The translations under genes were made by a program, and so were the position numbers. A DNA stretch of 64,000 nucleotides from Streptomyces solincola (GTDB taxonomy: Bacteria > Actinomycetota > Actinomycetes > Streptomycetales > Streptomycetaceae): positions 1 to 64,000 of the forward strand of contig NZ_PVLV01000121.1 of NCBI RefSeq assembly GCF_002982015.1, read 5' to 3'. This document shows, in pieces, positions 1-64,000 of this stretch (within the stretch, counting starts at the first letter, position 1; the number at the start of each line of letters is the position of its first letter). The notes beneath the pieces were generated by a model that saw nothing but the letters and a program-made list of their open reading frames with translations, was not told the origin of the DNA and made no database searches.

Positions 1-1
1 G

Positions 2-391
2 GTGGGCATCGTGCTGGTGTCGCACAGCGCCGAGGTGGCGGAGTCGGTGGCGGGGCTGGCGCGCGGGCTGACCGGCGGGCCGAGTGTGCCGGTGGCGGCG
101 GCGGGCGGGCTGCCCGGCGGCGGGCTCGGCACCAGCGCGGAGCTGATCGCGGCGGCGGCCGCGTCGGTGGACGGCGGTTCCGGGGTGGCGGTGCTCGCCG
201 ATCTCGGCAGCGCGGTGCTGACGGTGAAGGCGCTGCTCGCTGAGGGCGGCGAACTCCCGGACTCCGCCAGGCTGGTGGACGCGCCGTTCGTGGAGGGCGC
301 GGTGGCCGCGGTGGCGACGGCGGCGGCCGGCGGGGACCTGGACGCGGTGGCGGCCGCGGCGTCGGAGGCGTACGGCTACCGCAAGGAGTGA
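2..391 (+). CDS. dhaM: DhaM, dihydroxyacetone kinase phosphotransfer subunit (5' end at window edge)
   Basis: EIIA-mannose-type phosphocarrier that passes phosphate from HPr to the ADP of DhaL in PTS-dependent dihydroxyacetone phosphorylation. The start GIVLVSHSAEVAE carries the conserved histidine in the VSHS motif, followed by the glycine-rich segment LGTSAELI and the VLADLGSAVLT motif typical of DhaM. The 129 residues are close to a single-domain DhaM. The GTG at base 2 may be the start, or one or two codons may lie to the left, so it is treated as possibly partial. DhaK and DhaL are expected upstream, outside the window. The next gene is separated by a riboswitch and is a different transcription unit. 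Confidence 0.88.
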   Translation: MGIVLVSHSAEVAESVAGLARGLTGGPSVPVAAAGGLPGGGLGTSAELIAAAAASVDGGSGVAVLADLGSAVLTVKALLAEGGELPDSARLVDAPFVEGAVAAVATAAAGGDLDAVAAAASEAYGYRKE

Positions 392-467
392 GGCGGCGCC
401 CGGCGCGGGCCGGACCCCGGCTCCGGTCCACCGGCCGGTACCAGGGTTGTGATGTACCTGGTCAACG

Positions 468-672
468 CACTAGGGTCACACCGCCTTGGTGTACGGGAAA
501 CCGGTGCGGAACCGGTGCGGCCCTCGCCACTGTGATCGGGAAGTCCGGGTCCACTCCCGGGGGCGCGGCCTCCGGGAAGCCACTGGGTCCGCCGCGGGAG
601 ACCGCGGCGTCCGGGAAGGCGGAGCCGAGGCGGCATGACCCGTCAGCCAGGAGACCGGCCGGGGCGTGTTGT
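468..672 (+). promoter_or_regulatory. Cobalamin (B12) riboswitch upstream of cbiM
   Basis: The leader of cbiM holds the hallmarks of a cobalamin riboswitch: GGGAAACCGGTG, then CGCCACTGTGATCGGGAA, then GGAAGCCACTGGGT, and near the 3' end the B12 box as CAGCCAGGAGACCGG at about 647-661. Position, order and the cobalt-uptake gene directly downstream all fit. The expected role, from the family, is to shut off the cobalt transporter when adenosylcobalamin is abundant. The exact ends are approximate because no covariance search was run. Confidence 0.85.
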
Positions 673-706
673 CCATCCACGAGGTGCTGGAGAGGGTCTC
701 CCGACC

Positions 707-1441
707 ATGCATATCGCCGAGGGCTATCTGCCCCCTGCGCACGCGGCCGCCTGGGCTGTCGCGTCCGCCCCGTTCGTCGTACACGGTGTGCGCGCCCTGA
801 CGCGGGAGGTCCGGAGCAACCCGGAATCCACGCTTCTGCTGGGTGCGTCCGGTGCGTTCACCTTCGTCCTTTCCGCCCTGAAGATACCCTCGGTCACGGG
901 CAGTTGCTCGCATCCGACCGGTACGGGGCTGGGCGCCATCCTGTTCCGGCCGCCGATCATGGCGGTGCTGGGCACCATCACCCTGCTCTTCCAGGCGCTG
1001 CTGCTGGCGCACGGCGGGCTGACCACGCTCGGCGCGAACGTCTTCTCGATGGCGGTCGTCGGGCCGTGGGCCGGCTTCGGGACGTACTGGCTGCTGCGGC
1101 GCTCGGGCGCGTCGCTGATGGTCGCGGTCTTCTTCGGCGCGTTCGTGGCCGACCTGTCGACCTACTGCGTCACCAGCGTGCAGCTCGCGCTGGCCTTCCC
1201 CGACCCGGGCTCCGGCATCCCGGGGGCGCTGGCGAAGTTCGGCTCGATCTTCGCGCTCACCCAGATCCCGCTGGCGGTCAGCGAGGGCCTGCTCACCGTG
1301 CTGGTGATGCGGCTGCTGACCCAGTCCAGCAAGGCGGAACTGCTGCGTCTGGGCGTGCTGTCGAAGCTGACCGGCAAGGGCGGCTCGAAGGGCGCCGAGG
1401 CCGGCGCCGCGGGCGAGGAGAAGGAGACGGTGACCCGATGA
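707..1441 (+). CDS. cbiM: CbiM, cobalt ECF transporter substrate-binding membrane subunit
   Basis: Integral membrane S-component of the cobalt energy-coupling-factor transporter. The ATG at 707 is chosen because it gives the diagnostic N-terminus [13 protein letters not shown]; in CbiM/NikM proteins the N-terminal Met-His directly coordinates the metal. Several hydrophobic segments follow (for example [18 protein letters not shown]). At 244 residues it is full length. It is preceded by the cobalamin riboswitch and its stop overlaps the cbiN start, so cbiMNQO is one operon. An upstream in-frame ATG at 635 lies inside the riboswitch and was rejected. Confidence 0.95.
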
Positions 1442-1821
1442 GCCGCAACGCGAAGGTCAACACGCTGCTGCTGCTCGTGGTGGCGGCGCTCGCCGTGCTG
1501 CCGCTGGCGCTGGGCCTCGGAGACCACAAGGAGGAGCCGTTCGCCGGCGCCGACGCGCAGGCGGAGACCGCGATCACGGAGCTGGCCCCGGACTACGAGC
1601 CGTGGTTCGCGCCGCTGTACGAGCCGCCGTCCGGTGAGGTCGAGTCGGCGCTGTTCGCCCTGCAGGCGGCGCTCGGCGCGGGGGTGCTGGCGTACTACTT
1701 CGGGGTGCGCCGGGGCCGCCGCCAGGGCGAGGCGCGGGCGGCGGCCGCCGGGGAGGGGACGGCGGCCGGCGCCGGGCGCGCGAGGGCCGACGCGGCCCGG
1801 GACGCCGGGGCTGCCGAGTAG
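1438..1821 (+). CDS. cbiN: CbiN, small auxiliary cobalt transporter subunit
   Basis: Small membrane protein of 127 residues that helps CbiM load Co2+. It has an N-terminal transmembrane segment ([17 protein letters not shown]), the extracytoplasmic loop with [12 protein letters not shown] and [20 protein letters not shown] that is diagnostic for CbiN, and a second transmembrane segment ([18 protein letters not shown]). The tail is Ala/Gly/Arg-rich and longer than usual. ATG overlaps the cbiM stop in an ATGA arrangement, indicating translational coupling. Confidence 0.93.
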
Positions 1822-1825
1822 CCGG

Positions 1826-2575
1826 GTGCTGCCGATCGACGCGGCGGCGCACGGCAGTCGCTGGCGCCGCCGGCATCCCGGCGAGAAGGCGGTCCTCGGG
1901 TTCGGTCTGACGCTGTGCGCGGTGGCTCTGCCGGCCTGGCCGGGCGCCGCGCTGGTGGGCACGGCGACACTGGCGGTGCTGCTGGGCCCGGCCGGGGTGG
2001 CGCCCCGGCTGCTGTGGCGGGCGTTCCGCGTGCCGCTGGGCTTCTGCGTGACGGGCGCGGCGCCGCTGCTGTTCCAGGTGGGCGGGGCCGGCGGACTGGT
2101 GTCGCCGGCGCCGGACGGGCCGCTGCACGCCGGGGAGTTGCTGCTGCGGACCTCGGCTGCGTCCCTCGGGGTGCTGCTGTTCGCGTTCACCACTCCGGTC
2201 TCCGACGTGCTGCCGCGCCTGGTGCGGGCCGGGGTGCCGGCGCCGGTGGTGGATGTGGCGCTGGTGATGTACCGGATCGGTTTCCTGCTGCTGGACACCG
2301 TGGCGCGGGTGCGGCAGGCGCAGCACGCCCGGCTGGGGCAGGCGAGCCGGGCGGCCGCGTGGCGGTCGCTGGCCGGGCTGGGCGCGACCGCGTTCGTCCG
2401 GGCCTTCGACCGGGCGGCACGGCTCCAGGACGGGCTGGCCGGCCGGGGCTACGACGGCACGCTGCGGGTCCTGGTGCCGCGGGCGGAGGTCTCCCGCCGC
2501 TTTCTGGCCGCGACGGCCGGCCTGCTGGCCGTGCTGGTCGTCCTCACCTACGCACTGAGAGGTCTCCTGACATGA
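1826..2575 (+). CDS. cbiQ: CbiQ, ECF transporter transmembrane (T) component
   Basis: T-component that couples ATP hydrolysis by CbiO to cobalt uptake by CbiM. The GTG at 1826, five bases after the cbiN stop, gives a 249-residue protein starting VLPIDAAAHGSRW; the longer reading upstream lies wholly inside cbiN and was rejected. Hydrophobic segments and the C-terminal arginine/alanine coupling region (RAFDRAARLQDGLAGRGYDG) match the family, in which ARG motifs contact the ATPase. The stop overlaps the cbiO ATG. Confidence 0.92.
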   Translation: MLPIDAAAHGSRWRRRHPGEKAVLGFGLTLCAVALPAWPGAALVGTATLAVLLGPAGVAPRLLWRAFRVPLGFCVTGAAPLLFQVGGAGGLVSPAPDGPLHAGELLLRTSAASLGVLLFAFTTPVSDVLPRLVRAGVPAPVVDVALVMYRIGFLLLDTVARVRQAQHARLGQASRAAAWRSLAGLGATAFVRAFDRAARLQDGLAGRGYDGTLRVLVPRAEVSRRFLAATAGLLAVLVVLTYALRGLLT

Positions 2576-3429
2576 GCGGGCACCCGGGCGGGCCGCCGGT
2601 GGTGGAACTGGTCGGCGCCGGATACGCCTACGACGAGGGGCCGGCGGTGCTCGGCGGCGTGGACTTCGCGGTCGGCGAGGGCCGGACGACGGCGCTGCTG
2701 GGCCGCAACGGCAGCGGCAAGACCACGATGCTGCGGCTGCTCAGCGGCGGGCTGCGGCCGGTCGAGGGGCGGCTGAGGCTGGCCGGCGAGGACGTGGCGT
2801 ACGACCGGGCCGGGCTGGTGAAGCTGCGCACGACCGTGCAGCTCGTGGTGCAGGACCCGGACGACCAGTTGTTCGCCGCCTCGGTGGCGCAGGACGTGTC
2901 GTTCGGGCCGATGAACCTCGGGCTGGCCGAGGACGAGGTGCGCGCCCGGGTGGACGGGGCGCTGGAGGCGCTGGACATCGCGGCGCTGGCGGACCGGCCC
3001 ACCCATCTGCTGTCCTACGGGCAGCGCAAGCGGGCGGCGATCGCCGGCGCGGTGGCGATGCGGCCGCGGGTGCTGATCCTGGACGAGCCGACGGCGGGGC
3101 TCGACCCGCACGGGCAGGAGCGGCTGCTGGTGGTACTGGAGCGGCTGCGGGCCTCGGGGACGACGGTGCTGATGGCCACCCATGACGTGGACCTGGCGCT
3201 GCGGTGGGCGGACGACGCGGCGGTGCTCACTCCGGCCGGTCCGCGCACCGGGCCGGTGGCCGAACTGCTGGTGGACCGTGAGCTGCTGGCCGAGGCCGGG
3301 CTGCGGCGGCCGTGGGGCATGGCGGTCGCCGCGGTCCTGCGCGAGCGGGGTCTGCTCGCGCCGGACGCGCCCGGCCCGCGCACCGCCGAGCAGCTCGACG
3401 CGTGGGCCGCCGCCCTCCGCGCCACCTGA
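2572..3429 (+). CDS. cbiO: CbiO, cobalt ECF transporter ATPase
   Basis: ABC ATPase (285 residues) that powers cobalt uptake. Visible motifs in order are Walker A GRNGSGKT at residues 44-51, Q-loop VVQDPDDQLF (the PDDQ form is characteristic of ECF ATPases), signature LSYGQRKR, Walker B VLILDEP and the switch-histidine region ATHDVDLA. ATG at 2572 overlaps the cbiQ stop. It is the last gene of the riboswitch-controlled operon; the next gene is convergent. Confidence 0.95.
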   Translation: MSGHPGGPPVVELVGAGYAYDEGPAVLGGVDFAVGEGRTTALLGRNGSGKTTMLRLLSGGLRPVEGRLRLAGEDVAYDRAGLVKLRTTVQLVVQDPDDQLFAASVAQDVSFGPMNLGLAEDEVRARVDGALEALDIAALADRPTHLLSYGQRKRAAIAGAVAMRPRVLILDEPTAGLDPHGQERLLVVLERLRASGTTVLMATHDVDLALRWADDAAVLTPAGPRTGPVAELLVDRELLAEAGLRRPWGMAVAAVLRERGLLAPDAPGPRTAEQLDAWAAALRAT

Positions 3430-3456
3430 CGCCCGGCAGACCCGCGCCGCCCGGCG

Positions 3457-3822
3457 TCAGCCGGGGGCCGGGGCGCCGGGGCGCAGTCCGGGGTGGTCCT
3501 CGGTCAGCCGGGGTGGTGCGGCCTGGCGCCAGGAGTCGACCAGGATGTCGCGCAGCTCGGCGAGGTCCTCCAGGGCGGCGAGGCGGACCCGGACCCACGC
3601 GGAGCTCGCCTCGTGCGGCGGGACCCAGAACTTCTCCGGCTCCGCGGCGATCAGCTCGGCGCGCTCGTCGCGGGGGCAGCGGACGGCGAACGAGGTCTGG
3701 TCGTCGGGCACGGTGACGTACATCTTCCCGGCGACCCGGAAGGTGGGCATGGCCCAGGCCTCCTTCTCCACCGTCTCGGGGAAGGACAGGGCGATCCGGC
3801 GGACGTCCTCGGCATCGATCAT
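3457..3822 (-). CDS. MmcQ/YjbR family protein
   Basis: 121-residue protein of the MmcQ/YjbR (CyaY-fold, double wing) family; proteins of this family are proposed to bind DNA but their physiological role is unclear. Family-like features are the start MIDAEDVRRIALSFP, then EKEAWAMPTFRVAGKMYVT, SFAVRCPRDERAEL and the C-terminal DSWRQAAPPRL. ATG at 3822 is used because the longer reading to 4104 runs through the promoter region of the divergent gene. It is convergent with cbiO, 27 bases away. Confidence 0.85.
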   Translation of the reverse strand: MIDAEDVRRIALSFPETVEKEAWAMPTFRVAGKMYVTVPDDQTSFAVRCPRDERAELIAAEPEKFWVPPHEASSAWVRVRLAALEDLAELRDILVDSWRQAAPPRLTEDHPGLRPGAPAPG

Positions 3823-4007
3823 GCGCCCCACCGTAGCCAGCACCACTGACAACGGGCCGCCGGCCGTTGTCCGGTTCGCGCTGATGCCAACGGGTGAGCG
3901 GCGTTGGGGGGCGAAACGATCTTCCTGTGACGCTGGGTCGTCGACCACCCGCTCGGCGGCCGCCGTCCCCCTCCCTCCGGCGGCCGCCCGTTCCCCCTGG
4001 AGGCACG

Positions 4008-4856
4008 ATGGGCCACGGGCACCGGCTGCGCGACGCGATCGCGAGCCCCGGGACCACCCCCCTGATCGGCGTCTACGACATGTACTCCGCCTCGCTGGCG
4101 GCACGGCACTACGACGGCTTCTTCCTCTCCGGCTTCGGTTTCGCCGCCTCGTACTACGGCCTTCCGGACATCGGTTTCATCGCCTGGCCGGACATCGTGG
4201 CGTTCGCCGAGAGGCTGCGGCCGGCCTTCCCCGAGCACCATCTGCTGGTGGACATCGACGACGGCTACGCCGATCCGGAGGTGGCCTGCCATGTCGTGCG
4301 GAGGCTGGAGCGGGCGGGCGTCTCGGGCGTCGTCCTGGAGGACCAGCAGCGGCCCCGGCGGTGCGGGCACGCGGACGGCAAGCGGATCCTGCCGCTGGAG
4401 GAGTACCTGGACAAGCTGCACCGGGTGCTGGACAGCCGGAGCGAGATGGTCGTGGTGGCGCGTACCGACGCGGTCGAGGAGGGCGAGATCCTGCGGCGGG
4501 CCGCCGCGCTGGCGAAGAGCGGCGCGGACGTGGTCCTGGTGGACGGGGTGCGGGACGTGGTGACGATCCGGCGGGTCCGCGAGGCGGTCGCCGGCGTCCC
4601 GCTGCTGTTCAACCAGATCGGCGGCGGCAACTCGCCCCGGCTGTCCCTGACCGAGCTGTCGGAGCTGGGTGTGGACGTGGCGATCTACAGCACCCCGTGC
4701 CTGTTCGCCGCGCACGAGGCGATCGACGGCGCGCTGAGGGAGCTGCGGGAGGCGGACGGGCGGCTGCCCGGGCGCGCGGGGGCGATCGGCGTGCGGGACG
4801 CCACGCTGCTGCTGGAGGCCAACGTCACCGGCCGGCGGACCGGCGGACCGGCCTGA
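4008..4856 (+). CDS. Isocitrate lyase / PEP-phosphonomutase superfamily enzyme
   Basis: 282-residue (beta/alpha)8 enzyme of the isocitrate lyase superfamily. The Mg2+-binding loop is seen as LLVDIDDGYAD and a family motif as VLEDQQRPRRCGH; VARTDAV follows. Members cleave 2-methylisocitrate or oxaloacetate, or rearrange carbon-phosphorus bonds; the substrate cannot be read from sequence here because the KxCG catalytic-loop motif of true lyases appears as RRCGH. ATG at 4008 follows a GGAGG. The 3' end overlaps the convergent LysR gene by 32 bases. Confidence 0.85.
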   Translation: MGHGHRLRDAIASPGTTPLIGVYDMYSASLAARHYDGFFLSGFGFAASYYGLPDIGFIAWPDIVAFAERLRPAFPEHHLLVDIDDGYADPEVACHVVRRLERAGVSGVVLEDQQRPRRCGHADGKRILPLEEYLDKLHRVLDSRSEMVVVARTDAVEEGEILRRAAALAKSGADVVLVDGVRDVVTIRRVREAVAGVPLLFNQIGGGNSPRLSLTELSELGVDVAIYSTPCLFAAHEAIDGALRELREADGRLPGRAGAIGVRDATLLLEANVTGRRTGGPA

Positions 4857-5808
4857 CCGGCCCGCCCGGGGCGGCGGGCGTGGCGCCCGGGCCGTCCGCC
4901 GGCGGGCGCAGGGCCCGGGCGGCCGCCTCGGCGACCGCCCGGGCCACCGCGGCCAGCGCCGGCGAGTCCAGCTTCCACTGCTGCCAGTAGAGCGGGACGT
5001 CCAGCGGCCGGTCGTCCGCCAGCGGCACCACGGCGCCCCGCTCCAGCAGCGCGAGCGCCTGCGGCTCGGGCACCAGGCCCCAGCCCAGGCCGGCCGCCAC
5101 CGCGTCGGCGAACCCCTCGGAGGTGGGTACGAGATGGCGTACCCGGCTCGCCGCCGCCGCGCCGCCGGTGAGCGAGCGGGCGAAGGCGTCCTGGTGGTCG
5201 TCGCGCCGGTCGAACTGGACCACCGGCGCCTCGCGCACGAAGCGCGCCAGGTCCCGCGGCGGCAGCCCGGGGTGGCGGGCGAGCAGCGCCGGGCTGACCA
5301 CCGGCAGGTAGCGGAAGCGGCCCAGCCGGCGCACCGTGCACCCGGCGACCGGGTCGGGCGAGGAGGTCACCGCGGCCATCACCTGCCCCTCGCGCAGCAG
5401 CGCCGTGGTGTGCGCCTCGTCCTCGCGGTACAGCTCGAAGCAGACCGGCGGGTCCCGCTCCAGCCCGGTCAGCGCCGGCAGCAGCCAGGTGGCCAGGGAG
5501 TCGGCGTTGACCGCGATCGGCAGCCGGGCCGGCCCCTGCCCGTCGTCGATGCCCAGCTCCGCGCGGGCGTCGCGCTCCAGCCGGGCCGACTGGCGGGCGT
5601 AGCGGACGATCACCTCGCCGGAGGCGGTGGCCCGCACCGGTCTGGTCCGCAGCAGCAGGACCCGTCCGGTGCGCTGCTCCAGCGCCTTCACGCGCTGGCT
5701 GACCGCCGACGGCGTCACGTGCAGGACGGCGGCCGCCGCGTCGAAGGTGCCCTCGTCGACCACCGCGAGGAGGGTCCGGACCTGGTCCAGGGGAAGCTCT
5801 TCCATCAC
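4825..5808 (-). CDS. LysR-family regulator, ArgP/LysG type
   Basis: 327-residue LysR-type regulator. The N-terminal winged HTH contains LLAVVDEGTFDAAAAV, LHVTPSAVSQRVKALE and RPVRATASGEVI, which fits the ArgP (IciA/LysG) subgroup; an effector domain follows. It is divergent from a LysE/ArgO-type exporter with a 65-base gap, the classic pairing in which the regulator senses lysine or arginine and activates the exporter. That regulatory link is inferred from synteny. The ATG at 5808 or the next ATG at 5805 are both possible starts. Confidence 0.9.
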   Translation of the reverse strand: MMEELPLDQVRTLLAVVDEGTFDAAAAVLHVTPSAVSQRVKALEQRTGRVLLLRTRPVRATASGEVIVRYARQSARLERDARAELGIDDGQGPARLPIAVNADSLATWLLPALTGLERDPPVCFELYREDEAHTTALLREGQVMAAVTSSPDPVAGCTVRRLGRFRYLPVVSPALLARHPGLPPRDLARFVREAPVVQFDRRDDHQDAFARSLTGGAAAASRVRHLVPTSEGFADAVAAGLGWGLVPEPQALALLERGAVVPLADDRPLDVPLYWQQWKLDSPALAAVARAVAEAAARALRPPADGPGATPAAPGGPVRPVRRSAGR

Positions 5809-5873
5809 GCTGGCTCATGGTACGTAAGAATCTTTAGCTGTACTGTCGGTCGCTCGCTTCCTACCGTCGTCCC
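5809..5873. promoter_or_regulatory. Divergent promoter region between argP-like and lysE-like genes
   Basis: The 65-base gap is AT-richer than its surroundings and contains the divergent promoters by position. ArgP-type regulators bind such gaps next to their exporter gene. No exact operator is claimed. Confidence 0.5.
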
Positions 5874-6497
5874 ATGACGTACGGCACCCTCACCACCGCA
5901 CTGGCCGGATTCGGCACCGGCCTCTCCCTCATCGTCGCCATCGGCGCGCAGAACGCCTTCGTGCTGCGCCAGGGCGTGCACCGGCACGCGGTGCTGTGGG
6001 TGGTGGGGATCTGCGCGCTGTCCGACGCGGCCCTCATCGTGCTCGGCGTGGCGGGGGTCGGCGCGGTGGTCACCGCCTGGCCGGCCGCGCTCACCGCGGT
6101 CGCGGTGGCGGGCGGGCTGTTCCTGCTCGGCTACGGCCTGCTGGCCGCGCGGCGCGCCCTTCGGCCGGCCGGGGCCGCCGCCCTGGACGCCCGCGGCGCC
6201 GCCACCGGTTCGGCGCGCGCCGCGGTGCTCACCTGCCTGGCCCTGACCTGGCTCAACCCGCACGTGTACCTGGACACGGTGCTGCTGCTCGGCTCGGTGG
6301 CGGCCGACCACGGCACCGGGCGCTGGGTGTTCGGCGCGGGCGCCGCGGCGGCCAGTCTGGTCTGGTTCGCGGCGCTCGGCTACGGTTCCCGGCTGCTGAG
6401 CGGGCTGCTCGCCCGGCCCCGGGCCTGGCGGGCGCTGGACGGCCTGGTCGCGGCGACCATGCTGACCATGGGCGGGCTGCTGCTGGCCGGCGCATGA
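5874..6497 (+). CDS. LysE/ArgO family basic amino acid exporter
   Basis: 207-residue inner membrane exporter of lysine or arginine. The N-terminus GFGTGLSLIVAIGAQNAF with the GAQNAFVLRQG motif is diagnostic for LysE/ArgO, followed by ICALSDAALI, TWLNPHVYLDTV and six hydrophobic segments. It is divergent from the ArgP-type gene that probably activates it when intracellular basic amino acids rise. Confidence 0.93.
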   Translation: MTYGTLTTALAGFGTGLSLIVAIGAQNAFVLRQGVHRHAVLWVVGICALSDAALIVLGVAGVGAVVTAWPAALTAVAVAGGLFLLGYGLLAARRALRPAGAAALDARGAATGSARAAVLTCLALTWLNPHVYLDTVLLLGSVAADHGTGRWVFGAGAAAASLVWFAALGYGSRLLSGLLARPRAWRALDGLVAATMLTMGGLLLAGA

Positions 6498-6525
6498 CCG
6501 GCGGCGAGCCCGCCCCGGGCCGGGG

Positions 6526-7245
6526 TCAGTCCTCTTCGGCGGGGGCGGCGCCGGCCGGGCGGCGCGCCTGGGCCAGGGCGGCACGGAGCCGGCCGGCGCC
6601 GGCCGGCGCGCCGGGGTCGTCGGCCGCGATGCCGAGGCCCTGCGGGTTCTTCGCGTACGGGACGACGTAGGCGGGGGTGTCCCGCTGGAAGCGCCAGCTC
6701 GCGGCGAGCGGGCCGGTGTCGACGGCGTCGTAGCCGAGCAGGTCCAGCAGCCTGGCGGCGTCCGCGCGCGCCTCGGGGTCGTCGGCGGCGATGGGCAGCG
6801 CCGAGCGGTCGGCGGCGCCGGACGGACGGGCCAGCGCGGCCAGGTGGGCGAAGTAGATGTTGTTGAACGCCTTGACCACGTGGGACTGCGGCAGGTGCCG
6901 CTGGAGCAGTTCGCTGGTGGTGGTCCGCTCGGCGTCCAGCTCCGGGATCCGGCCGTCGCGCTCGGGGTAGTAGTTGCCGGTGTCCAGCACGATCTTGCCC
7001 GCCAGCGGTTCCACGGGCACCTGGCGGTAGTTCCTCAGCGGCACGGTGACGACGACCCAGTCGCCGGCCGCCGCCGCCTCGGCCGGGGTCGCCGCCCGGG
7101 CGCGCGGGCCCAGTTCGGCGACCAGGTCCGTCAGGGTCTGCGGCCCGCGCGAGTCGCTCAGGACGACGTCCAGGCCGGCGGCGACGCCGAGCCGGGCGAG
7201 GGTGCTGCCGATGTTTCCGCTGCCGATCAGTCCGAGAGTGCTCAT
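6526..7245 (-). CDS. NADPH-dependent F420 reductase / NADP oxidoreductase
   Basis: 239-residue Rossmann-fold protein beginning MSTLGLIGSGNIGSTLARLG, with the GxGxxG nucleotide-binding loop, LSDSRGPQTL (typical of F420H2:NADP oxidoreductases, where Ser/Arg read the NADP phosphate) and the downstream VVVTVPLRNY and LDTGNYYPERDG motifs. It probably passes hydride between F420H2 and NADP+, or is a YceD/DUF4-like relative with an altered substrate. Start at 7245 places the glycine loop at residue 8; a GTG/ATG start nine codons earlier is weaker. Confidence 0.85.
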   Translation of the reverse strand: MSTLGLIGSGNIGSTLARLGVAAGLDVVLSDSRGPQTLTDLVAELGPRARAATPAEAAAAGDWVVVTVPLRNYRQVPVEPLAGKIVLDTGNYYPERDGRIPELDAERTTTSELLQRHLPQSHVVKAFNNIYFAHLAALARPSGAADRSALPIAADDPEARADAARLLDLLGYDAVDTGPLAASWRFQRDTPAYVVPYAKNPQGLGIAADDPGAPAGAGRLRAALAQARRPAGAAPAEED

Positions 7246-7465
7246 GCCGGTGACAGCCCGGCGGCCCCGCACGGTATTCCCCCCCCGCCGGCGGGGGGCG
7301 ACGCATCGGGGCCGGGGCGCTCGGCGGCGCCGGCGACCACGAGGGCGCCCGCCCCGGATGAGTGCGCGTACTCATGCCGCGCGCTCCGGCGGGCCGCACG
7401 ATATGGCCCTGATCCCGGCCGCGTCCGGCCCCGATCGCCGTCCCCTGACCGACGAGGAGCCCGCC

Positions 7466-8119
7466 ATGCCCACCGCCCTCCCCGGCACCGCCCCGCTCGC
7501 CGCACGCCGGCGCAGGCTGCCCGCCGCCCTGGTGGTGCTGGTGCTCGCCGCCGTCGCCGTCTCGGCGTGGCGCCCCGAGGACCCGGTCACCTGGCTGCTG
7601 GAGACGGTGTGGGTGCTGGTCGGGCTGCCTCTGGCGGTGCTGGCGCGCCGCCGCTTCCCGCTCAGCGACCTGCTGTGCTGCCTGCTGGCCGCGCACGCGG
7701 TGGTGCTCCTGGTGGGCGGCCACTACACCTACGCGGAGGTGCCGGCCGGCGACTGGGTGCGCGACCTGCTGGGCCTGGAGCGCAACCCCTACGACCGGTT
7801 CGGCCATCTGATGCAGGGCTTCGTGCCCGCCCTCCTGGTGCGCGAACTGCTGGTGCGCACCTCGCCGTTGCGCGGCAGCCGCTGGCTGGCGCCGCTGGTG
7901 GTCTGCGCCTGTCTGGCGTTCAGCGCGGTGTTCGAGATGCTGGAGTGGGCGGCGGCGGTGACCGGCGGGCACGCCGCCGACGCGTTCCTGGCCACGCAGG
8001 GGGACGAGTGGGACACCCAGTGGGACATGTTCTGCGCGCTGATCGGCGCGAGCCTGTCGCTGCTGCTGCTCGGCAGGCTGCACGACCGCCGTCTGGCCGA
8101 GCTGACGCACCGCCCCTGA
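7466..8119 (+). CDS. DUF2238 family integral membrane protein
   Basis: 217-residue multi-pass membrane protein. The motifs GGHYTYAEVPAG, NPYDRFGHLMQGFVPAL and DEWDTQWDMFCALIGA match the DUF2238 (YjdF) family, whose function is unknown. ATG at 7466 is preceded by GACGAGGAG; an upstream in-frame ATG at 7403 would add 21 residues and cannot be excluded. It is convergent with the FAD-linked oxidase gene, 18 bases away. Confidence 0.85.
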   Translation: MPTALPGTAPLAARRRRLPAALVVLVLAAVAVSAWRPEDPVTWLLETVWVLVGLPLAVLARRRFPLSDLLCCLLAAHAVVLLVGGHYTYAEVPAGDWVRDLLGLERNPYDRFGHLMQGFVPALLVRELLVRTSPLRGSRWLAPLVVCACLAFSAVFEMLEWAAAVTGGHAADAFLATQGDEWDTQWDMFCALIGASLSLLLLGRLHDRRLAELTHRP

Positions 8120-8137
8120 GCGGCGCGGCCGGGCGGC

Positions 8138-9745
8138 TCACGGGCCCACCAGCACGCCCGGGTTGAGGATGCCGTGCGGGTCGAGGGCGTCCTTGGCGGC
8201 GCGCAGGGCGAGGGCGAAGGGCTCCGGCCGCTGGCGGTCGTAGCCGGGGCGGTGGTCGCGGCCGACCGCGTGGTGGTGGGTGATGGTGGCCCGGTGGCGG
8301 TGCAGGATCCCGGTCGCCGCTGCCTTGATCTCGTCCCACACGGCTTCCTCGTCGCCGGGCCGTCCGGCCGCGAGCACCGTGAAGTAGGGGGCCGCGCCGT
8401 CCGGGTAGACGTGGGTGAGGCGGCAGTTGACGGTCGCCGGGCGCCCGGTGGCCCGCCGGGCCGCCTCCGCCGTCCCGGTGCGGACGTCCTCGACGAGGGC
8501 CGGCAGCCTGTCCCAGGTGGCGGCGGTCTCGAAGGTCTCGGCCACCGCCCCCATCCGCGCCAGTCCGTCCCGCAGGTAGGGCATCCGCAGGAAGACGGAC
8601 CGCCAGGCGGCGACCGCGTCGCCGGCCGGGTCGCCGGGCTCCGCGCCGTGCGGCGCGGAGCCGCCGTGGGCGCGGGCCAGCTCGACCGCCTCGGCCAGCT
8701 CGGCCCGGACCGGGCCGGTGGCCGACTCGAAGCCCAGCACCAGGACCGACGAGCCGTCGTGGGAGGCCCCGGCGAGCGCGGCCTCCCCGGCGTCCAGCAG
8801 CCGGCAGTTGGCCGGGGCCAGGTCGGACTGGGCCAGCGCGCGGACCGCTTCCAGTGCGTCGCCGAAGCGGCGGAACGGCAGCGCGGCGGACGCCTTGTGG
8901 CGGGGCCGCTCCTGTAGCCGCATCCACGCCTCGGTGATGACGCCGAGCGCGCCCTCCGAGCCGAGGAAGAGCCGGTCGGGCGAGGGTCCGGCGCCGGAGG
9001 AGGGCAGCCGCCAGGACTGGGCTGTCCCGGCGGGGGTGACCACCCTCAGCGACTGGGTGAAGTCGTCGACGCGGGTGCGGCCGGTGGCGTAGTGGCCGCC
9101 GGCCCGGGTGGCGAGCCAGCCGCCGAGAGTGGAGAACTCGAAGCTCTGCGGGAAGTGGCGCAGCGTCAGGCCGTGCGGGCGCAGGGCCGCCTCCAGGTCC
9201 GGGCCGAGGATGCCGGCCTGGACGCGGGCGGCGCGGCTGACCGGGTCGATCTCCAGGACGCGGCGCATGGCGGTCAGGTCCAGGCTGAGCACGGCCCGGT
9301 GGGCGTCGCCCCGGTATTCCACTCCCCCGGTGACCGAGGACCCGCCGCCGTAGGGGACGACGGCCACCCCGTGGGCGCCGGCCCAGTCGAGCAGGTCGGC
9401 CACGTCCTGGTCGCGGGCCGGGTGGGCGACCAGGTCGGGCACCCGCCCCAGGCGCCCGCGCAGCGCGCGTACGACGTCCCGGTAGGCCTTGCCCAGGGCG
9501 TGCGCGGCGCGGACCTCGCGGTCGTCGGTCACCAGCGGGGCCAGGCTCTGCGGCGGCCGGACCGCGGGCGGGCCGACGGGCAGGTCGGCGACGCGCGGGA
9601 CGGGCAGCGGCCGGGCCAGGGTGCCGGGGAGCAGCGCGCCGAGCGCGGCGCACTCGGCGTCGTCGGGGTGGGCGTCGGCCCACCCCCAGCCCCACCAGGA
9701 GCGGACGCGGGAGGGGGTGCGGGCGGGGGTGGCGGCTTCGCTCAT
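8138..9745 (-). CDS. FAD-linked oxidase, alkyldihydroxyacetone-phosphate synthase-like
   Basis: 535-residue flavoenzyme of the VAO/PCMH family. The N-terminus RSWWGWGWADAHPDD, the FAD-binding segment VVPYGGGSSVTGGVE, and ATRAGGHYATGRTRVDDF are characteristic of bacterial proteins annotated as alkyl-DHAP synthases; the C-terminus KDALDPHGILNPGVLVGP is typical. Known AGPS makes ether-lipid precursors, but bacterial members may act on other hydroxy acids. Start at 9745 follows the conserved N-terminus. It is divergent from a TetR gene and probably repressed by it. Confidence 0.85.
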   Translation of the reverse strand: MSEAATPARTPSRVRSWWGWGWADAHPDDAECAALGALLPGTLARPLPVPRVADLPVGPPAVRPPQSLAPLVTDDREVRAAHALGKAYRDVVRALRGRLGRVPDLVAHPARDQDVADLLDWAGAHGVAVVPYGGGSSVTGGVEYRGDAHRAVLSLDLTAMRRVLEIDPVSRAARVQAGILGPDLEAALRPHGLTLRHFPQSFEFSTLGGWLATRAGGHYATGRTRVDDFTQSLRVVTPAGTAQSWRLPSSGAGPSPDRLFLGSEGALGVITEAWMRLQERPRHKASAALPFRRFGDALEAVRALAQSDLAPANCRLLDAGEAALAGASHDGSSVLVLGFESATGPVRAELAEAVELARAHGGSAPHGAEPGDPAGDAVAAWRSVFLRMPYLRDGLARMGAVAETFETAATWDRLPALVEDVRTGTAEAARRATGRPATVNCRLTHVYPDGAAPYFTVLAAGRPGDEEAVWDEIKAAATGILHRHRATITHHHAVGRDHRPGYDRQRPEPFALALRAAKDALDPHGILNPGVLVGP

Positions 9746-9835
9746 GGTGCGGCTGCTCCAGCGGCTCGGTGACCGTGCCAACGCGTGCTCTGCCTGCGGT
9801 GAGTCGTCGGCGCGGACATCGCCCCCGCCGTCATA

Positions 9836-9864
9836 TTACCGAAGCGTAAATTACCGTATGGTAA
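9836..9864. promoter_or_regulatory. Two palindromic operators between the oxidase and tetR
   Basis: Two 14-base sites lie side by side: 9836-9849 TTACCGAAGCGTAA (imperfect) and 9851-9864 TTACCGTATGGTAA (perfect inverted repeat of TTACC). They sit ten bases before the tetR start and within the divergent promoter region, so autorepression and repression of the oxidase by the TetR protein is the natural inference. Confidence 0.7.
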
Positions 9865-9874
9865 ATTCGCGGAT

Positions 9875-10540
9875 ATGGCCAGCCCCTCGTCCCGAACCGG
9901 TACCAAGGGCGTCCCGCGGGCCGTGCGGGAGCGGCAGATCCTGGACGCCGCCACCGAGGAGTTCGGCCGCCGCGGGTACGCCGCCGCCTCGCTGGCCGCG
10001 GTGGCCGGCCGGGTCGGCGTCACCAAGACGCTGCTGCACCAGTACTTCGGCGCGAAGCAGGACCTCTGCCTGGCCTGCCTGGTCCCGGTCGGCGACCGGG
10101 TGCTGGAGGCCGTGCGCACCGCGACGGCCGACCACGGGGACGGTGCGCCGCCCGACCCGGTGCGGGTGCTGCACGGCCTGTTCACCGCCCTGGAGGGCTG
10201 CCGAGAGGGCTGGTTCGTGCTCTACGACCCCGCACTGCCCGCCGACGGGGAGGCGGCCCGCCGGGCCCGGCGCTACCGGGCGGAGATCGACCGGCTCGCC
10301 GCCGCCGGCGCCGCGCGGCTGGTCGGCGCGAGCGCCGCCCCGCAGGCCGAGGCGGCGCTGGACGCCGACGCGCTGACGTATGCCTGGCGGGGAGTCGTCA
10401 CCGCGCTGGTGCGCTGGTGGATCAAGCACCCCGGCCAGTCGCCGGAGCAGATGGCCCGGCGCTGCGCCCGCCTGTTCGCCGCCGCGGGCGCGGTCTTCGC
10501 GCCGGGGGTGGATCAGGAGGGCAGCGCGACGCCCCGGTAG
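9875..10540 (+). CDS. TetR/AcrR family transcriptional regulator
   Basis: 221-residue regulator. The N-terminal HTH is clear: RQILDAATEEFGRRGYAAASLAAVAGRVGVTKTLLHQYFGAKQ (read as overlapping short motifs RQILDAATEEFG, VGVTKTLLHQYF). The C-terminal ligand domain is generic. Two TTACC palindromes lie directly upstream. It most likely controls itself and the divergent FAD oxidase; the inducer is unknown. Confidence 0.92.
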   Translation: MASPSSRTGTKGVPRAVRERQILDAATEEFGRRGYAAASLAAVAGRVGVTKTLLHQYFGAKQDLCLACLVPVGDRVLEAVRTATADHGDGAPPDPVRVLHGLFTALEGCREGWFVLYDPALPADGEAARRARRYRAEIDRLAAAGAARLVGASAAPQAEAALDADALTYAWRGVVTALVRWWIKHPGQSPEQMARRCARLFAAAGAVFAPGVDQEGSATPR

Positions 10541-10785
10541 ACGCGGTCGAGCAGCCGGAACAGCGGCGCGTCGGCCAGGGGCGGGGCGGTCCTGGAGCCA
10601 GTGGTGACGGTGTGCGCGGCGAAACCAACACCCTCGCTGGACTGCGGCGTCACGCGGTCGTCCGGGGAGATCCCGAGGACGGCCCGCACTTCGGGGACGC
10701 ACTCAGCCGGCGCCGCACGCGCCGGCCCCCGTCGCGGAGCGCCGCGGCACGCCGTACCGCGGCTCTCGGCGGCCGCCCTGCGCAC
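10513..10785 (-). pseudogene. Possible remnant of an unknown gene (C-terminal fragment)
   Basis: A leftward reading of up to 90 residues ends at 10513 and overlaps the tetR 3' end convergently. Its last 60 residues (from VRAVLGISPDDRV to RLLDRVYRGVALPS) have protein-like composition, while the N-terminal third is Arg/Ala-rich and looks like non-coding GC-rich DNA. I do not recognise the family. A decayed C-terminal fragment at the chromosome side of the prophage boundary is the best description. Confidence 0.35.
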
Positions 10786-10898
10786 CGTCCGCCTTCCGGC
10801 GGCCGGGGACGATCCGCACGGGGCGCCGGCCCGGGACCGGGCCGGCGGGCGAGCGCCCGGGGTCCCACCGGCGGCGGGGCCCCGGGCGCCCGGCGGGC
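10786..10898. other. Intergenic GC-rich stretch
   Basis: Between the unknown fragment and the truncated host gene nothing convincing is seen. The DNA is extremely GC-rich (repeated GCGCCGG/CCGGGC motifs around 10821-10885), which could form a transcription-terminating hairpin for the two genes that end on either side. Confidence 0.4.
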
Positions 10899-11085
10899 TC
10901 AGACGTTCGGGACGGTGTCCTCGAAGGACGTGCCGGCGCCGCGGTAGGCGGCGACCTTCGCCTGGACCTGGGCCGGGATGAGCCCCTGGCCTTGACGTGC
11001 AGGACGTAGTCGACCTGCTGGTCGTAGGCGCGCGGAGTGGTGCTGGTCTGGCCCTGGAGGTCGATCAGCCACTGGTTGAAGTTGT
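10899..11085 (-). pseudogene. 3' end of a host gene cut by the prophage, with one frameshift
   Basis: Leftward reading gives HNFNQWLIDLQGQTSTT and continues to VDYVLHVKARG in one frame, then, after about base 10990, continues in a second frame as LIPAQVQAKVAAYRG and ends SFEDTVPNV at 10899. Both parts look like one protein C-terminus of about 60 residues joined by a one-base deletion (GGGGCTC where GGGGCCTC would restore the frame). Upstream of 11085 the similarity to coding DNA stops where phage sequence begins. I infer that the prophage integrated within this gene; its 5' part should lie at the far prophage end. The family is not recognised. Confidence 0.6.
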
Positions 11086-11115
11086 GCCTTATGGCACCTG
11101 ACCTGCACTGATGCC
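11075..11115. other. Candidate attL (left prophage boundary)
   Basis: The host reading frame ends and phage-like sequence starts here. The junction contains a perfect inverted repeat GTGCC-TTAT-GGCAC at 11084-11097, followed by CTGACCTGCACT. Imperfect dyads of this kind are usual in attachment sites of large serine integrases. The core cannot be fixed without attR or attB. Confidence 0.45.
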
Positions 11116-11134
11116 AGCGTAGCAGCACTCATCG

Positions 11135-11159
11135 AAAGCCTCCTTCGGGGGGCTTTTTG
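11135..11159 (+). terminator. Intrinsic terminator at the left end of the prophage
   Basis: AAAGCCTCC, a TTCG tetraloop, then GGGGGGCTTTTT: a stable stem-loop followed by a T-run. It would end transcription entering from attP/host DNA before the first early gene, leaving the next gene to its own promoter. Confidence 0.7.
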
Positions 11160-11205
11160 CATGCTCTCATCCCGTTTCATCCCATCCCCAACCAAGGAGC
11201 GCACC

Positions 11206-12225
11206 ATGTCGCGCGAAACTCTCGACTGGCTGTCCAGCAACACCCTCATCGGCTTCACCGAGAAGAGGGGCCCCGCCTGGCACCACCGGGCCGGCGACGA
11301 CAATCACTACCCCGGCCCCATCCCGGTCGAGCTGGTGGAGCGCCGCCTCTTCGACTGGGAGGCCGAGGAGCGGGAGCTGTTCACCGCCACCCACAACCCC
11401 GGCTCCGGTGAGTCAGCATTCCGTGCAGTCCTCGGCTCGAAGGCCATCGTCCGCAGCGACACCGGATCGGTGCTCGGGATCTTCAAGGACGGCTATCAGC
11501 CGCACCAGTACCGCGAGTGGCTGCTGAGCAACGTCGCCACCATCCTGGACGACGATCTCCAGATCGGCTCGGCCGGACTGCTCCGCGGTGGTGCCATCGC
11601 CTGGGTGTCCGTGGAGGTGGCCGAGAACCGCAGCATGGCCGGCGGCATCGTCTTCCGGCCGTTCCTGATGGCCACGACCAGCTTCGACGGATCACTGGCC
11701 ACCACGTACAAGCGGGGTGTCACCAACGTCGTCTGCGACAACACCATGAACGCCTTCCTGCGGGAGGCCGGCGAAACCTTCCGCGTCCGGCACTCCGCGA
11801 AGTCGCTGACCAAGCTGGCGCGGGCCCGCGACGCCCTGGGCATCGTCTTCGACACCGGCGACGCTTTCGAGCGGGAGGTCGAGCACCTGCTGTCCGTGAA
11901 GGTGGACGACGCCACCTGGGGCCGCATCGTGGACGAGCTGATGCCCATGCCGGACAACCTCACGACGCGGGCCGGCAAGGTCGCCGCAGCCCACGCCACG
12001 AAGAAGCGGGACGCCGTCCAGCAGCTCTACCACCACGACCTGCGGGTTGCCCCCTGGGCGGGCACCGGCTGGGGCGCGTGGCAGGCGTTCAACACCTGGG
12101 GCCAGCACGAGAAGCAGGTGCGCGGCGCCACCCGCCAGGAGCGGAACATGCTCCGCACCGCGACCGGCGACATCGAGAAGGAGGACGTCGCCACGGTTGA
12201 GCGCATCCTGTCGCTCGCCGCATGA
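11206..12225 (+). CDS. DUF932 domain phage/plasmid-like protein
   Basis: 339-residue DUF932 protein, a family common in phages and plasmids and of unknown molecular role. Features include a start region MSRETLDWLSSNTL, GSKAIVRSDTGSVLGIFKDGYQPHQYREWL, VCDNTMNAFLREAG and WQAFNTWGQHEKQVRGATR near the C-terminus. ATG at 11206 is eight bases after AAGGAG. It is the first gene inside the prophage, between two terminators, so it is probably a monocistronic, separately controlled unit. Confidence 0.88.
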   Translation: MSRETLDWLSSNTLIGFTEKRGPAWHHRAGDDNHYPGPIPVELVERRLFDWEAEERELFTATHNPGSGESAFRAVLGSKAIVRSDTGSVLGIFKDGYQPHQYREWLLSNVATILDDDLQIGSAGLLRGGAIAWVSVEVAENRSMAGGIVFRPFLMATTSFDGSLATTYKRGVTNVVCDNTMNAFLREAGETFRVRHSAKSLTKLARARDALGIVFDTGDAFEREVEHLLSVKVDDATWGRIVDELMPMPDNLTTRAGKVAAAHATKKRDAVQQLYHHDLRVAPWAGTGWGAWQAFNTWGQHEKQVRGATRQERNMLRTATGDIEKEDVATVERILSLAA

Positions 12226-12267
12226 GGCCCCGCTCCGCACCCGTTCCTCGGGCTGCCGAGCGGATGA

Positions 12268-12297
12268 GGGCCCGACCTGAGCGCTCAGGTCGGGCCC
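12268..12297 (+). terminator. 30-base perfect palindrome terminator after the DUF932 gene
   Basis: GGGCCCGACCTGAGC is followed at once by its exact reverse complement, giving a perfect 15-base-pair palindrome, then CGCCCCTTTCC. It lies 43 bases after the DUF932 stop and 34 before the next start. Confidence 0.75.
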
Positions 12298-12330
12298 GCC
12301 CCTTTCCATCACCTACCGAAGGACCCGCGC

Positions 12331-12513
12331 ATGCCCGCATACAACGGAACCCGCCACCACAACGCCAAGCTCGACAACCGCAAGGTCCGCCAGGCCCGCA
12401 AGAGCTTCGACACCGGCAAGTGGACGGTGACCGCCCTCGCCACGAAGTACGGCGTCTCCTGGGGCACCATGTACGCCCTGCTGAAGCGGCAGACGTGGAA
12501 GCACGTCGCCTGA
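12331..12513 (+). CDS. Small phage helix-turn-helix protein
   Basis: 60-residue DNA-binding protein. HNAKLDNRKVRQARK is the start of a phage HTH family often seen next to HNH endonucleases, and ALATKYGVSWGTMYALLKRQTWKHV is a complete HTH. Such small proteins may target homing nucleases or repress local promoters. It stands alone between two hairpins, suggesting its own transcript. Confidence 0.8.
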   Translation: MPAYNGTRHHNAKLDNRKVRQARKSFDTGKWTVTALATKYGVSWGTMYALLKRQTWKHVA

Positions 12514-12658
12514 CTCAGACACCCTCACAGCACATGGGGAGCTGGACACTCCACCCATCCCTGTGAGGGCCTAAGCCCCTTTCTCCGCAGCTCCGTTGCT
12601 ACCCGGTGCCGCGTCGAGAAAGGGCAGCCGCTCCCCATTGGCGTGGGTTGCAGCGGCG

Positions 12659-12698
12659 GCCCCCGGCATCGCTTTAGGGATGGGGCGATGCCGGGGGC
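12659..12698 (+). terminator. Strong hairpin (terminator-like)
   Basis: GCCCCCGGCATCGC at 12659-12672 and its exact reverse complement at 12685-12698 form a 14-base-pair stem with a 12-base loop. There is no T-run after it, so it may be a terminator of the GC-rich type or an RNA-processing/stability element. The rest of the gap 12514-12740 shows no gene. Confidence 0.6.
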
Positions 12699-12740
12699 TC
12701 CTGATTCCCATCCCCTACGTCCGGAAACGGGGCGGCAGTC

Positions 12741-12932
12741 ATGAACGAGAACATCCGCCCCGGCGACGGGGTCTACTACCACGGCTCCCTCACCGAATGC
12801 CACGGGCTCTACACCGTGACCTACGTGAATGAGGCGCGGCGTCTGCACCTGGCCTCCGATGAGGAGCAACTGCAAGGCGTCTGGCCGGACTCCGTCGAAC
12901 TTCTGATCCGAGGCAGCAATGAATTCACGTGA
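12741..12932 (+). CDS. Hypothetical small phage protein
   Basis: 63 residues, MNENIRPGDGVYYHGSLTEC at the start and VWPDSVELLIRGSNEF at the end. The pattern IRPGDGVYYHGS resembles a small SH3-like beta-barrel but this is only a guess. It begins a long run of coupled genes: the next start lies 14 bases before this stop. Confidence 0.65.
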   Translation: MNENIRPGDGVYYHGSLTECHGLYTVTYVNEARRLHLASDEEQLQGVWPDSVELLIRGSNEFT

Positions 12933-13242
12933 ATGGTCCCCGTCCAACCCTGACGGCGACCTGGCCCCTCTCCTCCAGCGCTCCATCGACGCCGCGAAGC
13001 GACGCCACCCCTCCGGAAAGGCTGAGCCCATGGCCGGAACACTGACCGCCGCTGACCGCTGCGACCGATGCCCGGCCGCCGCCGCGTACCGCGTCCAGAA
13101 GGACGATGCGCCTCTGGCGCTCGACTTCTGCGGCCACCACTTCCGCAGCAACGCCGCTGACCTCTACGCGGAGGGCTGGACCGTCACCCTCGGCAATCCG
13201 GACGTCGTGGGCCTGCCCGACCTGGAAGGGACACCGTCATGA
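12919..13242 (+). CDS. DUF7455-like zinc-binding protein
   Basis: 107 residues. The C-terminal half LTAADRCDRCPAAAAYRV then FCGHHFRSNAADLYAEG matches a small family (DUF7455, from memory) with a CxxC and a CxHH pair that should bind zinc; it is common in actinobacteria and their phages. The N-terminal 37 residues are extra; an alternative start at 13030 would give just the domain. Overlaps both neighbours. Confidence 0.72.
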   Translation: MNSREWSPSNPDGDLAPLLQRSIDAAKRRHPSGKAEPMAGTLTAADRCDRCPAAAAYRVQKDDAPLALDFCGHHFRSNAADLYAEGWTVTLGNPDVVGLPDLEGTPS

Positions 13243-13415
13243 AGCAGCAGATCATGAAGCGGAAGCCCGTGCGCAGTCGCCGGGGCGAGTGGGAGACCGC
13301 TGCCGACGCGGAGCGCCACGACCGTGCCGTACGAGCCCGCCGGCGTGCCGCGCGGGAGTCGAAGCGGGCGGAGAGGATGCTCCGGTACCTGGCCGAGTGT
13401 GAGGCTTCACCGTGA
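13239..13415 (+). CDS. Hypothetical small basic protein
   Basis: 58 residues, MKQQIMKRKPVRSRRGEW then a long Arg/Ala/Glu helix ending LRYLAECEASP. Start ATG overlaps the preceding stop (ATGA), end overlaps the next GTG. No family recognised; a basic amphipathic helix suggests nucleic-acid or protein binding. Confidence 0.6.
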   Translation: MKQQIMKRKPVRSRRGEWETAADAERHDRAVRARRRAARESKRAERMLRYLAECEASP

Positions 13416-13516
13416 GCGTCGAGCGCCGGCGGTCTATGAGCGACCGCCGGTTCTACGCCCTCCTCGTCTGGTCGCTGATTGTCCTCCTGCTCATCATCGG
13501 AGCTCTGTCCGGATGA
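13412..13516 (+). CDS. 34-residue single-pass membrane peptide
   Basis: GTG-started reading VSVERRRSMSDRRF followed by the transmembrane segment YALLVWSLIVLLLIIGALSG. It overlaps its neighbours by four bases on each side (GTGA and ATGA), which argues that it is translated. Arginine-rich N-terminus predicts an inside-in orientation. Confidence 0.55.
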   Translation: MSVERRRSMSDRRFYALLVWSLIVLLLIIGALSG

Positions 13517-13746
13517 GTCAGCGCTACGTGCCGCCGGCGCTTCTGTCGGCGGCCTGGGCGGCGGCCGTGGCCGGAACCGCGCCGCCACCGCCGCCGCTTC
13601 CAAGCAGCAAACTGAAGCACGACTCCCACTTCCATGTCTTCGGAACCTTGTACGGCTGCGACGCATGTGAAGAGCTCTGCTTCTGCGTCCAGACCAAGGC
13701 CGCTTATGGCAAAGACATCGTGTGCGTCTTCTGTGAGGCGCAATAA
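13513..13746 (+). CDS. Small protein with cysteine pairs
   Basis: 77 residues. An Ala/Pro-rich N-terminus is followed by LYGCDACEELCFCVQTK and DIVCVFCEAQ, giving CxxC and CxxC pairs that probably bind zinc. ATG at 13513 overlaps the previous stop. Function unknown. Confidence 0.6.
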   Translation: MSQRYVPPALLSAAWAAAVAGTAPPPPPLPSSKLKHDSHFHVFGTLYGCDACEELCFCVQTKAAYGKDIVCVFCEAQ

Positions 13747-13834
13747 GGGACATCTCTGGTACCGAGACACTTTCGTGTACCCCCCGACCAATATCAAAAC
13801 CAACTGGTGCGTTAGTTGTGGGGTGAGTATCACC

Positions 13835-14110
13835 ATGCCTGAAATCAGCGGGTGGACCATCAGATGGCACGCCTTGCAGCGCGCGCTGGACATGGCCGTT
13901 GAAGGCGAAGAGATCCGACTCTGCCTGACGGAACCGAAGCTCATTTCAGATTCGCCGGAGCGCTACCCGAAAGAATGCAAGATTTACGAGCGCGGGCGCA
14001 TAGCTATCGCCGTGAACGAGGAAACCCGTGAAGCGATAACCGTCCTGTGGAACACCGGCGGTTACTGGCGTTTCGACCGAGACGACGATGAACTGTGGTG
14101 GCGCGATTGA
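13835..14110 (+). CDS. DUF4258-like small protein
   Basis: 91 residues: IRWHALQRALDMAVEGEEI, a central KIYERGRIAIAVNEETREAITVLW and an acidic end. The layout helix, then Y-x-x-G-R-x-x-(V/I), then strand with ITVLW recalls DUF4258 proteins, small RNase-fold-like domains; this is a weak resemblance. ATG at 13835 has GGGGTGAG upstream; the frame stays open further upstream, so a GTG at about 13733 is an alternative. Confidence 0.6.
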   Translation: MPEISGWTIRWHALQRALDMAVEGEEIRLCLTEPKLISDSPERYPKECKIYERGRIAIAVNEETREAITVLWNTGGYWRFDRDDDELWWRD

Positions 14111-14532
14111 AGGAACGCATCTGTAAGGACTGCCTGACGGAGTGGGGCGGGTTTCTCCCACCTGCTCGGCAAAGGCGGCCGGCTCCCTACGACGGACCCC
14201 GCTGTCACACCCACCACCGAGCGGTCATGAAGGCCCGGAGGGTCGCGGCGCATGAGAAGCGCGTCCAGCGAACCTACGGCCTCGACCCCGGAGAGTACGA
14301 CCGGCTCCACGCCTTCCAGGGCGGCCTGTGTGCCCTCTGCCGGCGGGCGACCGGGGCCACCCGCAAGTTGTCCGTCGACCACGACCACGCCACCGGTGAG
14401 GTGCGCGGCCTGCTGTGCCGGCCGTGCAACAACACCCTCGGCCACGCTCGGGACGCGGTGGCCTTCTTCGCACGCGGCATCGACTACCTGAACGACCCGC
14501 CGGCCCGGCAGATGCGGAGGCAGGCACCGTGA
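14095..14532 (+). CDS. Recombination endonuclease VII family nuclease
   Basis: 145-residue HNH-type nuclease of the T4 endonuclease VII group, which cleaves Holliday junctions and branched DNA before packaging. Seen are YGLDPGEYDRLHAFQGG, zinc-binding LCALCRRATG, the catalytic LSVDHDHATGEVRG and LLCRPCNNTLGHARD. An extra N-terminal CKDCLTEW pair is also common in phage members. GTG at 14095 overlaps the upstream gene; GTG at 14098 is equally possible. Confidence 0.9.
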   Translation: MVARLKERICKDCLTEWGGFLPPARQRRPAPYDGPRCHTHHRAVMKARRVAAHEKRVQRTYGLDPGEYDRLHAFQGGLCALCRRATGATRKLSVDHDHATGEVRGLLCRPCNNTLGHARDAVAFFARGIDYLNDPPARQMRRQAP

Positions 14533-15686
14533 CCCAGATCGAGTGCCACGTCTGCGGGAAGCGCCTCGTCCCCACGGTCACCGGCAAGTACCGCAAGCAC
14601 AACCAGAAGGGGCAGACGGAACCATGCCCGACGTCAGGGACGGTAGTCCCGGAAGAACAGGATGCCGACTCTGCGACCTCTTCGACGCCCTCTATCCCGA
14701 GTACGCCGGCGACTGGTGCGACTGCTCTGCCGGGAGCGAGCGAGTACGCGGAGAACCTGAACCGGATTGCGAGTAACCAGGCCGAGGAGTTCAGGGCGGA
14801 AGTCGGTGCGCGGCTGAGCCAGTTCAGCCAACCGGCCCGCGATCCGGACGCCGGGGAGCAGATCCGGCTTTTTAGCCAGCCCGCAGCCTTCAAAGCGCCG
14901 AAGGTGGACGTCAGGCCGATGACGGATCTCGGGCTTGAGATTACGGCGCGGCTGAAGGAGATGTTCCATGGCTACTCGAATCGGCAGGAACGCAGCCAGC
15001 AGAAAGCGCTGGGACCCTCCGAGATCGGGTCACCTTGTGACCGTCGACTGGCAATGTCCCTCATGCGGTTGCCGAGGGTCAATCCAGGTGGTGACGGTTG
15101 GGCCTCGTTTGTCGGGACATGCGTCCATGTTGGCCTCGCTGAGATGTTCACATGGGCAGACGCCGGATCTGGTCGCTATGCGGTCGAAGTCCCCCTGACC
15201 TTCTACTCGCCTTTCGTCCCGCGTGGCACTGCGGACCTTTTGGACCGCGTCCTGTTCATGATCGACGACCACAAGCTGATGGGCAAGTGGTCGCGGAACA
15301 AGCTCAAGTCGTCAGGCCCTTCCCCGACTTACCGCGTCCAGGCGCACACGTACGCCTACGGCGCACGGAAGCGGGGCGAGCGCATCGAACACGTCGCCAT
15401 CATCGGCTGGCCCCGCGACGAGTCGTCTCTCGAAGACCTCTACGTCTGGACGGAGCCGTACAACCCGAAGGTCGCGCTGGATGCCCTGGCGCGGGTTGAC
15501 GCCCTGGCCGAACGGCTCAAGGGCTGCACCGAAACCCTCGGGCTGCACAACGATGGATGCTCCTGCCCGTCGGACGCAGAGAAGGCGATGGCCCTCCCTT
15601 TCAACAACAGCGATTGCCGGTACTGCCCGTTCTACATGCCGGGAGCGCAGGCGTCGGGGAACGGCATGTGCAACGGAAAGAGCTGA
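14529..15686 (+). CDS. PD-(D/E)XK nuclease, RecB/Cas4-like exonuclease
   Basis: 385 residues. An N-terminal zinc-finger-like region (CHVCGKRL) and a low-complexity linker lead to a RecB-like nuclease: GTCVHVGLAE (His200, Glu205), GTADLLDRV with Asp236, and IDDHK with Asp247 and Lys249. Cys170 in IGSPCDRR plus CRYCPFY and a final Cys near the C-terminus form the four-cysteine pattern of Fe-S cluster nucleases (Cas4/AddB type). GTG at 14529 overlaps the previous stop. It most likely works with the neighbouring protein at 15842 in phage recombination. Confidence 0.85.
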   Translation: MTQIECHVCGKRLVPTVTGKYRKHNQKGQTEPCPTSGTVVPEEQDADSATSSTPSIPSTPATGATALPGASEYAENLNRIASNQAEEFRAEVGARLSQFSQPARDPDAGEQIRLFSQPAAFKAPKVDVRPMTDLGLEITARLKEMFHGYSNRQERSQQKALGPSEIGSPCDRRLAMSLMRLPRVNPGGDGWASFVGTCVHVGLAEMFTWADAGSGRYAVEVPLTFYSPFVPRGTADLLDRVLFMIDDHKLMGKWSRNKLKSSGPSPTYRVQAHTYAYGARKRGERIEHVAIIGWPRDESSLEDLYVWTEPYNPKVALDALARVDALAERLKGCTETLGLHNDGCSCPSDAEKAMALPFNNSDCRYCPFYMPGAQASGNGMCNGKS

Positions 15687-15691
15687 TAGCC

Positions 15692-15841
15692 ATGCGCTCA
15701 TGGATACGCCTTCTGGCCTTTTCCATCCTCCATATCTTCACGCCCGGCCGATGCCGAGGGGTGGAGCTCGTACACAGCAATGGGAGCGTCAGTCGACTTT
15801 GTTCGTTCTGCGGCTCCTGGGAGAAAGTGAGTGGTGACTGA
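15692..15841 (+). CDS. Hypothetical 49-residue protein
   Basis: MRSWIRLLAFSILHIFTPGR then a short tail with CSFCGSW. It fills the gap between the exonuclease stop and the next start exactly (stop TGA at 15839-15841, next ATG 15842). Hydrophobic start plus CxxC tail; no family recognised. Confidence 0.5.
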   Translation: MRSWIRLLAFSILHIFTPGRCRGVELVHSNGSVSRLCSFCGSWEKVSGD

Positions 15842-16600
15842 ATGAGCTTTTCTCAGCCCGGCACGGGCGGAGATACGTTCGACCTCAAAACCAACGGCGA
15901 CGCCTGGATGGGCGCGCTGATGCTGGTGTGGCCGATCTCGCTGAAGCCCAACTTCGACACCGGCAAGTTCGAGCCGACGGACGTCGTGGAGTGCGACATA
16001 GCGCTCATCGACCGCACCAACCCCGAGACCGGCAAGCCGCTGCTGTTCAAGAACGCCTTCCTGTTCAGCAAGGGGCTGGTGGCCAACACCCGCGGCGACA
16101 TCGGCGGCATGGTCCTCGGCCGGCTGGTGAAGCGGCAGTTCGCCAACGGCGTCGGCTGGAGCCTGGACCCGTACACCCCGCAGGACGAGCAGATCGCGCA
16201 GCAGTACCTCGTCCAGAACCCCCGCAACTCGCCGTCCCAGCCGTCCTCGTCGCAGCAGGGGCCGCCTCGGCAGTCCCCGCCGCAGGAAGACCCCTGGGTC
16301 GGCATGAACACGTCCCCTCCACCGCAGCAGCAGAGCTGGGGGGCTGCGGCTTCCCCGACTGCTGCGGCGACCCCGACTGGTGCGGCTTCCCCGCCGCCGC
16401 CCCAGCAGCAGAGCTGGGGTGCACCCCCGGCTGCATCCCCGGCCCAGGCTGCCCCGCCGCCTGCTCCCTCCGCCCCGAGTAACGGGATGGAGTCCTGGCC
16501 GGCCGGACTGGCTGACTTCCTGCGCTCGCGCGGAGTCGACCCGGCCCAGGTCCAGGACGAGAGCACCGCTCGCATGATCGCCGCGAGCCTCCCCCAGTAA
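15842..16600 (+). CDS. Conserved phage protein, possible ssDNA-binding/recombination partner
   Basis: 252 residues. The first 130 form a compact beta-rich domain (LKTNGDAWMGALMLVWPISL, VECDIALIDRTNPETGKPLL, GGMVLGRLVKRQFANGVGWS). A Pro/Gln/Ala-rich disordered linker follows to about residue 215, and then a short helical tail FLRSRGVDPAQVQDESTARM. Folded domain plus flexible linker plus C-terminal tail, directly after a RecB-like exonuclease, is the layout of single-strand-binding or annealing proteins, but this is inference; I do not recognise the family. Confidence 0.6.
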   Translation: MSFSQPGTGGDTFDLKTNGDAWMGALMLVWPISLKPNFDTGKFEPTDVVECDIALIDRTNPETGKPLLFKNAFLFSKGLVANTRGDIGGMVLGRLVKRQFANGVGWSLDPYTPQDEQIAQQYLVQNPRNSPSQPSSSQQGPPRQSPPQEDPWVGMNTSPPPQQQSWGAAASPTAAATPTGAASPPPPQQQSWGAPPAASPAQAAPPPAPSAPSNGMESWPAGLADFLRSRGVDPAQVQDESTARMIAASLPQ

Positions 16601-16615
16601 GGAGAGCACCACCCC

Positions 16616-16966
16616 ATGGCAGAAACCCGCAAGCCGGCCGCGAAGAAGGCCGCCACCCGCAAGGAGAGCCCTGTGTCCGAAACCCCCGAGTCCCCGGCGG
16701 TCGACGTCGACAGCGTCGAGCAGGACGACAACGGTGAAGGTCGCCGGCGCGGCGGCCGGAAGCCGTCGCCGCTGACCGAGCACATCCGCACCTGGGAGAA
16801 GGCCAAGGCCCGCGCCGACCGCGCCCGGTCCCGGGCCGCCAAGGTGCAGGACGTCCAGACCGAGCTGGCCACCGCGGAGCAGCAGGAACGCGACGCCTAC
16901 CAGGCGCTCCAGGACGCCATGAGTAACGAGGCGCCGACGACGGACACCACCACGTCCGTGGAGTAG
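16616..16966 (+). CDS. Hypothetical basic coiled-coil protein
   Basis: 116 residues. Lys/Ala-rich N-terminus (KPAAKKAATRK), acidic patch, then a predicted coiled coil from about residue 57 (EHIRTWEKAKARADRARSRA to ERDAYQALQDAM). A histone-H1-like tail with a coiled coil suggests DNA binding and oligomerisation. Good GGAGAGC ribosome site 8 bases upstream. Last gene before a hairpin. Confidence 0.6.
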   Translation: MAETRKPAAKKAATRKESPVSETPESPAVDVDSVEQDDNGEGRRRGGRKPSPLTEHIRTWEKAKARADRARSRAAKVQDVQTELATAEQQERDAYQALQDAMSNEAPTTDTTTSVE

Positions 16967-17014
16967 CACAAGCCGACCTCAGGCGTTTGCACGGACTGAG
17001 CGCCTGGGGGCCAC

Positions 17015-17054
17015 GGGGGTGGTGCCTGTTACCTCGCAGCCGGGCACCACCCCC
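17015..17054 (+). terminator. Hairpin terminator before the primase unit
   Basis: GGGGGTGGTGCC at 17015-17026 pairs with GGCACCACCCCC at 17043-17054 (12 base pairs, 16-base loop), followed by ACCCCCTCTTC. It separates the recombination genes from the primase operon. Confidence 0.65.
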
Positions 17055-17085
17055 ACCCCCTCTTCACCAACTTGGAGGCTCCTGA

Positions 17086-17256
17086 ATGGCGTGTGACGAG
17101 TGCGATATAGCGCATGCGATGGCGACACGGTTGGACGCTTGGAAGTCGGCCGACGCGACACTTAAGGCAGCAACGTGGGCTGACGACTACGACGTGGACC
17201 CGTCCGACGTCCTTGCGGTGGCTCTCTTCCTCATGGGCGCGGGCGAGTCCTCGTGA
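17086..17256 (+). CDS. Hypothetical 56-residue protein
   Basis: MACDECDIAHAMATRLDAWK start with a CxxC, a helical middle and a hydrophobic end VLAVALFLMGAGESS. TTGGAGG lies upstream, and its stop overlaps the primase GTG, so it is translationally coupled to the primase. Confidence 0.6.
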   Translation: MACDECDIAHAMATRLDAWKSADATLKAATWADDYDVDPSDVLAVALFLMGAGESS

Positions 17257-18155
17257 GTCTGCTGCCCGATGCGCTTCGGGCAGTGCAGCAGGGATTCACA
17301 ATCTTCCCGGTGGAGCCTGGCGAGAAGACGCCGCACCGGCTCTACCCGAACCGCCCGAAGGAAGACGCACCGTGGACCATCAAGTGGTCCGAGGCCGCGA
17401 CTCGGGATCTGCGCCAGATCTGTTCGTGGTGGGCGGAGTCTCCGAACGCGAACATCGGCGTCGCCGCGAAACCGTCCGGCCTCCTGGTCGTGGACTGCGA
17501 TCTGCCTAAGCGGCACAACCAACTCCAGGGCACACCGTGGGAGTTCATGCATGACAAGTTCGGCCCCCTCGTTGACGGCGCTGACGTTCTGCGAGAGATG
17601 TGCGTGCGTTATGGAGATACGTACGAGCGGCTGGAACGGACGTACCGAATATGCACGGCATCCATGGGCCTGCACCTGTACTTCCGGTGGCCCGAAGGCG
17701 TGGAAGCGTCTCAAGCTTCGCCTGTCCCTGGCCTACTGGACGTTCGCTGCAACGGCGGCGCGAAAGGCGGCTACGTCCTCGGAGCCGGCAGCTCCACCGC
17801 CAAGGGCCCGTACGTAGCGGAGAACAACCTCCCGGTGGCCGACGCCCCGCCGTGGCTGGTCGAGCTGGTGCGGGAGAAACCGCGGCCGGCTAAGCCCCGT
17901 TCGCCGTTCCAGCAGCCGAAGAACGCCGGGAGCTTCAGCGGCCTGGTCGAAGCCGTCGCCTACGCCCAGGAGGGCAACCGCAACAACGTCCTGCTGTGGG
18001 CGGCCCGTTCGATGTGTGAGGACGGGGCCACCGAGGAGGAGGCCATCGAGCTGCTGGTGCCGCCGGCGCTCGACTGCGGCCTGGACGGCGGGGAGCGGCA
18101 GGCAGAGCAGACCATCCGGTCCGGCTTCCGCCTCCAGCAGAGGAAGAGCACGTGA
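17253..18155 (+). CDS. Bifunctional DNA primase/polymerase (prim-pol)
   Basis: 300-residue archaeo-eukaryotic-type primase (prim-pol, AEP). Catalytic features are Asp81 and Asp83 in LLVVDCD, His141 in GLHLYFRW, and DVRCNGGAKGGYVLGAGS around residues 163-180. The C-terminal 110 residues (NNVLLWAARSMCEDGAT) form the small helical PriCT-like domain that usually links primase to helicase. It should make primers for phage replication together with the RepA-like helicase at 29397. GTG start overlaps the upstream stop. Confidence 0.9.
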   Translation: MSLLPDALRAVQQGFTIFPVEPGEKTPHRLYPNRPKEDAPWTIKWSEAATRDLRQICSWWAESPNANIGVAAKPSGLLVVDCDLPKRHNQLQGTPWEFMHDKFGPLVDGADVLREMCVRYGDTYERLERTYRICTASMGLHLYFRWPEGVEASQASPVPGLLDVRCNGGAKGGYVLGAGSSTAKGPYVAENNLPVADAPPWLVELVREKPRPAKPRSPFQQPKNAGSFSGLVEAVAYAQEGNRNNVLLWAARSMCEDGATEEEAIELLVPPALDCGLDGGERQAEQTIRSGFRLQQRKST

Positions 18156-18322
18156 TCATCAAAACCGAGTACACCGGCGACCTCATCACGATCGAAATCG
18201 AAGACCCGGCCCATTGGGCGTCGTGGGAGGAAATCAGCCTCACCGACGAGATGGGGACATTCGGGCTGCACGTCCAGGCGCTCGTGCGCAGGAAACTCAA
18301 GGAGCAACGAGGAGGAGTATGA
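18152..18322 (+). CDS. Hypothetical 56-residue protein
   Basis: GTG start overlaps the primase stop; ATG of the next gene overlaps its own stop. Sequence begins VIIKTEYTGDLITIEIEDP and ends RRKLKEQRGGV: a beta-hairpin-like start and a basic helix. Function unknown. Confidence 0.55.
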   Translation: MIIKTEYTGDLITIEIEDPAHWASWEEISLTDEMGTFGLHVQALVRRKLKEQRGGV

Positions 18323-18438
18323 GAAGCGACAAATCGTTCAACGTAATCATCGCCTTGTCGGCAGCTCTCACTGTCGCCTGGGCGGGTTTCGTCGTGTGGG
18401 TGATAGTGGAGCTGGTGACATGGCTGACGAGCAAGTGA
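18319..18438 (+). CDS. 39-residue single-pass membrane protein
   Basis: MRSDKSFNVIIALSAALTVA then WAGFVVWVIVELVTW: one or two short hydrophobic segments. Preceded by AGGAGG and overlapping the previous stop (ATGA). Function unknown. Confidence 0.55.
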   Translation: MRSDKSFNVIIALSAALTVAWAGFVVWVIVELVTWLTSK

Positions 18439-18441
18439 ATC

Positions 18442-18657
18442 ATGGGGAAACCTAAGAAGGTTCAACCCACCCAGCTAGACCAGGAGATAGCGGACCGCAT
18501 ACGGAAGTCACTCGAAGACTGGGCCCCAGGGAAGTGGGCCGAACTAGTCGCTTACGGCCCGGCCTGCTGTTGTGGGCTCCGGGCCGATTCCATGTGTCAC
18601 CGACACCCGGAGGGCCGAGATGAAGAGTCGCCTGGTGACGGCCCGGACCATCGTTGA
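18442..18657 (+). CDS. Hypothetical protein with Cys cluster
   Basis: 71 residues with ADRIRKSLEDWAPGKWAELV and ACCCGLRADSMCHRH, which resembles a short metal-binding knuckle. Its last 38 bases overlap the following gene. No family recognised. Confidence 0.5.
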   Translation: MGKPKKVQPTQLDQEIADRIRKSLEDWAPGKWAELVAYGPACCCGLRADSMCHRHPEGRDEESPGDGPDHR

Positions 18658-18835
18658 TCTGCCTCTCCCGGGGGATGAGGAAACGTTTCTCGCGGCACGG
18701 ATCAGGTTCTCGATTCGTCGTGAGCGTCGGCTGAACACGGAAGAGCGACTGATGTACGCGTGCGTGGCTTTTCGCGTTGTGCACGATCTCGACTTCTGCC
18801 TGGTCTACGAATGCCCCTTCTGCGGAGGACTGTGA
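18620..18835 (+). CDS. Hypothetical small protein
   Basis: 71 residues, MKSRLVTARTIVDLPLPGDE start, RRERRLNTEERLMYACVAFR middle and a C-terminal LVYECPFCGGL cysteine pair. ATG at 18620 is preceded by GAGGGCCGAG. The overlap with the preceding gene is longer than usual, so one of the two boundaries may be wrong. Confidence 0.5.
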   Translation: MKSRLVTARTIVDLPLPGDEETFLAARIRFSIRRERRLNTEERLMYACVAFRVVHDLDFCLVYECPFCGGL

Positions 18836-18836
18836 A

Positions 18837-19031
18837 ATGGAATACGTCGCTGAGGTCGTCTTCTACAAGACGACCGAGATCGAGATCACCAACCTGGGCG
18901 ACGCGGTGCGCCGGACCGCCGAGGGCCTGCGGGAGCCGGCCGGCGAGATGACGGTGAAGGGCTCCCGGGCGTTCGTCGGATCGGTGATCAGCGGTGCCGG
19001 CACCGCCTTCGAGATGGAGACCGAGCAGTGA
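18837..19031 (+). CDS. Hypothetical small protein
   Basis: 64 residues, MEYVAEVVFYKTTEIEITNL start, EMTVKGSRAFVGSVISGAG middle. Alternating hydrophobic and polar residues indicate a small beta-sheet protein. Its stop overlaps the GTG of the next gene. Confidence 0.55.
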   Translation: MEYVAEVVFYKTTEIEITNLGDAVRRTAEGLREPAGEMTVKGSRAFVGSVISGAGTAFEMETEQ

Positions 19032-19282
19032 GCCGCAAGTTCGAAGGTTTCGCCAACGATGCCGAGTACCACACCAACCCCCACTACAAGCGGGGCTGCG
19101 GGGTCGGCGTCCTCCTCGCCGGTCTCAGCGAAGCCGACCGGACCGAGGTGCAGGCCGCCCTGGACCGCCCGGAGCTGTCGGCCGTCGGCATCGCCCAAGC
19201 CCTGAAATCACGGGGCGTCACCGGCATCACCGCGGGGATCATCGGCTACCACCGCAGGGGAGCGTGCGCCTGTGGGCAGTAG
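19028..19282 (+). CDS. Small HTH-like phage protein
   Basis: 84 residues. CGVGVLLAGLSEADRTEVQA, then LSAVGIAQALKSRGV and IIGYHRRGACACG. A helix-turn-helix followed by YHRRGxCxC is a recurrent small DNA-binding family in actinophages. It overlaps the next gene by 11 bases. Confidence 0.65.
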   Translation: MSRKFEGFANDAEYHTNPHYKRGCGVGVLLAGLSEADRTEVQAALDRPELSAVGIAQALKSRGVTGITAGIIGYHRRGACACGQ

Positions 19283-20219
19283 GGCCCGGCCGAGAGGTCC
19301 CTCCGGCGCCGCCTGGACGGCTTTCGGCGCGGCGGTGACCCTCCTGGCCGGAGCGGTCTTCATCAACGACGCAGTGGACGACGAGGAGCCGCCGAAGCCG
19401 CCGCCGTCGAGCAGCAGCTCGGCCCCCACACCGACCCCGACGGCCGACAACGACCGGACGACGCCGGCGACGCCCTCCCCGTCGGCCAGCTCGCGGCCCG
19501 CGCGGACACCGCCGCCGAAGCCGAGCACGGCACCGTCGAAGCGACCCGCGCCGAAACCCACCGCCAGCAGCCGACGGGCCACACCGAAGCCACCGGCCGC
19601 CACCCGCCGGGCCACACCGAAGCCGCCGACCGTCAAGCCGCCGTCGCGGCCGAAGCCGTCAACCACCACCCGCCGGCCGACACCGCGGCCGACGCCGAAG
19701 CCCAGCACCCGGCCCCCGCTGCTGCCGCTGCCGATCCCCGTACCCGTGCCGCCGCTGGTGACGCTCGTGGAGAAGCTGCCAGTGAAGGCCGAGGCGGCGG
19801 CGAAGCCCTACGACCGGGAGGCGTTCCGGTACAGCCCGGAGAAGGCGCGGCCGGTGGTGTTCCAGCAGGAGCAGCGGGCCGACGGTTCTTGGCTGTCTCG
19901 CTGGGATGGCCGGGTGTTCCGGTCGCGGATGGGGATGGACGTCGACCACAACGTCGCACTGCGGGAGGCGTGGGACTCGGGGGCGTCGACCTGGCCGGTG
20001 GCGCGGCTGGAGGCGTTCAGCGAAGACCCGGCGAACCTCAACGCCATCACGGCCGGCTTGAACCGCTCGAAGGGCGACCAGGACGGAGCCTGGCCGGCTC
20101 CTCTTGAGCGGTGCGCCTACGTGGAGCAAGTAGCGGAAGTGAAAAGTGAATACGGGCTGTCGATCGACCCCGTGGAACAAGCGGCCATGCTGAATGTGGC
20201 CCATGCCTGCAAAGGGTAA
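19272..20219 (+). CDS. Membrane-anchored or secreted HNH nuclease (DUF1524/GmrSD-C-like)
   Basis: 315 residues in three parts. Residues 1-35 are a basic start and one hydrophobic helix (AAWTAFGAAVTLLAGAVFI) acting as signal anchor. Residues 38-165 are a Pro/Lys/Thr/Ser-rich linker of PKPPxxxRRATPKP-like repeats. Residues 170-315 hold an HNH nuclease of the DUF1524 type: GMDVDHNVALREAWDSGAST, FSEDPANLNAITAGLNRSKG and a conserved Cys pair. A nuclease held outside the membrane on a stalk is unusual for a phage early gene. GTG start; no clear signal-peptidase site, so it probably stays anchored. Confidence 0.82.
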   Translation: MGSRARPRGPSGAAWTAFGAAVTLLAGAVFINDAVDDEEPPKPPPSSSSSAPTPTPTADNDRTTPATPSPSASSRPARTPPPKPSTAPSKRPAPKPTASSRRATPKPPAATRRATPKPPTVKPPSRPKPSTTTRRPTPRPTPKPSTRPPLLPLPIPVPVPPLVTLVEKLPVKAEAAAKPYDREAFRYSPEKARPVVFQQEQRADGSWLSRWDGRVFRSRMGMDVDHNVALREAWDSGASTWPVARLEAFSEDPANLNAITAGLNRSKGDQDGAWPAPLERCAYVEQVAEVKSEYGLSIDPVEQAAMLNVAHACKG

Positions 20220-20222
20220 GCA

Positions 20223-21263
20223 ATGAGTGATTCGCTCGGCAATGAGGCGGATACAGCGGACCGTCTGGCGCGCATGACGTCAGAACGCGACCGCCTCGCC
20301 CGGCAGTTGCACGAGGTCAAACACAAACAGGCCGACTACCTGAACACCGTGTGGGAAGCGACGACCGAGGCTATCGGGCGTATCCGCCTGGCACCGGTGG
20401 AACCGCCGGGCCCGCCTGACATCGGGCAGTCCGCCCTTCGAACCGAGGAGTACGCCGTTGCCCTGCTCTCTGACCTACAAACTGGAAAGCTCACCCCAGA
20501 TTACGACTCCCGGGTATGTCGAGATCGTGTCATGCGATACGCACAACGAATCGTGCGTCTTGCGGAAGTTCAACGACTGCATCACCCCGTTCGACACTGC
20601 ATCGTACCGATGCTCGGTGACATGGTTGAGGGAGTCGACATCTTCCCCGGCCAGCAGTGGCTCATAGATTCGACGCTCTATGACCAGCTCTTCAACACCA
20701 CCCCTGCACTTCTGGTTGACTTTGTGCGGTATCTGCTCGGGCATTTTGAGACTGTCACCGTGTACGCAGTTGACGGAAACCATGGTCGTATCGGACGACG
20801 AGGCCAATTCGGCCCCATGGATAACGCGGATAGAATGCTATATCGCATTGTTTCCATGCTCCTGCGAGACGAGCCGCGGTTCGAGCTGAAGATGACCGAC
20901 CCGCAGGGTGAACGGAACTGGTACCAGGTGATGGAGCTCGGCGCATACTCGGCCCTCCTGATCCACGGCGATCAGATCCGGGGGCACTCCGGTTTCCCCT
21001 GGTACGGCCTCGGCAAGAAGGTGAACGGATGGGGCAGCGGTGGAATACCCGAACCCTTCAAAGACGTTTTCATGGGTCACTATCACCAGCTCGGAAGAAT
21101 CCCGTTGAATCACCGTTCCGTGTGGTGCAACGGCTCCACGGAAAGTACGAATACTTTCGCGTCGGAGACACTAGCCGCGCAGTCGGAGCCTTCGCAGTGG
21201 TTGCTTTTCGTGGACCCGGACGCCGGGCGGGTTACTGCCTCATATGGAGTTGATCTGCGGTGA
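20223..21263 (+). CDS. Calcineurin-like metallophosphoesterase / exonuclease
   Basis: 346 residues. After a short N-terminal coiled coil, the metal-binding motifs appear in order: LLSDLQTGK (Asp-x-Gln instead of the usual Asp-x-His), MLGDMVEG, AVDGNHGRIGR, LLIHGDQIRG and MGHYHQLG. This is the arrangement of SbcD/Mre11-like and phage metallophosphoesterases, which act as DNA nucleases or phosphatases. Codon usage is less GC-rich around 20470-20870 than in neighbours, hinting at separate origin. Stop overlaps the next GTG. Confidence 0.85.
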   Translation: MSDSLGNEADTADRLARMTSERDRLARQLHEVKHKQADYLNTVWEATTEAIGRIRLAPVEPPGPPDIGQSALRTEEYAVALLSDLQTGKLTPDYDSRVCRDRVMRYAQRIVRLAEVQRLHHPVRHCIVPMLGDMVEGVDIFPGQQWLIDSTLYDQLFNTTPALLVDFVRYLLGHFETVTVYAVDGNHGRIGRRGQFGPMDNADRMLYRIVSMLLRDEPRFELKMTDPQGERNWYQVMELGAYSALLIHGDQIRGHSGFPWYGLGKKVNGWGSGGIPEPFKDVFMGHYHQLGRIPLNHRSVWCNGSTESTNTFASETLAAQSEPSQWLLFVDPDAGRVTASYGVDLR

Positions 21264-21475
21264 AGCGCGACCAAGCAGCCCGCTACCTTGCCCGTCTGCA
21301 CGTGGCCATGGCACTGCTGTGGTTCCTCCTCATCATTCCCACCATGTTGTGGTGGAAGGAATCCATTCTGTGGGTCCTGCTGATTTCCATCTACGCCAAC
21401 ATCGTCGGCCACTGGGGCGCCTACCAGGCGGCCAAGGCCGAGGAGTCCGGCGAGACCAACCCCCCGCAGGGCTGA
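21260..21475 (+). CDS. Two-helix membrane protein
   Basis: 71 residues: basic start KRDQAARYLARLHV, transmembrane segments MALLWFLLIIPTMLWW and ILWVLLISIYANIVGHWG, polar tail. Membrane protein of unknown role in a chain of coupled genes. Confidence 0.6.
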   Translation: MKRDQAARYLARLHVAMALLWFLLIIPTMLWWKESILWVLLISIYANIVGHWGAYQAAKAEESGETNPPQG

Positions 21476-21478
21476 GCC

Positions 21479-21583
21479 GTGGAGCGGGCAAGCACGAAAG
21501 CCGAGATCGTCAGAACGGTCGTCGGCATCATCCAACTGGTGGTGGCCACGGTGACGCTGGCCCTCATCGTCTTCACTAGGTAG
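21479..21583 (+). CDS. 34-residue single-pass membrane peptide
   Basis: GTG-started VERASTKAEIVRT followed by VVGIIQLVVATVTLALIVF and a final TR. It sits three bases after the previous stop and six before the next start, so the gap is exactly filled. Its similarity in layout to the preceding membrane protein suggests a small membrane complex. Confidence 0.5.
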   Translation: MERASTKAEIVRTVVGIIQLVVATVTLALIVFTR

Positions 21584-21588
21584 GCGAC

Positions 21589-21939
21589 ATGGAAGACATG
21601 GGCGACGAGCTGGCCGCCGGCAACACCCTGGTCGTGGCCGAGCGCTCCGGCATCATCCGGGCCGTGTACGGCGACGCGAAGCGCGTCCTCGGCTGGACGG
21701 CCGAGGCCCTGGTCGGAAAGCCGCTGGTGACGCTGATCCCCGAGGACATGCGGGCCGCTCACCTGAACGGCCTGGCGCAGTTCAACGCGACCGGGGAAGG
21801 CCCGATCCTCAACCGGACTGTCGAAGTTCAGTGCGTGGGGCGGGACGGCATGGCGCGGGACATCGCGCTCACCGTCTACGACGGCGACGTGGACCCGGTC
21901 ATCTACGGCTGGATCGAATCGCGTGCCGGCGGGGCGTGA
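21589..21939 (+). CDS. Stand-alone PAS domain protein
   Basis: 116 residues forming essentially one PAS domain: RSGIIRAVYGDAKRVLGWTA, EALVGKPLVTLIPEDMR, HLNGLAQFNATGEG and VGRDGMARDIALTVYD are the textbook PAS pattern. No kinase, HTH or other output domain is fused. PAS domains bind small ligands or mediate dimerisation; here it could modulate a host two-component or sigma-regulatory PAS protein by hetero-oligomerisation (inference). It overlaps the following HNH gene by 17 bases. Confidence 0.85.
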   Translation: MEDMGDELAAGNTLVVAERSGIIRAVYGDAKRVLGWTAEALVGKPLVTLIPEDMRAAHLNGLAQFNATGEGPILNRTVEVQCVGRDGMARDIALTVYDGDVDPVIYGWIESRAGGA

Positions 21940-22201
21940 CGGGAGGCGATGGCGGCAGACGGTTGCCATCGCCCGCCGTGAATTCCCACCGGTCTGCTGG
22001 CTCTGCGGCCTCCCCATCGACATGTCGCTGCACCACAACGACCCGATGTCCTGGACGGTCGAGCACAAGCTGTCGCTTGCCGAGGGCGGCGACCCGTACG
22101 ACCTGAACAACCTGGCCCCCGCACACCGCCGTTGCAATTCCAAAAAGGGTGCCAACAACCGGCCGGTCGAGCGGCCGAAGACTTCCCGGAGGTGGAAGTG
22201 A
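21923..22201 (+). CDS. HNH endonuclease
   Basis: 92-residue free-standing HNH nuclease: VCWLCGLPIDMSLHHNDPMS, then WTVEHKLSLAEGGDPYDLNN and LAPAHRRCNSKKG. The two CxxC-type half sites bind the structural zinc and the EH/H/N residues form the active site. Being small and without DNA-binding extension, it could be a homing enzyme or part of packaging, as seen in many phages. GTG start within the PAS gene. Confidence 0.9.
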   Translation: MPAGRDGRRWRQTVAIARREFPPVCWLCGLPIDMSLHHNDPMSWTVEHKLSLAEGGDPYDLNNLAPAHRRCNSKKGANNRPVERPKTSRRWK

Positions 22202-22602
22202 CGTACGCCTGTGATCACCCCGGTTGCGAGTACGACGAACGCGTAGACAGCCACTTGCCGACCGTTCGCCACGACGGCGGCGGTATCGACCCTGACTGCC
22301 GAGGCTGCCAGATCTTGCTGGCCCATCGCCATCACACCTTTGTGGAACCGAGCCCTTACGCCGACAGCTTCACCGCTCTGGAAAACGGGGCCAGTCCTTC
22401 CGATCCGTCGACCGCGCCGAAGCACTACCAGGGGAAGGCGATGCAGCCCTGGCAGATCTGGGAGGCGTACGACCTGGACCCGTGGTCGGCCAACGTCATC
22501 AAGTACGTGCTGCGCGCCGGCCGCAAGGGGCCGAAGGTCGAAGACCTGCGAAAGGCCCGTCACTACCTGGATTACCTGATCGAAAGGGAGCAGAGCCGAT
22601 GA
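22198..22602 (+). CDS. DUF3310 family protein
   Basis: 134 residues. The C-terminal 60 are DUF3310: PKHYQGKAMQPWQIWEAYDL, SANVIKYVLRAGRKG and LRKARHYLDYLIE. The N-terminus holds a possible zinc site CDHPGCEYDERV. DUF3310 proteins are frequent in phages near nucleotide metabolism genes and are sometimes labelled nucleotide kinases without proof. GTG start overlaps the HNH stop. Confidence 0.85.
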   Translation: MTYACDHPGCEYDERVDSHLPTVRHDGGGIDPDCRGCQILLAHRHHTFVEPSPYADSFTALENGASPSDPSTAPKHYQGKAMQPWQIWEAYDLDPWSANVIKYVLRAGRKGPKVEDLRKARHYLDYLIEREQSR

Positions 22603-22886
22603 CCGAATACGAGAAGGTCGGCCCGTCCGTCAACATCGAACTATCCGGCAACACCACCCAGTCGGCGCGAATAGCCGTGCTGACCGACGGGACGTCCAGC
22701 ACGGCCGAGATCCTGGTCGAGAACGAGTACGGCGGCTTCGACGTCATGGGCCGGGGCGTGGCCCGGCGGCGGAAAGGCGACACCCGTCAGCCGGAGCTCG
22801 GCACGCGGCTCGCCATCGGCCGAGCCCTGAAGCACGCGGCCTCGTCGTACGAGGAGCACCTGCGGAAGCGGGGCTACGAACTTTGA
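22599..22886 (+). CDS. Hypothetical 95-residue protein
   Basis: MTEYEKVGPSVNIELSGNTT start, ARIAVLTDGTSSTAEILVEN middle, and a C-terminal helix RLAIGRALKHAASSYEEHLR. A beta-sheet plus one long helix; resembles small dsRBD-like actinobacterial proteins only loosely. ATGA coupling with the previous gene. Confidence 0.6.
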   Translation: MTEYEKVGPSVNIELSGNTTQSARIAVLTDGTSSTAEILVENEYGGFDVMGRGVARRRKGDTRQPELGTRLAIGRALKHAASSYEEHLRKRGYEL

Positions 22887-23113
22887 TCATCCGGCAGACC
22901 GTCCAGGTGCGATTCCTCGGAACGGACCGGCTCTACACCTACGCCTACGACTGGGACACGTCGACCGAGGAACGGGCCCTTGCGGTAGGCGACCGTGTCG
23001 AGGTGCCGCCGAACTTCGTGCAGGAGGACGGCGGTTCGGGCACGGTCGCCGCCCTCGGCTCGCTCTACGACGGTCCCCTCCAGAACATCGTGAGGAGGAT
23101 TCCCGATGCCTGA
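22883..23113 (+). CDS. Small beta-barrel-like protein
   Basis: 76 residues read from a TTG start that overlaps the previous stop (TTGA). VQVRFLGTDRLYTYAYDW and ALAVGDRVEVPPN with GTVAALGS look like an SH3-like or KOW-like barrel. The next gene overlaps its end by eight bases. Confidence 0.6.
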   Translation: MIIRQTVQVRFLGTDRLYTYAYDWDTSTEERALAVGDRVEVPPNFVQEDGGSGTVAALGSLYDGPLQNIVRRIPDA

Positions 23114-23249
23114 ACCTTCGAAGAAGCGGGAGCGCCTGTACGGCGAGGCGTACCGCCAGGCCCTCGCCCGCGACCACCAGCGGGAAGCGACGCCGAAGAA
23201 CCGCCGGCCGGCTCCGAAGCCGTCAGCGATGCCGGGGGCGAAGCGATGA
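23106..23249 (+). CDS. 47-residue basic peptide
   Basis: MPEPSKKRERLYGEAYRQAL then a Lys/Arg/Pro-rich tail. ATG inside the previous gene's end and stop overlapping the next ATG (ATGA) argue for expression. Strong positive charge suggests nucleic acid binding. Confidence 0.5.
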   Translation: MPEPSKKRERLYGEAYRQALARDHQREATPKNRRPAPKPSAMPGAKR

Positions 23250-23560
23250 AGCTCAGCCCCGCCGTGCGCTGGCTGGAGAGGGATGTTGACTTCGAGACGA
23301 GACCAATAGAGGACGAGTTTGGGGTCGGTGTCGTGCAGGGCCTTGATTCTCACGAGTCGGGGCTGTTCTCGTACGAAACTGCCGGAGGGCGTAGAGCCAC
23401 CGGCTACGCGTCTCCAATCTTCACGGTTAAGGACGACCTGGAGTGCGTTTGCAGCACGGGTAGGCGCTGCTCCTTCTGGCTTTCGGGCTACTACAGCAGC
23501 CACGAACGAAGCCTCCAGGCCCGGTTCGACCCCTCCTTGGCGAGGAGGCCGCACCCGTGA
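23246..23560 (+). CDS. Hypothetical 104-residue protein
   Basis: MKLSPAVRWLERDVDFETRP start, DLECVCSTGRRCSFWLSGYY with three cysteines, and a basic tail. No recognised family. Codons are AT-richer than the neighbours, so it may be a recent arrival. Confidence 0.55.
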   Translation: MKLSPAVRWLERDVDFETRPIEDEFGVGVVQGLDSHESGLFSYETAGGRRATGYASPIFTVKDDLECVCSTGRRCSFWLSGYYSSHERSLQARFDPSLARRPHP

Positions 23561-23775
23561 GCGTCCGCGTCTACACCGAGAGGGGCACCGTCGCCCACGA
23601 GCTTCGGTGGGGCGACTCCCCGAACGAGGCCGGCGCGAAGGCGCTGTGCGGCCGTACGGCGTGGCCCGGCTACTGGTACGGCACCGGCACCCAGAACGAG
23701 CACGAGCGGGCCGCGGAGCTGCCGCTGTGCGTCGGCTGCAAGGCGATCCTCGTCCACCAGGCCGGGGGTCGCTGA
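23557..23775 (+). CDS. Small zinc-binding-like protein
   Basis: 72 residues with ALCGRTAWPGYWYGTGTQNE and LCVGCKAILVHQ. One isolated Cys plus a CxxC and a His could form a zinc site. Common type of tiny actinophage gene; function unknown. Confidence 0.55.
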   Translation: MSVRVYTERGTVAHELRWGDSPNEAGAKALCGRTAWPGYWYGTGTQNEHERAAELPLCVGCKAILVHQAGGR

Positions 23776-23981
23776 TGGACGGCCCCTGGGGCTACTGCCC
23801 GGGGTGCCGGCGGCTGGAACCGCTGGACGAGAAGGGCCTCGTCGTCATCCACGCCGAGTCCGCGTCCGTCCTGGGCGCCACCACCCCATGCATCGGCGGC
23901 GGCGATCCCCCCGGTGAGCAGCCCGGCCCCGACGCCCCACGCCCGTGTCGGGTCAAGTGCCCGACATGCGGCTTCAGTTAG
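23775..23981 (+). CDS. Zinc-ribbon-like protein
   Basis: 68 residues starting MDGPWGYCPGCRRLEPLDE and ending CRVKCPTCGFS, so two CxxC knuckles bracket a Gly/Pro-rich middle, the layout of a zinc ribbon. ATG overlaps the preceding stop by one base. Confidence 0.6.
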   Translation: MDGPWGYCPGCRRLEPLDEKGLVVIHAESASVLGATTPCIGGGDPPGEQPGPDAPRPCRVKCPTCGFS

Positions 23982-23998
23982 AGAAAGGAACACCCGCG

Positions 23999-24358
23999 AT
24001 GAGCATCTTCACTCCCGACGAGGACGTCCGAGCGAACTTCCGCCAGGCCGCCGAGTACATCAGCGAGCACGGCCACTACAAGGGCGGCTACTTCGAGGGC
24101 GGCCTTGACCCGGTGGTCGTCGTCCCCTCCTACCTCACGCCTGCCGCGTGCGCCATGGGTGCGCTCGCCAAGGTGGCGGCGGGGGAAAGGTCGTTCGTTT
24201 CGGAGTCCGCCGTCGGCTACCTCGACCGCCGTCTCGGCATCCCCGTGGGCGAGTGGAACGACCGGCCGGAGACGACAGCCGAGGACGTGATCCTGGAACT
24301 GAAGCGGGCGGCCGACGAGTACCCGGCCCTGCCGCCGGCCGAGGGGGTGCAGTCGTGA
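23999..24358 (+). CDS. DUF6197-like protein, copy 1
   Basis: 119 residues. The family pattern is helix, then GHYKGGYFEGG, then ACAMGALAKVA, then VGEWNDRPETTAEDVILELKRAA. This matches small actinobacterial and actinophage proteins catalogued, to my recollection, as DUF6197 (unknown function). It is followed directly by a second paralogue, and another pair lies 3 kb downstream. AGAAAGGAA gives the ribosome site. Confidence 0.78.
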   Translation: MSIFTPDEDVRANFRQAAEYISEHGHYKGGYFEGGLDPVVVVPSYLTPAACAMGALAKVAAGERSFVSESAVGYLDRRLGIPVGEWNDRPETTAEDVILELKRAADEYPALPPAEGVQS

Positions 24359-24735
24359 CCCCCAAGGACATCCTGCTGAAGGCGGCCGAGATCATCCAGC
24401 GTGACGGCTGGCACCAGGGCAGCCTGTTCAAGGTGCCCGAGTTCACTACCGTCCGCCGCCTGTCCGGTCGGCTGGCAGCCACCCATGCAGCCGGCCGAAC
24501 AGCACCGGTCTGTGCCATGGGCGCGCTCTGCCGAGCCACCTTCGGTACCGCCTACGCGGACGATATTCACGTATGGCCGCCAGCGCTGATGGACACTTAC
24601 CGCGACGCCGTCCTCGCCCTGGAGCGGGAAGTCAGCGCCCCCGGCAACAGCGTCGCCCACTGGAACGACCAGCGGGAGCGCACCGCCGAAGACGTGATCC
24701 TCGCCTTCAAGCGAGCCGCCCATGCGAGCGATTGA
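24355..24735 (+). CDS. DUF6197-like protein, copy 2
   Basis: 126 residues: AAEIIQRDGWHQGSLFKVPE, VCAMGALCRATFGTAY, and SVAHWNDQRERTAEDVILAF. The GWHQG, C-A-x-G-A-L and WND-x(3)-TAEDV motifs define the family. GTG start overlaps the stop of copy 1; the end overlaps the next gene by 14 bases. Function unknown. Confidence 0.8.
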   Translation: MTPKDILLKAAEIIQRDGWHQGSLFKVPEFTTVRRLSGRLAATHAAGRTAPVCAMGALCRATFGTAYADDIHVWPPALMDTYRDAVLALEREVSAPGNSVAHWNDQRERTAEDVILAFKRAAHASD

Positions 24736-25666
24736 GAATCCGGGCCCGGAGGTGCTGCGCCGGCGGCAGCGGCAGAAGCGTGTCCGCTACCAGCATTCCG
24801 TCGGGCAGCCGCCGAAGATGCCGGCCGGGGAAGCTGCCCGGCATGTCCGGTGGCTGCACGACCAGTGCGGCATGTCGCTAGCACACATCGCTCGGGCGTC
24901 CGGAACCTCCCCCAGCACCACCCGCCGCCTGATGCATGTGACCGACGACGAGCCGATGTACCGGCACGTCGCGGAGAAGATCCTGCGGACGCGGCCGGAG
25001 GAGCCGATGTCGCTGGAGCAGTCGGCGCACGTCGACCCGATCGGGTCGCAGCGTCGGGCGCAGGCCCTCGTCGCCCTCGGCTTCACCGGGCCTGTGCTGG
25101 CCGTGGAGCTCGGCTTCAACGGGCATGTCCCGAACTTCTGGCGCTTCTTCCAGGCGACGGTGATCAACGCGACTCGCCGCGACCGGATCGCAGCCGGTTA
25201 CACGAAGCTTCAGTACGCGGACCCGGCGGACTTCGGCGTCGACAACCAGCGCGCGGCCCGGCTCCGCAACATCGCCAAGGAGCGGGCTTGGGCGCCGCCG
25301 AGCTGCTGGGACTCGGACACGATCGATGATCCGGAAGCGATCCCGGAGTGGACGGGTGCCTGCGGCACTCCGCGGGGCCGCTACATCCACGAGCGGGACA
25401 AGATCCGGCCGGTGTGCAAGCCGTGCGCGAGGGCGGCCCGTGAAGCCGCCGGCCAGGAGCCGGCGACCCGGGTGTTCTCCCCGGACGCCCTGGCCGCGCT
25501 GCTCGCCAACCGTGGCTGGCTGGCGCCCGACCTGTCGGCCCGCATGGGCCTTGCCGGCCCGGACAGCGTATACCGCTGGCTGAGCGGTAAGGCCCTTCCT
25601 TCGCAAGTGAGTTGGGACCTGATGGCCTCCACGTTGGGGGTGACGATCGAAGACCTGGAGGCGTAG
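24722..25666 (+). CDS. Phage HTH DNA-binding protein with two HTH regions
   Basis: 314 residues. A first HTH lies at about residues 40-75 (QCGMSLAHIARASGTSPSTT), a Cys cluster at about 205-245 (SCWDSDTID, GACGTPRGRYIHERD, VCKPCARAARE) and a second HTH-like region at the C-terminus (SARMGLAGPDSVYRWLSGKA). Proteins of this layout are common early-gene regulators in actinophages. It is followed by a WhiB-like protein with which it is coupled, so both may act on the same promoters. Confidence 0.75.
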   Translation: MRAIENPGPEVLRRRQRQKRVRYQHSVGQPPKMPAGEAARHVRWLHDQCGMSLAHIARASGTSPSTTRRLMHVTDDEPMYRHVAEKILRTRPEEPMSLEQSAHVDPIGSQRRAQALVALGFTGPVLAVELGFNGHVPNFWRFFQATVINATRRDRIAAGYTKLQYADPADFGVDNQRAARLRNIAKERAWAPPSCWDSDTIDDPEAIPEWTGACGTPRGRYIHERDKIRPVCKPCARAAREAAGQEPATRVFSPDALAALLANRGWLAPDLSARMGLAGPDSVYRWLSGKALPSQVSWDLMASTLGVTIEDLEA

Positions 25667-26325
25667 TGAAGCAGCCGAACTGCCGGGGCCATGACCCTGA
25701 GATCTTCTACGAGCGGGCCCGGTGGCCCGAAGCCAAGACCATCTGCGAGGACTGCCCGCTGCTGCTGGAGTGCCGTGCCACCTTCCAGGACGACCCGTGG
25801 CCGTTCGCCGGCGGGATGACCCCGAACCAGCGGGTGACGTGGAGCCGCAGCACGAAGGCCCGCGTGTTCGGCCGGTGCGTCCGGTGCGGCTTCCGGTTCC
25901 AGGAGGCACCGCGGGCCGGCCGGCCTCGGATGTACTGCTCGACGGAGTGCCGCCAGGCGGCGTACGCGGCCGGCGAGACGCAGACCAAGCGCCAGCCGTT
26001 GGCCAAGATCTCGATCGATACGGAGCTGGAGGCCGTGAGCCTGTGGCATCAGGGCTACGGGCTGAAGCGCGCGGCGAAGGCGCTGGGCATCTCGGAGTCC
26101 AGCGTCCGCAGGATCTTCGACGGCCACGGGCTGAAGCGGACCCAGGCCGAGCGCGACGCGATCTCCGGGCAGGCCGGGGCGATGGCGGCGCAGGCTCGGG
26201 CCGACGTGGGCCGGATGGTGCGCAAGCTCCTGGCCGAGGGCCAGCAGTCTCCGCAGGAGATAGCGCTGCTGGCGAACTGCGCGGTCAACACCGTCTACAA
26301 GATCAGAAAGGGGATGGCGGCATGA
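25666..26325 (+). CDS. WhiB-like iron-sulfur regulator fused to zinc finger and HTH domains
   Basis: 219 residues. Residues 1-52 are a WhiB-like (Wbl) core: Cys6, then Cys27-x2-Cys30-x5-Cys36 in ICEDCPLLLEC, and the turn PFAGGMTP; these four Cys bind a [4Fe-4S] cluster in Wbl proteins. Residues about 64-105 carry a second Cys set (GRCVRCGFRF, MYCSTECRQAAY). Two HTH motifs follow: AAKALGISESSVRRIF and EIALLANCAVNTVYKI. Ordinary Wbls have no HTH and act through the sigma factor. GTG start overlaps the previous stop by one base. Confidence 0.85.
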   Translation: MKQPNCRGHDPEIFYERARWPEAKTICEDCPLLLECRATFQDDPWPFAGGMTPNQRVTWSRSTKARVFGRCVRCGFRFQEAPRAGRPRMYCSTECRQAAYAAGETQTKRQPLAKISIDTELEAVSLWHQGYGLKRAAKALGISESSVRRIFDGHGLKRTQAERDAISGQAGAMAAQARADVGRMVRKLLAEGQQSPQEIALLANCAVNTVYKIRKGMAA

Positions 26326-26597
26326 TCCGCTGGTCCATCGTCGCCTTCGCTCTCGGCATGGCGATCTTCAGCCTGGTGAACGGGACACCCGACCTGGCCC
26401 TGATCTGGGGCCTGCTCTTCACCATCGTCCTCATCCTGTGCCTGCTACCCGACCACCGGGGCCCCAGCGGCGGGCAGCTCCCGCCCTACAAGGAGGAGGA
26501 GGGCACCACCCCGGAAGACCTGAAGCGGGCCGCCGTCCGAGACCGCTGGGCGGAGCACGTCAAAACCTGCGAGCTGTGCCGGAGGCGGGACTCATGA
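26322..26597 (+). CDS. Membrane protein with C-terminal cytoplasmic tail
   Basis: 91 residues: two hydrophobic segments (WSIVAFALGMAIFSLV, LALIWGLLFTIVLILCLL), then a charged tail with RWAEHVKTCELCRRRDS. Membrane-bound with a CxxC tail; unknown role. ATG overlaps the Wbl stop. Confidence 0.6.
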   Translation: MIRWSIVAFALGMAIFSLVNGTPDLALIWGLLFTIVLILCLLPDHRGPSGGQLPPYKEEEGTTPEDLKRAAVRDRWAEHVKTCELCRRRDS

Positions 26598-26881
26598 GCA
26601 TCGAAGAGAGCTACGTCGCCCGCTGCTCGATGTGCGGCGACTACATGGACAGTCTCGGGCTGCCGGTCGGCTCCGCCTTCGACGCCCGGGTGTTCCGCAC
26701 CTGGGCGACGGCCGACAAGGCGCTGGCTGACGCCGGCTGGCACGACGGACACAACGGGGATTACGCCCGCTGCACCTGCGGCCAGCAGCCTCACACCAAC
26801 CGGTGCCGGAAGGTCGCGCCCCGGCTGGTGCCGCTGTGTCCGCCGTGCCGCAGCGCCGAGCCGAAGCGGGTCAACCCATGA
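26594..26881 (+). CDS. Cysteine-rich small protein
   Basis: 95 residues with CSMCGDYMDS, DYARCTCGQQPHTNRCRK and LCPPCRSAE. Probably binds one or two zinc ions. The WATADKALADAGWHDGHNGD segment resembles the domain found before zinc sites in other actinophage proteins. Confidence 0.6.
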   Translation: MSIEESYVARCSMCGDYMDSLGLPVGSAFDARVFRTWATADKALADAGWHDGHNGDYARCTCGQQPHTNRCRKVAPRLVPLCPPCRSAEPKRVNP

Positions 26882-27243
26882 TCACAGCCGCCGTCATGCT
26901 CGGAGCCCTGGCCTACATCGCCGGGGCTCTTCTGTTTCTGCGGCACCGCTGGGTGAAGACCGAGACCGCGCGGCTCCGAGGCGTCAAGGACGGGCTGCTT
27001 CACGGAAGCTTCTGCACCTTCCTCCAGGAGTCCAGGTCGATTTTCGGAGAGCAGGGCTTCGAGCGCTACTCCCGCCAGTGCAACTGCGCGGCCCCGCTGT
27101 GGATTGCAGCCCTGTGGCCGCTGGCGCTGCTCGGCCGGCCGCTGCGCTACCTCACAAGCGTCGCCGTCGCCTTCGTGCACCCCCGCATCGAACTGCCCGA
27201 CCACAACCGAATCCGCACCCTGGAGAAGGAGTTGGACGGATGA
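26878..27243 (+). CDS. Membrane protein
   Basis: 121 residues: N-terminal transmembrane segment (AAVMLGALAYIAGALLFL), then a soluble stretch with QCNC and a second hydrophobic region (LWIAALWPLALLGRPL). Coupled to both neighbours. Function unknown. Confidence 0.6.
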   Translation: MITAAVMLGALAYIAGALLFLRHRWVKTETARLRGVKDGLLHGSFCTFLQESRSIFGEQGFERYSRQCNCAAPLWIAALWPLALLGRPLRYLTSVAVAFVHPRIELPDHNRIRTLEKELDG

Positions 27244-27587
27244 AGTACCAGGACAACCTGACCGGCGCCATCGAGTACATATCCCGCTACGGCTGGCACC
27301 AGGGCGACTACTACACCTACCGGGCCACCGAAGCCGAACGGAAGGGCCTCGGCCCCGACGACCACCCGCCGGCCTGCGTCCTCGGCGCGCTGTCCGCCAC
27401 CAACGGCGGCGACTTCACCGCCACCTGGGAAGCGGTTCACGCCCTCAACAAGGTGATCTTCGGCAGCCCCGTGGAGAACGGGATGCTCGCTGGCTGGAAC
27501 GACAACCCCGCGCGTACCGCCGAAGACGTCATCCTCGCCCTCAAGCGGGCCACCGCCGTACGCCTCACCACCAACAGCAGCAGGTGA
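27240..27587 (+). CDS. DUF6197-like protein, copy 3
   Basis: 115 residues: IEYISRYGWHQGDYYTYRAT, ACVLGALSATNGG and LAGWNDNPARTAEDVILALK. Same family as the genes at 23999, 24355 and 27593. Starts with ATG overlapping the membrane protein stop. Confidence 0.8.
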   Translation: MKYQDNLTGAIEYISRYGWHQGDYYTYRATEAERKGLGPDDHPPACVLGALSATNGGDFTATWEAVHALNKVIFGSPVENGMLAGWNDNPARTAEDVILALKRATAVRLTTNSSR

Positions 27588-27592
27588 ACACC

Positions 27593-27928
27593 ATGAACAA
27601 GGAAACGACCGACCGCGCACGCCAACTGCTGATCAAGGCCCGCAACATCCTGGAGACCAACGGCTGGCACCAGGGGGCCTACGCCGCCAACCTCGGAGGC
27701 CGGGCAGCGGTCTGCGCCCTCGGGGCGCTCAACATGGCCAGCACCGACGTCTCCGCGTTCACCCACTACGACTCCGACTGGGTGCCGATGCTGTCCGCCC
27801 AGGTGCGGCTGGCCAAGGCCGCCGGTCTCGGCGGCTTCGCCCGCGAACGGATACCGGCCTGGAACGACGACCCCCGCACCACCGCCGAAGACGTACTCCT
27901 CGCCTTCAAGAAGGCGGCCGAACTGTGA
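27593..27928 (+). CDS. DUF6197-like protein, copy 4
   Basis: 111 residues: ARNILETNGWHQGAYAANLG, VCALGALNMAS and IPAWNDDPRTTAEDVLLAFK. CAGGTGAACACC precedes the ATG. Fourth copy of the family in a 4-kb stretch. Function unknown. Confidence 0.8.
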   Translation: MNKETTDRARQLLIKARNILETNGWHQGAYAANLGGRAAVCALGALNMASTDVSAFTHYDSDWVPMLSAQVRLAKAAGLGGFARERIPAWNDDPRTTAEDVLLAFKKAAEL

Positions 27929-28179
27929 CCCCCGACCTTCACAACACGCTCGCCGGCAACGGCATGCGGCTCACCGACGACTTCACCGCCGACACCGCGG
28001 GCCGGCGCTGCGTAACCCACACCGTCGGCGGCCACTACTCCTGGTACCTCAACGAGATCGAAGCCGACGACACCGTGGGCCCGCGCGTCCACCCCGGCTC
28101 GTCGGCCGGCGACGACACCCTGCTGCTGTGGGCCCTCGTCCCCGGCCAGCGGTACCGGCTGGTGATCAACGCATGGTGA
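27925..28179 (+). CDS. Hypothetical 84-residue protein
   Basis: GTG start coupled to DUF6197 copy 4. TPDLHNTLAGNGMRLTDDFT start and WALVPGQRYRLVINAW end. Mixed beta composition; no family recognised. Confidence 0.55.
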   Translation: MTPDLHNTLAGNGMRLTDDFTADTAGRRCVTHTVGGHYSWYLNEIEADDTVGPRVHPGSSAGDDTLLLWALVPGQRYRLVINAW

Positions 28180-28418
28180 TGGCCTTCGGTCCTCGGACGC
28201 CGTGCGCATTCATGTTCACTTCCTGCGGGTACGCCTTCGCAGCGCTGGAGCTGCGGGGCAACTTCTGGACGCTGTGCAAGAAGTGCACCGACCGCTGGCT
28301 GGACGCTGCGGACGGGTGGCCGACCTACGAGCCGGACGGTCTGCACTTCCTCCGTCCGGACTGGGTCACGTTCGTACGTCAACCACATGACGTACAAGAT
28401 CGGCGGGTGACCGTATGA
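28173..28418 (+). CDS. Small Cys-containing protein
   Basis: 81 residues: MVMAFGPRTPCAFMFTSCGY, then NFWTLCKKCTDRWLDAADGW. A CxxC and two further Cys suggest a zinc site. Overlaps both neighbours. Confidence 0.55.
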   Translation: MVMAFGPRTPCAFMFTSCGYAFAALELRGNFWTLCKKCTDRWLDAADGWPTYEPDGLHFLRPDWVTFVRQPHDVQDRRVTV

Positions 28419-28924
28419 CGTCGCCCGAACCAGCTGCCGGACTGATCTTCCTCGCCCGCATCGAAGGCGTCACCGGCCGCCTCGTCTGGCTGCTCCAGGC
28501 CATCAACGGCGACCCGAGCCGCTGGACACACGTCGGGGTCGCCCTCGGGGACGGCCGGGTCTTCGAGGCGCAGCCCGGCGGCGCGGTCATCAGCCCGTGG
28601 TCCCGCTACGCCGGCCGCGAGGTCGCGGTGCTCCGGTGGGAGCTCACCCCGGAGAAGACGGCAGAGATCACCGCGGAGGCCCGGCGGCGCGTCGGCACCC
28701 CCTACAACTGGACCACCTACTTCTACATGGCCGCCTACCGGCTGTGCCTGCCGCTCACCACCCGCTGGCTTCGGCGCAGGGTGTCGCGCTCCAGCCGGAT
28801 GATCTGCTCCCAGGCGGCGGACGACATCTACCGCGTCTGCGGCATCCACCTCTTCAACGACGGGCGGCTGCCGCATGACGTGACGCCCGGAGACATCGCC
28901 CGGCTCATCAGGAGGGCGCGGTGA
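28415..28924 (+). CDS. Permuted NlpC/P60-like (YiiX/YebB) cysteine hydrolase
   Basis: 169 residues. LIFLARIEGVTGRLVWLLQA, then WTHVGVALGDGRVFEAQPGG supplies the catalytic His and the strand after it, GTPYNWTTYFYM follows, and RMICSQAADDIYRVCGIHL supplies the catalytic Cys. His before Cys is the order of circularly permuted papain-like enzymes (YiiX/LRAT group), which cleave peptide, isopeptide or lipid-amide bonds. A phage early gene of this type could modify the cell envelope or host proteins. Start ATG at 28415. Confidence 0.75.
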   Translation: MTSPEPAAGLIFLARIEGVTGRLVWLLQAINGDPSRWTHVGVALGDGRVFEAQPGGAVISPWSRYAGREVAVLRWELTPEKTAEITAEARRRVGTPYNWTTYFYMAAYRLCLPLTTRWLRRRVSRSSRMICSQAADDIYRVCGIHLFNDGRLPHDVTPGDIARLIRRAR

Positions 28925-29394
28925 AGCGGGTGGCCGCGTTCGCGGTCCTGGTCGTGCTCGGGCTGGCCTTCGCCGGAGCCGTCAGCGCGGCGGTCTACTT
29001 CGACACGGGTTGGCTCGGGGTGGCGGTCGTCGCCGGAGGAATCGGTATCGGCTGCGCGATCGTCCGGGTAGCCCCTTGGGCGCTTGGTGCACTGGAGGAG
29101 GAGCCAGAACGACTGCCGTCGATCTACGTCGTCGGCTGGAGCTGGCGCAACCTCCACCAGTACGTCGACCTCGTCCGGGAGCGCGAACCGGGGCGCCTGT
29201 CCGCGTGGCAGGTGCATCTGGCGACCGACGTGAAGCAGCTCCGAGGGGTCGCCCACGGACCTGAAGTGATCATGCTCGGGCCGGCCGACATGTGGGAGCC
29301 CCGCACCCGAGCGGAAGTTCAGGCGTACCTGCGAGCAAGGGGGGCGCACATCACCTACGACTCTACGGACAGGCTCACGGGCATTGAGAGGTAA
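28921..29394 (+). CDS. Membrane protein with cytoplasmic nucleotide-fold-like domain
   Basis: 157 residues. Two N-terminal transmembrane segments (AAFAVLVVLGLAFAGAVSA, GVAVVAGGIGIGCAIV) and an 85-residue soluble domain with VDLVREREPGRLSAW and HGPEVIMLGPADMW, which could be a small Rossmann-like or nuclease-like fold. GTG start coupled to the hydrolase, so the two may work together at the membrane. Confidence 0.6.
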   Translation: MKRVAAFAVLVVLGLAFAGAVSAAVYFDTGWLGVAVVAGGIGIGCAIVRVAPWALGALEEEPERLPSIYVVGWSWRNLHQYVDLVREREPGRLSAWQVHLATDVKQLRGVAHGPEVIMLGPADMWEPRTRAEVQAYLRARGAHITYDSTDRLTGIER

Positions 29395-29396
29395 GC

Positions 29397-30617
29397 GTGC
29401 AGTTCAGCCAGCCCGGGTGGACCGCCGAAAGTGGGCTGCCGTACCCCGGGGCCGAAACCGCGGCCGAGGCCATCGAACGAGACGCCGAGCAGCAGCAGCT
29501 CGCCGCGCAAGCGAAGGTCGAGAAGGCCAAACACCTCGCTCGAGAGAAAGGGCGGCAGGAAGCCGAGAAGGAAGCCGAAGCTCTCCGGCAGGTGCGCTCG
29601 GTGCGGGCCAGCCAGGTCACCATCCAGCGCACCCGCTGGCTCTGGCGCGACCGCATCGCCCTCGGCGGACTCGCGCTCATCGCAGGCAAGGGCGACGTCT
29701 CCAAGTCGACCCTCCTCGCCCAGATGGTCGCGTGGATCACGACCGGGGACATGCGCGGCGAGTTCGATGGCGTGCCGCGCGCCGTCGGCTACGTCGTCAA
29801 CGAGGACTCCCTGTCGCAGACCGTCGTCCCCCGCATGGTGGCCGCCGGCGCCAACCTGGACCTCGTGCACTTCCTCAGCGTCGCCTCCCCACTGGGCACC
29901 GACGCCCTGAAGTTCCCCCGGGACATCGACCTGCTGAAGGACTTCATCTACCAGCAAGGACTGGTGGCGATCTTCATCGACCCGCTGTCGGCCAACGTCA
30001 CCGGCCGGAAAAACGACCAGGGGGACATGCGGGACACCTACCAGACGGTGAACAACCTGGCCGAGGAGACGTGCTGCGCCATCATCGGCCTCGCCCACAC
30101 CCGCAAGGCCGGGGCCTCCGACGTCATGGAAGCGATCATGGGCAGCTCGGAGCAGGGCAACGTCGCCCGCTCCGTCCACGGCCTCGTCATGGACCCCGAA
30201 GAAGACAACGCCCGCATCCTGTCCTGCGAGAAGCTGAACGTCGGACAGAAGAACCTGCTGCCGTCGCTCCGCTTCACGCTGGACACCGTCATGGTGCGCT
30301 GCACCGACGGCACCAACGACCACACCCCCATGCCGAAGATCCGCTGGCTTGACGAGATCAGCGAGTCCGCCTCGGACATCCTGGCCGACCAGGTCGCCGG
30401 CAACCACGGCGTGGACGAGTGCGTGGAGTGGCTGCGGAAGTTCATGCGGGACAGCGGCGGCGAGGCGTACTCGCACGACGTGAAAGATGCCGCCGGCCGC
30501 AAGTTCTCACCCTCCATGATCGCTCGGGCGAGGAAGAAGCTCGGGGTGGTGGCCACCCGGACCAACGAGACGCCGTCCAGGACAGTCTGGCGAAGCGCAG
30601 AAAATTCGGTCACTTAG
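29397..30617 (+). CDS. RepA/RegA-like AAA ATPase, replicative helicase
   Basis: 406 residues. A charged N-terminal coiled coil (to about residue 65) leads to a RecA-fold ATPase of the RepA/AAA_25 group: LALIAGKGDVSKST at 93-105 (Walker A with Ser102 in place of the usual Gly), VGYVVNEDSLSQTVVPRM, Walker B VAIFIDPLSAN at about 193, and a C-terminal winged-helix-like region. Together with the prim-pol it should form the phage replisome. GTG start. Last gene before the AT-rich gap. Confidence 0.82.
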   Translation: MQFSQPGWTAESGLPYPGAETAAEAIERDAEQQQLAAQAKVEKAKHLAREKGRQEAEKEAEALRQVRSVRASQVTIQRTRWLWRDRIALGGLALIAGKGDVSKSTLLAQMVAWITTGDMRGEFDGVPRAVGYVVNEDSLSQTVVPRMVAAGANLDLVHFLSVASPLGTDALKFPRDIDLLKDFIYQQGLVAIFIDPLSANVTGRKNDQGDMRDTYQTVNNLAEETCCAIIGLAHTRKAGASDVMEAIMGSSEQGNVARSVHGLVMDPEEDNARILSCEKLNVGQKNLLPSLRFTLDTVMVRCTDGTNDHTPMPKIRWLDEISESASDILADQVAGNHGVDECVEWLRKFMRDSGGEAYSHDVKDAAGRKFSPSMIARARKKLGVVATRTNETPSRTVWRSAENSVT

Positions 30618-30893
30618 CGTAGTTTTCCACAGCCTCAGGGGGCCTTCCTTTATTGGGAGTGAGAGGGGTGGAAGGAGTGACATAAGTGCAGGTCAGACAG
30701 TTGTGTCAATCGAGTCATCGGAGGCCCTGTCGTGTCACTCGTGTCACGCACTCTCCGACACTGACACAACTGGCTGACCTGCATATATATCAGATATGTC
30801 AAAAGACTGCCTATATATAGGACCCCCTCATTTCAACTCATTTCACGCGCCCTTGTGGATCACCACTGGGCGTAACCGAAGGGGAAGATCGAA
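30618..30893. other. AT-rich intergenic region, candidate phage replication origin
   Basis: 276 bases without a gene, markedly AT-richer than the flanks. It holds a DnaA-box-like TTTTCCACA (30623-30631, one mismatch to TTATCCACA), a second as TGTGGATCA (30854-30862, complement one mismatch), several GTGTCA/TGACAC hexamers, a large inverted repeat (30687-30783), an AT stretch CATATATATCAGATATG and the palindrome CCTATATATAGG (30810-30821). Directly follows the helicase gene. Origin or control region. Confidence 0.55.
30687..30783. repeat. Long imperfect inverted repeat (22-base arms, one mismatch)
   Basis: Left arm 30687-30708 reads TGCAGGTCAG then ACAGTTGTGTCA; right arm 30762-30783 is its reverse complement except for one base (TGACACAACTG then GCTGACCTGCA). 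The 53-base spacer contains further copies of GTGTCA and CGTGTCAC. The TGCAGGTCAG half also occurs at the candidate attL (11098-11109, opposite strand). Confidence 0.75.
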
Positions 30894-31085
30894 TTGACCG
30901 ACCTGGACGAACAGCAGCAGCTCGAAGAAGCCCGCGCCAGCCTCCAGCAGCTCCGGGAGGAGGAGGCCGTAGCCGTCCGCGCCATGGAGGAAGCCCGCGA
31001 CCACCTGGCCGAGGTGCAGGCCCGCCGGCGCGAGGCGTGGGAGCGGGTCAAGGGCCTGGAACTGGAGCAGGCCCACAACGCATGA
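30894..31085 (+). CDS. Small coiled-coil protein
   Basis: 63 residues from a TTG start: TDLDEQQQLEEARASLQQLR and so on to VKGLELEQAHNA, a continuous Glu/Arg/Leu/Gln helix. AAGGGGAAG precedes it. First gene after the candidate origin. Confidence 0.6.
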   Translation: MTDLDEQQQLEEARASLQQLREEEAVAVRAMEEARDHLAEVQARRREAWERVKGLELEQAHNA

Positions 31086-31666
31086 TCGACACCAAGCTGG
31101 TGCTCGGACAGTGCAACCGATGCCAGGCGTACGTCTTCCAAGCCCAGAGCGCCGGACTACGCACCCTGGCCGACCCCGCCCCCTGCACCCGGCAGCAGTA
31201 CGTCAACGCCCTCCTCGCCGGCCGGCGCGTCTTCGACCTCCTGGAGGCCGCTGGACGCCCCCAGAAGCTCCTCACACGCACACCCGGGTCCACGGGGCCG
31301 TCCTGGGCGCCAGACGGCTCTCAGGCGGCCGACAGTGGCCGCCGGCGAGTGCTTGTCGAACACGCCTGCACCGGCGCCCACAGCCAGGCAGTCGAGGTGA
31401 TGCCCGCGGGCCCTCGCAAAGCCCCTGCGACGCCTGGCGTCAGCAGGGGTGGCAACCACCGCTCCGATGCCCACGACGCAACGTCGACTTCCGCGGCGAA
31501 GGCACGCTCTTCGGAGACAAGTTCCCCAAAAGCTGCCGGGACTGCGACCCGCCCCCGTTCTGACCCCGTATGCGACGCATGCGGCGAAGTAATCAGCTCC
31601 GGGCAGACCTTCACGGGCGTGCACTACCGCCAATGGATATGGGCCGTACACGAAAGGTGCCTGTGA
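31082..31666 (+). CDS. Two zinc-knuckle protein with long linker
   Basis: 194 residues. N-terminal domain KLVLGQCNRCQAYVFQAQSA with LLAGRRVFDLLEAAG, a 100-residue low-complexity middle, and a C-terminal zinc knuckle DPVCDACGEVISSGQTF and VHERCL. The N-terminal CNRCQA domain is a recurring actinophage module of unknown function. ATG overlaps the previous stop. Confidence 0.6.
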   Translation: MIDTKLVLGQCNRCQAYVFQAQSAGLRTLADPAPCTRQQYVNALLAGRRVFDLLEAAGRPQKLLTRTPGSTGPSWAPDGSQAADSGRRRVLVEHACTGAHSQAVEVMPAGPRKAPATPGVSRGGNHRSDAHDATSTSAAKARSSETSSPKAAGTATRPRSDPVCDACGEVISSGQTFTGVHYRQWIWAVHERCL

Positions 31667-31866
31667 GCGCAGAACACATCAACGCGACGATCAAAGTGTT
31701 CGCCACGCCCCTCGGCGTTCAGCTCCGGGCGGTAACCCACGTAGACGAATCCGGAAAAGCCCACTGGATCTCGCTGACGCTTCCACTCCCCTGGAGCTAC
31801 GAATGCGCGCAGCGAATCACCATGGCTTCCATGCAATGCGAGGAGGGGAAGTTTGATCTGCCGTGA
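31663..31866 (+). CDS. Hypothetical 67-residue protein
   Basis: GTG start coupled to the previous stop. SAEHINATIKVFATPLGVQL then LTLPLPWSYECAQRITMAS. Two strands plus a helix; no family recognised. Confidence 0.5.
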   Translation: MSAEHINATIKVFATPLGVQLRAVTHVDESGKAHWISLTLPLPWSYECAQRITMASMQCEEGKFDLP

Positions 31867-32080
31867 CTGCGCTTGGGAAGCGGACGGCGGCGACGGTACC
31901 GGCGAATGCGAGGAATGCGGCCGGGTCCTCAGCCTCTACCGCAACGGGACGCTGCGAAGACACCACCAGGCTCCCGGAAGTTGGCTTTCATGCCAAGGAT
32001 CGAAAGAGCTGCCTCGTTATCGGGGCCACGGCACATGTAAAGGCTGCGACTGCCAGCACCGGGCGGTGGGCAGCATATGA
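31853..32080 (+). CDS. Zinc-ribbon-like protein
   Basis: 75 residues from TTG 31853, with GAGGAGGGG upstream inside the previous gene. ICRDCAWEADGG, GECEECGRVLSLYRNGTLRR, WLSCQG and TCKGCDCQH give at least four Cys pairs or singles, a likely multi-zinc protein. YRNGTLRRH resembles the knuckle seen in other actinophage zinc proteins. Confidence 0.6.
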   Translation: MICRDCAWEADGGDGTGECEECGRVLSLYRNGTLRRHHQAPGSWLSCQGSKELPRYRGHGTCKGCDCQHRAVGSI

Positions 32081-32793
32081 ATCTTGGAGAGTGCTTCTTG
32101 AACCAGGTGCGCGAGATCGAACGGCTCCAGGAGGAGATCGACGGACTCGTTGACCAGCTCATACGCGGGTGGACCGAACGAATCCACTACCGGGTCGCCG
32201 TACCCACCGACTGCGCTCACATCAACTGCAAGTGCGTGGCAGCCACCGAGGCCCGCGCCCAAACCATCACGCACGCCGGCCTACTCGACCAACTCAAGCT
32301 CTTCCAGCAGCAAGGGGACCCCGGGCCGAGAGACGGCGCGGAACGCGGTGCGCCCAACAAGCCGGGCAGCCGGCCGCCGGGCAACATGAAGGGCTTCCAC
32401 CTCCTGGACGAGATATCCGTCGAGATCATGAGCTTCGGGCAGGAATGTGCGGAGCGCGCCGGCTACGGGCCGGACGTTGCGCTCGTTTCTGTCGCGGGCA
32501 ACCTCGGCAACATACGTCGACTGTCAACCTCGGCGTACGACAGAGATGAACTACTCGCCTACGACATCAGGAACCGGCTCCGGGGATGGGTCCGCCGATG
32601 CCGGCTGGCACTCGCACATGACCAGCCCGACGAGATGCTGGCCGACACCGTGTGCGGCGAATGCGGGGGCGGTCTCGCCGTCGGCCGTGGAGCAGAAACC
32701 GACGTGCGATGCGTCGGGACGCCGGAGCAACCGCCCTGCGGTGTCCGTTACGGGCGGCAGGACTGGGTTGCCCTACTGGAGGCGCAGCAATGA
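32077..32793 (+). CDS. Conserved hypothetical phage protein with zinc-like C-terminus
   Basis: 238 residues. N-terminal helical region (VREIERLQEEIDGLVDQLIR), DCAHINCKCVAATEARAQTI, a hinge, a helical domain (LLDEISVEIMSFGQECAERA, LLAYDIRNRLRGWVRRCRLA) and a C-terminal CGECGGGLAVGRG with CVGTPEQPPCG. It is a recurrent early actinophage gene type; function unknown. Confidence 0.65.
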   Translation: MNLGECFLNQVREIERLQEEIDGLVDQLIRGWTERIHYRVAVPTDCAHINCKCVAATEARAQTITHAGLLDQLKLFQQQGDPGPRDGAERGAPNKPGSRPPGNMKGFHLLDEISVEIMSFGQECAERAGYGPDVALVSVAGNLGNIRRLSTSAYDRDELLAYDIRNRLRGWVRRCRLALAHDQPDEMLADTVCGECGGGLAVGRGAETDVRCVGTPEQPPCGVRYGRQDWVALLEAQQ

Positions 32794-33041
32794 AGCAGGG
32801 GCCGACGGAAAAGCCCTACATACGGGTGGAACGACTCGGCGGTGAGCAGAAGTGGCTGGCGCTTCAGCTCGGGGACGAGTACACCAAGCTGGCCGAGTTC
32901 CTTGGCGAAGAACAGGTGCGCGCCTTCTGGGAGTGGCACCGCGACCGGATGCAGTGCATCGCGGAGGAACTTCAGCAGCTTCCGGGGGTTGCCGGCGACG
33001 TGGAGACCCGGGCCGCCATCGAGCGGGTGCTGCTGGGGTGA
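32790..33041 (+). CDS. Hypothetical 83-residue protein
   Basis: MKQGPTEKPYIRVERLGGEQ start and a helical end (EEQVRAFWEWHRDRMQCIAE). ATG coupled to the previous stop, and its own stop coupled to the next GTG. No family recognised. Confidence 0.55.
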   Translation: MKQGPTEKPYIRVERLGGEQKWLALQLGDEYTKLAEFLGEEQVRAFWEWHRDRMQCIAEELQQLPGVAGDVETRAAIERVLLG

Positions 33042-33685
33042 GCGACGAGTTCAGTAGTTACGTTCTCGATCTTGCGATCCGTTTGGGCAACGGGGAGCAA
33101 GTCACCGAGGAAGAAAAGAGCTTCGCTTACTCGGAGGCAAGACGGCGTGCTTACCGGGTGGATCTGACCAAAAGGAAGCCGAAGCCCACAATGCGGCTCG
33201 GGGTTGGGGTGATCTACTACCTTCGGTTCTGCTGCCGGATCAAGATCGGGTACTCGGCCGATCTGGAGAGTCGCCTTCAGGCGGTGCCCTGCGACGAGCT
33301 TCTGGCCACCGAGCCCTCCCGGCCCGGCCTGGAGGGAATGCGGCACCGCGAGTTCGCTGACGCGCGCATACCCGGCACCGAATGGTTTCGGGAAACTCCT
33401 GCGCTCGTTGCCCACATCAGAGCGCTCCGGGCAGGTATAGCTGGACGGCCTCAGCGGGAACGCCTGATCGACACGGCGGCAGCCATGCTCTACACCGGGA
33501 GGGACCGGCACACCCTCTACCGCTGGGCGAAGGAGGGCAGGATCACCAAGACCTTCGATCGCGGTCGTGCCAGGTGGGACGTGCTGGAGTTGCCGGCGGC
33601 GGTTCCTGGCTGCCCGCCCCCGCCACCTCCACCGATTCGTGATGTCCGAATTGTTGACAAAAGGGGTGCTAAGGGCACACCATGA
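33038..33685 (+). CDS. GIY-YIG (T5orf172-like) nuclease with C-terminal HTH
   Basis: 215 residues. The central domain GVIYYLRFCCRIKIGYSADL, SRLQAVPCDELLATEPSRPG and EGMRHREFADARIPGTEWF is the T5orf172/MUG113 branch of GIY-YIG nucleases. The C-terminus has LYTGRDRHTLYRWAKEGRIT and a wing WDVLELP, a MerR/excisionase-type HTH. The combination looks like a targeted nicking or homing enzyme. Ends before a bidirectional terminator; GTG start coupled. Confidence 0.78.
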   Translation: MSDEFSSYVLDLAIRLGNGEQVTEEEKSFAYSEARRRAYRVDLTKRKPKPTMRLGVGVIYYLRFCCRIKIGYSADLESRLQAVPCDELLATEPSRPGLEGMRHREFADARIPGTEWFRETPALVAHIRALRAGIAGRPQRERLIDTAAAMLYTGRDRHTLYRWAKEGRITKTFDRGRARWDVLELPAAVPGCPPPPPPPIRDVRIVDKRGAKGTP

Positions 33686-33716
33686 CGCGAGGGCGGTAGC
33701 CTGCCCAAAAATGCAA

Positions 33717-33756
33717 AAAGCGGCCCCGCACCTCCGAGGAGGCACGGGGCCGCTTT
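33717..33756. terminator. Bidirectional intrinsic terminator
   Basis: AAAGCGGCCCCG and CGGGGCCGCTTT enclose ACCTCC-GA-GGAGG with matching Cs and As, giving a nearly perfect 19-base-pair stem with A- and T-rich ends on both sides. It sits between the convergent early operon and the leftward cluster. Confidence 0.9.
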
Positions 33757-33765
33757 CGCATGTGA

Positions 33766-33978
33766 TCAGCTCGGGGCAACGCCAATCGTCTGGTTGAGGG
33801 AGACTTCCCGGGCCTTCGCGGTTCGGTAGTCCGAGAACCGCCTGAGACGCCCGTCGGCCATCTCGTACACCTCCACTTGGACGCCGTCCTCGTACCGAGC
33901 CAGCCAGTAGTTCATTCGACCCCCGGCACCACTGTGAGCTGACCATCCGGTGTGCCTGTACTTCCATTCGATGCTCAT
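33766..33978 (-). CDS. Hypothetical 70-residue protein
   Basis: MSIEWKYRHTGWSAHSGAGG start, RMNYWLARYEDGVQVEVYEM, and RLRRFSDYRTAKAREVSLNQ end. Beta-rich. Last gene of the leftward cluster. Its ATG overlaps the stop of the gene upstream (33975). Confidence 0.6.
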   Translation of the reverse strand: MSIEWKYRHTGWSAHSGAGGRMNYWLARYEDGVQVEVYEMADGRLRRFSDYRTAKAREVSLNQTIGVAPS

Positions 33979-34160
33979 GCTGCCTCCTCGCAGTACCCGG
34001 CATCTATCAGCCCTCGGGCCGTCCGGCCGTAGCTGCCTTGCAGCCGCCAGGCCATGCCGGAGTCGATGAGCCGCTGGAACATGTCGATCACTTCACCGGG
34101 GCCGAGACGACCGTCTTCGAACGCCATCAACTCGTCGGCGGTAACTGGGTATTCGGACAT
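33975..34160 (-). CDS. Small actinophage protein (DUF7417-like)
   Basis: 61 residues: VTADELMAFEDGRLGPGEVI then LIDSGMAWRLQGSYGRTARG and LIDAGYC. The LIDSGxAWxLQGSYGRTA pattern is widespread among actinophage proteins (DUF7417, from memory). The ATG at 34160 is preceded by the repeated leader CCACCCGGAGCA on the minus strand. Confidence 0.7.
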   Translation of the reverse strand: MSEYPVTADELMAFEDGRLGPGEVIDMFQRLIDSGMAWRLQGSYGRTARGLIDAGYCEEAA

Positions 34161-34212
34161 GATTGTGCTCCGGGTGGTGTTTCGCTGATGGGGTCGGCTC
34201 GGGCATGCCACG

Positions 34213-34476
34213 ATGGCCTGCATGACAGAGGCAGAGATCGGGCCCGCGCGCCGGGCCTTCATGGACAGCCTGGTGCAGCAGCGCGGATGGTCCAAGGCGT
34301 ACGTCGAGCTGATCAACAGGCGGATGGAGCTCGAATCGGAAGCCTCCCAGGATCGGGTGGAGGGCTTCCGGGAGGCCGCCGCCATCATCCTGGCCACCGA
34401 GAAGGGGATCAGCCGCGAAGAGGCGCGGCATCGGGCCGATCAGGACTGGCAGGACTTCACGGCGGCCTGCATCTGA
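34213..34476 (+). CDS. Hypothetical helical protein, opposite strand to the cluster
   Basis: 87 residues: RRAFMDSLVQQRGWSKAYVE, then RVEGFREAAAIILATEKGIS. Highly helical, with good codon usage. It is the only rightward gene in the leftward cluster, between divergent and convergent small genes. ATG at 34222 is an alternative start. Confidence 0.55.
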   Translation: MACMTEAEIGPARRAFMDSLVQQRGWSKAYVELINRRMELESEASQDRVEGFREAAAIILATEKGISREEARHRADQDWQDFTAACI

Positions 34477-34644
34477 TCACCCCTTCCGCTTGTGGACCAT
34501 GACCGGCGTCCACTCGGGCGGCCGGACGGGCTTCTTCTTCAACACCGCAATCTGGGCGGCGGTCCACGCTTCGACCTCCGTCTCCGCCTCCACCGTCACC
34601 CGCTGGTGCACGTGGCCGTGCAGGTACACATCCCAGGTAGCCAT
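34477..34644 (-). CDS. 55-residue hypothetical protein
   Basis: Leftward reading MATWDVYLHGHVHQRVTVEA, then EAWTAAQIAVLKKKP and VRPPEWTPVMVHKRKG. A beta-hairpin, helix and basic end. The stop abuts the end of the convergent gene at 34476, and GGGAAGAT lies upstream of the ATG. Compact packing between neighbours supports it. Confidence 0.6.
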   Translation of the reverse strand: MATWDVYLHGHVHQRVTVEAETEVEAWTAAQIAVLKKKPVRPPEWTPVMVHKRKG

Positions 34645-34700
34645 CGGATCTTCCCTTCGGGAGCGGCCCCCTGCCGACGCAGGGGGCCGTCATCGTTCAA

Positions 34701-35645
34701 TCACAGTGAGCCACGGGAGGCGACCAGCGCCCGCCGGCCAGCTCGGGCACGACGATGCGCTCGAACCGTCGCCGGCAGCCGACGCTCCGGGCGGTGTCCA
34801 CCACGGGCCAGCTCGGCGGCCTCCTCCTCGGTGAGGTAGAGGAACTGGGTCTGCCGGGCCTTGCCCGCGCGGCACACCATGCCCCGGCCCTTCTGCTCCG
34901 GGGAGGGCTGAGGGAGACCACAGTCGTAGGCCAGCATCGTCCACGCCTGCTTGGTGTACCGGGCCAGGATGCGCGTGGAGAAGTTCTCCCGGATGTCGCC
35001 ACCACCGAGAGCGGCGGTGCTCGCGAACTGGGCGACGGCCACGATGTGAACCTTCGCCGCCCGGCCCATGAACATGATGTCCCGGAAGGCGTCCATGGCG
35101 GTGTACGAGCCACGGGGCAGCTTCCGGTCGAGGGCCTGGAGCTGCGTCATGGTGGCGTTGAGCTCTTCGAACAGCACCACCAGGCGCGGACCGACCGGGG
35201 CCTCCTCAATCGGTCCGGGGAAAGCCTCCACCACCTCGTTGCGGCGGTGGACCTCCATGCCGAGCGAGATCAGCGCGTTGCCGATCTCCGGGAGGGTCGC
35301 GGCGTAGTGCGCGTTCGGCAGGCCCTTCGCCCACCGGTGGCTGTGCCGCTTCACGTCGAGGAACACAGCGCGCGAGCCCCGGGCGAGCATCTGCGCGGCA
35401 ACGCTCCGCAGGATGACCGACTTACCGCCACCGCTCCCGGCGTTCACCAGCACGTGCGGGGAGTCCTCATCGAGGCAGACCGACACCGGCTCACCCTCGC
35501 CGTTCACCCCCAGCAGCGGGGCGGACTCGCCGGCCGACGCGATCAGGTCGCGGGCCGACTCGTAGTCCAGCAGCTCGGGGAAGTTCAGCGACGACACAGG
35601 GGTGGCCAGCCCGGAGTACAGGCCCTGGCTGAAGTCGATGTTCAT
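34701..35645 (-). CDS. FtsK/SpoIIIE-like DNA translocase ATPase (probable frameshift near 3' end)
   Basis: About 314 residues. ATPase motifs are Walker A NAGSGGGKSVI (residues 68-78), VFLDVKRHSHRWAKGL, Walker B LVVLFEELNAT, and IMFMGRAAKVHIVAVAQFAS, as in FtsK/SpoIIIE-family pumps of actinobacterial plasmids and phages. After LTEEEAAELA (about 34805) codon quality falls in this frame, while the frame ending at 34697 reads VVDTARSVGCRRRFERIVVP and ELAGGRWSPPVAHCD with better third positions, so a one-base frameshift is likely. ATG at 35645 follows GGACTGGTGA. Confidence 0.8.
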   Translation of the reverse strand: MNIDFSQGLYSGLATPVSSLNFPELLDYESARDLIASAGESAPLLGVNGEGEPVSVCLDEDSPHVLVNAGSGGGKSVILRSVAAQMLARGSRAVFLDVKRHSHRWAKGLPNAHYAATLPEIGNALISLGMEVHRRNEVVEAFPGPIEEAPVGPRLVVLFEELNATMTQLQALDRKLPRGSYTAMDAFRDIMFMGRAAKVHIVAVAQFASTAALGGGDIRENFSTRILARYTKQAWTMLAYDCGLPQPSPEQKGRGMVCRAGKARQTQFLYLTEEEAAELARGGHRPERRLPATVRAHRRARAGRRALVASRGSL

Positions 35646-35650
35646 GGTGT

Positions 35651-35887
35651 TCACCAGTCCCACCAACCCCGAACCTCTTCGGGGTCGAGTTCGTATTCCT
35701 TGCGGATGGCTTCGTCCAGCGAGATGCCGGGCTGCTTCAGAGTCGCCGCCGCGACGTTGACCATCAGGTTGATCAGGTCGCTGTCGCGGTCACTGAGATC
35801 AAGTCCGTCGCGGATGCCGTCGGCGGCATCGTTCAGCGCGGAGACCACGTCGTCGTACGAGTGCTGGGTGGACTGCTCAAGGTTCAT
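35651..35887 (-). CDS. Hypothetical 78-residue acidic protein
   Basis: SYDDVVSALNDAADGIRDGL, DSDLINLMVNVAAATLKQPG, then IRKEYELDPEEVRGWWDW. Two or three helices. Coupled to the gene upstream (overlap at 35884) and five bases from the FtsK-like start. Confidence 0.6.
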   Translation of the reverse strand: MNLEQSTQHSYDDVVSALNDAADGIRDGLDLSDRDSDLINLMVNVAAATLKQPGISLDEAIRKEYELDPEEVRGWWDW

Positions 35888-36132
35888 GACTCGGCTTCCT
35901 CGCTGCTCGGGGCGATCAGTCGCGCGTCGGTGATCCACTCGGCGCGGACGTCTTCGATGAATTCGCGGGTTTCGGGGAAGTAGATCGAGTATTTCGAGCC
36001 CCGCCCGATGACGTGACCCGTCATCTCGATGTTGCAGCCGAGTTCCGGGTTGGGGAGAGCGGCCGTCACCACAAGGTGGAGGCGGTCCATTTTCGCGCGC
36101 TCCCACATAGCGCCGAGCGTTTCGTGTTCCAT
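35884..36132 (-). CDS. Hypothetical 82-residue protein
   Basis: MEHETLGAMWERAKMDRLHL start, EMTGHVIGRGSKYSIYFPET middle. The minus-strand leader CACCACCCGGAGCA precedes the ATG and supplies its GGAG ribosome site. No family recognised. Confidence 0.6.
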   Translation of the reverse strand: MEHETLGAMWERAKMDRLHLVVTAALPNPELGCNIEMTGHVIGRGSKYSIYFPETREFIEDVRAEWITDARLIAPSSEEAES

Positions 36133-36158
36133 GGCCCTGCTCCGGGTGGTGTTGTGCG

Positions 36159-36398
36159 TTAGATGCGCTCGAACAGCACGTCGTCCTCAGCGTGCTTGTC
36201 CAGCACCTTGCGGGCGGCCACGTATGGGTCGCTCGGGACGGGAACCTTCGGCCAGCCTGCGCGGGCTTCTGCGACCCACTGGGCGACGCTGCGGCCCTCC
36301 AGCGGGTGCGGCGGTACCGCGTAGCTTCCGTACCGGCCACCCGTGCGCACTGCCGGGTGGAACTTGCTGTGGATCTTCTTGTACTCGGTGATGTTCAC
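36159..36398 (-). CDS. Hypothetical 79-residue protein
   Basis: GTG start; NITEYKKIHSKFHPAVRTGG, RSVAQWVAEARAGWPKVPVP. Preceded on the minus strand by the same CCACCCGGAGCAAC leader. Function unknown. Confidence 0.6.
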   Translation of the reverse strand: MNITEYKKIHSKFHPAVRTGGRYGSYAVPPHPLEGRSVAQWVAEARAGWPKVPVPSDPYVAARKVLDKHAEDDVLFERI

Positions 36399-36415
36399 GG
36401 CGTTGCTCCGGGTGG

Positions 36416-36547
36416 TTAGTCGTCGTCAACGAGTTCGCGCAGAAGATCGACCATTTCAGCCGCGACGTCATGCTCCTCGTCGTTGCTGTCGGCGTTCTCC
36501 CACCGCTCGATGAGTTCGTTGACGTACTGCCGGTTGTAGTCGCCCAT
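36416..36547 (-). CDS. 43-residue acidic protein
   Basis: Leftward reading MGDYNRQYVNELIERWENAD, then DVAAEMVDLLRELVDDD. A single strongly acidic helical peptide. ATG at 36547 is nine bases after GGAG in the shared leader; the end lies within the leader of the next gene. Short but well supported by the leader. Confidence 0.55.
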   Translation of the reverse strand: MGDYNRQYVNELIERWENADSNDEEHDVAAEMVDLLRELVDDD

Positions 36548-36589
36548 AGCGTTGCTCCGGGTAGTGGTGGGCACGAAAGTGCCCCCGGT

Positions 36590-36620
36590 GGCCTATGACG
36601 GCCGTACCGCTAAACGGTCC
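36590..36620 (-). repeat. 31-base repeat element, copy 1
   Basis: Plus strand reads GGCCTATGACGGCCG then TACCGCTAAACGGTCC. An identical copy lies at 37475-37505. Each is about 40 bases upstream of a leftward start codon. The ACCG-CTAAA-CGGT part can form a small hairpin. Confidence 0.75.
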
Positions 36621-36641
36621 GGAGGCTGAGGGTCTACAGCG

Positions 36642-36809
36642 TCAGTCCCAACTGTCGGGGTCAGCGCCGAGGGTTAGCGCCGTAGTGGTGACTCCGTCTT
36701 CATGCCCGACGAACATCACGTCGGGGTGCTGTTGCAGCAGGGTGTCGCACGGGTCGCCGCTGGTTCCGTCAATCGCTACCACCACCGTGAGGGTTACGTA
36801 CTCACTCAT
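36642..36809 (-). CDS. Hypothetical 55-residue protein
   Basis: MSEYVTLTVVVAIDGTSGDP, then CDTLLQQHPDVMFVGHEDGV. Starts ten bases after the DUF7178-like stop with AGGTGAT as ribosome site; an ATG at 36818 adds three residues. The palindrome TGATGATCATCA spans the start region. Confidence 0.55.
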   Translation of the reverse strand: MSEYVTLTVVVAIDGTSGDPCDTLLQQHPDVMFVGHEDGVTTTALTLGADPDSWD

Positions 36810-36817
36810 GATGATCA

Positions 36818-37426
36818 TCACCTGTTCTTGGGTCGGGTGGCGGTTCCGGCGATACCTTCGGTGCGGACTACCCACGTAACGGCCTGGACCGTGGACGGGA
36901 GTTCGCCCAGCCGCATAGCGGCCTCACGGTAGGCGTGCGCCACGACCGCATAGCGGGTCTTGGCCGACAGTCCACGGTCACGGCTGCCGTACGTCTCGCC
37001 TACGGCGATATCGTGCGCGTGCCGGTCGATGCAGACCGCTTCGGCGTCTTCCGGGTCGAGAATGCACCGGTAGAAGTTGCCGGTCTTGGCAGTCATCGGC
37101 AGCACTACCGCCGGGTCGGCACCGGCCATGATCTTCGCGGCCTTCGCCAGCGTCTCACCCGTGTGCCCGCTGGGCGCGCCGCTCTCGAAAGCTCGGGACG
37201 CCAGTCGGGAGTTCTCAGCCCATGATTTCTGGGCGGACAGTGCGGCGATCACGCCAGCACCGGCCATGACGTTGCCCTCGCTGATCATGTCTGCGAGTTG
37301 GTGAGCGGTGAGGTACCACGCGCGGCCCCGGGCGAGTTGATCCGGGGAGGCTTTCGCATACTCGTCCATGATGTTGATCACGAACTGTTCCCGCTCTTCG
37401 GGCGTGAGAGTCTTCATGTTGATCAT
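36818..37426 (-). CDS. DUF7178-like phage protein
   Basis: 202 residues: FVINIMDEYAKASPDQLARG, AWYLTAHQLADMISEGNVMA, GVIAALSAQKSWAENSRLAS, KTGNFYRCILDPEDAEAVCI, DRHAHDIAVGETYGSRDRGL and PSTVQAVTWVVRTEG. The helical layout with K-x-x-N-F-Y and DRHAHD recalls a HhH-GPD DNA-glycosylase-like fold; the family is, to my recollection, catalogued as DUF7178 in actinophages. ATG at 37426 follows AGGTGAG; GTG at 37435 is an alternative. Confidence 0.7.
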   Translation of the reverse strand: MINMKTLTPEEREQFVINIMDEYAKASPDQLARGRAWYLTAHQLADMISEGNVMAGAGVIAALSAQKSWAENSRLASRAFESGAPSGHTGETLAKAAKIMAGADPAVVLPMTAKTGNFYRCILDPEDAEAVCIDRHAHDIAVGETYGSRDRGLSAKTRYAVVAHAYREAAMRLGELPSTVQAVTWVVRTEGIAGTATRPKNR

Positions 37427-37474
37427 CGTACTCACCTAACGGTGATTGGGCGGGAACTTGCGAGTGCTCCGGGC

Positions 37475-37505
37475 GGCCTATGACGGCCGTACCGCTAAAC
37501 GGTCC
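37475..37505 (-). repeat. 31-base repeat element, copy 2
   Basis: Identical to 36590-36620 over 31 bases. It overlaps the leader core TGCTCCGGGC at its left end and lies about 50 bases upstream of the DUF7178-like start. A shorter match, GGACCGTTTACCG, occurs in opposite orientation at 38499-38511. Confidence 0.75.
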
Positions 37506-37518
37506 CGGAGCTTGTGTT

Positions 37519-37737
37519 TCAGTTGTCTGCCTCGTAAGCGTGACCGGCCAGCACGACGACGCCGTACAGGTGATCAGCTTCTTCGGGGCCGTACGCGTCG
37601 ATTGCTGCTTGTTCGGCCAATTCCAGCGCTTGCGCTACGGACCGGGCCGTTACGTGGAAGATCACGGGCTCCGCAGAAGCGGCATCGTCGTCCCAGTCTC
37701 GAACTACGGTGTAGGGCTTACCGTCCATGCCGATCAC
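37519..37737 (-). CDS. Hypothetical 72-residue protein
   Basis: MIGMDGKPYTVVRDWDDDAA, then FHVTARSVAQALELAEQAAI. A small alpha/beta protein; the ARSVAQALELAEQAA helix resembles actinophage small proteins of unknown role. Coupled to the gene upstream. Confidence 0.6.
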   Translation of the reverse strand: MIGMDGKPYTVVRDWDDDAASAEPVIFHVTARSVAQALELAEQAAIDAYGPEEADHLYGVVVLAGHAYEADN

Positions 37738-37919
37738 AGCCTGTCGTCTTGCAGCTCGATGAGAAACGCTTCCGCTTGCGCCGACAGTCGGCGCGCCTTG
37801 CGCGACACCTTGACGGCATCCGCAATCAGTTCATCCAGGGCCGAATCCTGAACCTCGTACGACTCGCGGCGGGCCCGTTCAGTGGTGCGCTGCTTCTGTG
37901 CGTAAACCCGGACGCTCAT
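37734..37919 (-). CDS. 61-residue helical protein
   Basis: MSVRVYAQKQRTTERARRES, then DELIADAVKVSRKARRLSAQ. Basic, helical. Overlaps neighbours by four bases on both sides. Confidence 0.55.
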   Translation of the reverse strand: MSVRVYAQKQRTTERARRESYEVQDSALDELIADAVKVSRKARRLSAQAEAFLIELQDDRL

Positions 37920-38281
37920 ATGTGCTCACACTCTCCCGTGTCGATGTTGAACACTGCGATTTCGTTGCGCTCAACAGCCATGGCGTGAGCGTCGCGCGGA
38001 CTCAGAACGTGGTCTGCGATGTCGAGATAGGCGCGGCCGTTCTCAACCCACACCCCGAAATACCGGGCCGTAGGGTGAGCGGAGACGAAACCGGCAACAT
38101 CATCAGGCGTGACGCGGGAAGCGCTCTTAACGAGCGTCCACGAACGGCCACCAACCCAATAGCCATGGGTCGGGAGCGTTCCGCCGGTAGCATCGACGGT
38201 TTCGCCGTCAACGCCGTTACGGATAGCCGCACAGAGCTTGGCTGTAACGGCGGTAGCGCTGGTGACCGTGATGGTGTTCAT
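37916..38281 (-). CDS. Hypothetical 121-residue protein, first gene of the leftward operon
   Basis: MNTITVTSATAVTAKLCAAI, SWTLVKSASRVTPDDVAGFV, ARYFGVWVENGRAYLDIADH. Alpha/beta composition, no family recognised. The large inverted repeat at 38311-38406 lies just upstream and may hold its promoter and operator. Confidence 0.6.
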   Translation of the reverse strand: MNTITVTSATAVTAKLCAAIRNGVDGETVDATGGTLPTHGYWVGGRSWTLVKSASRVTPDDVAGFVSAHPTARYFGVWVENGRAYLDIADHVLSPRDAHAMAVERNEIAVFNIDTGECEHI

Positions 38282-38577
38282 GGTTCGCGCCGTTCTTTCA
38301 GTGGGATGGATTGCCAGTCATGCGAGCCGCTGATTCACCCATGACCGATCACCCGAGCTAATCGGTATGTGATCATGGGTCGCGTCGCTACCGTCATGAC
38401 TGGCAAGCGGGATGGGAAATGGCCTGTACTTCTGTGCACTAGCGAGTGGGTTCGGACTGGTTAGCCACTTTCAACTACTGGACGTCTCCTTTAGGCGTGG
38501 ACCGTTTACCGTCGGGCGTTCACATCCCGATTAGGCCGCTCGGTTTCGTTTCCGCTACAGGCCGCTTTCCCATAGTC
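38282..38577. other. Non-coding control region upstream of the leftward operon
   Basis: No convincing gene. It holds the nested inverted repeat (38311-38406), then moderately GC-rich DNA with GGACCGTTTACCG at 38499-38511, a reversed partial copy of the 31-base repeat. A leftward promoter for the operon ending at 33766 must lie here. Confidence 0.5.
38311..38406. repeat. Nested inverted repeat
   Basis: Outer arms TTGCCAGTCATG (38311-38322) and CATGACTGGCAA (38395-38406) are exact reverse complements. Inside them ACCCATGA pairs with TCATGGGT and CCGA with TCGG around 38354-38364. The element can form a long cruciform or RNA hairpin. It lies 30 bases upstream of the first leftward gene. Confidence 0.75.
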
Positions 38578-38655
38578 CCCAGTGCCCGACTCGAACGGGC
38601 CGCGTTCCTAGCAGGGTTGGCCGATTGATCAGCCAACCCCTCACTTACTGGGGGT
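38578..38655 (-). ncRNA. tRNA-like fold without normal D and anticodon arms
   Basis: Leftward, CCCCAGT and ACTGGGG form a 7-base-pair acceptor-like stem 63 bases apart. Directly before the 3' strand is a perfect T-arm, GCCCG-TTCGAGT-CGGGC. The total length is about 77. The middle does not give a 5-base-pair anticodon stem with T33; instead GGGTTGGC and GCCAACCC form a longer hairpin. So it is a tRNA-like element or decayed tRNA, not a standard tRNA. No CCA is encoded. Confidence 0.45.
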
Positions 38656-39059
38656 GTTTGGGTCTAACGGGTCTTCCGTCGCTCACCCGCGCCGTGGTCT
38701 AGCCTTTTCAGGGGCCTTAGCCGCTGCGTGTCCCACATTCTGGTATGGGTGCCTTATCTGTTGATCATCAGGAGGAGAATCCTCATCTTGTGCGGTGACG
38801 CGCCCTGTAGATTCGGGGTCCTTCCGCTTTCCTGATGTACTTCTATTGTGCGCCCACGCTACGCCAAATACAAGGGTTTTGGGAAAAAAGGTACCCCAAA
38901 TTCCCCACGACTTTGGGTTGTTGGCCCTACCTATTCTGTAACTACCCATGCCCTGTTAAATGGTGGCCTTCTGATCTTTGGCTATACGCCTCTACTTCAC
39001 ATGGTCACCCTGTTGAGATACGCCACGATCTACACCCCAACCACACCTAGATCACTGGC
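38656..39059. other. Non-coding, AT-richer stretch
   Basis: No convincing gene. Unusually AT-rich for this DNA, with runs such as GTTTTGGGAAAAAAGG and short CCCAAA/TTTGGG repeats. A leftward reading (38683-38949) exists but has poor codon use and was not accepted. Confidence 0.5.
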
Positions 39060-39770
39060 CTATTGCATGTAGATCAGTAGCAACCCACCATCACAGTGCA
39101 CCACTCGACCCACCACACATACCTAGTGCACCAACACCTAGCCACCACACCCATACCTACCTGCCACCTACCGCCACCTACACCCCATGCCCTATGCGTA
39201 CCTCGTGTGCACCATGACCCTGCATCACGTGCACACCTAAGCCATACGCACACACCCATTACAAGCACATGCACCAATGCCTATGTGCACACACCCAACA
39301 CATGGCACACGTGCCTAGTAGTACGTGCACACCCATACACCCATGTGCCACGTGCCCACGCCCTATGCCCTATCCCCTCTACCCCCTGTACCCCTATCCC
39401 CACGTGCACGTGCACCCATGCACACCACTCATGCACACACATCATGCATTGATTCATTCATTCTCAATTGATCAACTCAAACAACTTCAATTCAACTTGC
39501 TGTTGAACATTGCTTTGCTTGACAAGCTGACTGGCAAGCCACTGCATCACTGTCACGCAACACCGAGCATCACGCCCGCACCACTGACCACCTGCCGCAT
39601 CCCACACGCCTACGCACGACGGCACGCCCGTCATCGGTCCCCGCACCCCCACGCCTAGGCCACACGGCATACCACGTGCACCGATCACCCATAGGCATGG
39701 CAACTGCACATGTGCAACAGGTGATCACCCATTCAAGGTAGCAACGCATCCCAACGCGCATGCACTCACA
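39060..39770. other. A/C-rich, G-poor block with CACGTG and GTGCAC motifs
   Basis: About 700 bases whose plus strand is dominated by C and A with very few G except inside CACGTG, GTGCAC and CATGCA palindromes, for example ACCTAGCCACCACACCC and CCCACGTGCACGTGCACC. No reading frame has normal codon use. Alternating CA/TG runs (GTGCACACACCC) are frequent. An AT-rich island with direct repeats of TCATTCATTC lies at about 39445-39530. Nothing else in the window looks like this. Confidence 0.65.
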
Positions 39771-39777
39771 TTGACCT

Positions 39778-39815
39778 ATAAGGAATCCCTTAGTCGCTCG
39801 ATAAGGAATCCCTTA
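39778..39815. repeat. Tandem 15-base repeat, operator-like
   Basis: ATAAGGAATCCCTTA occurs at 39778-39792 and 39801-39815, start to start 23 bases. Each copy is almost a palindrome (AAGG and CCTT arms). TTGACC, a -35-like hexamer, begins seven bases before the first copy. A pair of repressor or activator sites next to a promoter is likely. Confidence 0.65.
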
Positions 39816-39993
39816 CCGTCAACGTTGCAAGCCAATGGCCACACCCATTGCATTCATTCGCGCGTTCGCATCGAACTGTCCCGCGCACCACATGAAACGC
39901 ATATCGGCGCTGCATGAGAATGCGCCGACACTTATAGCTTTCGATGCGTCGATGACAAACACTCAGGTGATCTAAGTGGTAGTCGACGCACAC
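39790..39993 (-). CDS. Doubtful small Cys-rich protein
   Basis: A 67-residue leftward reading: MCVDYHLDHLSVCHRRIESY, CRRILMQRRYAFHVVRG, RCERANECNGCGHWLA. Cysteine and arginine spacing looks protein-like (CxxxxxCxxC), but codon use is much less GC-rich than in the phage genes, and its end overlaps the tandem repeat. A stem TCGGCGC/GCGCCGA lies inside it. Either a small zinc protein or non-coding. Confidence 0.25.
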   Translation of the reverse strand: MCVDYHLDHLSVCHRRIESYKCRRILMQRRYAFHVVRGTVRCERANECNGCGHWLATLTVRDSLSSD

Positions 39994-40418
39994 TCAGAAG
40001 AATTCAGCTCACCATGCTTGACACATGGGTGAGGGAGGGGGGCCGGTTGCCGACGGGCCCGCGCGGCCCGGTCGACCCCGCCCCTGTCGACCGTTTCTCT
40101 CCCCGATGGAAAAATCTGCGGCGATTCGGCCCCAAGGGCTGCATTTTCGCAGGTCAGGGGCGCTTTAACCGTCGATCGGCAGGCGTTGGGAACCGCCGGC
40201 CGAAGTTCAGCGGCCTGGGTGGAGTTCCTGAGGGCCGGCCTCGCCCACCGCGGCCTGGTCGTGGGTGGCCGACGGCTTCGGTTGCCAGCCGCCGGCACCT
40301 CAATCCGCCGAAACCGGCACCCGCCAAGCGTGCATATCTATCCATTTACCTCCTGGCTGGGCTCAATTTCCAGGATGGTCTGTAATTGCTTTTTTGAACC
40401 GGATTCAGGGGTGTATTT
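39994..40418 (+). other. Leader of the late operon, possible small gene
   Basis: Region between the control block and the first structural gene. A rightward frame from ATG 40014 to 40385 (123 residues, starting MLDTWVREGGRLPTGPRGPV) has GC-rich third positions in its first half but is Pro/Arg/Gly-rich and not recognisable. It may be a gene, or the late promoter and a long untranslated leader. An imperfect inverted repeat CTCACCATG/CATGGGTGAG lies at about 40006-40034. Confidence 0.3.
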
Positions 40419-40691
40419 ATGGCGACGAACCACATTAAGGACCCGGACGCCACCCTGGACTGGATTTTCGACTGGTCGCAGTGGCTCAGTCCGCTGGAGA
40501 ACATCACCAGCTCGGTGATGACGGTTTCCCCGGGGATCACGCTTGAGTCGTCGGGTTTCTCGGCGTCGACTGCGACGGCTTGGGTGTCGGGCGGCTCGGA
40601 GGGTCGGGTCTACCAGGTGTCCAACAAGATCACAACGAACCAGGGCCGGATTGACGAGCGGTCCATCACGATCCGCGTCACGAACCGATAA
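40419..40691 (+). CDS. Small virion structural protein (beta-rich)
   Basis: 90 residues: ATNHIKDPDATLDWIFDWSQ WLSP start, then SSVMTVSPGITLE, ATAWVSGGSEGRVYQVSNKI and DERSITIRVTNR. The last part is the signature of small phage Ig-like/virion proteins (T-x-x-G-R-x-x-x-R-S-I-x-I-x-V). First gene of the late arm. Confidence 0.72.
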   Translation: MATNHIKDPDATLDWIFDWSQWLSPLENITSSVMTVSPGITLESSGFSASTATAWVSGGSEGRVYQVSNKITTNQGRIDERSITIRVTNR

Positions 40692-40703
40692 GGAGCAGAA
40701 GAC

Positions 40704-41114
40704 ATGGCTCTTCGTATTGCCACAGCGCTGCGGAACGCGATGGCGAACCAGGTGACCGCCCAGGCCGACGGCGGTTCCGGCGCAGCCACGCTGAAGATCT
40801 ACACCGGTAGCCAGCCGGCCACGGCCAACGATTCGATCGGTGGCTCGACGCTCTTGGCTACCTTCACGCTCAGCGACCCGGCCTTCGGTGCAGCCGCCTC
40901 CGGCGTTGTAACCCTCGCCGGCACCCCGAAGACGGTCGCGGCCTCCGCCACCGGCACCGCGGGCTGGTTCCGCATTCAGGACAGCGCTAGCGCCAATGTC
41001 GTGGACGGAGCTGTGGGCACCTCCGGTGCCGAGCTGAACCTGAACACCACGGCTCTGAACAACGGCGTCAACGTCACCATCACGTCCGGCACCATCACGA
41101 TGCCGGCCGGTTGA
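40704..41114 (+). CDS. Virion protein, fibre or decoration-type
   Basis: 136 residues of Ala/Thr/Gly/Ser-rich beta structure: GSGAATLKIYTGSQPATAND, LLATFTLSDPAFGAAASGVV, WFRIQDSASANVVDGAVGTS. Matches a frequent actinophage structural family found next to the previous gene. AGGAGCAGAAG gives the ribosome site. Confidence 0.72.
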   Translation: MALRIATALRNAMANQVTAQADGGSGAATLKIYTGSQPATANDSIGGSTLLATFTLSDPAFGAAASGVVTLAGTPKTVAASATGTAGWFRIQDSASANVVDGAVGTSGAELNLNTTALNNGVNVTITSGTITMPAG

Positions 41115-41120
41115 GGGGAG

Positions 41121-41189
41121 GTGGCGCAGATGTACCTCTCCCTCCTCGCGGTTGTTCTCATCGTCGTTCTGCTCTTCATCCTTCTCTGA
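41121..41189 (+). CDS. 22-residue hydrophobic peptide
   Basis: GTG at 41121 (or ATG 41130) gives VAQMYLSLLAVVLIVVLLFI and two more Leu. GGGGAGG precedes it and the next gene begins 14 bases after its stop. Fits exactly between two structural genes. A membrane peptide among fibre genes is odd; it could be a leader or a tiny holin-like peptide. Confidence 0.4.
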   Translation: MAQMYLSLLAVVLIVVLLFILL

Positions 41190-41203
41190 GGGGGCGGTGA
41201 GCC

Positions 41204-42259
41204 GTGGCGATCACCCAGGTTGGCTCGGCCACCACCGCGACAAGCGCAGGTGCGACCAGCATCAGCGTGGCGAAGCCCACGGGCGTCGCATCCGGGGACG
41301 TGCTGATCGCGCACTTCAGTCACAACGACCAGACCGCCACCCTCACCGGCTGGACGCTGGTCAACAGCACCAAGTCACCTGGCGTCGCCTTCCGCGACGG
41401 CCTGTTCTACAAGGTGGCCGGCGGTTCTGAGCCTGCGTCCTACACGTTCAGCGTCCCGGCCAATACGGGCCCGCTGGTCGGCTCCATCACCGCGTGGCGG
41501 GGTGTTGATACCAGCGCTCCGATCAACGATGAGGCGGTCACGGGTGTAGACGACCCCACGGAGCCTCCGACCACGCCTTCCGCCACCACCAGCTTCGCGG
41601 TGACGCGAGTCTTCTATTTCCGCGCAGCGCGCCGGCCCAGCAGCACCAGCAACGCGGACATCCCCACGTTCTCCGAGTCCGTGACAGGTGTCAGCGAAGA
41701 GCTAGACGTTGGCGTGTTCTCGGGTGGTACCACCTGTTACGCCCACGCGCTGTACTCGAAAGATGCTGACGAGACCGCATCCGGCACAAAGGCCGGCATA
41801 GCGATCAGCAACTCCCAGACGAACAACGTGCAGGGCAACGTGCTCCGTACGTTCGCGCTGAAGGCTGACGTACCCGAGTCGTCTGGCTCGGTCGCAGGCA
41901 CCCTCCCTGCGGTGACCGCGGCCATCACCGCCACGGCCTCCCATGACGGCCCGCTGAGCGGCGCGCTGCCTGCTCCCACCGCAGCCTTCGCCGGCGAGCA
42001 CTTCGCCCCGGCGGACGGCCCGGTCGCGGCCACGCTGCCGGCGCTGTCCGGTGCCTTCGCGGGCGGTGTCGAGGGCCTGGCGACGATGGCCGGGACCCTG
42101 CCGGCCGTGACCGCCTCCCTGGCCGCTGAGATCGTGTTCGGCCCCCTGGCGGGCACCCTGCCGGCGGTGACGGCCGCCCTGGTGGTCGAGACCCGCCCGT
42201 TCGGACCGAACGTCCTGGCCGTCGAGCCGGAGGACCGCCGCGTGGTCATGACCGAGTGA
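41204..42259 (+). CDS. Tail fibre-like protein with LPAVTAAL repeats (paralogue A)
   Basis: 351 residues. The N-terminal 210 form a beta-sandwich (SATTATSAGATSISVAKPTG, SGDVLIAHFSHNDQTATLTG WTLV, ITAWRGVDTSAPIND), followed by repeats of G(S/T)LPAVTAALAA-like units (AGTLPAVTAAI, GALPAPTAAF, ATLPALSGAF, GTLPAVTASL, GTLPAVTAAL) and the tail VLAVEPEDRRVVM. Similar in layout to the next gene, so they are tandem paralogues. GTG start. Probably a virion appendage. Confidence 0.72.
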   Translation: MAITQVGSATTATSAGATSISVAKPTGVASGDVLIAHFSHNDQTATLTGWTLVNSTKSPGVAFRDGLFYKVAGGSEPASYTFSVPANTGPLVGSITAWRGVDTSAPINDEAVTGVDDPTEPPTTPSATTSFAVTRVFYFRAARRPSSTSNADIPTFSESVTGVSEELDVGVFSGGTTCYAHALYSKDADETASGTKAGIAISNSQTNNVQGNVLRTFALKADVPESSGSVAGTLPAVTAAITATASHDGPLSGALPAPTAAFAGEHFAPADGPVAATLPALSGAFAGGVEGLATMAGTLPAVTASLAAEIVFGPLAGTLPAVTAALVVETRPFGPNVLAVEPEDRRVVMTE

Positions 42260-42269
42260 GGAGGGTCGC

Positions 42270-43292
42270 ATGGCGATCTCCTACGTGAGCCGCGCCGGCT
42301 GGTACGAGACGGTCAACGACAGCAGCTACCAGCTCACGAAGCCGGCGAACGTGCAGTCCGGGGACCTGCTGATCGCCGCGCTTGTGTTCTACTCCGGCGA
42401 CTTCGGCTCCGCGCAGACGGTCAACACGCCGAGCGGCTGGACGAAGGTCCGCGACATCACCATGTCGAGCAGCTACGACTACCCGTCGCAGATGACGATC
42501 TTCAAGAGGACGGCCGGGTCCAGCGAGCCGACGAGCTGGTCCGGGACCCTCGGCGGCTCGGAGATCCCGAAGGCGTCCGTGGTGGTTGCCTACCGCGGCG
42601 TCGAGACGGCCGCCAACCAGTTCGTCGCGGAGGCCGGCGCTGCATCGGCCGCCGAAGCGACCTCGCTGAACACCGCCACGGTCAACAACAACGACTCCGA
42701 CGCCTGGCGTGTGGTCATCGGCAACTACGTTTCGGCCAGCGACAGTTACGCCCTGACGTGCACCGAGGTCACCGAGCGCGGCAACCTGCACTTCGATGAC
42801 GAGACCGGCGGCTACTACACGCTGTGGTTGGCGAACTTCGACTCGAACGGTGCCGTCGCCACGGGCAACCACTCCCGCAGCATCGGCCGGCAGTTCGCTT
42901 GGGCGTCCGCCACCGCCTGGATCGCGCTGCTGAAGCCCTCCGACCCGATCCCGCCCTCCAGCGGCTCGTTCGCCGCGGAGCTGCCCGACCTCCTGGGCAC
43001 GATCACCGCGAACGCGAACCACCCCGCGACCCTGAGCGGTACCCTGCCGGCCCCGACGGCGGCCTTCGCCGGCTACCCCCACGAGCCGGCCACCGGGTCC
43101 CTGGCGGCCGGCCTGCCGGGTCTCACGGCCGCCCTGGCGGGTATCGCCCCCGCCCTCGGCGCCCTGGAGGCGACGCTGCCCGGCCTGACCGCCGACGTCC
43201 GGGCCGACACCCGCCCCCACGGGCCTCGGGTGCACTCCGTGGAGCCCGAGCGCCGCATCGAGTACATGACGCGCATCAGGGAGAGCCGATGA
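42270..43292 (+). CDS. Tail fibre-like protein (paralogue B)
   Basis: 340 residues with the same plan as paralogue A: YVSRAGWYETVNDSSYQLTK, SGDLLIAALVFYSGDFGSAQ, VVAYRGVETAANQFVAEAGA, then AAELPDLLGTIT, GTLPAPTAAFAG, AAGLPGLTAALAG, ATLPGLTADV and the tail VHSVEPERRIEYM. The N-terminal domain differs most, the repeats least, as expected for host-range proteins. The end overlaps the next start (ATGA). Confidence 0.72.
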   Translation: MAISYVSRAGWYETVNDSSYQLTKPANVQSGDLLIAALVFYSGDFGSAQTVNTPSGWTKVRDITMSSSYDYPSQMTIFKRTAGSSEPTSWSGTLGGSEIPKASVVVAYRGVETAANQFVAEAGAASAAEATSLNTATVNNNDSDAWRVVIGNYVSASDSYALTCTEVTERGNLHFDDETGGYYTLWLANFDSNGAVATGNHSRSIGRQFAWASATAWIALLKPSDPIPPSSGSFAAELPDLLGTITANANHPATLSGTLPAPTAAFAGYPHEPATGSLAAGLPGLTAALAGIAPALGALEATLPGLTADVRADTRPHGPRVHSVEPERRIEYMTRIRESR

Positions 43293-43651
43293 CTGCCGCC
43301 CAGCACAACCTGGTCATCGAGCAGCACGCCACCTTTCGCCGCGAGATCCGTTGGAACGACGCGGCCGGCAACCCGATCAACCTCACTGGATACCGCATCC
43401 GCATGCAGGCCCGGCAGGAGCACTCATCCTCAACCGTTCTGCTGGACTTCGACACGGCAGCTCTCGGCCCCGGCATGACCATCGGCCCGCTCAACAGCAC
43501 CGGCGTCATCTCCATCGCCCTCTCGCCCACGGCGACGGCCGCTCTGAGCTTCCAGAACGCCCGCTACGACCTGATCGCCATCGCCCCGGGCGGTGAGACG
43601 CACCGGCTGATCGAAGGCCGCATGTCCGTAGTGCCGGCGGTGACGCGATGA
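43289..43651 (+). CDS. Phage structural protein (baseplate or fibre accessory)
   Basis: 120 residues: LVIEQHATFRREIRWNDAAG, IRMQARQEHSSSTVLLDFDT, ISIALSPTATAALSFQNARY and HRLIEGRMSVVPAVTR. It matches a beta-sandwich family widespread in phage tail regions, often next to collagen-like fibres, of unknown precise role. Confidence 0.72.
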   Translation: MTAAQHNLVIEQHATFRREIRWNDAAGNPINLTGYRIRMQARQEHSSSTVLLDFDTAALGPGMTIGPLNSTGVISIALSPTATAALSFQNARYDLIAIAPGGETHRLIEGRMSVVPAVTR

Positions 43652-43977
43652 GCGACTTCAAGCTCGTCGTCCAGCAGGAGGACACCGAGCTCTGGGTCGA
43701 CTACCCGGTCAACGCCCTCACCCTCTCGCAGGGCGGCCAGCAGGGACCCCCGGGACCGCCCGGAGTTCCCGGCGCTCCTGGCGGCTTCGTCTACGAGCAC
43801 ACGCAGTCCGTGGCCGCAGCCACGTGGGTGATCAACCACAACATCGGCCGTCGGGTCCACGTGTCCGTCTTCGACTCCTCCGGCCGCCAGGTCGAGACCG
43901 ACGTCGAGCACGGCACCACCAACCAGACGAGCGTCATCTTCGCCACGCCGACGACCGGATCGGCCGTTATCTCTTAG
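43648..43977 (+). CDS. Collagen-like short fibre protein
   Basis: 109 residues. An N-terminal attachment segment is followed by a Gly-x-Pro stretch GPPGPPGVPGAPGG (about residues 33-46) and a C-terminal beta domain (ATWVINHNIGRRVHVSVFDS SGRQVE, SVIFATPTTGSAVIS). The collagen-like part should trimerise. Start coupled to the previous stop. Confidence 0.8.
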   Translation: MSDFKLVVQQEDTELWVDYPVNALTLSQGGQQGPPGPPGVPGAPGGFVYEHTQSVAAATWVINHNIGRRVHVSVFDSSGRQVETDVEHGTTNQTSVIFATPTTGSAVIS

Positions 43978-43990
43978 GAGTTGGAAGCAC

Positions 43991-44989
43991 ATGGCCATGC
44001 AGGTCGGCAACGGGCTGGATCTCCAGAACCAGCGCATACAGAACCTCGCGGACCCCTCGGCGGCGACCGACGCCGTCACCAAGCAGTACGCGGACGCGCT
44101 GTCGAGGAACCTGGCCTGGAAGATGGCGGTCCGCGTCGCCACCACCACCAGCGGCACCCTGAGCAGCGCCTTCGCCAACGGCCAGACGGTCGACGGCGTC
44201 ACCCTGGCCACCGGCGACCGCATCCTGATTAAGGACCAGTCCTCCGGGGCCGAGAACGGCATCTACACCGTCAACGCCTCCGGCGCCCCCACCCGCGCCG
44301 TGGACGCCGACTCGGCCGACGAGCTGAAGGGCGCCACCGTCACCGTGCTGGAAGGCACGGTCAACGCCGACCGCGTCTTCCGGCTGATCACCGACAACGT
44401 CACCCTGAACACCACCGCACTGTCCTGGACGCAGCTCGGCGGCGCGGGGCAGACCTACTCGGCCGGCGACGGTCTCAGCGAGTCCCCCGCCGGCACCTTC
44501 AACGTCGCCACCGGCACCGGCCTGGAGATCAACTCCGACGCCGTCCGGATCGCCGCGGGAGCGGCCGGAGCCGGTCTCACCGGCGGCGGCGGCTCCGCCC
44601 TGGCGGTCGGCGCCGGCAGCGGTATCACCGTCAACGCCGACGATGTCGCCCTGGCCTCCAGCACCGCCGGAGCCGGCCTCACCTTCACCACCGGCGTCCT
44701 GGCCGTCGGTGCCGGCAGCGGCATCAGCGTCACGGCCGACGCGGTCGCCGTGGACGCCACCGTCGTCCGCCAGTACGCGACGAGCATCGGGGACGGCTCC
44801 GCCACCTCGTACGTCGTCACCCACGGCCTCGGTACCCGCGACGTGCAGGTCACCGTGCGGGAGACCGCCAGCCCCTACGCCGAGATCATGACCGACAACG
44901 AGGCGACCTCCACCACCACGGTCACCATCCGCTTCGCGTCGGCGCCCACGAGCAACCAGTACCGCGTCATCGTGCAGGGCGCAGCGTAA
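43991..44989 (+). CDS. Tail fibre protein with repetitive shaft
   Basis: 332 residues. NQRIQNLADPSAATDAVTKQ YADAL is the attachment motif typical of trimeric tail fibres. SSGAENGIYTVNASGAPTRA follows, then Gly/Ala repeats (GAGSGITVNADDVALASSTA, GAGSGISVTADAVAVD) and a C-terminal domain ending SNQYRVIVQGAA. Host receptor binding or assembly of the tip is expected. GTTGGAAGC precedes the ATG. Confidence 0.8.
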   Translation: MAMQVGNGLDLQNQRIQNLADPSAATDAVTKQYADALSRNLAWKMAVRVATTTSGTLSSAFANGQTVDGVTLATGDRILIKDQSSGAENGIYTVNASGAPTRAVDADSADELKGATVTVLEGTVNADRVFRLITDNVTLNTTALSWTQLGGAGQTYSAGDGLSESPAGTFNVATGTGLEINSDAVRIAAGAAGAGLTGGGGSALAVGAGSGITVNADDVALASSTAGAGLTFTTGVLAVGAGSGISVTADAVAVDATVVRQYATSIGDGSATSYVVTHGLGTRDVQVTVRETASPYAEIMTDNEATSTTTVTIRFASAPTSNQYRVIVQGAA

Positions 44990-45010
44990 GCAGGGAGGGC
45001 ATAACCCGCG

Positions 45011-46633
45011 ATGCCGAAACTGCTCAGCCCGCGCACCTTCGCCAGGGCCTTCGACGTCCGCGCCTTCGGGGCGAAGGGCGACAACAGCACCAACGACCAG
45101 GCCGCGATCCAGGCAGCCCTGGACGCCGCGGCGACGGCCGCCACCACCGAGGGCGGCGCCCTGGTCGTCATCCCGCCCGGCAAGTACAAGATCAGCTCCG
45201 GTCTTCTGGTGAAGTCGGATGTGACGATCCAGGCGTACGGCGCCTACATCTTCGCCGGGGCCGGCAACTTCGAGATGCTGCGCAACTACGAGGGCGGCGA
45301 GTCCGGATACACCGGCAAGAGCCGCATCACGGTCCTCGGCGGCACCTGGGACGGCAAGGGCCAGTCCTGGGCCATAGACAACAGCGCGAACATCATGGCC
45401 TTCATCAACTGCAAGGCCATCACGGTCCGGGACGTCACGATCCGGAATGTGGCCTCGTACCACGCCATCGAGGTCCAGGCCGTGGACGGCGCCGTGATCG
45501 ACGGCTGCCGGTTCGAGGGCTTCAAGGACAACACCACCGGCACGATGCGGGTCTTCTCCGAGGCGATCCAGATCGACGTCAGCGGGTCCTCCACGGCCTG
45601 CAAGAACGTCAGCGTCACGAACTGCTACCAGGGCCCGGCCGAGGACGGCTCCGGGCTGGGGGTGTTCGGCCGCCTGGTCGGCAGCCACACCGACGCCGCC
45701 GGCCTGTTCCATACCGGCATTCGGATCATCGGGAACACGTCGAACGGGTCCCTGGACAACTCAGTGCAGGCGTACTCCTGGACTGACTCGGTCATCGCCA
45801 ACAACACGCTCCTGAGCCCCGGCAGTGTCGGTGATGGAAGCTGCATCGAGGTGACCGGCAACGCGGCCAACGTCGTGCAGCGCATCGTGATCGACGGAAA
45901 CACCTGCAAGGATTTCAAGATCGCCGCGGTGTACCTGAACGGTGCTTCCGGCCGAGAGATCCGGGACTGCACGGTCTCCAACAACGTGATCACGGCGACC
46001 GCGAACACCAACCCGGCCATTTCGCTGAGCTTCGCCAACTACTGCACGGTGATCGGCAACTCCCTCGGGCCGACGAATAACCGCGGCATCACGATCAGCG
46101 GCTCCCACTTCAACAACATCAACGGCAACACCATCCGGTCCACCGGAGCCGACGGCATCTTTCTGAGCGGCAGCGCGCAGTGCCTCGTCGCCAACAACCG
46201 CATCAGCGACACCGGATGGCACGGCATGCTGATCGGCGCAACCTCTCAGAACAACTTCATTCAGGGCAACTACTTCCGGAAGTGCGGCAGCGCCACACAC
46301 AACACGTACTCCGGCATCCAGATCAGCAACCTTGCGAACAATGACAACTGCATCATGGGCAACCGAATCCAGCGCGGCGAAACCGGCACCGGTCATAACG
46401 CCATGAGAGCAGCCATCGAGATCCTGGGCACGACGCCCGTAGACATCTCCATCATCTTCAACAGTATCGAAGGCTGGGCGGAATACTCCAACACGGCGGC
46501 AAGTTCGACCGTCACGACGCCGCAGACGACTTTCAACAGTCGAGCGATCGTGACCGGCGGCGAAGCGTTCCTTCAGAACCTTGTCACCGATATCACCCCG
46601 TCGGCCGCCACCGCCAACCAGCATCGCGCGTAA
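45011..46633 (+). CDS. Beta-helix tailspike (pectate lyase-like superfamily)
   Basis: 540 residues. The start FDVRAFGAKGDNSTNDQAAIQ is the classic head of right-handed beta-helix tailspikes (Pectate_lyase_3). Rungs rich in N-x-I/G-N follow, for example RIIGNTSNGSLDN, VVQRIVIDGNTCKDF and FNNINGNTIRSTGADG. Such proteins bind or cut cell-wall or capsular polysaccharide. The active residues cannot be identified. Full length. Confidence 0.85.
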   Translation: MPKLLSPRTFARAFDVRAFGAKGDNSTNDQAAIQAALDAAATAATTEGGALVVIPPGKYKISSGLLVKSDVTIQAYGAYIFAGAGNFEMLRNYEGGESGYTGKSRITVLGGTWDGKGQSWAIDNSANIMAFINCKAITVRDVTIRNVASYHAIEVQAVDGAVIDGCRFEGFKDNTTGTMRVFSEAIQIDVSGSSTACKNVSVTNCYQGPAEDGSGLGVFGRLVGSHTDAAGLFHTGIRIIGNTSNGSLDNSVQAYSWTDSVIANNTLLSPGSVGDGSCIEVTGNAANVVQRIVIDGNTCKDFKIAAVYLNGASGREIRDCTVSNNVITATANTNPAISLSFANYCTVIGNSLGPTNNRGITISGSHFNNINGNTIRSTGADGIFLSGSAQCLVANNRISDTGWHGMLIGATSQNNFIQGNYFRKCGSATHNTYSGIQISNLANNDNCIMGNRIQRGETGTGHNAMRAAIEILGTTPVDISIIFNSIEGWAEYSNTAASSTVTTPQTTFNSRAIVTGGEAFLQNLVTDITPSAATANQHRA

Positions 46634-46642
46634 GGGGGCGAG

Positions 46643-46966
46643 ATGGCCAAGAAGACCAGCCTGGAGGAAGAGATCGCCTCCGGCGATCGCAGGCGCCAAC
46701 TCACCGCCCTCCGGGACTACGTCGCGCACGAGCTCGAAGCCAACCGGTGCCGCTCCTGCCAGATGTCCCAGCTCCGCACCGGCGACACGGCCTCCCTGGT
46801 GCTCCGTCTACAGAAGATCTGCGAAGAGCTCGCAGCTCTTCCGGCTGAAGGTGGGGAGGTGAGCCGCCTTGCAGTCATACGAGGAGGCGTCACCTCTCGG
46901 ACACCAGATGCCAAGACTGCAACACCTGCCCCCTTCGGTCGGAAGTCTGGGACGCGAAGTAGCTGA
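46643..46966 (+). CDS. Probable terminase small subunit
   Basis: 107 residues: LEEEIASGDRRRQLTALRDY, ANRCRSCQMSQLRTGDTASL, VLRLQKICEELAALPAEGGE. Small helical actinophage proteins of this kind directly precede and overlap the large terminase; DNA recognition at the packaging site is inferred. It overlaps terminase by 98 bases; the last 30 residues are low-complexity and perhaps dispensable. Confidence 0.65.
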   Translation: MAKKTSLEEEIASGDRRRQLTALRDYVAHELEANRCRSCQMSQLRTGDTASLVLRLQKICEELAALPAEGGEVSRLAVIRGGVTSRTPDAKTATPAPFGRKSGTRSS

Positions 46967-48410
46967 GCTTTCGGCCCTGGCGGGCTTGAATCTCGACCCG
47001 TGGCAGGTCTGGACGATGGAGCAGGCGTGCGCCGTCAAAGAGCAGACCTTCTATAACGAATTCACTGACGAGTGGCAGCGCATGTGGGCCGCCTTCGAGG
47101 TCGGCCTAGTCGTTAGTCGGCAGAACGGAAAAGGTTCGATTCTTGAGGCCCGTGAACTGGCGGGCCTCTACCTTTTCGGTGAACGTCTCATCATCCACTC
47201 GGCCCACCAATTCGACACCTCCAAAGAGGCGTTCGCCCGCATCCTGATGCTGATCGAGCAGACGCCCGACCTGGAAGCCGAAGTGAAGCGTGTATCCCGC
47301 TCCCACGGCGAGGAAGGCATCGAGCTCAAGAGCGGCCAGCGCCTCCGCTTCCGCACCCGGACCAAGGGCGGCGGCCGTGGCTTCACCGGTGACTGCCTGA
47401 TCCTGGACGAGGCCATGTACCTGGACTCCAGCCAGGTCGGCGCCCTGATGCCGACGCTGTCCGCCAGGCCCAACCCGCAGCTCTGGTACACCGGCTCGGC
47501 CGGCGACAAGGAGTCCACCCAGCTCGGCCGCGTCCGCTCCCGCGCGCTGAAGCACAACGACCACCGCCTCTTCTACGCCGAGTGGTCCATCGACGCCTGC
47601 ACCGACTTCTGCCTGTCCACCTGCACCGACCACGACGACCCGACCGCGGTCTCCTCCTTCGCCAGGGCCAACCCCGGCCTCGGAATCCGCATCAGCGTCG
47701 AACACGTCCAGTCCGAGCAGCGCTCCATGGACCCCGACACCTTCGCCCAGGAGCGCCTAGGCGTCGGTGACTGGCCCGTGGACGGCGACCAGTGGGCCGT
47801 CATCGGTGAGGACTCTTGGAAGGCCCGCACGGACGAGGCCAGCTTCATCCTGGACGGCAAGGACGACTTGCTGCTCCTGGCCGTCGACACCAGCCCGAAC
47901 CGGGCCTTCTCCTCCATCGGGGCCTGCGGCAAGAACCCCGACGACCTCCTGCACGTCGAGATCACTGGCTACGAGCAGTACGACCACCGCCCCGGCACTC
48001 AGTGGGTCGTCCCCCGCCTGAAGGAGCTGTGGGCCTCCCTCCGGCCGGCGGCCGTCGTCATCGACAAGGTCGGCCAGGCCGGCGCCTTCATCGGGGAGCT
48101 CGAAGAAGCCGGCATCAAGGTGCTCTCTCCGACCACCTACGAGTACGCCCAGGCGTGCGGCGAGTTCTACTCCGGCATCGTCCCCCGCAAGGGCGAGACA
48201 CCGCGCATCGTCCACATCGGCCAGACGCCGCTCACCAATGCGGTAGCCGGCGCCGACAAGCGCGACCTCGCCGATAAATGGGCCTGGGACAAGAAAAACT
48301 CCTCATCAGACATATCTCCGCTCGTCAGCGTCACTCTCGCGGCGTGGGGATACCGCAAGCTGCTCCACGAGCGTCCTGCGGCAGCCGCCCCATGGGTAGT
48401 TCGGAGGTAA
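46869..48410 (+). CDS. Terminase large subunit
   Basis: 513 residues. ATPase: NLDPWQVWTMEQA, Walker A-like VVSRQNGKGS, LIIHSAHQFDTSKEAF, Walker B CLILDEAMYLD, and coupling motif WYTGSAGDKES. Nuclease: LLLLAVDTSPNRAFSS, VVIDKVGQAGAF and a C-terminal DISPLVSVTLAAWGY. It cuts concatemers and pumps DNA into proheads. TTG start, in frame with the strongest N-terminal homology. Confidence 0.93.
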   Translation: MQSYEEASPLGHQMPRLQHLPPSVGSLGREVAELSALAGLNLDPWQVWTMEQACAVKEQTFYNEFTDEWQRMWAAFEVGLVVSRQNGKGSILEARELAGLYLFGERLIIHSAHQFDTSKEAFARILMLIEQTPDLEAEVKRVSRSHGEEGIELKSGQRLRFRTRTKGGGRGFTGDCLILDEAMYLDSSQVGALMPTLSARPNPQLWYTGSAGDKESTQLGRVRSRALKHNDHRLFYAEWSIDACTDFCLSTCTDHDDPTAVSSFARANPGLGIRISVEHVQSEQRSMDPDTFAQERLGVGDWPVDGDQWAVIGEDSWKARTDEASFILDGKDDLLLLAVDTSPNRAFSSIGACGKNPDDLLHVEITGYEQYDHRPGTQWVVPRLKELWASLRPAAVVIDKVGQAGAFIGELEEAGIKVLSPTTYEYAQACGEFYSGIVPRKGETPRIVHIGQTPLTNAVAGADKRDLADKWAWDKKNSSSDISPLVSVTLAAWGYRKLLHERPAAAAPWVVRR

Positions 48411-48416
48411 CGCGCT

Positions 48417-48575
48417 TTGACCAGGGCGGAAGCGCTCATCGCGCTCGTCATCGCATTTCTCCTCATGACCGCCGGAGTCATCTGGCTCTTCGGGCCATAC
48501 GGGCTCGTCGGCAGCGGTCTCGCACTCGGCGGCATCGTCAGCGCCATAAACATCAGGGGTGAGCGAGATGGCTAA
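48417..48575 (+). CDS. 52-residue membrane protein between terminase and portal
   Basis: From TTG 48417: LTRAEALIALVIAFLLMTAG VIWLF, then YGLVGSGLALGGIVSAINIR. Two hydrophobic helices and a short polar end. TCGGAGGTAA provides a ribosome site ten bases upstream, and it overlaps the portal start by eight bases. Small membrane proteins at this place are common in actinophages; role unknown. Confidence 0.6.
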   Translation: MTRAEALIALVIAFLLMTAGVIWLFGPYGLVGSGLALGGIVSAINIRGERDG

Positions 48576-50013
48576 GATATGGTCCTCGCTTTTCCGGGGC
48601 GCCCCCGAAGCAGAGCAGCGGTTGACGATAGACGACTGGATGGAGAACGTCCTCCACTACCAGAACAACGCCTACGCCATCGGCGGCGGCCCGCCGGTCA
48701 ACGGCACCTCCGAGGGGGTGCCCAGCGACTTCCTCGGCTACGTCCAGTCCGCCTACAAGAGCTCCGGCATCGTCTTCGCCTGCATGCTCGCGCGGATGCT
48801 GGTCTTCTCCGAGGCGCGCTTCCAGTTCCAGCAGATGCGCCAGGGCCGGCCGGCCGACCTCTTCGGCACCAAGGATCTCGCAGTCCTGGAGAAGCCGTGG
48901 CCGTCCGGTCAGACCGGCGACCTCCTGGCGCGGGCGATCCAGCACGCCGACCTGGCCGGCAACCACTACGCCGTCCGCAGCGGCAGCCGCATCCGCTGGC
49001 TCCGCCCCGACTGGACCGAGATCATCCTGACCAAGCCGCCCGAGGAGGCCGTCGAGTGCGACGTCGCCGGCTACCTCTACAAGCCTGGCGGTACGCAGGA
49101 CAGGGACCGGTGGAAGCTCTACCCGGTGGACGGCTCTCAGGGCCGTATCGCCCACTGGGCGCCGATCCCGGACCCCGAGGCCATGTACCGCGGCATGTCG
49201 CCCCTCACCCCGATCATCCGTGAGATCGCCAGCGACAAGGCCGCCACCCGCCACAAGGGCAAGTTCTTCGAGAACGCGGCGACTCCGGCGATAGCGGTGT
49301 CCTTCAAGGAGACCGTCACCCAGGAGCAGTTCAACGAGTTCATGGCGGCCATGGACGCCTCACACGCCGGAGTCGAGAACGCGTACTCCACGCTCTACCT
49401 CGGCGGTGGGGCGGACGTGAAGCCGCTGACCTACGACCTGCGCCAGCTGGATTTCCGCAACACGCAGGGCGCCGGCGAGACCCGCATCGCCGCGGCCTTG
49501 CGCGTCCACCCGGTGGTCGTCGGCCTCTCTGAGGGCATGCAGGGCTCCTCCCTGAACGCCGGCAACTTCAAAGCGGCCAAGGACGGCTTCGCGGACGGCT
49601 GCATGCGCCCGCTGTGGCGGTCCCTGTGCGCGGCTTACGAGAACCTGGTCCGCGTCCCCGAGGACGCCCGGCTCTGGTACGACGACCGCGATATCGGCTT
49701 CCTCAAGGACGACGTCGCGCAGCTCGCTGAGATCCAGACCATGGAAGCGACGACGATCACGAAGTTGATCCAGGACGGCTACACGCCCGAGTCGATCATC
49801 GAGGCCGTCCGAAAGCAGGACTGGACGCTCCTCAAGCACACCGGCCTGTACTCCGTGCAGCTCCAGCCCCCACTGCCGAACGGCCCGGAGGGCGAAGGGC
49901 AAGTCGGCGGGCCCCGCCCGTACCGGCCCCAGTCGCAGCAGCCGAAGCCGGCCGCTCCGGCAGCGAAGAAGACCACCGCGCCCGCACCCAAGAAGCCTCC
50001 GGCGAAACCGTAA
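48568..50013 (+). CDS. Portal protein (HK97-like)
   Basis: 481 residues. KSSGIVFACMLARMLVFSEARF and DLLARAIQHADLAGNHYAVR, RWLRPDWTEIILTKPP, then MSPLTPIIREIASDKAATRH KGKFF, RIAAALRVHPVVVGLSEGMQ and LRVPEDARLWYDDRDIGFL follow the portal family. The C-terminal 60 residues are Pro/Ala/Lys-rich. ATG at 48568 with AGGGGTGAG upstream; GTG 48559 would add three residues. Portal forms the dodecameric DNA gate. Confidence 0.92.
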   Translation: MAKIWSSLFRGAPEAEQRLTIDDWMENVLHYQNNAYAIGGGPPVNGTSEGVPSDFLGYVQSAYKSSGIVFACMLARMLVFSEARFQFQQMRQGRPADLFGTKDLAVLEKPWPSGQTGDLLARAIQHADLAGNHYAVRSGSRIRWLRPDWTEIILTKPPEEAVECDVAGYLYKPGGTQDRDRWKLYPVDGSQGRIAHWAPIPDPEAMYRGMSPLTPIIREIASDKAATRHKGKFFENAATPAIAVSFKETVTQEQFNEFMAAMDASHAGVENAYSTLYLGGGADVKPLTYDLRQLDFRNTQGAGETRIAAALRVHPVVVGLSEGMQGSSLNAGNFKAAKDGFADGCMRPLWRSLCAAYENLVRVPEDARLWYDDRDIGFLKDDVAQLAEIQTMEATTITKLIQDGYTPESIIEAVRKQDWTLLKHTGLYSVQLQPPLPNGPEGEGQVGGPRPYRPQSQQPKPAAPAAKKTTAPAPKKPPAKP

Positions 50014-50025
50014 GGGAACAGGATC

Positions 50026-50418
50026 ATGCGCTTTTTCAACAACGTGCTGCGGCGCGGCCAGCAGGTGACGCTGAAGGCCGGCGGCGCGCAGACGTCCAGC
50101 ACCACCGGCGAGGCCGTGAACACCGGCGAGGGCGCGGTCGCTGTGGTCGACGTAGTCGTGACCGCCGCTTCCGGCACCACGCCGACGATGACGGTCGTCG
50201 TGGAGGGCTCGAACGACGGCACGGCCTGGGTCGAGCTGGGCACCATCGGCGCCGGCGGCTACCGAGCGGGCAGCTCCGGCTCTGCGCCGGCCAACTTCAC
50301 CGCGGCGGCCACCAGCTCCGGCGCTTTCCCGGCACCCGAGTTCATCCGGACCCGCAGCGTCATCGGCGGTACGACCCCCTCCTTCACGTACTCCGTGAGC
50401 GCCGTCATCGGCGGCTGA
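50026..50418 (+). CDS. Small capsid-associated protein
   Basis: 130 residues, beta-rich: LRRGQQVTLKAGGAQTSSTT, AVVDVVVTAASGTTPTMTVV, FTYSVSAVIGG. Between portal and protease, similar in composition to the protein at 54130; probably decoration or head-completion. Followed by a strong terminator. Confidence 0.6.
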   Translation: MRFFNNVLRRGQQVTLKAGGAQTSSTTGEAVNTGEGAVAVVDVVVTAASGTTPTMTVVVEGSNDGTAWVELGTIGAGGYRAGSSGSAPANFTAAATSSGAFPAPEFIRTRSVIGGTTPSFTYSVSAVIGG

Positions 50419-50434
50419 CCGACCACCCACTTCT

Positions 50435-50466
50435 GGGCCCTGCTCCTTCGGGAGCGGGGCCCTTTT
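50435..50466 (+). terminator. Intrinsic terminator/attenuator before the protease-capsid gene
   Basis: GGGCCCTGCTCC, TTC loop, GGGAGCGGGGCCC, then TTTT. Ends 22 bases upstream of the capsid gene ATG. In the middle of a late operon it may act as an attenuator or separate high-level capsid expression. Confidence 0.75.
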
Positions 50467-50488
50467 GCATGCCCGCAAGGGAGTTGAA

Positions 50489-52738
50489 ATGACCGACCCA
50501 CCCGACCGGCTCTGCTTGCGGGCCGTGGACTTCACGCCTGTTGGCGAGTCCGAACGCTCCGGCGAAACAGGCGACGGCCGAACGCTCGAAGGCTACGCAG
50601 CGGTTTTCAACACGGACACCGAAATCAACTCGTGGGAAGGACAGTTCAGCGAGCGAATCGCTCCTGGCGCCTTCAAGAAGACCATCCGCGAGCGCACGCC
50701 GGTGCTCCAGTTCGACCACGGCCACGACGTACGCACGGGCTCTGTCCCCATCGGCAAGATCGAAACGCTTGCCGAGGACGGAGAGGGCCTGTTCGTCTCC
50801 GCCCGACTCTTCGACAACCCGGTGGTCGAGCCCATCCGGCAGGCGATCGAAGCCGGCGCCATCAGCGGCATGAGCTTCCGCTTCAAGGTAGTCCGCGACG
50901 AGTGGACCGACGGCGACGGAAAGCGTATCCGCGACCGCGGCGAGCTCCTGGAGCTGCTGTACGAAGCGGGCGACCGCGGCCCCCTCCAGCGAACCATCAA
51001 GGAAGTCAAGCTCTTCGAAGCCGGCCCGGTCGTATTCCCGGCCTATCCCGAGACTTCCGTCGGCGTCCGCTCCCTTTCCGAGGGCGAACGCGAGCAGTAC
51101 GTGCAGACCCTCCTTGAGGCAGCGCCCGAGGACGAGGAACGCACCACCGAACCTCCCGCAGAAGAAGCCCCGGTGGTCCCGGAAGTGGAGACCGAGGAAA
51201 CGCGGGTCGACCCCGTTAGCGCCGCTCCCCAGAGCACCCCGACGGGACACGCAGAAACACCTCCCACGCCGCAAAAGGCGGCCCCCGAAACACGAAAGGC
51301 AAGTGTCCCCATGGAGACCATGACCGTCGAGGAGCGCGCGTCGCGCCAGGGCGAGATCCGCTCTCGACTCACCGAGATCGACACCGAGTACAGCGGCGCC
51401 GAGCTGCCCTCCGACATCGCCCGCGAGTGGGACGACCTCAACGAGGAGATGAACACCCACCAGCGCGCCATCGAGGCGGCCAACGCCCGCGCCGAGCGCC
51501 TGCGCGAGCTGGCCGACGACAAGGCCCACCGCGAGCCCGGCGTCGACCAGGGCCGCCGCTCCCCCGCCTTCCACCGCCGCGCCGAGAACATCTACGACCT
51601 CAGCGCGATCCGCCACGAGGCCCGCAACGTGGACGAGATGGCCGGCCTCTACCGCGACAACGCCATGCGCGCCATCGAGCAGGGACGGTACGCCGGTGTC
51701 AACAAGGAGGCGGCCCAGGAGCGGATCTCCCACCTCCTGGACACCGTGGACGACAAGCACGGCACCCTCGCCAAGCGCGTCCTCCAGACCGGCTCCCCGC
51801 TCTACGAGCGCGCCTTCGGCAAGCTGGCCTCGTCCCTCTCCCCGGACGGCCTCACCACCGAAGAGCGTGCCGCGCTGGCGGTCGGCACCGGCCCGACCGG
51901 CGGCTACGCGGTTCCGTTCGCTCTGGACCCGACGCTGATCCTCACCAGCTCCGGCCGCATCAACCCGCTCCGGCGCTACGCCCGAGTCGAGTCGATCACC
52001 ACGAAGGCGTGGCAGGGCGTGACCACGGCCGGCATCACCGTCTCCCGCTCCGCGGAGGCAGCTGAGGTCGCGTCGAACGAGCCGACCCTGGACCAGCCCG
52101 AGGTCACCCCGACCCGAGTGACGGGCTTCATCCCGTTCTCGATCGAGATCGACCAGGACTGGAACCAGATGCGCTCGGAGATGGCGCGGCTGCTCCAGGA
52201 CGCCAAGGACGAGGAGGAGTCCGTCTCCTTCGTCACCGGCTCCGGCACCGGCACCAACCCCCAGGGCATCGTCACCGGCGCCACCACGCTGGTGGAGTCC
52301 GCCACCACGAACACCTTCGTGGCTGGCGACGTCTACAAGCTGGAGGAGGCCCTGCCCCCGCGCTGGCGCGAGGGCGCGCACTTCCTCGGCAACAAGATGA
52401 TCTACAACAAGATCCGCCAGTTCGCCGCCACCGACGGCCACGCCCTGTGGACCCGGATCGGCGCCGGCCAGCCGGCCGAGCTGCTGGGCTACCCGGCGCA
52501 CGAGGTCTCGGCCATGTCCGCCGACACCACCTCGGAGACCGTGCCCTACCTCGTCTTCGGTGACCTCAAGCAGTTCCTGATCCTGGACCGCGTCGGCATG
52601 AGCGTCGAGCTCGTCCCGCACCTGCTCGGCCCGAACCGCCGGCCCACCGGCCAGCGCGGCCTGCTCGCCATCTGGCGCAACACCTCCCGGGTGCTCGTCC
52701 CGGGTGCCTTCCGCGCCCTGGTCAGCGACACGCCGTAA
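50489..52738 (+). CDS. Fused prohead protease and major capsid protein
   Basis: 749 residues in one frame. Residues 30-190 are an S78-type prohead protease: His77 or His79 in LQFDHGHDVRTGS, Ser126 in AGAISGMSFRFK (49 residues after His77) and Glu172 in EVKLFEAGPVVFPAYP. Residues 200-290 are a Glu/Pro/Thr-rich linker, 290-370 a coiled-coil scaffold (RLTEIDTEYSGAELPS). From about 450 on is an HK97-fold capsid: GTGPTGGYAVPFALDP, GFIPFSIEIDQDWNQM, VSFVTGSGTGTNPQGI. The capsid must be released by self-cleavage. ATG at 50489. Confidence 0.9.
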   Translation: MTDPPDRLCLRAVDFTPVGESERSGETGDGRTLEGYAAVFNTDTEINSWEGQFSERIAPGAFKKTIRERTPVLQFDHGHDVRTGSVPIGKIETLAEDGEGLFVSARLFDNPVVEPIRQAIEAGAISGMSFRFKVVRDEWTDGDGKRIRDRGELLELLYEAGDRGPLQRTIKEVKLFEAGPVVFPAYPETSVGVRSLSEGEREQYVQTLLEAAPEDEERTTEPPAEEAPVVPEVETEETRVDPVSAAPQSTPTGHAETPPTPQKAAPETRKASVPMETMTVEERASRQGEIRSRLTEIDTEYSGAELPSDIAREWDDLNEEMNTHQRAIEAANARAERLRELADDKAHREPGVDQGRRSPAFHRRAENIYDLSAIRHEARNVDEMAGLYRDNAMRAIEQGRYAGVNKEAAQERISHLLDTVDDKHGTLAKRVLQTGSPLYERAFGKLASSLSPDGLTTEERAALAVGTGPTGGYAVPFALDPTLILTSSGRINPLRRYARVESITTKAWQGVTTAGITVSRSAEAAEVASNEPTLDQPEVTPTRVTGFIPFSIEIDQDWNQMRSEMARLLQDAKDEEESVSFVTGSGTGTNPQGIVTGATTLVESATTNTFVAGDVYKLEEALPPRWREGAHFLGNKMIYNKIRQFAATDGHALWTRIGAGQPAELLGYPAHEVSAMSADTTSETVPYLVFGDLKQFLILDRVGMSVELVPHLLGPNRRPTGQRGLLAIWRNTSRVLVPGAFRALVSDTP

Positions 52739-52745
52739 CCGGTAA

Positions 52746-52783
52746 CCGGGAGGAGTGCAGAAACGATCCTGCACTCCTCCCGG
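52746..52783 (+). terminator. Hairpin after the capsid gene
   Basis: CCGGGAGGAGTGCAG and CTGCACTCCTCCCGG form a perfect 15-base-pair stem with an eight-base loop (AAACGATC). It starts 8 bases after the capsid stop. No T-run, so it may stabilise the capsid mRNA 3' end or partly terminate. Confidence 0.65.
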
Positions 52784-52811
52784 GCACCGCCCCAGCAAGA
52801 GGAGCAACATC

Positions 52812-53072
52812 ATGAGCGAAGGCAAGATCTACATCGCTCGGGAGACCTTCGCCATCGGCGCACGTCGCATGATCCAGAAGGGCACCACGGTCCGCGAGGG
52901 CCACGAGCTACTGAAGACGCACGGCGGCCTCTTCGACGTCCTCAAGATCGACTACGAGTACGAGGCGCCGAAGCAGGAGGTCCCGGCCCCCAGGCCCGAG
53001 CCCGCCCGCAAAACCGCCGCCCCGAAGCCGGTCGCGAAGGACACCCCAAAGGCCCTGCCCTCCAAGGAGTAA
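52812..53072 (+). CDS. Hypothetical 86-residue head-region protein
   Basis: MSEGKIYIARETFAIGARRM, IQKGTTVREGHELLKTHGGL then a Pro/Ala/Lys-rich tail. The first 50 residues recall small head proteins that follow capsid genes in actinophages. AAGAGGAGCA is the ribosome site. Confidence 0.65.
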   Translation: MSEGKIYIARETFAIGARRMIQKGTTVREGHELLKTHGGLFDVLKIDYEYEAPKQEVPAPRPEPARKTAAPKPVAKDTPKALPSKE

Positions 53073-53075
53073 GGC

Positions 53076-53681
53076 ATGGCCATAGGCGACCCGTACGTCA
53101 CGCTGACCGAATTCAAGGAATACGCGAACATCAAGCCCGGCACGATCGGACTGGACCTCACCGCGGAGATGGCTATCGAAGCCGCGAGCAGCGAGGTCGA
53201 GCGGATCTGCAACCGGCAGTTCAACAAGGCGACTTCGGCCACCGCCCGGGTCTACCGGCCGGACCGGTCAGGCGTGGTCCACGTCGACGATTTCTACACC
53301 ACCGACGGGCTGCTGGTGGAGGTCGCCACGGGGCCGACTACCTGGCAGGTCGTCCCCCTGGCCGACTACGAGGTAGGGCCCGCGAACGGCATTGTGGACG
53401 GGCAGCCCGGCTGGCCCTTCTACCGGCTCACCGGCCGCGCCCTGCTGCGCTACAGCCTCCGCCTGGCTTCCGTCCGCGTGACGGCCAAGTGGGGCTGGTC
53501 GGAGGTCCCCGGTCCCGTGAAGCAGGCGTGCCTGATCATCGCCTCTGAGGCGTTCAACATGAAGGACGCCCCCTTCGGGGTCGCCGGCATGGACATGTGG
53601 GGCCCGGTCCGTATCCGAGACAACCGCGTCGCGGCCAGCAAGCTCGCTCGCTACGCCCGACACAAGCTGCTGGTGGGCTGA
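53076..53681 (+). CDS. Head-to-tail connector (gp6-like adaptor)
   Basis: 201 residues: YVTLTEFKEYANIKPGTIGL, MAIEAASSEVERICNRQFN, LVEVATGPTTWQVVPLADYE, VRVTAKWGWSEVPGPVKQAC, and helical end ASKLARYARHKLLVG. The helix-sheet-helix order is that of HK97 gp6-type adaptors that sit under the portal. Confidence 0.8.
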   Translation: MAIGDPYVTLTEFKEYANIKPGTIGLDLTAEMAIEAASSEVERICNRQFNKATSATARVYRPDRSGVVHVDDFYTTDGLLVEVATGPTTWQVVPLADYEVGPANGIVDGQPGWPFYRLTGRALLRYSLRLASVRVTAKWGWSEVPGPVKQACLIIASEAFNMKDAPFGVAGMDMWGPVRIRDNRVAASKLARYARHKLLVG

Positions 53682-53684
53682 TTG

Positions 53685-54113
53685 ATGGCCAGCCTTAGCG
53701 AGATACGCAAAGCCCTGGCGACCGTGATCCGGCAGAACGTAACCGTCGAGTTGCAGGACTACTCCGAAGTTCCGGACGTCCTGCGGCTCCCGGCCATCGT
53801 CGTGAAGCCGTCCACCGGAGACTTCACCGGCGCCTTCCAGCGCGGCCTGGACACGTGGGAGTTCGAGGTCTACGTCCTGGTCGCACGCCAGAACAGCCAG
53901 ACACAGCAGGAGCTCCTGGACGAGTTCCTGACCGGCGCGGGGCCGAACAGCATTCGCCGCGTCGTCTACGAGAACCCCACGCTCGGACGTAGCGACGTCA
54001 TCGACGCCATGGTCAAGCGAATGAGGGGCTACGGCGGGACGTTCCAGGCGGCGCAGGTGCAGCACACCGGCGCCATCCTCACCGTGACCGTTCATACGGA
54101 CGGAAGCAACTAA
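53685..54113 (+). CDS. Tail completion/terminator-type protein
   Basis: 142 residues: SLSEIRKALATVIRQNVTVE, LRLPAIVVKPSTGDFTGAFQ, TWEFEVYVLVARQNSQTQQE and SVIDAMVKRMRGYGG-like VKRMRGYGGTFQAAQVQHTG. Its strand order and place between connector and tail tube suit a tail terminator (gpU/lambda-like). TTG 53682 just before is an alternative start. Confidence 0.68.
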   Translation: MASLSEIRKALATVIRQNVTVELQDYSEVPDVLRLPAIVVKPSTGDFTGAFQRGLDTWEFEVYVLVARQNSQTQQELLDEFLTGAGPNSIRRVVYENPTLGRSDVIDAMVKRMRGYGGTFQAAQVQHTGAILTVTVHTDGSN

Positions 54114-54129
54114 GAAAGGTTGAGCCCCG

Positions 54130-54477
54130 ATGGCGGCACTCAGCACACACAACATCGTCAACGCGGGAACGAAGCCGACCTTCGTTGCCGCCGCTGCATC
54201 CGACACCGCAGAGATCGGTAGCGGACACAACACGTTCGTCGTCTACCGGAACACCGACTCGAACGCGAAGACCGTCACCGTCACCGTGCCCGGCCAGACG
54301 GAGTACGGGCAGGCGTACACCTACGCCGGCCTCACTCTGGCCGCCACCACCGGGGAGCTCTGGATTCCCATGCGGAAGGCGTTCGACCCGGCAGACGGTT
54401 CGAGCCGCGCGACCCTGAACGTCGCCGGCACCGGCGGCGTCACCGGCGTCACCGTGGCTGTCGTGAGGATGAGCTGA
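54130..54477 (+). CDS. Virion structural protein, decoration-type
   Basis: 115 residues: STHNIVNAGTKPTFVAAAAS, HNTFVVYRNTDSNAKTVTVT, VAGTGGVTGVTVAVVRMS. A beta-sandwich of the type seen at 40704 and 50026. Its place before the tail tube is typical of small head or tail decorations. ATG 54130; stop overlaps the next ATG. Confidence 0.62.
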   Translation: MAALSTHNIVNAGTKPTFVAAAASDTAEIGSGHNTFVVYRNTDSNAKTVTVTVPGQTEYGQAYTYAGLTLAATTGELWIPMRKAFDPADGSSRATLNVAGTGGVTGVTVAVVRMS

Positions 54478-54878
54478 TGCACAAGCCTGCGATCCAGCCT
54501 CCGCGGCCCGAGAAGCCCGAGCCCGGTGTGCACGCATACAAGGTCGTCGGCCCGCACGCGGTCGACGGCGTCCAGCCCGGCGACACCGTCGAGCTGGAGC
54601 TGACCGAGGAGCAGGAGCAGATCATGGTCGACGCCGGCCACCTGGAGCCCGTTCTGCCGGACTACCCCGACGGGGAGCCCCAGCCCGAGGAGTCCGGCCC
54701 GGAGGCCGAGGCCGCCGAGGACCAGGCCGACCCCGACGCCGACGCCCCCGACCCCGACACCAGGGGCCCTGAGGCGCCCGAGCCCGACCCCCAGGACGAG
54801 CCGGCACCCGGCGACCCTGCGGCCGGCGACGGCGCGGCCGACGTGATCAACGGCGACGGAGCCGGCTCCGACAAGTAG
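54477..54878 (+). CDS. Acidic Pro-rich protein
   Basis: 133 residues. The first 55 are ordered (VHAYKVVGPHAVDGVQPGDT, QIMVDAGHLEPVLP), a small beta domain resembling a phage head-stabilising module. The rest is a highly acidic Asp/Glu/Pro/Ala tail that must be disordered. Could be a head accessory or tail-assembly chaperone. Followed by a terminator. Confidence 0.6.
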   Translation: MHKPAIQPPRPEKPEPGVHAYKVVGPHAVDGVQPGDTVELELTEEQEQIMVDAGHLEPVLPDYPDGEPQPEESGPEAEAAEDQADPDADAPDPDTRGPEAPEPDPQDEPAPGDPAAGDGAADVINGDGAGSDK

Positions 54879-54893
54879 TCCCCGCACCACCTG

Positions 54894-54927
54894 AAAGCCC
54901 TCACGGGAAACCCGTGGGGGCTTTTTT
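54894..54927 (+). terminator. Intrinsic terminator/attenuator before the tail tube gene
   Basis: AAAGCCCTCACGGG, AAA loop, CCCGTGGGGGCTTT then TTTTC. Located 15 bases after the previous stop and about 70 before the tail tube ATG. Confidence 0.8.
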
Positions 54928-54995
54928 CATGCCCTTTTGCAGACACGTTTCTGCACCGTGCGGCCGTTCCTGGCCGTTGTTAAGGAGAAAGCACA

Positions 54996-55412
54996 ATGGC
55001 CAAGCTCGTACTGCGAGACTGCTTCATCGAGGTGAACGGCGTCGACTTTTCGTCGCACGTTTCCTCGGTGACGGTGAACCTCGTCAAGGACGAAATCGAC
55101 ACCACAAACTTCGGCGGTGACGGCCGTGAGCGGGCCCACGGCCTGAAGGACGACAGCTTCGAGCTGAACTTCCAGCAGGACTTCGCGGCCGGCGAGGTCG
55201 ACGCGACCCTGTACCCGCTGTGGAACCTGGAGACCGAGTTCCTGGTGAAGGTGCGCCCCCGCGCCAGCGCCAAGTCGGCCACCAACCCCGAGTACTCCGC
55301 GACCTGCATCCTGCTGGAGTACCAGCCCCTCGCAGGAGACGTCGGTGACCTCTCCGAGACCGAGGTGACCTTCCCGGCGCAGCGTCAGGGCATCGTCCGC
55401 GCCACGGCCTGA
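54996..55412 (+). CDS. Major tail tube protein
   Basis: 138 residues: LVLRDCFIEVNGVDFSSHVS, VNLVKDEIDTTNFGGDGRER, DSFELNFQQDFAAGEVDATL, LLEYQPLAGDVGDLSETEVT FPAQ. This is the tail tube fold of siphoviruses and it precedes the chaperone genes as usual. AAGGAGAAAG is the ribosome site. Confidence 0.85.
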   Translation: MAKLVLRDCFIEVNGVDFSSHVSSVTVNLVKDEIDTTNFGGDGRERAHGLKDDSFELNFQQDFAAGEVDATLYPLWNLETEFLVKVRPRASAKSATNPEYSATCILLEYQPLAGDVGDLSETEVTFPAQRQGIVRATA

Positions 55413-55891
55413 TGCCTCAGTACGTCATCGTCACCGGTCCCGAATTCCGGCGGGTGGAAGCGGCGTTGGCCAAGGTCGACGCCGCCTTCCCCGAGCGGTT
55501 TCGGGACCGGATCGAGAACCTGGCAGAGCCTCTGGCCGCCAAGGCGCGTGCGCGCGTACTGGCGCTGCCGACCCCCGGCAACGCGGGGCACACCGGCCTG
55601 CGCGCCCGTGTAGCCGAAGGCGTCGCCGTAAGAGTCAGCGGCCGTGCCGGCGTCCGCATCACCACGTCCATGAGCGAGCCCGACGAGCGGATTATCCCGC
55701 GCGGTCTCGACCGGAGGAGCGGCTGGCGTCACCCCCTTTTCGGTGACCGAGACCGGTGGTTTTCCAACCCCGGCTACTCCTGGTTCATGGACACCATGGA
55801 CGACTCTCAAAACGAATTCGAGAACGGCCTCACTGAATTGATCGAAGACTCCGCCAGGGAAATAGCCGACGCCGGCGGATTCAGGCCGTAA
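55412..55891 (+). CDS. HK97 gp10-like tail component
   Basis: 159 residues: LAKVDAAFPERFRDRIENLA, KARARVLALPTPGNAGHTGL, GVAVRVSGRAGVRITTSMSE, RRSGWRHPLFGDRDRWFSNP and GFRP end. The RHPLFG-W motif is the hallmark of the gp10 family of tail/neck proteins. It lies after the tail tube rather than before it. ATG overlaps the tube stop. Confidence 0.82.
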   Translation: MPQYVIVTGPEFRRVEAALAKVDAAFPERFRDRIENLAEPLAAKARARVLALPTPGNAGHTGLRARVAEGVAVRVSGRAGVRITTSMSEPDERIIPRGLDRRSGWRHPLFGDRDRWFSNPGYSWFMDTMDDSQNEFENGLTELIEDSAREIADAGGFRP

Positions 55892-55897
55892 CAGACC

Positions 55898-55942
55898 GGA
55901 GCAGGCAGAGGTTCGCGGGTGCCTCTGCCTGCTCCTTTTCTT
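55898..55942 (+). terminator. Intrinsic terminator/attenuator before the tail chaperones
   Basis: GGAGCAGGCAGAGG and CCTCTGCCTGCTCC form a perfect 14-base-pair stem with a ten-base loop, then TTTTCTT. Ends 36 bases before the chaperone ATG. Confidence 0.85.
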
Positions 55943-55977
55943 ACCCGCTGACCCGCAAAGAAAAGGAGTTACCCGCA

Positions 55978-56373
55978 ATGGGCTTTCTGACGAAGGAACA
56001 GATCTTCGCCGCCGACGACCTCCCCGTTGAGATCGTCCACGTCCCCGAGTGGGGTGGTGACGTCCGCCTCAAGATGCTCACCGCCGCCGAGCGCGACGCT
56101 TTCGAGGCGTCCACCGTCCAGATGCGCGGCGGAAAGCAGAAGCAGAACCTCGCCAACCTGCGTGCCCGCCTGGTCGCCCTCTGCATCGTGGATGAGGAGG
56201 GCCGCCGGATATTCCAGTCCGGCGACGTCACCCGCCTCGGCAACAAGTCGGCCTCCGCGCTTCAGCGCCTCTTCGACAAGTGCAACGAGATGAACGCGCT
56301 GTCCGAGGACGACATCGAGGAGCTGACCGAGGGTTTCGAAGAGACCCCGGCCGAGGATTCAAGTTCCAGCTAG
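55978..56373 (+). CDS. Tail assembly chaperone (short form, G)
   Basis: 131 residues: LTKEQIFAADDLPVEIVHVP EWGGDVRL, LTAAERDAFEASTVQMRGGK, FQSGDVTRLGNKSASALQRL, ALSEDDIEELTEGFEETPAE. The helical protein is typical for the chaperone that precedes the tape measure. AAGGAGTT precedes the ATG. Part of its ribosomes are expected to shift to the longer form. Confidence 0.88.
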   Translation: MGFLTKEQIFAADDLPVEIVHVPEWGGDVRLKMLTAAERDAFEASTVQMRGGKQKQNLANLRARLVALCIVDEEGRRIFQSGDVTRLGNKSASALQRLFDKCNEMNALSEDDIEELTEGFEETPAEDSSSS

Positions 56374-56711
56374 CCAAGGCCCTGGGCCAGCCCTGTGAGG
56401 AACTGCTCCGCCGCATGTCATCCCGCGAGTTCGCGGAATGGCAGGCGTGGCACAGAGCGACTGGGGCGCTCACCGATGAATGGCAAGCCGAACTGCTGGC
56501 CTCTCTTCATGAGTTGCTGCAATTCCAGGCTTACCTCACAGGGCAGGCCCACTTCACCGACAAGCATCACAAGAAGGGCCCAGCGCCGAAGCCGGAGCAT
56601 TACAAGCGCCGGTACGAATTGCTCGGCCCGCTTTCTCCTCTTGAAGAGGAGGACGAAGACGACGACTGGGTGACGCCGCCGTTTGGCGAGACAACTGAAG
56701 ACGGGGAATAG
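55978..56711 (+). CDS. Tail assembly chaperone long form (GT) by -1 frameshift
   Basis: Reading in frame 0 to 56337, slipping back one base and continuing to 56711 gives about 244 residues: after ELTEGF comes RRDPGRGFKFQLAKALGQ, then PCEELLRRMSSREFAEWQAW and YLTGQAHFTDKHHKKGPAPK. The second part has no good start of its own and the usual GT-type sequence. It should coat the tape measure and recruit tube subunits. Confidence 0.85.
56331..56337 (+). promoter_or_regulatory. Programmed -1 slippery heptamer GGGTTTC
   Basis: In frame 0 the codons are GAG GGT TTC; the seven bases G-GGT-TTC match the X-XXY-YYZ rule, so both tRNAs can re-pair one base back. It lies 37 bases before the short-form stop, inside the overlap of both reading frames. 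Confidence 0.8.
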
Positions 56712-56714
56712 TAA

Positions 56715-59700
56715 ATGGCCACGGTTACAAGCCTCGGCTTCAGCATCTTCAGCCGCTACGACGGTAACGGCGTCAGCCAGGCCCGACGAGACATCGCGGG
56801 ATTCCGCAACGAGCTCGTCGCCGCCGACCGCTCCATAGTCAGCGCCACTCGCCGCTTCCAGGGCCTCCAGGTCGCGGCCGTCGCCATCGCCCCCGCGCTG
56901 CTCCCCGTCGCCACCGTGGCGGCGGCCAACGCGGGGGCCCTGGCCGCCATGGGAGTGTCGGCCGGCACCGCCCTCGGGGTGTTCGGCGCGGCCATGGGCG
57001 GCGCGATCAAGAACACCCTCAGCCTGCGGGACTCCGTCCAGCAGCTCAAGGCCAACCTCGACCAGCAGCGGGCGACCCTGGCCACCCTGGAGCCGGGCAC
57101 CGAGGCGTACGCCAAGCAGCTCCTCAAGGTCTTGCAGGCCCAGCAGGAGTACGACGCCGCGCTGCGCAGGATGACTCCCGCACAGCGGGCCTTCCTCCAG
57201 TCGCTCGACGCACTCACGGCTTCCTGGCAGCGCTTCATCTCCCAAACTCAGAACCAGAGCTTGGGAGTTGCAACCACAGTCCTTGCGGCAATGGCGGTCG
57301 CGGTCGGCAAACTGAAGCCGCTCTTCGACGCCGTCGTGCCCAGCATGCAGGGCGTAGCCAACGCCATCGCCGCCTGGCTGAAGGGCGACGGCTTCGAGCG
57401 GTTCATCCAGGTCGTCATGACCCAGGGTGTCCCCTCACTGAATGCCCTGATCGCTGCCGGCCGCTCCATGGCCACGGTTCTCGGTGAGGCGTTCCGCGCC
57501 TTCGCCCCCCTGGGCACCGAGCTGGCCAACAGCCTGGCACGCGGGGCCGCGGAGCTGGCGAAGTGGTCCACCGAGGGTGGCTTCATCCGCTTCATCCGGG
57601 AGGCCCGCGCCCAGACGCCGGCCGTTCGCGAAATGCTCGACGCTCTGTGGGCCGCATTCAAGAACATCCTCGCGGCCATGCAGCAGCTCGCGCCCGTTTC
57701 CATGACCCTGATCACGGTACTGGCGCAGATTGTCGCGGCCATACCTCCCGGGGTAATCGCAGCCATCGCCCAGGCGTTCGTCGCTTGGCGCGTCGCCATT
57801 CTCGGCATGATGGTCATTCAGGGCGTGGCGGCTCTCTTTACCGCCTTCGTTCACGTCCTCAGTCTCCTGCGCGGCGCCGTCATGGTGGCCATCACCGTCT
57901 GGCGCGCATTCAACCTCGCTTTCATCGCAACGCCGATCGGCGCTGTCATTACGGCCATCGTCGCTCTGGTGGCCGCGTTCGTGATCCTCTGGAACAAGTG
58001 CGAGTGGTTTCGCGAGTTCTGGATCAACTGGTGGAACAACATCAAGCAGGAAGCCTCTACTGCTTGGCAGTGGATTCAGATGGCGTGGAACGCCGTCGGG
58101 TCCGCCATGGTCACCGCCTGGCAGGCCGTTTCCGGTGCCCTGGTCACCGCCTGGAACGCCACATGGTCCGGCATCTCCACCGCCGTACAGGCCATCTGGA
58201 CCGGCCTGACGACCGCCTGGAACGCCGTGGTCAACGGCTTCCAGGTCGTGTGGTCGGCTGTCGGCGGTGCCCTTTCCGCTGCCTGGTCCGCAGTCTGGGG
58301 AGCTATCCAGGTAGCGGCCACCGCCGTTTGGAACGCCCTCCAGACCGGATGGCAGGTGTTCGTCGGCACCCTCCAGACCATCTGGAGCGCCGTCGGCGGT
58401 GCCCTGTCCGCCGCCTGGTCGGCCGTCTGGAACGCGATCAGCGTCGCGGCCACGGCCATCTGGTCCGCCCTCCAAGCTGCGTGGTCCGCGTTCATCACCG
58501 GACTCCAGACCATCTGGAGTACGGTCTCCGGTGCCCTCTCTGCCGCCTGGTCGGCCGTCTGGAACGCGATCAGCGCGGCAGCGATGGCGGTGTGGAACGC
58601 CCTCCAGACCGCGTGGTCGGCTTTCATCACCGGCCTCCAGACCATTTGGAGCACGGTCTCCGGCGCCCTCTCCGCGACCTGGTCTGCGGTGTGGAACGCG
58701 ATCAGCGCGGCGGCCACGACCATCTGGTCAGCCCTCCAGGCTGCCTGGTCCGCCTTCGTCTCCGCGCTTCAGACCGTCTTCTCCGCGGTCTCCGGCGCCC
58801 TCTCCGCGGCCTGGTCCGCGTTCTGGTCCGGAGTCCAGTCAGCCGCGCAGACCGTATGGTCCGCCCTCCAGGCCGCCTGGCAGGCGTTCCTGTCGGCCCT
58901 TCAGTCGGCCTACCAGACGATCAGTTCGGCGCTTTCCGCCGCCTGGTCGGCCTTCTGGTCCGGGCTCCAGACGGCTGCACAAGCCGTATGGTCCGCAATC
59001 CAGACGGCTTGGTCTGCGGTGCTCACCGCGATGCAGACCGCATGGTCGGCCTTCAGCAGCGCGCTGACGGCCGCCTGGAACGCCTTCTGGACCGCCGTCC
59101 GGACGGCTGCGCAGGCAGTGTGGACTGCGCTTCAGACTGCCTGGAGCGCCTTCCTCACCGCGATACAGACGGCATATACGACGTTCAGCGCTGCGCTGAC
59201 GGCGGCCTGGAACCTGTTCTGGAACGCCATTCGCACTGCTGCCCAGACCATATGGACAGCGCTGCAAACGGCGTGGACAGCCTTCCTCAACCTCCTCCGA
59301 ACCGCGTACAACACCTGGTCTGCCGCCCTCACGGCAGCCTGGAACGCCTTCTGGACCGCTCTTCGCGCGGCAGCGCAGGCCATCTGGAATGCACTGTCCG
59401 CCTCGTGGCAGGCCCTTCTCAACCTGCTGCGGAACACGTATAACACGTGGTCGGCAGCCCTCAGAGCGGCCTGGCAGGCGTTCTGGACGGCGGTACGCAC
59501 GGCGGCCCAGACCATCTGGAACGCCATGTCGGCGTCGTGGCAGGCACTCCTTACCGCGCTTCGCAACGCCTGGAACACCTTCAGCAGCGCTATCCGCACG
59601 GCGTGGAACGCCACGTGGAACGCCCTGCGAGACATCGCGCGAACGATCTGGAACCAGATCGGCGGAATTATCGAGCGTGCGATCAACGGTGTTATCGGGA

Positions 59701-62700
59701 TCGTGAATGCCCTGATCAAGGGTTTCAACAACGTCACGTCGTTTCTCAGCATTGACGTCAAGATCGGGGAAATCGGCACAGTCAACTTCCCCACCCTGGC
59801 AACGGGCGGCATCGTCACGTTCGCGTACGGCGGCATGACCGGCAAGCCGTGCCCGGAGATGCAGGGTTACGCCGCAGGCGGACCCGTCAACCTCCGCAAG
59901 GGCGGCACGCTACGCGGCTACGCGCCCGGCAAGGACACCGTGCCGGCGATCCTGTCCAAGGGCGAAGGCGTCCTCACTCCCGAGGCCGTCCGCGGCCTAG
60001 GCGGTCCCGGCTTCGTCAACGGCGCCAACCGCAAGTTCGCAGGGCACCGAGGAGCAGGTCGAGGCGCACCCAGTCTCGACAAGTTCGGCGTCCCGCACTT
60101 CGCGGTCGGCGGCATGACGTCGGCGGCCCTGGCGCGCGCCGGCGTACCCATGGGTCTGATCTCGCAGGGCGAGTACAGTCACGGCTCGCTGAGCGCCGGA
60201 ACCCACGCCGGCGGCGGCGCGGTGGACATCTCGTCCACCAGCCCGGCCATGCTGGCTCGGCTCCACGCGGCAGGCTTCGCGGCCTGGATTCGTGGACCCG
60301 AGCACGGGATGTCCCCGCACATCCACGCGGTGCTCATGAACCACCCGGAGCTGTCCGGGCCGGCCCGCGCGCAGGTGGCCAGCTTCCGGGCTGGCGGCTC
60401 CGGCCTCGGCTCCGGAGGCGGCGGCGCCGGTGGCGGCGGCGGGATACCCAGCTTCCTCCAGAGCATCCTGAGCAAGGCCGGCGAGATCCTGAGCCGCGTC
60501 GCTCAGGGCCTCCCGCTCGGCTCACTGCTGGACGGCCTCAGCGGCCTGTTCGGCGGAGGAGGCGGCGGCGGAGGCTCCGAGGAGAAGGAAGACGGCGGCG
60601 GCCTGTTCGGCTCCGGCATCGGCCCAGACTTCGGGCCGGACATCACGCCGGGCAAGGACCTGGCCGACGCTGCCAGCAAGGTCATCGGCGGTGCCGCCAA
60701 GGTCGCCGGTGGCGTGGCCGGCGCCCTGCTTCCGGACCTCGGAAGCATCGGCAAGATGCTGCTGGGCCTGATCCCGGACGACGCATTCGAGTTCGCCTTC
60801 AAGTGGGTGAAGGACCGCCTGTCCGGTTGGGGTAACCCTGCCGGCAACTTCGGCAAAATCCTGATCGCCATGGGCGAGAAAGTCATTAAGGGTGCTATCG
60901 ATTTCCTGATCGGCAAGAACAAGGAAGCCGAAGCATCCGCTATGGCACAGTTCGCCTCCTTCTCCGTCGCAGGCGCCCAGTCGGTTCAATCCTGGGCTCC
61001 GTTGGCGAGGCAAGCGATGGTGATGGGTGGGCTGGACCCGAGCCAGCTCCCCGCGTTCCTCCAGCGCATGCAGATCGAGTCCACCGGTAACCCGAACGCC
61101 ATCAACAACTGGGACATCAACGCCCGCAACGGCATTCCGTCTCAGGGCCTTATGCAGATCATTCCGCCCAATTTCCAGAAGTACCATGTCCCCGGCACGT
61201 CCAATAACATCTTGGACCCGCTGGCGAACATGGCAGCGGCGGCGGCCTACATCAAGGACAGGTACGGCGGGCGAGTCCCGACCGGCAAGGCATACGCCCT
61301 CGGAACCCCGGGCGCGCTGCCCGGCCCGGCACTCGTCGGTGAAAACGGACCCGAGATCGTCAACATGCGTGGCGGCGACACCGTCACCCCGGCCAAGGAC
61401 ACTGCGCAGATCCTCAGCAACGCGGCAGCTCCGGCACTCCCGCCGGTGCCCGCCACAGGTATGCCGCAGACCACACCGCTCCAGAGCCCGATCATCGACC
61501 AGCTCAAGGCCGCGCCCGAGGGCGAGGGCTGGTTCGGTGACATCATCGCCGCCGCTCAGCACATGCTGGCGACGGCTCAGACGGCCTGGAACGGAACCGT
61601 TCAGGCAGGCGTGACCGCTACCCCGGCCATCACGACCACCACAGACCTGGTGGGCAAGAAGGTCGGCGCGGACATACCCGCCAAGCTGGACCTGATGGCG
61701 GGCTCCTCGCAGGCCAACTGGTCAGCGATGAACGCCAGCGCCCTGACCAACTGGAACGCGATGCTGGCCACCGTGTTCACCCCTGCCGAGCAGCACCAGG
61801 GCACCACGATGCCGCTGACCGCAACGCAGATGAACACGGCGTCCAACCTCGCCTGGACCAACATGAACGCCCAGTCGGCGGCCCAGTGGGTCCTGATGCG
61901 GGACTCGACCTTCACCGAGGCCGAACTGCACCAGGGAACCACCATGCCGACCATGGCGACGACGATGCAGACCGCGTCCGACACCGCCTGGACGACGATG
62001 AACGCGACGTCTGCCGAGCAGTGGACTGGAATCCGAGACGGCCAGGTCGTCCCGTTCGAGACCCACATGCAGACGACGATGCCGGAAGCCGCCACGGCGA
62101 TGAACGAGGCGGTTGGCGCGGCCTTCACCGCCATGGTGGAGACCATCGTCGCCCAGCTCGACACGGCGATAGCCAAGATCGAGGAGTTCATCGCAGCGAC
62201 CGAAGCGGCTATCGCTGCTGCGGAAGCTCTCGCGGCGGCCCAGGCCGCTGCCGCCTCCAGTGGCGCCGGCGGCTCCCTGGGCGCGGCGAACGGGAGTGCA
62301 GCGGCAGCCCTGTCGGCGGCCGGCATCTCCTCCGGGATGATCGTCCAGGGTCCGTACAGCAACTCGGTGGCGGCTTCGGCCGGTACGCACTCCGGCGGCG
62401 GTGTCTATGACATCGCCGGCGGGCCCGAGCTGCTGCCTGCGCTGCACGCGGCCGGCTTCGCGGCCTGGTACCGCGACTGGCCGGGCAACCAGCACATCCA
62501 CGCCGTCTACTCAGGCGCCAGCGACCTGTCTCCGCAGGCCCAGTGGCAGCTTGACGACTTCCGGCGTGGCGGTGACGGTCTCGGCATTCCCGGCGGTCTC
62601 GCCAGCGGGACGTCCGGTGCAAGCCGCGGCTGGAGCTGGATCGGTGAGCGCGGTCCCGAGCTGATGAAGCTCAGGGGCGGCGAGCGGATCAAGTCCAACA

Positions 62701-62999
62701 AGTGGGCCCGCCGGTACACCGCAGGCGCTCAGCGGGGGACGGCTCGCCTGCTGGATTCGTTCCGGCCGGCCGATTTCGCCTCCCGGTTCATGGACTCCGT
62801 CGATGTCTCTGTCTGCCGGACGGAGCGCAGCGACAGCCGGCCGATCCCGGTCGTGCGCAGCGACGGCGGAGAAACCACCATCACGATTCCGATCACGGTG
62901 CAAGGAAATCTCGACCACGAGGCAGTTCGTGAGATCGAGAACGAGGTCATTCCCAAGCTGCGCTCGCTCATGCAGCAGGGGGTGGGCAAGGGAAGGTAA
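56715..62999 (+). CDS. Tape measure protein with SLT and two M15-peptidase-like domains
   Basis: 2094 residues, the largest gene. An N-terminal helical part (RDIAGFRNELVAADRSIVSA), hydrophobic segments at about 331-425, and Trp/Ala repeats at about 449-975 (units like AAWSAVWNAISAAATAIWSAL). Three enzyme-like modules follow: M15-type at about 1125-1225 (THAGGGAVDIS, HIHAVLMNHP), a lytic transglycosylase at about 1425-1522 (RMQIESTGNPNAIN, GLMQIIPPNF, AAAAYIKDRYGG), and a second M15-type at about 1872-1950 (THSGGGVYDIAGG, HIHAVYSG). It sets tail length and locally opens peptidoglycan. Confidence 0.92.
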   Translation: MATVTSLGFSIFSRYDGNGVSQARRDIAGFRNELVAADRSIVSATRRFQGLQVAAVAIAPALLPVATVAAANAGALAAMGVSAGTALGVFGAAMGGAIKNTLSLRDSVQQLKANLDQQRATLATLEPGTEAYAKQLLKVLQAQQEYDAALRRMTPAQRAFLQSLDALTASWQRFISQTQNQSLGVATTVLAAMAVAVGKLKPLFDAVVPSMQGVANAIAAWLKGDGFERFIQVVMTQGVPSLNALIAAGRSMATVLGEAFRAFAPLGTELANSLARGAAELAKWSTEGGFIRFIREARAQTPAVREMLDALWAAFKNILAAMQQLAPVSMTLITVLAQIVAAIPPGVIAAIAQAFVAWRVAILGMMVIQGVAALFTAFVHVLSLLRGAVMVAITVWRAFNLAFIATPIGAVITAIVALVAAFVILWNKCEWFREFWINWWNNIKQEASTAWQWIQMAWNAVGSAMVTAWQAVSGALVTAWNATWSGISTAVQAIWTGLTTAWNAVVNGFQVVWSAVGGALSAAWSAVWGAIQVAATAVWNALQTGWQVFVGTLQTIWSAVGGALSAAWSAVWNAISVAATAIWSALQAAWSAFITGLQTIWSTVSGALSAAWSAVWNAISAAAMAVWNALQTAWSAFITGLQTIWSTVSGALSATWSAVWNAISAAATTIWSALQAAWSAFVSALQTVFSAVSGALSAAWSAFWSGVQSAAQTVWSALQAAWQAFLSALQSAYQTISSALSAAWSAFWSGLQTAAQAVWSAIQTAWSAVLTAMQTAWSAFSSALTAAWNAFWTAVRTAAQAVWTALQTAWSAFLTAIQTAYTTFSAALTAAWNLFWNAIRTAAQTIWTALQTAWTAFLNLLRTAYNTWSAALTAAWNAFWTALRAAAQAIWNALSASWQALLNLLRNTYNTWSAALRAAWQAFWTAVRTAAQTIWNAMSASWQALLTALRNAWNTFSSAIRTAWNATWNALRDIARTIWNQIGGIIERAINGVIGIVNALIKGFNNVTSFLSIDVKIGEIGTVNFPTLATGGIVTFAYGGMTGKPCPEMQGYAAGGPVNLRKGGTLRGYAPGKDTVPAILSKGEGVLTPEAVRGLGGPGFVNGANRKFAGHRGAGRGAPSLDKFGVPHFAVGGMTSAALARAGVPMGLISQGEYSHGSLSAGTHAGGGAVDISSTSPAMLARLHAAGFAAWIRGPEHGMSPHIHAVLMNHPELSGPARAQVASFRAGGSGLGSGGGGAGGGGGIPSFLQSILSKAGEILSRVAQGLPLGSLLDGLSGLFGGGGGGGGSEEKEDGGGLFGSGIGPDFGPDITPGKDLADAASKVIGGAAKVAGGVAGALLPDLGSIGKMLLGLIPDDAFEFAFKWVKDRLSGWGNPAGNFGKILIAMGEKVIKGAIDFLIGKNKEAEASAMAQFASFSVAGAQSVQSWAPLARQAMVMGGLDPSQLPAFLQRMQIESTGNPNAINNWDINARNGIPSQGLMQIIPPNFQKYHVPGTSNNILDPLANMAAAAAYIKDRYGGRVPTGKAYALGTPGALPGPALVGENGPEIVNMRGGDTVTPAKDTAQILSNAAAPALPPVPATGMPQTTPLQSPIIDQLKAAPEGEGWFGDIIAAAQHMLATAQTAWNGTVQAGVTATPAITTTTDLVGKKVGADIPAKLDLMAGSSQANWSAMNASALTNWNAMLATVFTPAEQHQGTTMPLTATQMNTASNLAWTNMNAQSAAQWVLMRDSTFTEAELHQGTTMPTMATTMQTASDTAWTTMNATSAEQWTGIRDGQVVPFETHMQTTMPEAATAMNEAVGAAFTAMVETIVAQLDTAIAKIEEFIAATEAAIAAAEALAAAQAAAASSGAGGSLGAANGSAAAALSAAGISSGMIVQGPYSNSVAASAGTHSGGGVYDIAGGPELLPALHAAGFAAWYRDWPGNQHIHAVYSGASDLSPQAQWQLDDFRRGGDGLGIPGGLASGTSGASRGWSWIGERGPELMKLRGGERIKSNKWARRYTAGAQRGTARLLDSFRPADFASRFMDSVDVSVCRTERSDSRPIPVVRSDGGETTITIPITVQGNLDHEAVREIENEVIPKLRSLMQQGVGKGR

Positions 63000-63005
63000 A
63001 GGGCC

Positions 63006-64000
63006 ATGACGCAATCGTTCCTCATTCTCCCCGACGGGGATGTTGAGAATGATGGCTGGAGCTTTTTCGGTGCCAGCGTCACTCAAATCTGGGAAGCCGT
63101 CGGCTACCTTGAGGATGACTGCGGAATCATCTGCCCGAGCTATCGGGGAGGCGCGCAGATCAAGTTCCCGCTTGACTGTGATGACCTCCCCGATGGGGCC
63201 ATAATCGACTCGGTGACGGTCTTCATTCGCATGAAGACCCAAGCCGGGTCAGGCCCCCGCTGCGTCACCGTGAACGTGCTCTCGTCCGAGAATCCTTCGC
63301 GCTACACCACGAGGACTCTGTACGCCAAGAGCACCTACCAGACGTTCGAGGTCGGCACCTACACGACCGACCCCCTGGGCAAGTTCTGGGACATCCACCG
63401 GCTCAACAAGCTGCGCCTCCGGTGCTTCTCCTATAACAACCTCTTCGACTCGATTCGCATCACCCAGTTCTACTGCCGGGTGAACTTCCACACCCGCCCG
63501 ACCGTCAGCGTCCAGGCCCCCGTCGGCACCGTCAACACCCCCTCGCCGGTGGTCAAATGGCGCTACCAGCAGGAGGAGGGCGAACCGCAGAAGAAGGCCG
63601 AGTACCGCATCTTCACGGCCGTCCAGGTGGCGAGCAGCACCTTCAGCCCCAGCACCGCCCCGCCCGTGTTCGCCAAGACGGTCCAGGGCGAGGCATCGAC
63701 CTACACCTTGCCGACGTCGCTGAACCCTGACTCGTACTACGTGTACGTGCGGGTCTACTCGCAGCACAACGCGGTGAGCAACTGGGCCGGCAAGGCATTC
63801 ACCATTCAGGGGCCGGCCCCGGGCGTCCCCGGCGACGACAACGCCGGTGTGGCCGGCGTCCCCGGCGTCGGTGTCCCCACCGTCGTCCCGGACGCTTTCA
63901 CCAGCTCGGCGTTCCTTCAGATGCGGGACAGCAGCAACCTGCTGTCCGTCCAGCAAGCCGACTTCGAGATAGCCACTGACCCTCTCGGCTACGTGCCGAC
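63006..64000 (+). CDS. Distal tail / minor tail protein (3' end outside window)
   Basis: At least 331 residues: MTQSFLILPDGDVENDGWSF start, SVTVFIRMKTQAGSGPRCVT, VGTVNTPSPVVKWRYQQEEG with EYRIFTAVQVASSTF (an FN3-like domain, about 175-260) and PGVPGDDNAGVAGVPG. It follows the tape measure by six bases, as distal tail proteins do, and carries Ig/FN3 modules. No stop before the edge, so it continues to the right. Confidence 0.8.
   Translation, partial: MTQSFLILPDGDVENDGWSFFGASVTQIWEAVGYLEDDCGIICPSYRGGAQIKFPLDCDDLPDGAIIDSVTVFIRMKTQAGSGPRCVTVNVLSSENPSRYTTRTLYAKSTYQTFEVGTYTTDPLGKFWDIHRLNKLRLRCFSYNNLFDSIRITQFYCRVNFHTRPTVSVQAPVGTVNTPSPVVKWRYQQEEGEPQKKAEYRIFTAVQVASSTFSPSTAPPVFAKTVQGEASTYTLPTSLNPDSYYVYVRVYSQHNAVSNWAGKAFTIQGPAPGVPGDDNAGVAGVPGVGVPTVVPDAFTSSAFLQMRDSSNLLSVQQADFEIATDPLGYVP

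Follow-up and report, generated by a model that had tools for sequence, protein, structure and literature searches.

A strand-asymmetric, palindrome-rich block at the probable genome end of a Streptomyces prophage

What is a block of several hundred bases, rich in A and C on one strand and poor in G, doing in the gap between the early and late genes of a phage? We examined such a block in a 64-kb window, the whole stretch of DNA analyzed here, which is the initial part of a 79,657-base contig. Up to about 11 kb, the sequence has the look of host DNA (GC about 0.77). Beyond that point the window is prophage, with leftward genes followed by a rightward late module from 40419 that holds adaptor, head-decoration, tail-spike, terminase, portal, and head genes. 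The block occupies the divergent gap, with a candidate leftward early promoter on one side and a predicted cos on the other, within about 2 kb (38300-40400) that lacks a GC codon-phase signal. On the early side lies a gene for a DUF7178 protein (36818-37435, minus strand), our anchor for finding relatives. The first late gene (40419-40691, plus strand) matches Pfam Gp77, a fiber-tail adaptor, and the terminase small and large subunits are encoded at 46643-46966 (phrog_1459, E 3.5e-5) and 46869-48410 (phrog_9), both on the plus strand. An HNH homologue (match at 21932-22195) and a primase/helicase-type replication gene (29397-30617) lie elsewhere in the prophage. The DUF7178 gene region matched 31 phage records, all from Streptomyces phages and some of them duplicate records, with 71-73% identity among the 20 matches listed. 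Alvy and Spernnie, two of these phages, belong to the Arquatrovirinae; tblastn with the window TerL, TerS, and first two late genes found no match in Alvy 1-15000. We read the prophage as a temperate Streptomyces phage with early genes in common with the Arquatrovirinae.

The first-pass annotation had described an A/C-rich, G-poor anomaly at 39060-39770, and this description held. Using 700-base windows across the prophage (11-64 kb; mean skew −0.045, SD 0.075), the minimum skew was −0.474 at 38991, while windows starting outside 38.0-40.2 kb reached −0.194 at the most negative. The G fraction of the block, 0.144, is the prophage minimum, with 0.251 or more elsewhere. The block is thus the most skewed segment of the prophage, and the lowest-GC 700-base window (0.517, start 38821) overlaps it. 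Its extent needed slight widening, since a 200-base rule placed the entire block at 38901-39800, with the A/C strand being the plus, late-sense strand.

The reported abundance of palindromes was also borne out. Within 39040-39780, we counted GTGCAC 9 times, CACGTG 6 times, and ACGTGC 8 times, against 1.2, 0.57, and 0.81 expected from dinucleotide-preserving shuffles. Nearly all GTGCAC and CACGTG sites fall in the left half of the block, where they form a core array within CA/TG-alternating sequence (39080-39440). Across the prophage, 9 of 21 GTGCAC sites lie inside the block, and the others do not cluster. Spacing between palindromes in the block is irregular, from 6 to 266 bases. The description of G as confined to palindromes fits just part of the block: in the core, 29 of 47 G (62%) lie inside palindromes of at least 4 bp (shuffle mean 14, maximum 24), but the figure for 39060-39770 is 49 of 110 (45%; mononucleotide shuffles, mean 33, maximum 48), and the right half (39441-39770) has no excess (17 of 59; shuffle mean 17). 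Purines and pyrimidines alternate more often than in mononucleotide shuffles (0.654 versus 0.489, z 9.3), and the CA/TG alternation is consistent with proneness to Z-DNA. The motif excess agrees with the proposal of a multi-site array of short palindromes, to which proteins may bind. Two identical near-palindromes, ATAAGGAATCCCTTA, 23 bases apart (39778-39792 and 39801-39815), look operator-like; the window holds only these two copies, and the 14-base core is absent elsewhere in it.

We rejected coding DNA or a degenerate gene as an explanation, in line with the original note, because the block has no GC codon-phase signal and stops in all six frames; one reading frame across it stays open for 146 codons. 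No tRNA genes were found in the window, and no Rfam family matched either strand of 30-45 kb up to E 0.5. Folded as RNA, the plus strand of the block gave a z of −1.6, with 1 of 20 shuffles folding equally well. Tandem repeats are short, at most 2.8 copies of 6- to 13-base units and 5.5 copies of a 4-base unit. The block is single copy in the host genome, and an exact copy exists in IMG/VR; this copy probably comes from the same strain and so is not independent support for the assembly. We consider an assembly artefact unlikely.

On the early side, we noted by eye a candidate leftward promoter, TTGTAT-N17-CACAAT (38845-38873, minus strand). A consensus promoter scan reported no promoter, so the candidate is based on by-eye comparison; it is partly conserved in Streptomyces sp. 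CC53 (TTGTGA-N16-TACAAT). None of 100 shuffles folds as well as the leader that would follow (38300-38850, minus strand; z −2.9), which has no Rfam match. The leader contains a tRNA-like element (38577-38653, minus strand) with a 7-bp acceptor-type stem, a T-arm with GTTCGAGTC/GTTCGATTC, and a long hairpin in place of the other arms; no D-arm was seen. When the 5-kb region was mononucleotide-shuffled 200 times, the same search found no match. Run on 25 sources, it also found an element in CC53 (4270-4333, plus strand of locus L009), one in L010 (8306-8407, elsewhere), and tRNA-Ile genes in three; it found none in the prophage of G385 (L279). ARAGORN and Rfam called nothing at the window element, which may be processed by RNase P/Z or may mimic a tRNA. 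Separately, upstream of early genes in locus L092 (2400-2800, minus view), we noticed by eye a stretch that recurs in similar form three times, with AATTACCGNTCAA or AATACCGATCA, much like a repeated start-associated element.

The position of the block directly upstream of the candidate promoter raises the idea that it is an upstream control region, where a phage regulator would find many operators or activator sites, or a host nucleoid protein would bind and silence the prophage. The paired operator-like sites at 39778 and 39801 would suit such a role. However, about 200 bases separate the palindrome core from the candidate promoter, the block spans 700 bases, and GTGCAC is unclustered in the rest of the prophage. 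We regard this explanation as unlikely, and the relatives described below bear on it further.

The other flank was examined for a packaging site. At 40070-40092, we found GGTCGACCCCGCCCCTGTCGACC, followed by a pyrimidine run and then an A-tract at 40110-40114. The sequence is conserved in G385 as GGTCGACCCCGCCTCCCGACC and partly in CC53 as GACCCCGCCGTCGGCC. It resembles the right end of the mycobacteriophage Arib1 record, which ends in GACCCCGCCCCCCGA and starts with GTCAGGATTTTTTTTT; the first part of Arib1 TerL, the only part compared, is distantly related to window TerL (26% identity over 305 amino acids, E 7e-16). The ends of Alvy and LilSpotty do not carry the predicted cos sequence. From these comparisons, GGTCGACCCCGCCCCTGTCGACC is likely the cos region, about 290 bases to the right of the block edge at 39780; the block thus probably lies near the packaging end, as the suggestion of a joining region next to cos would have it. 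Farther right is a 9-mer, GCAGGTCAG (40149-40157, plus strand), that some other actinophages also carry near a genome end. In the Arib1 and LilSpotty records it sits roughly 60-90 bases short of the right end; in Alvy (L005/L042) and three other contigs of 49-51 kb (L052, L053, and L060), the distance to the end is roughly 190-217 bases. Counting both orientations, it occurs four times in the window (40149, 30688, 30774, and 11098) against 0.75 expected, with the copies at 30688 and 30774 forming an inverted pair. Copies are also present in G385 (L279 11270-11278, minus) and in L196 (2510-2518). The 9-mer is absent from 140 of 195 loci, and many other occurrences are away from ends.

The first-pass annotation had pointed to close relatives as a check on the block. 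Across 198 other genomes of the genus, its sequence is missing but for short matches (30, 36, and 41 bases) in three, yet A/C-rich blocks stand at the same place in two further prophages, those of CC53 (L009, identical to L089) and G385. The CC53 block has a skew of −0.60 on the corresponding strand, an alternation z of 0.0, no TGCA excess, and over-represented CATTCA and TGATCA; it has no alignable sequence in common with the window block. A lower-GC part of the window block with CATTCATTC and TTGATCAA (39441-39520) looks like the CC53 block by eye, but in that orientation the alignment score is within the shuffle range. The G385 block, immediately preceded by an HNH endonuclease gene, contains an 8-base tandem repeat of CCTATGCA, with 14 counted copies around a run of 99 N, as well as CCCCTACCCCTACCCCTACCC, and its alternation is high (z 8.9). 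The window and G385 prophages have in common their first late genes, a cos-side GGTCGACCCCGCC...GCAGGTCAG, and TGCA-rich arrays; the CC53 locus L009 lacks GCAGGTCAG. Identity of DUF7178 to the window protein is 80% in CC53 and 65% in G385. Array type therefore goes with the cos side and not with the early gene, albeit in only three prophages, which tilts the balance toward packaging over early control.

To put numbers on recurrence, we applied a fixed rule (250 bases, absolute skew of at least 0.40, GC of at most 0.60). Because many loci are short or have limited flanks and stop before the early/late gap, the counts are not absence rates; most loci examined had no block by this rule. Among DUF7178 relatives, 4 of 80 viral loci passed (80 of 93 loci kept): the window, CC53, L011, and L066, the last unread. 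One of 16 DUF7178 genome loci passed (CC53). For TerL relatives, 80 of 495 viral loci were kept, and 4 passed: CC53, the window, L272, and L276, which was also unread. A TerL match at 1e-40 is present in 25 other genomes; regions from nine of them were scored and one passed (G385), and one more of the 25 is CC53. L272 and L280 were rejected as blocks since they looked coding, and L092 and L094 were set aside for weak skew and a different appearance by eye. One of nine isolate ends has a block by the fixed rule, that of Streptomyces phage Dagobah, in both repeat copies; in Alvy, Spernnie, P1312, TP1604, Xkcd426, Hiyaa, LilSpotty, and Arib1, the ends examined have none. Searching the phage collection with 38900-40420 returned 32 records, with no credible homologue of the block among the 30 listed (E 0.1 to 6); L011 gave one match (E 7) and L165 none that was credible. 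Searches of open-licence PMC papers turned up no description of such blocks, which does not prove that none exists.

This patchy distribution, the lack of alignable sequence between the window and CC53 blocks, and the tandem (CCTATGCA)n of G385 could all reflect a selfish or neutral satellite, a functionless product of slippage and duplication in a tolerant non-coding gap. We think this improbable. The window block is not a single tandem repeat, and blocks of similar composition occupy the corresponding place in a second terminase lineage.

That second lineage comprises Dagobah (MT711977) and five metagenome contigs (L140, L173, L175, L011, and L196). L011 came from the DUF7178 search but has a different terminase: window TerL matches nothing in its record, and its terL matches other families best. 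Its block separates the early genes from terL, and relative to the genes its skew is reversed; three TerL relatives of L011 (L128-L130) had no block by the fixed rule. L173, L175, L140, L165, and L161 were found by an alternating-pattern search, so that neither their alternation nor their TGCA content counts as independent evidence, and L196, which was outside the fixed-rule census, was found by a cut-site pattern. In the relatives that were not found by the alternating pattern, alternation was high in L011 (z 7.3) and L196 (z 5.4) and slight in Dagobah (z 2.5). The fixed rule was passed by 17 of 53 pattern loci, and in 13 of these the passing stretch lay over 1 kb away from the pattern match, which means that the rule alone is not specific; the remaining four were L149 (the window itself), L165, L167 (L011 again), and L132 (unread). 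L140, L161, L173, and L175 are blocks by eye that fail the skew rule, with a skew of only −0.18 in L175. No terminase was recognised in L165 in the frames tested. Block limits in relatives were chosen by eye. Dagobah itself was found by BLAST from L173 at E 2, a match taken seriously because of its place. A tblastn search of Dagobah 1-12000 with window TerL and TerS found nothing at E 1e-3. Aligned pairwise with L011, L165, and L173, the window block scored above all 100 shuffles, and with CC53 it did so only in reverse orientation; given the low complexity, such scores are weak evidence of common descent.

Dagobah has a mapped end. According to its paper, termini were determined with PhageTerm, and repeats appeared as a two-fold step in coverage at single-base positions (PMC7650747). 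The annotated terminal repeat is 1-1187, so the end falls in the middle of an 8-mer, GACGGTCC. This 8-mer is the longest invariant run in the aligned stretches of Dagobah, L140, L173, L175, and L011, which were chosen around the GACGGTCC palindrome after it had been seen by eye; it is also present in L196. The array lies within about 60 bases of GACGGTCC throughout the lineage. In four of the six (Dagobah, L173, L175, and L196), TGCTTCTGCAAAG stands 27-28 bases before GACGGTCC, while L140 and L011 have looser GCAAA/TTTGC copies instead. The arrays are enriched in CTTTGC/GCAAAG (Dagobah, 7 versus 0.6 expected; L175, 5 versus 0.3; L173, 4 versus 0.3), and in these three GCAAAG also occurs at the cut. 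Past the cut, a small gene starts in five of the six (Dagobah, L140, L173, L175, and L196), with products homologous by eye; none was seen in L011. It precedes terL wherever terL was seen, and we read it as a putative terS, although the Dagobah record annotates it as a putative transposase. The L140 array is mostly ATGAGC (8 copies), and L140 also has a perfect palindrome, TGCTCATATGAGCA; both would suit control of an early promoter. Against such control, the best-aligning part of the Dagobah lineage is the cut, the aligned stretches being around the cut only.

The two lineages differ in polarity. In the window lineage, the A/C strand points toward the terminus; in L011 and Dagobah it points the other way, and the G/T strand is late-sense. 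This does not favor the earlier suggestion of a strand-specific transcription or replication block as a shared role, and a Rho site, R-loop, or pause common to both is unlikely; a strand-specific role within one lineage could exist.

Arrays that are spelled differently in each phage, are clustered, and lie next to the genome end most plausibly serve as multi-copy sites for the phage's own end-processing proteins. The location of the block at a probable genome end is fairly well supported. We tentatively favor, with less than even confidence, the reading that the block is a fast-evolving protein-binding array at the early, right-hand virion end, used by genome-processing proteins. The terminase small subunit or its partners would be first in line to bind many copies in the block, and the bound copies may build a nucleoprotein complex that marks or prepares the concatemer end for cutting and packaging. 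The A/C-rich, CA/TG-alternating, G-quadruplex-bearing sequence may keep the segment easily deformed. The mapped Dagobah end, in the shared GACGGTCC beside an array, speaks for packaging, and the window cos is predicted. The Dagobah end resembles the window in having a strand-asymmetric array between leftward early genes and the terminase genes; it differs in its length (about 200 bases), GCAAAG motif, opposite polarity, and direct terminal repeats in contrast to a predicted cos.

Other features argue against packaging. The predicted, unmapped cos is about 290 bases from the block, and there is no GTGCAC between 39676 and 42758, so the array motif is absent at the predicted cut. The L140 array is mostly ATGAGC even though L140 has, by eye, a recognition helix nearly identical to that of L173. 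Repeated protein-binding sites beside a packaging cut are familiar from lambda cosB/cosQ and from pac arrays, which are much shorter than the window block and lack strand asymmetry and CA/TG alternation. The HK97-type cos is similar in having non-coding DNA at the virion end, with an A-tract that the HK97 site contains and that follows the predicted cos here, and in the company of a small terminase (phrog_1459 in the window, to which HK97 TerS may belong) and an HNH homologue. According to PMC10370121, HK97 small terminase needs just 15 bp, +15 to +29 from the cut. That site is a single element downstream of the cut, and nothing described with it is like a 700-base A/C-rich array (PMC10370121), so a terminase of this kind would have no need for one. 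The A-tract at 40110-40114 would be a better match for a small site.

The block also carries a G-quadruplex motif (39355-39401, minus strand), with runs of at least 4 G at 39374-39401; this left part of the block holds the only motif in the window with four such runs. Coverage of the block was 47 nt versus 6.3 in shuffles, with a fraction of 0.013 at or above. The corresponding fractions, all uncorrected for the number of blocks tested, were 0.100 for G385, 0.043 for CC53, 0.000 for L165, and 0.020 for Dagobah; by G4Hunter score, they were 0.017 for L011, 0.000 for L161, and 0.043 for L140. L173, L175, and L196 blocks had no excess. In the window, CC53, and G385, the motif is on the same strand, in each case somewhat above shuffles.

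The presence of this motif in all three prophages of the window lineage is one reason to consider an origin of lytic replication, in which the repeats would be iterons for a phage-specific initiator in the lowest-GC segment and the G-quadruplex would aid opening or priming. The overlap with the lowest-GC window, the phage-specific repeat arrays (including the 8-base tandem of G385), and the primase/helicase-type gene all suit an origin, which explains low GC, repeats, and G-quadruplex about as well as packaging does. Iteron origins of plasmids and phages likewise have element-specific repeats (PMC7157519). However, no initiator gene is recognised next to the block, its identified neighbors being DUF7178 and a virion gene, and the irregular spacing of the repeats is unlike the regular direct repeats of the iteron type. 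Array type also follows the cos side and not the early gene in the three prophages, and strand polarity differs between the lineages. The slope of cumulative skew changes at 39-40 kb, coinciding with the change in gene direction, and is uninformative on an origin. We judge an origin possible but rather doubtful. As the user of the block in the packaging reading, a terminase is somewhat more likely than a replication initiator.

A broader proposal would place these blocks in a hitherto undescribed class of genome-end satellites in actinobacterial phages: CA/TG-alternating, strand-asymmetric, often G-quadruplex-bearing sequences that arose or were kept independently in at least two terminase lineages. 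They would act through Z-DNA and/or G-quadruplex structure, not one sequence, and would signal end handling by terminase or replication machinery. We offer this class as a long shot.

To our knowledge, little of actinophage genome-end and lytic-origin recognition has been mapped. The finding narrows the search for an end or origin signal to one place of about 0.7-1.2 kb, and comparable loci are at hand in the cultured phage Dagobah (on S. coelicolor) and a small prophage family. A region that changes most of its sequence while keeping its position and composition suggests that alignment-based annotation misses such regions. During the pattern search, we also observed a phage contig (IMGVR 3300049926_000007) with repeated GATATGTGTGGGAAATGTGTGGATATAGTGT and CACACGCGCGTACACACGCGCGTACACGCGCGCGCACG in a strongly alternating stretch. 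Its two loci, L158 and L172, have the same flanks and different repeat numbers.
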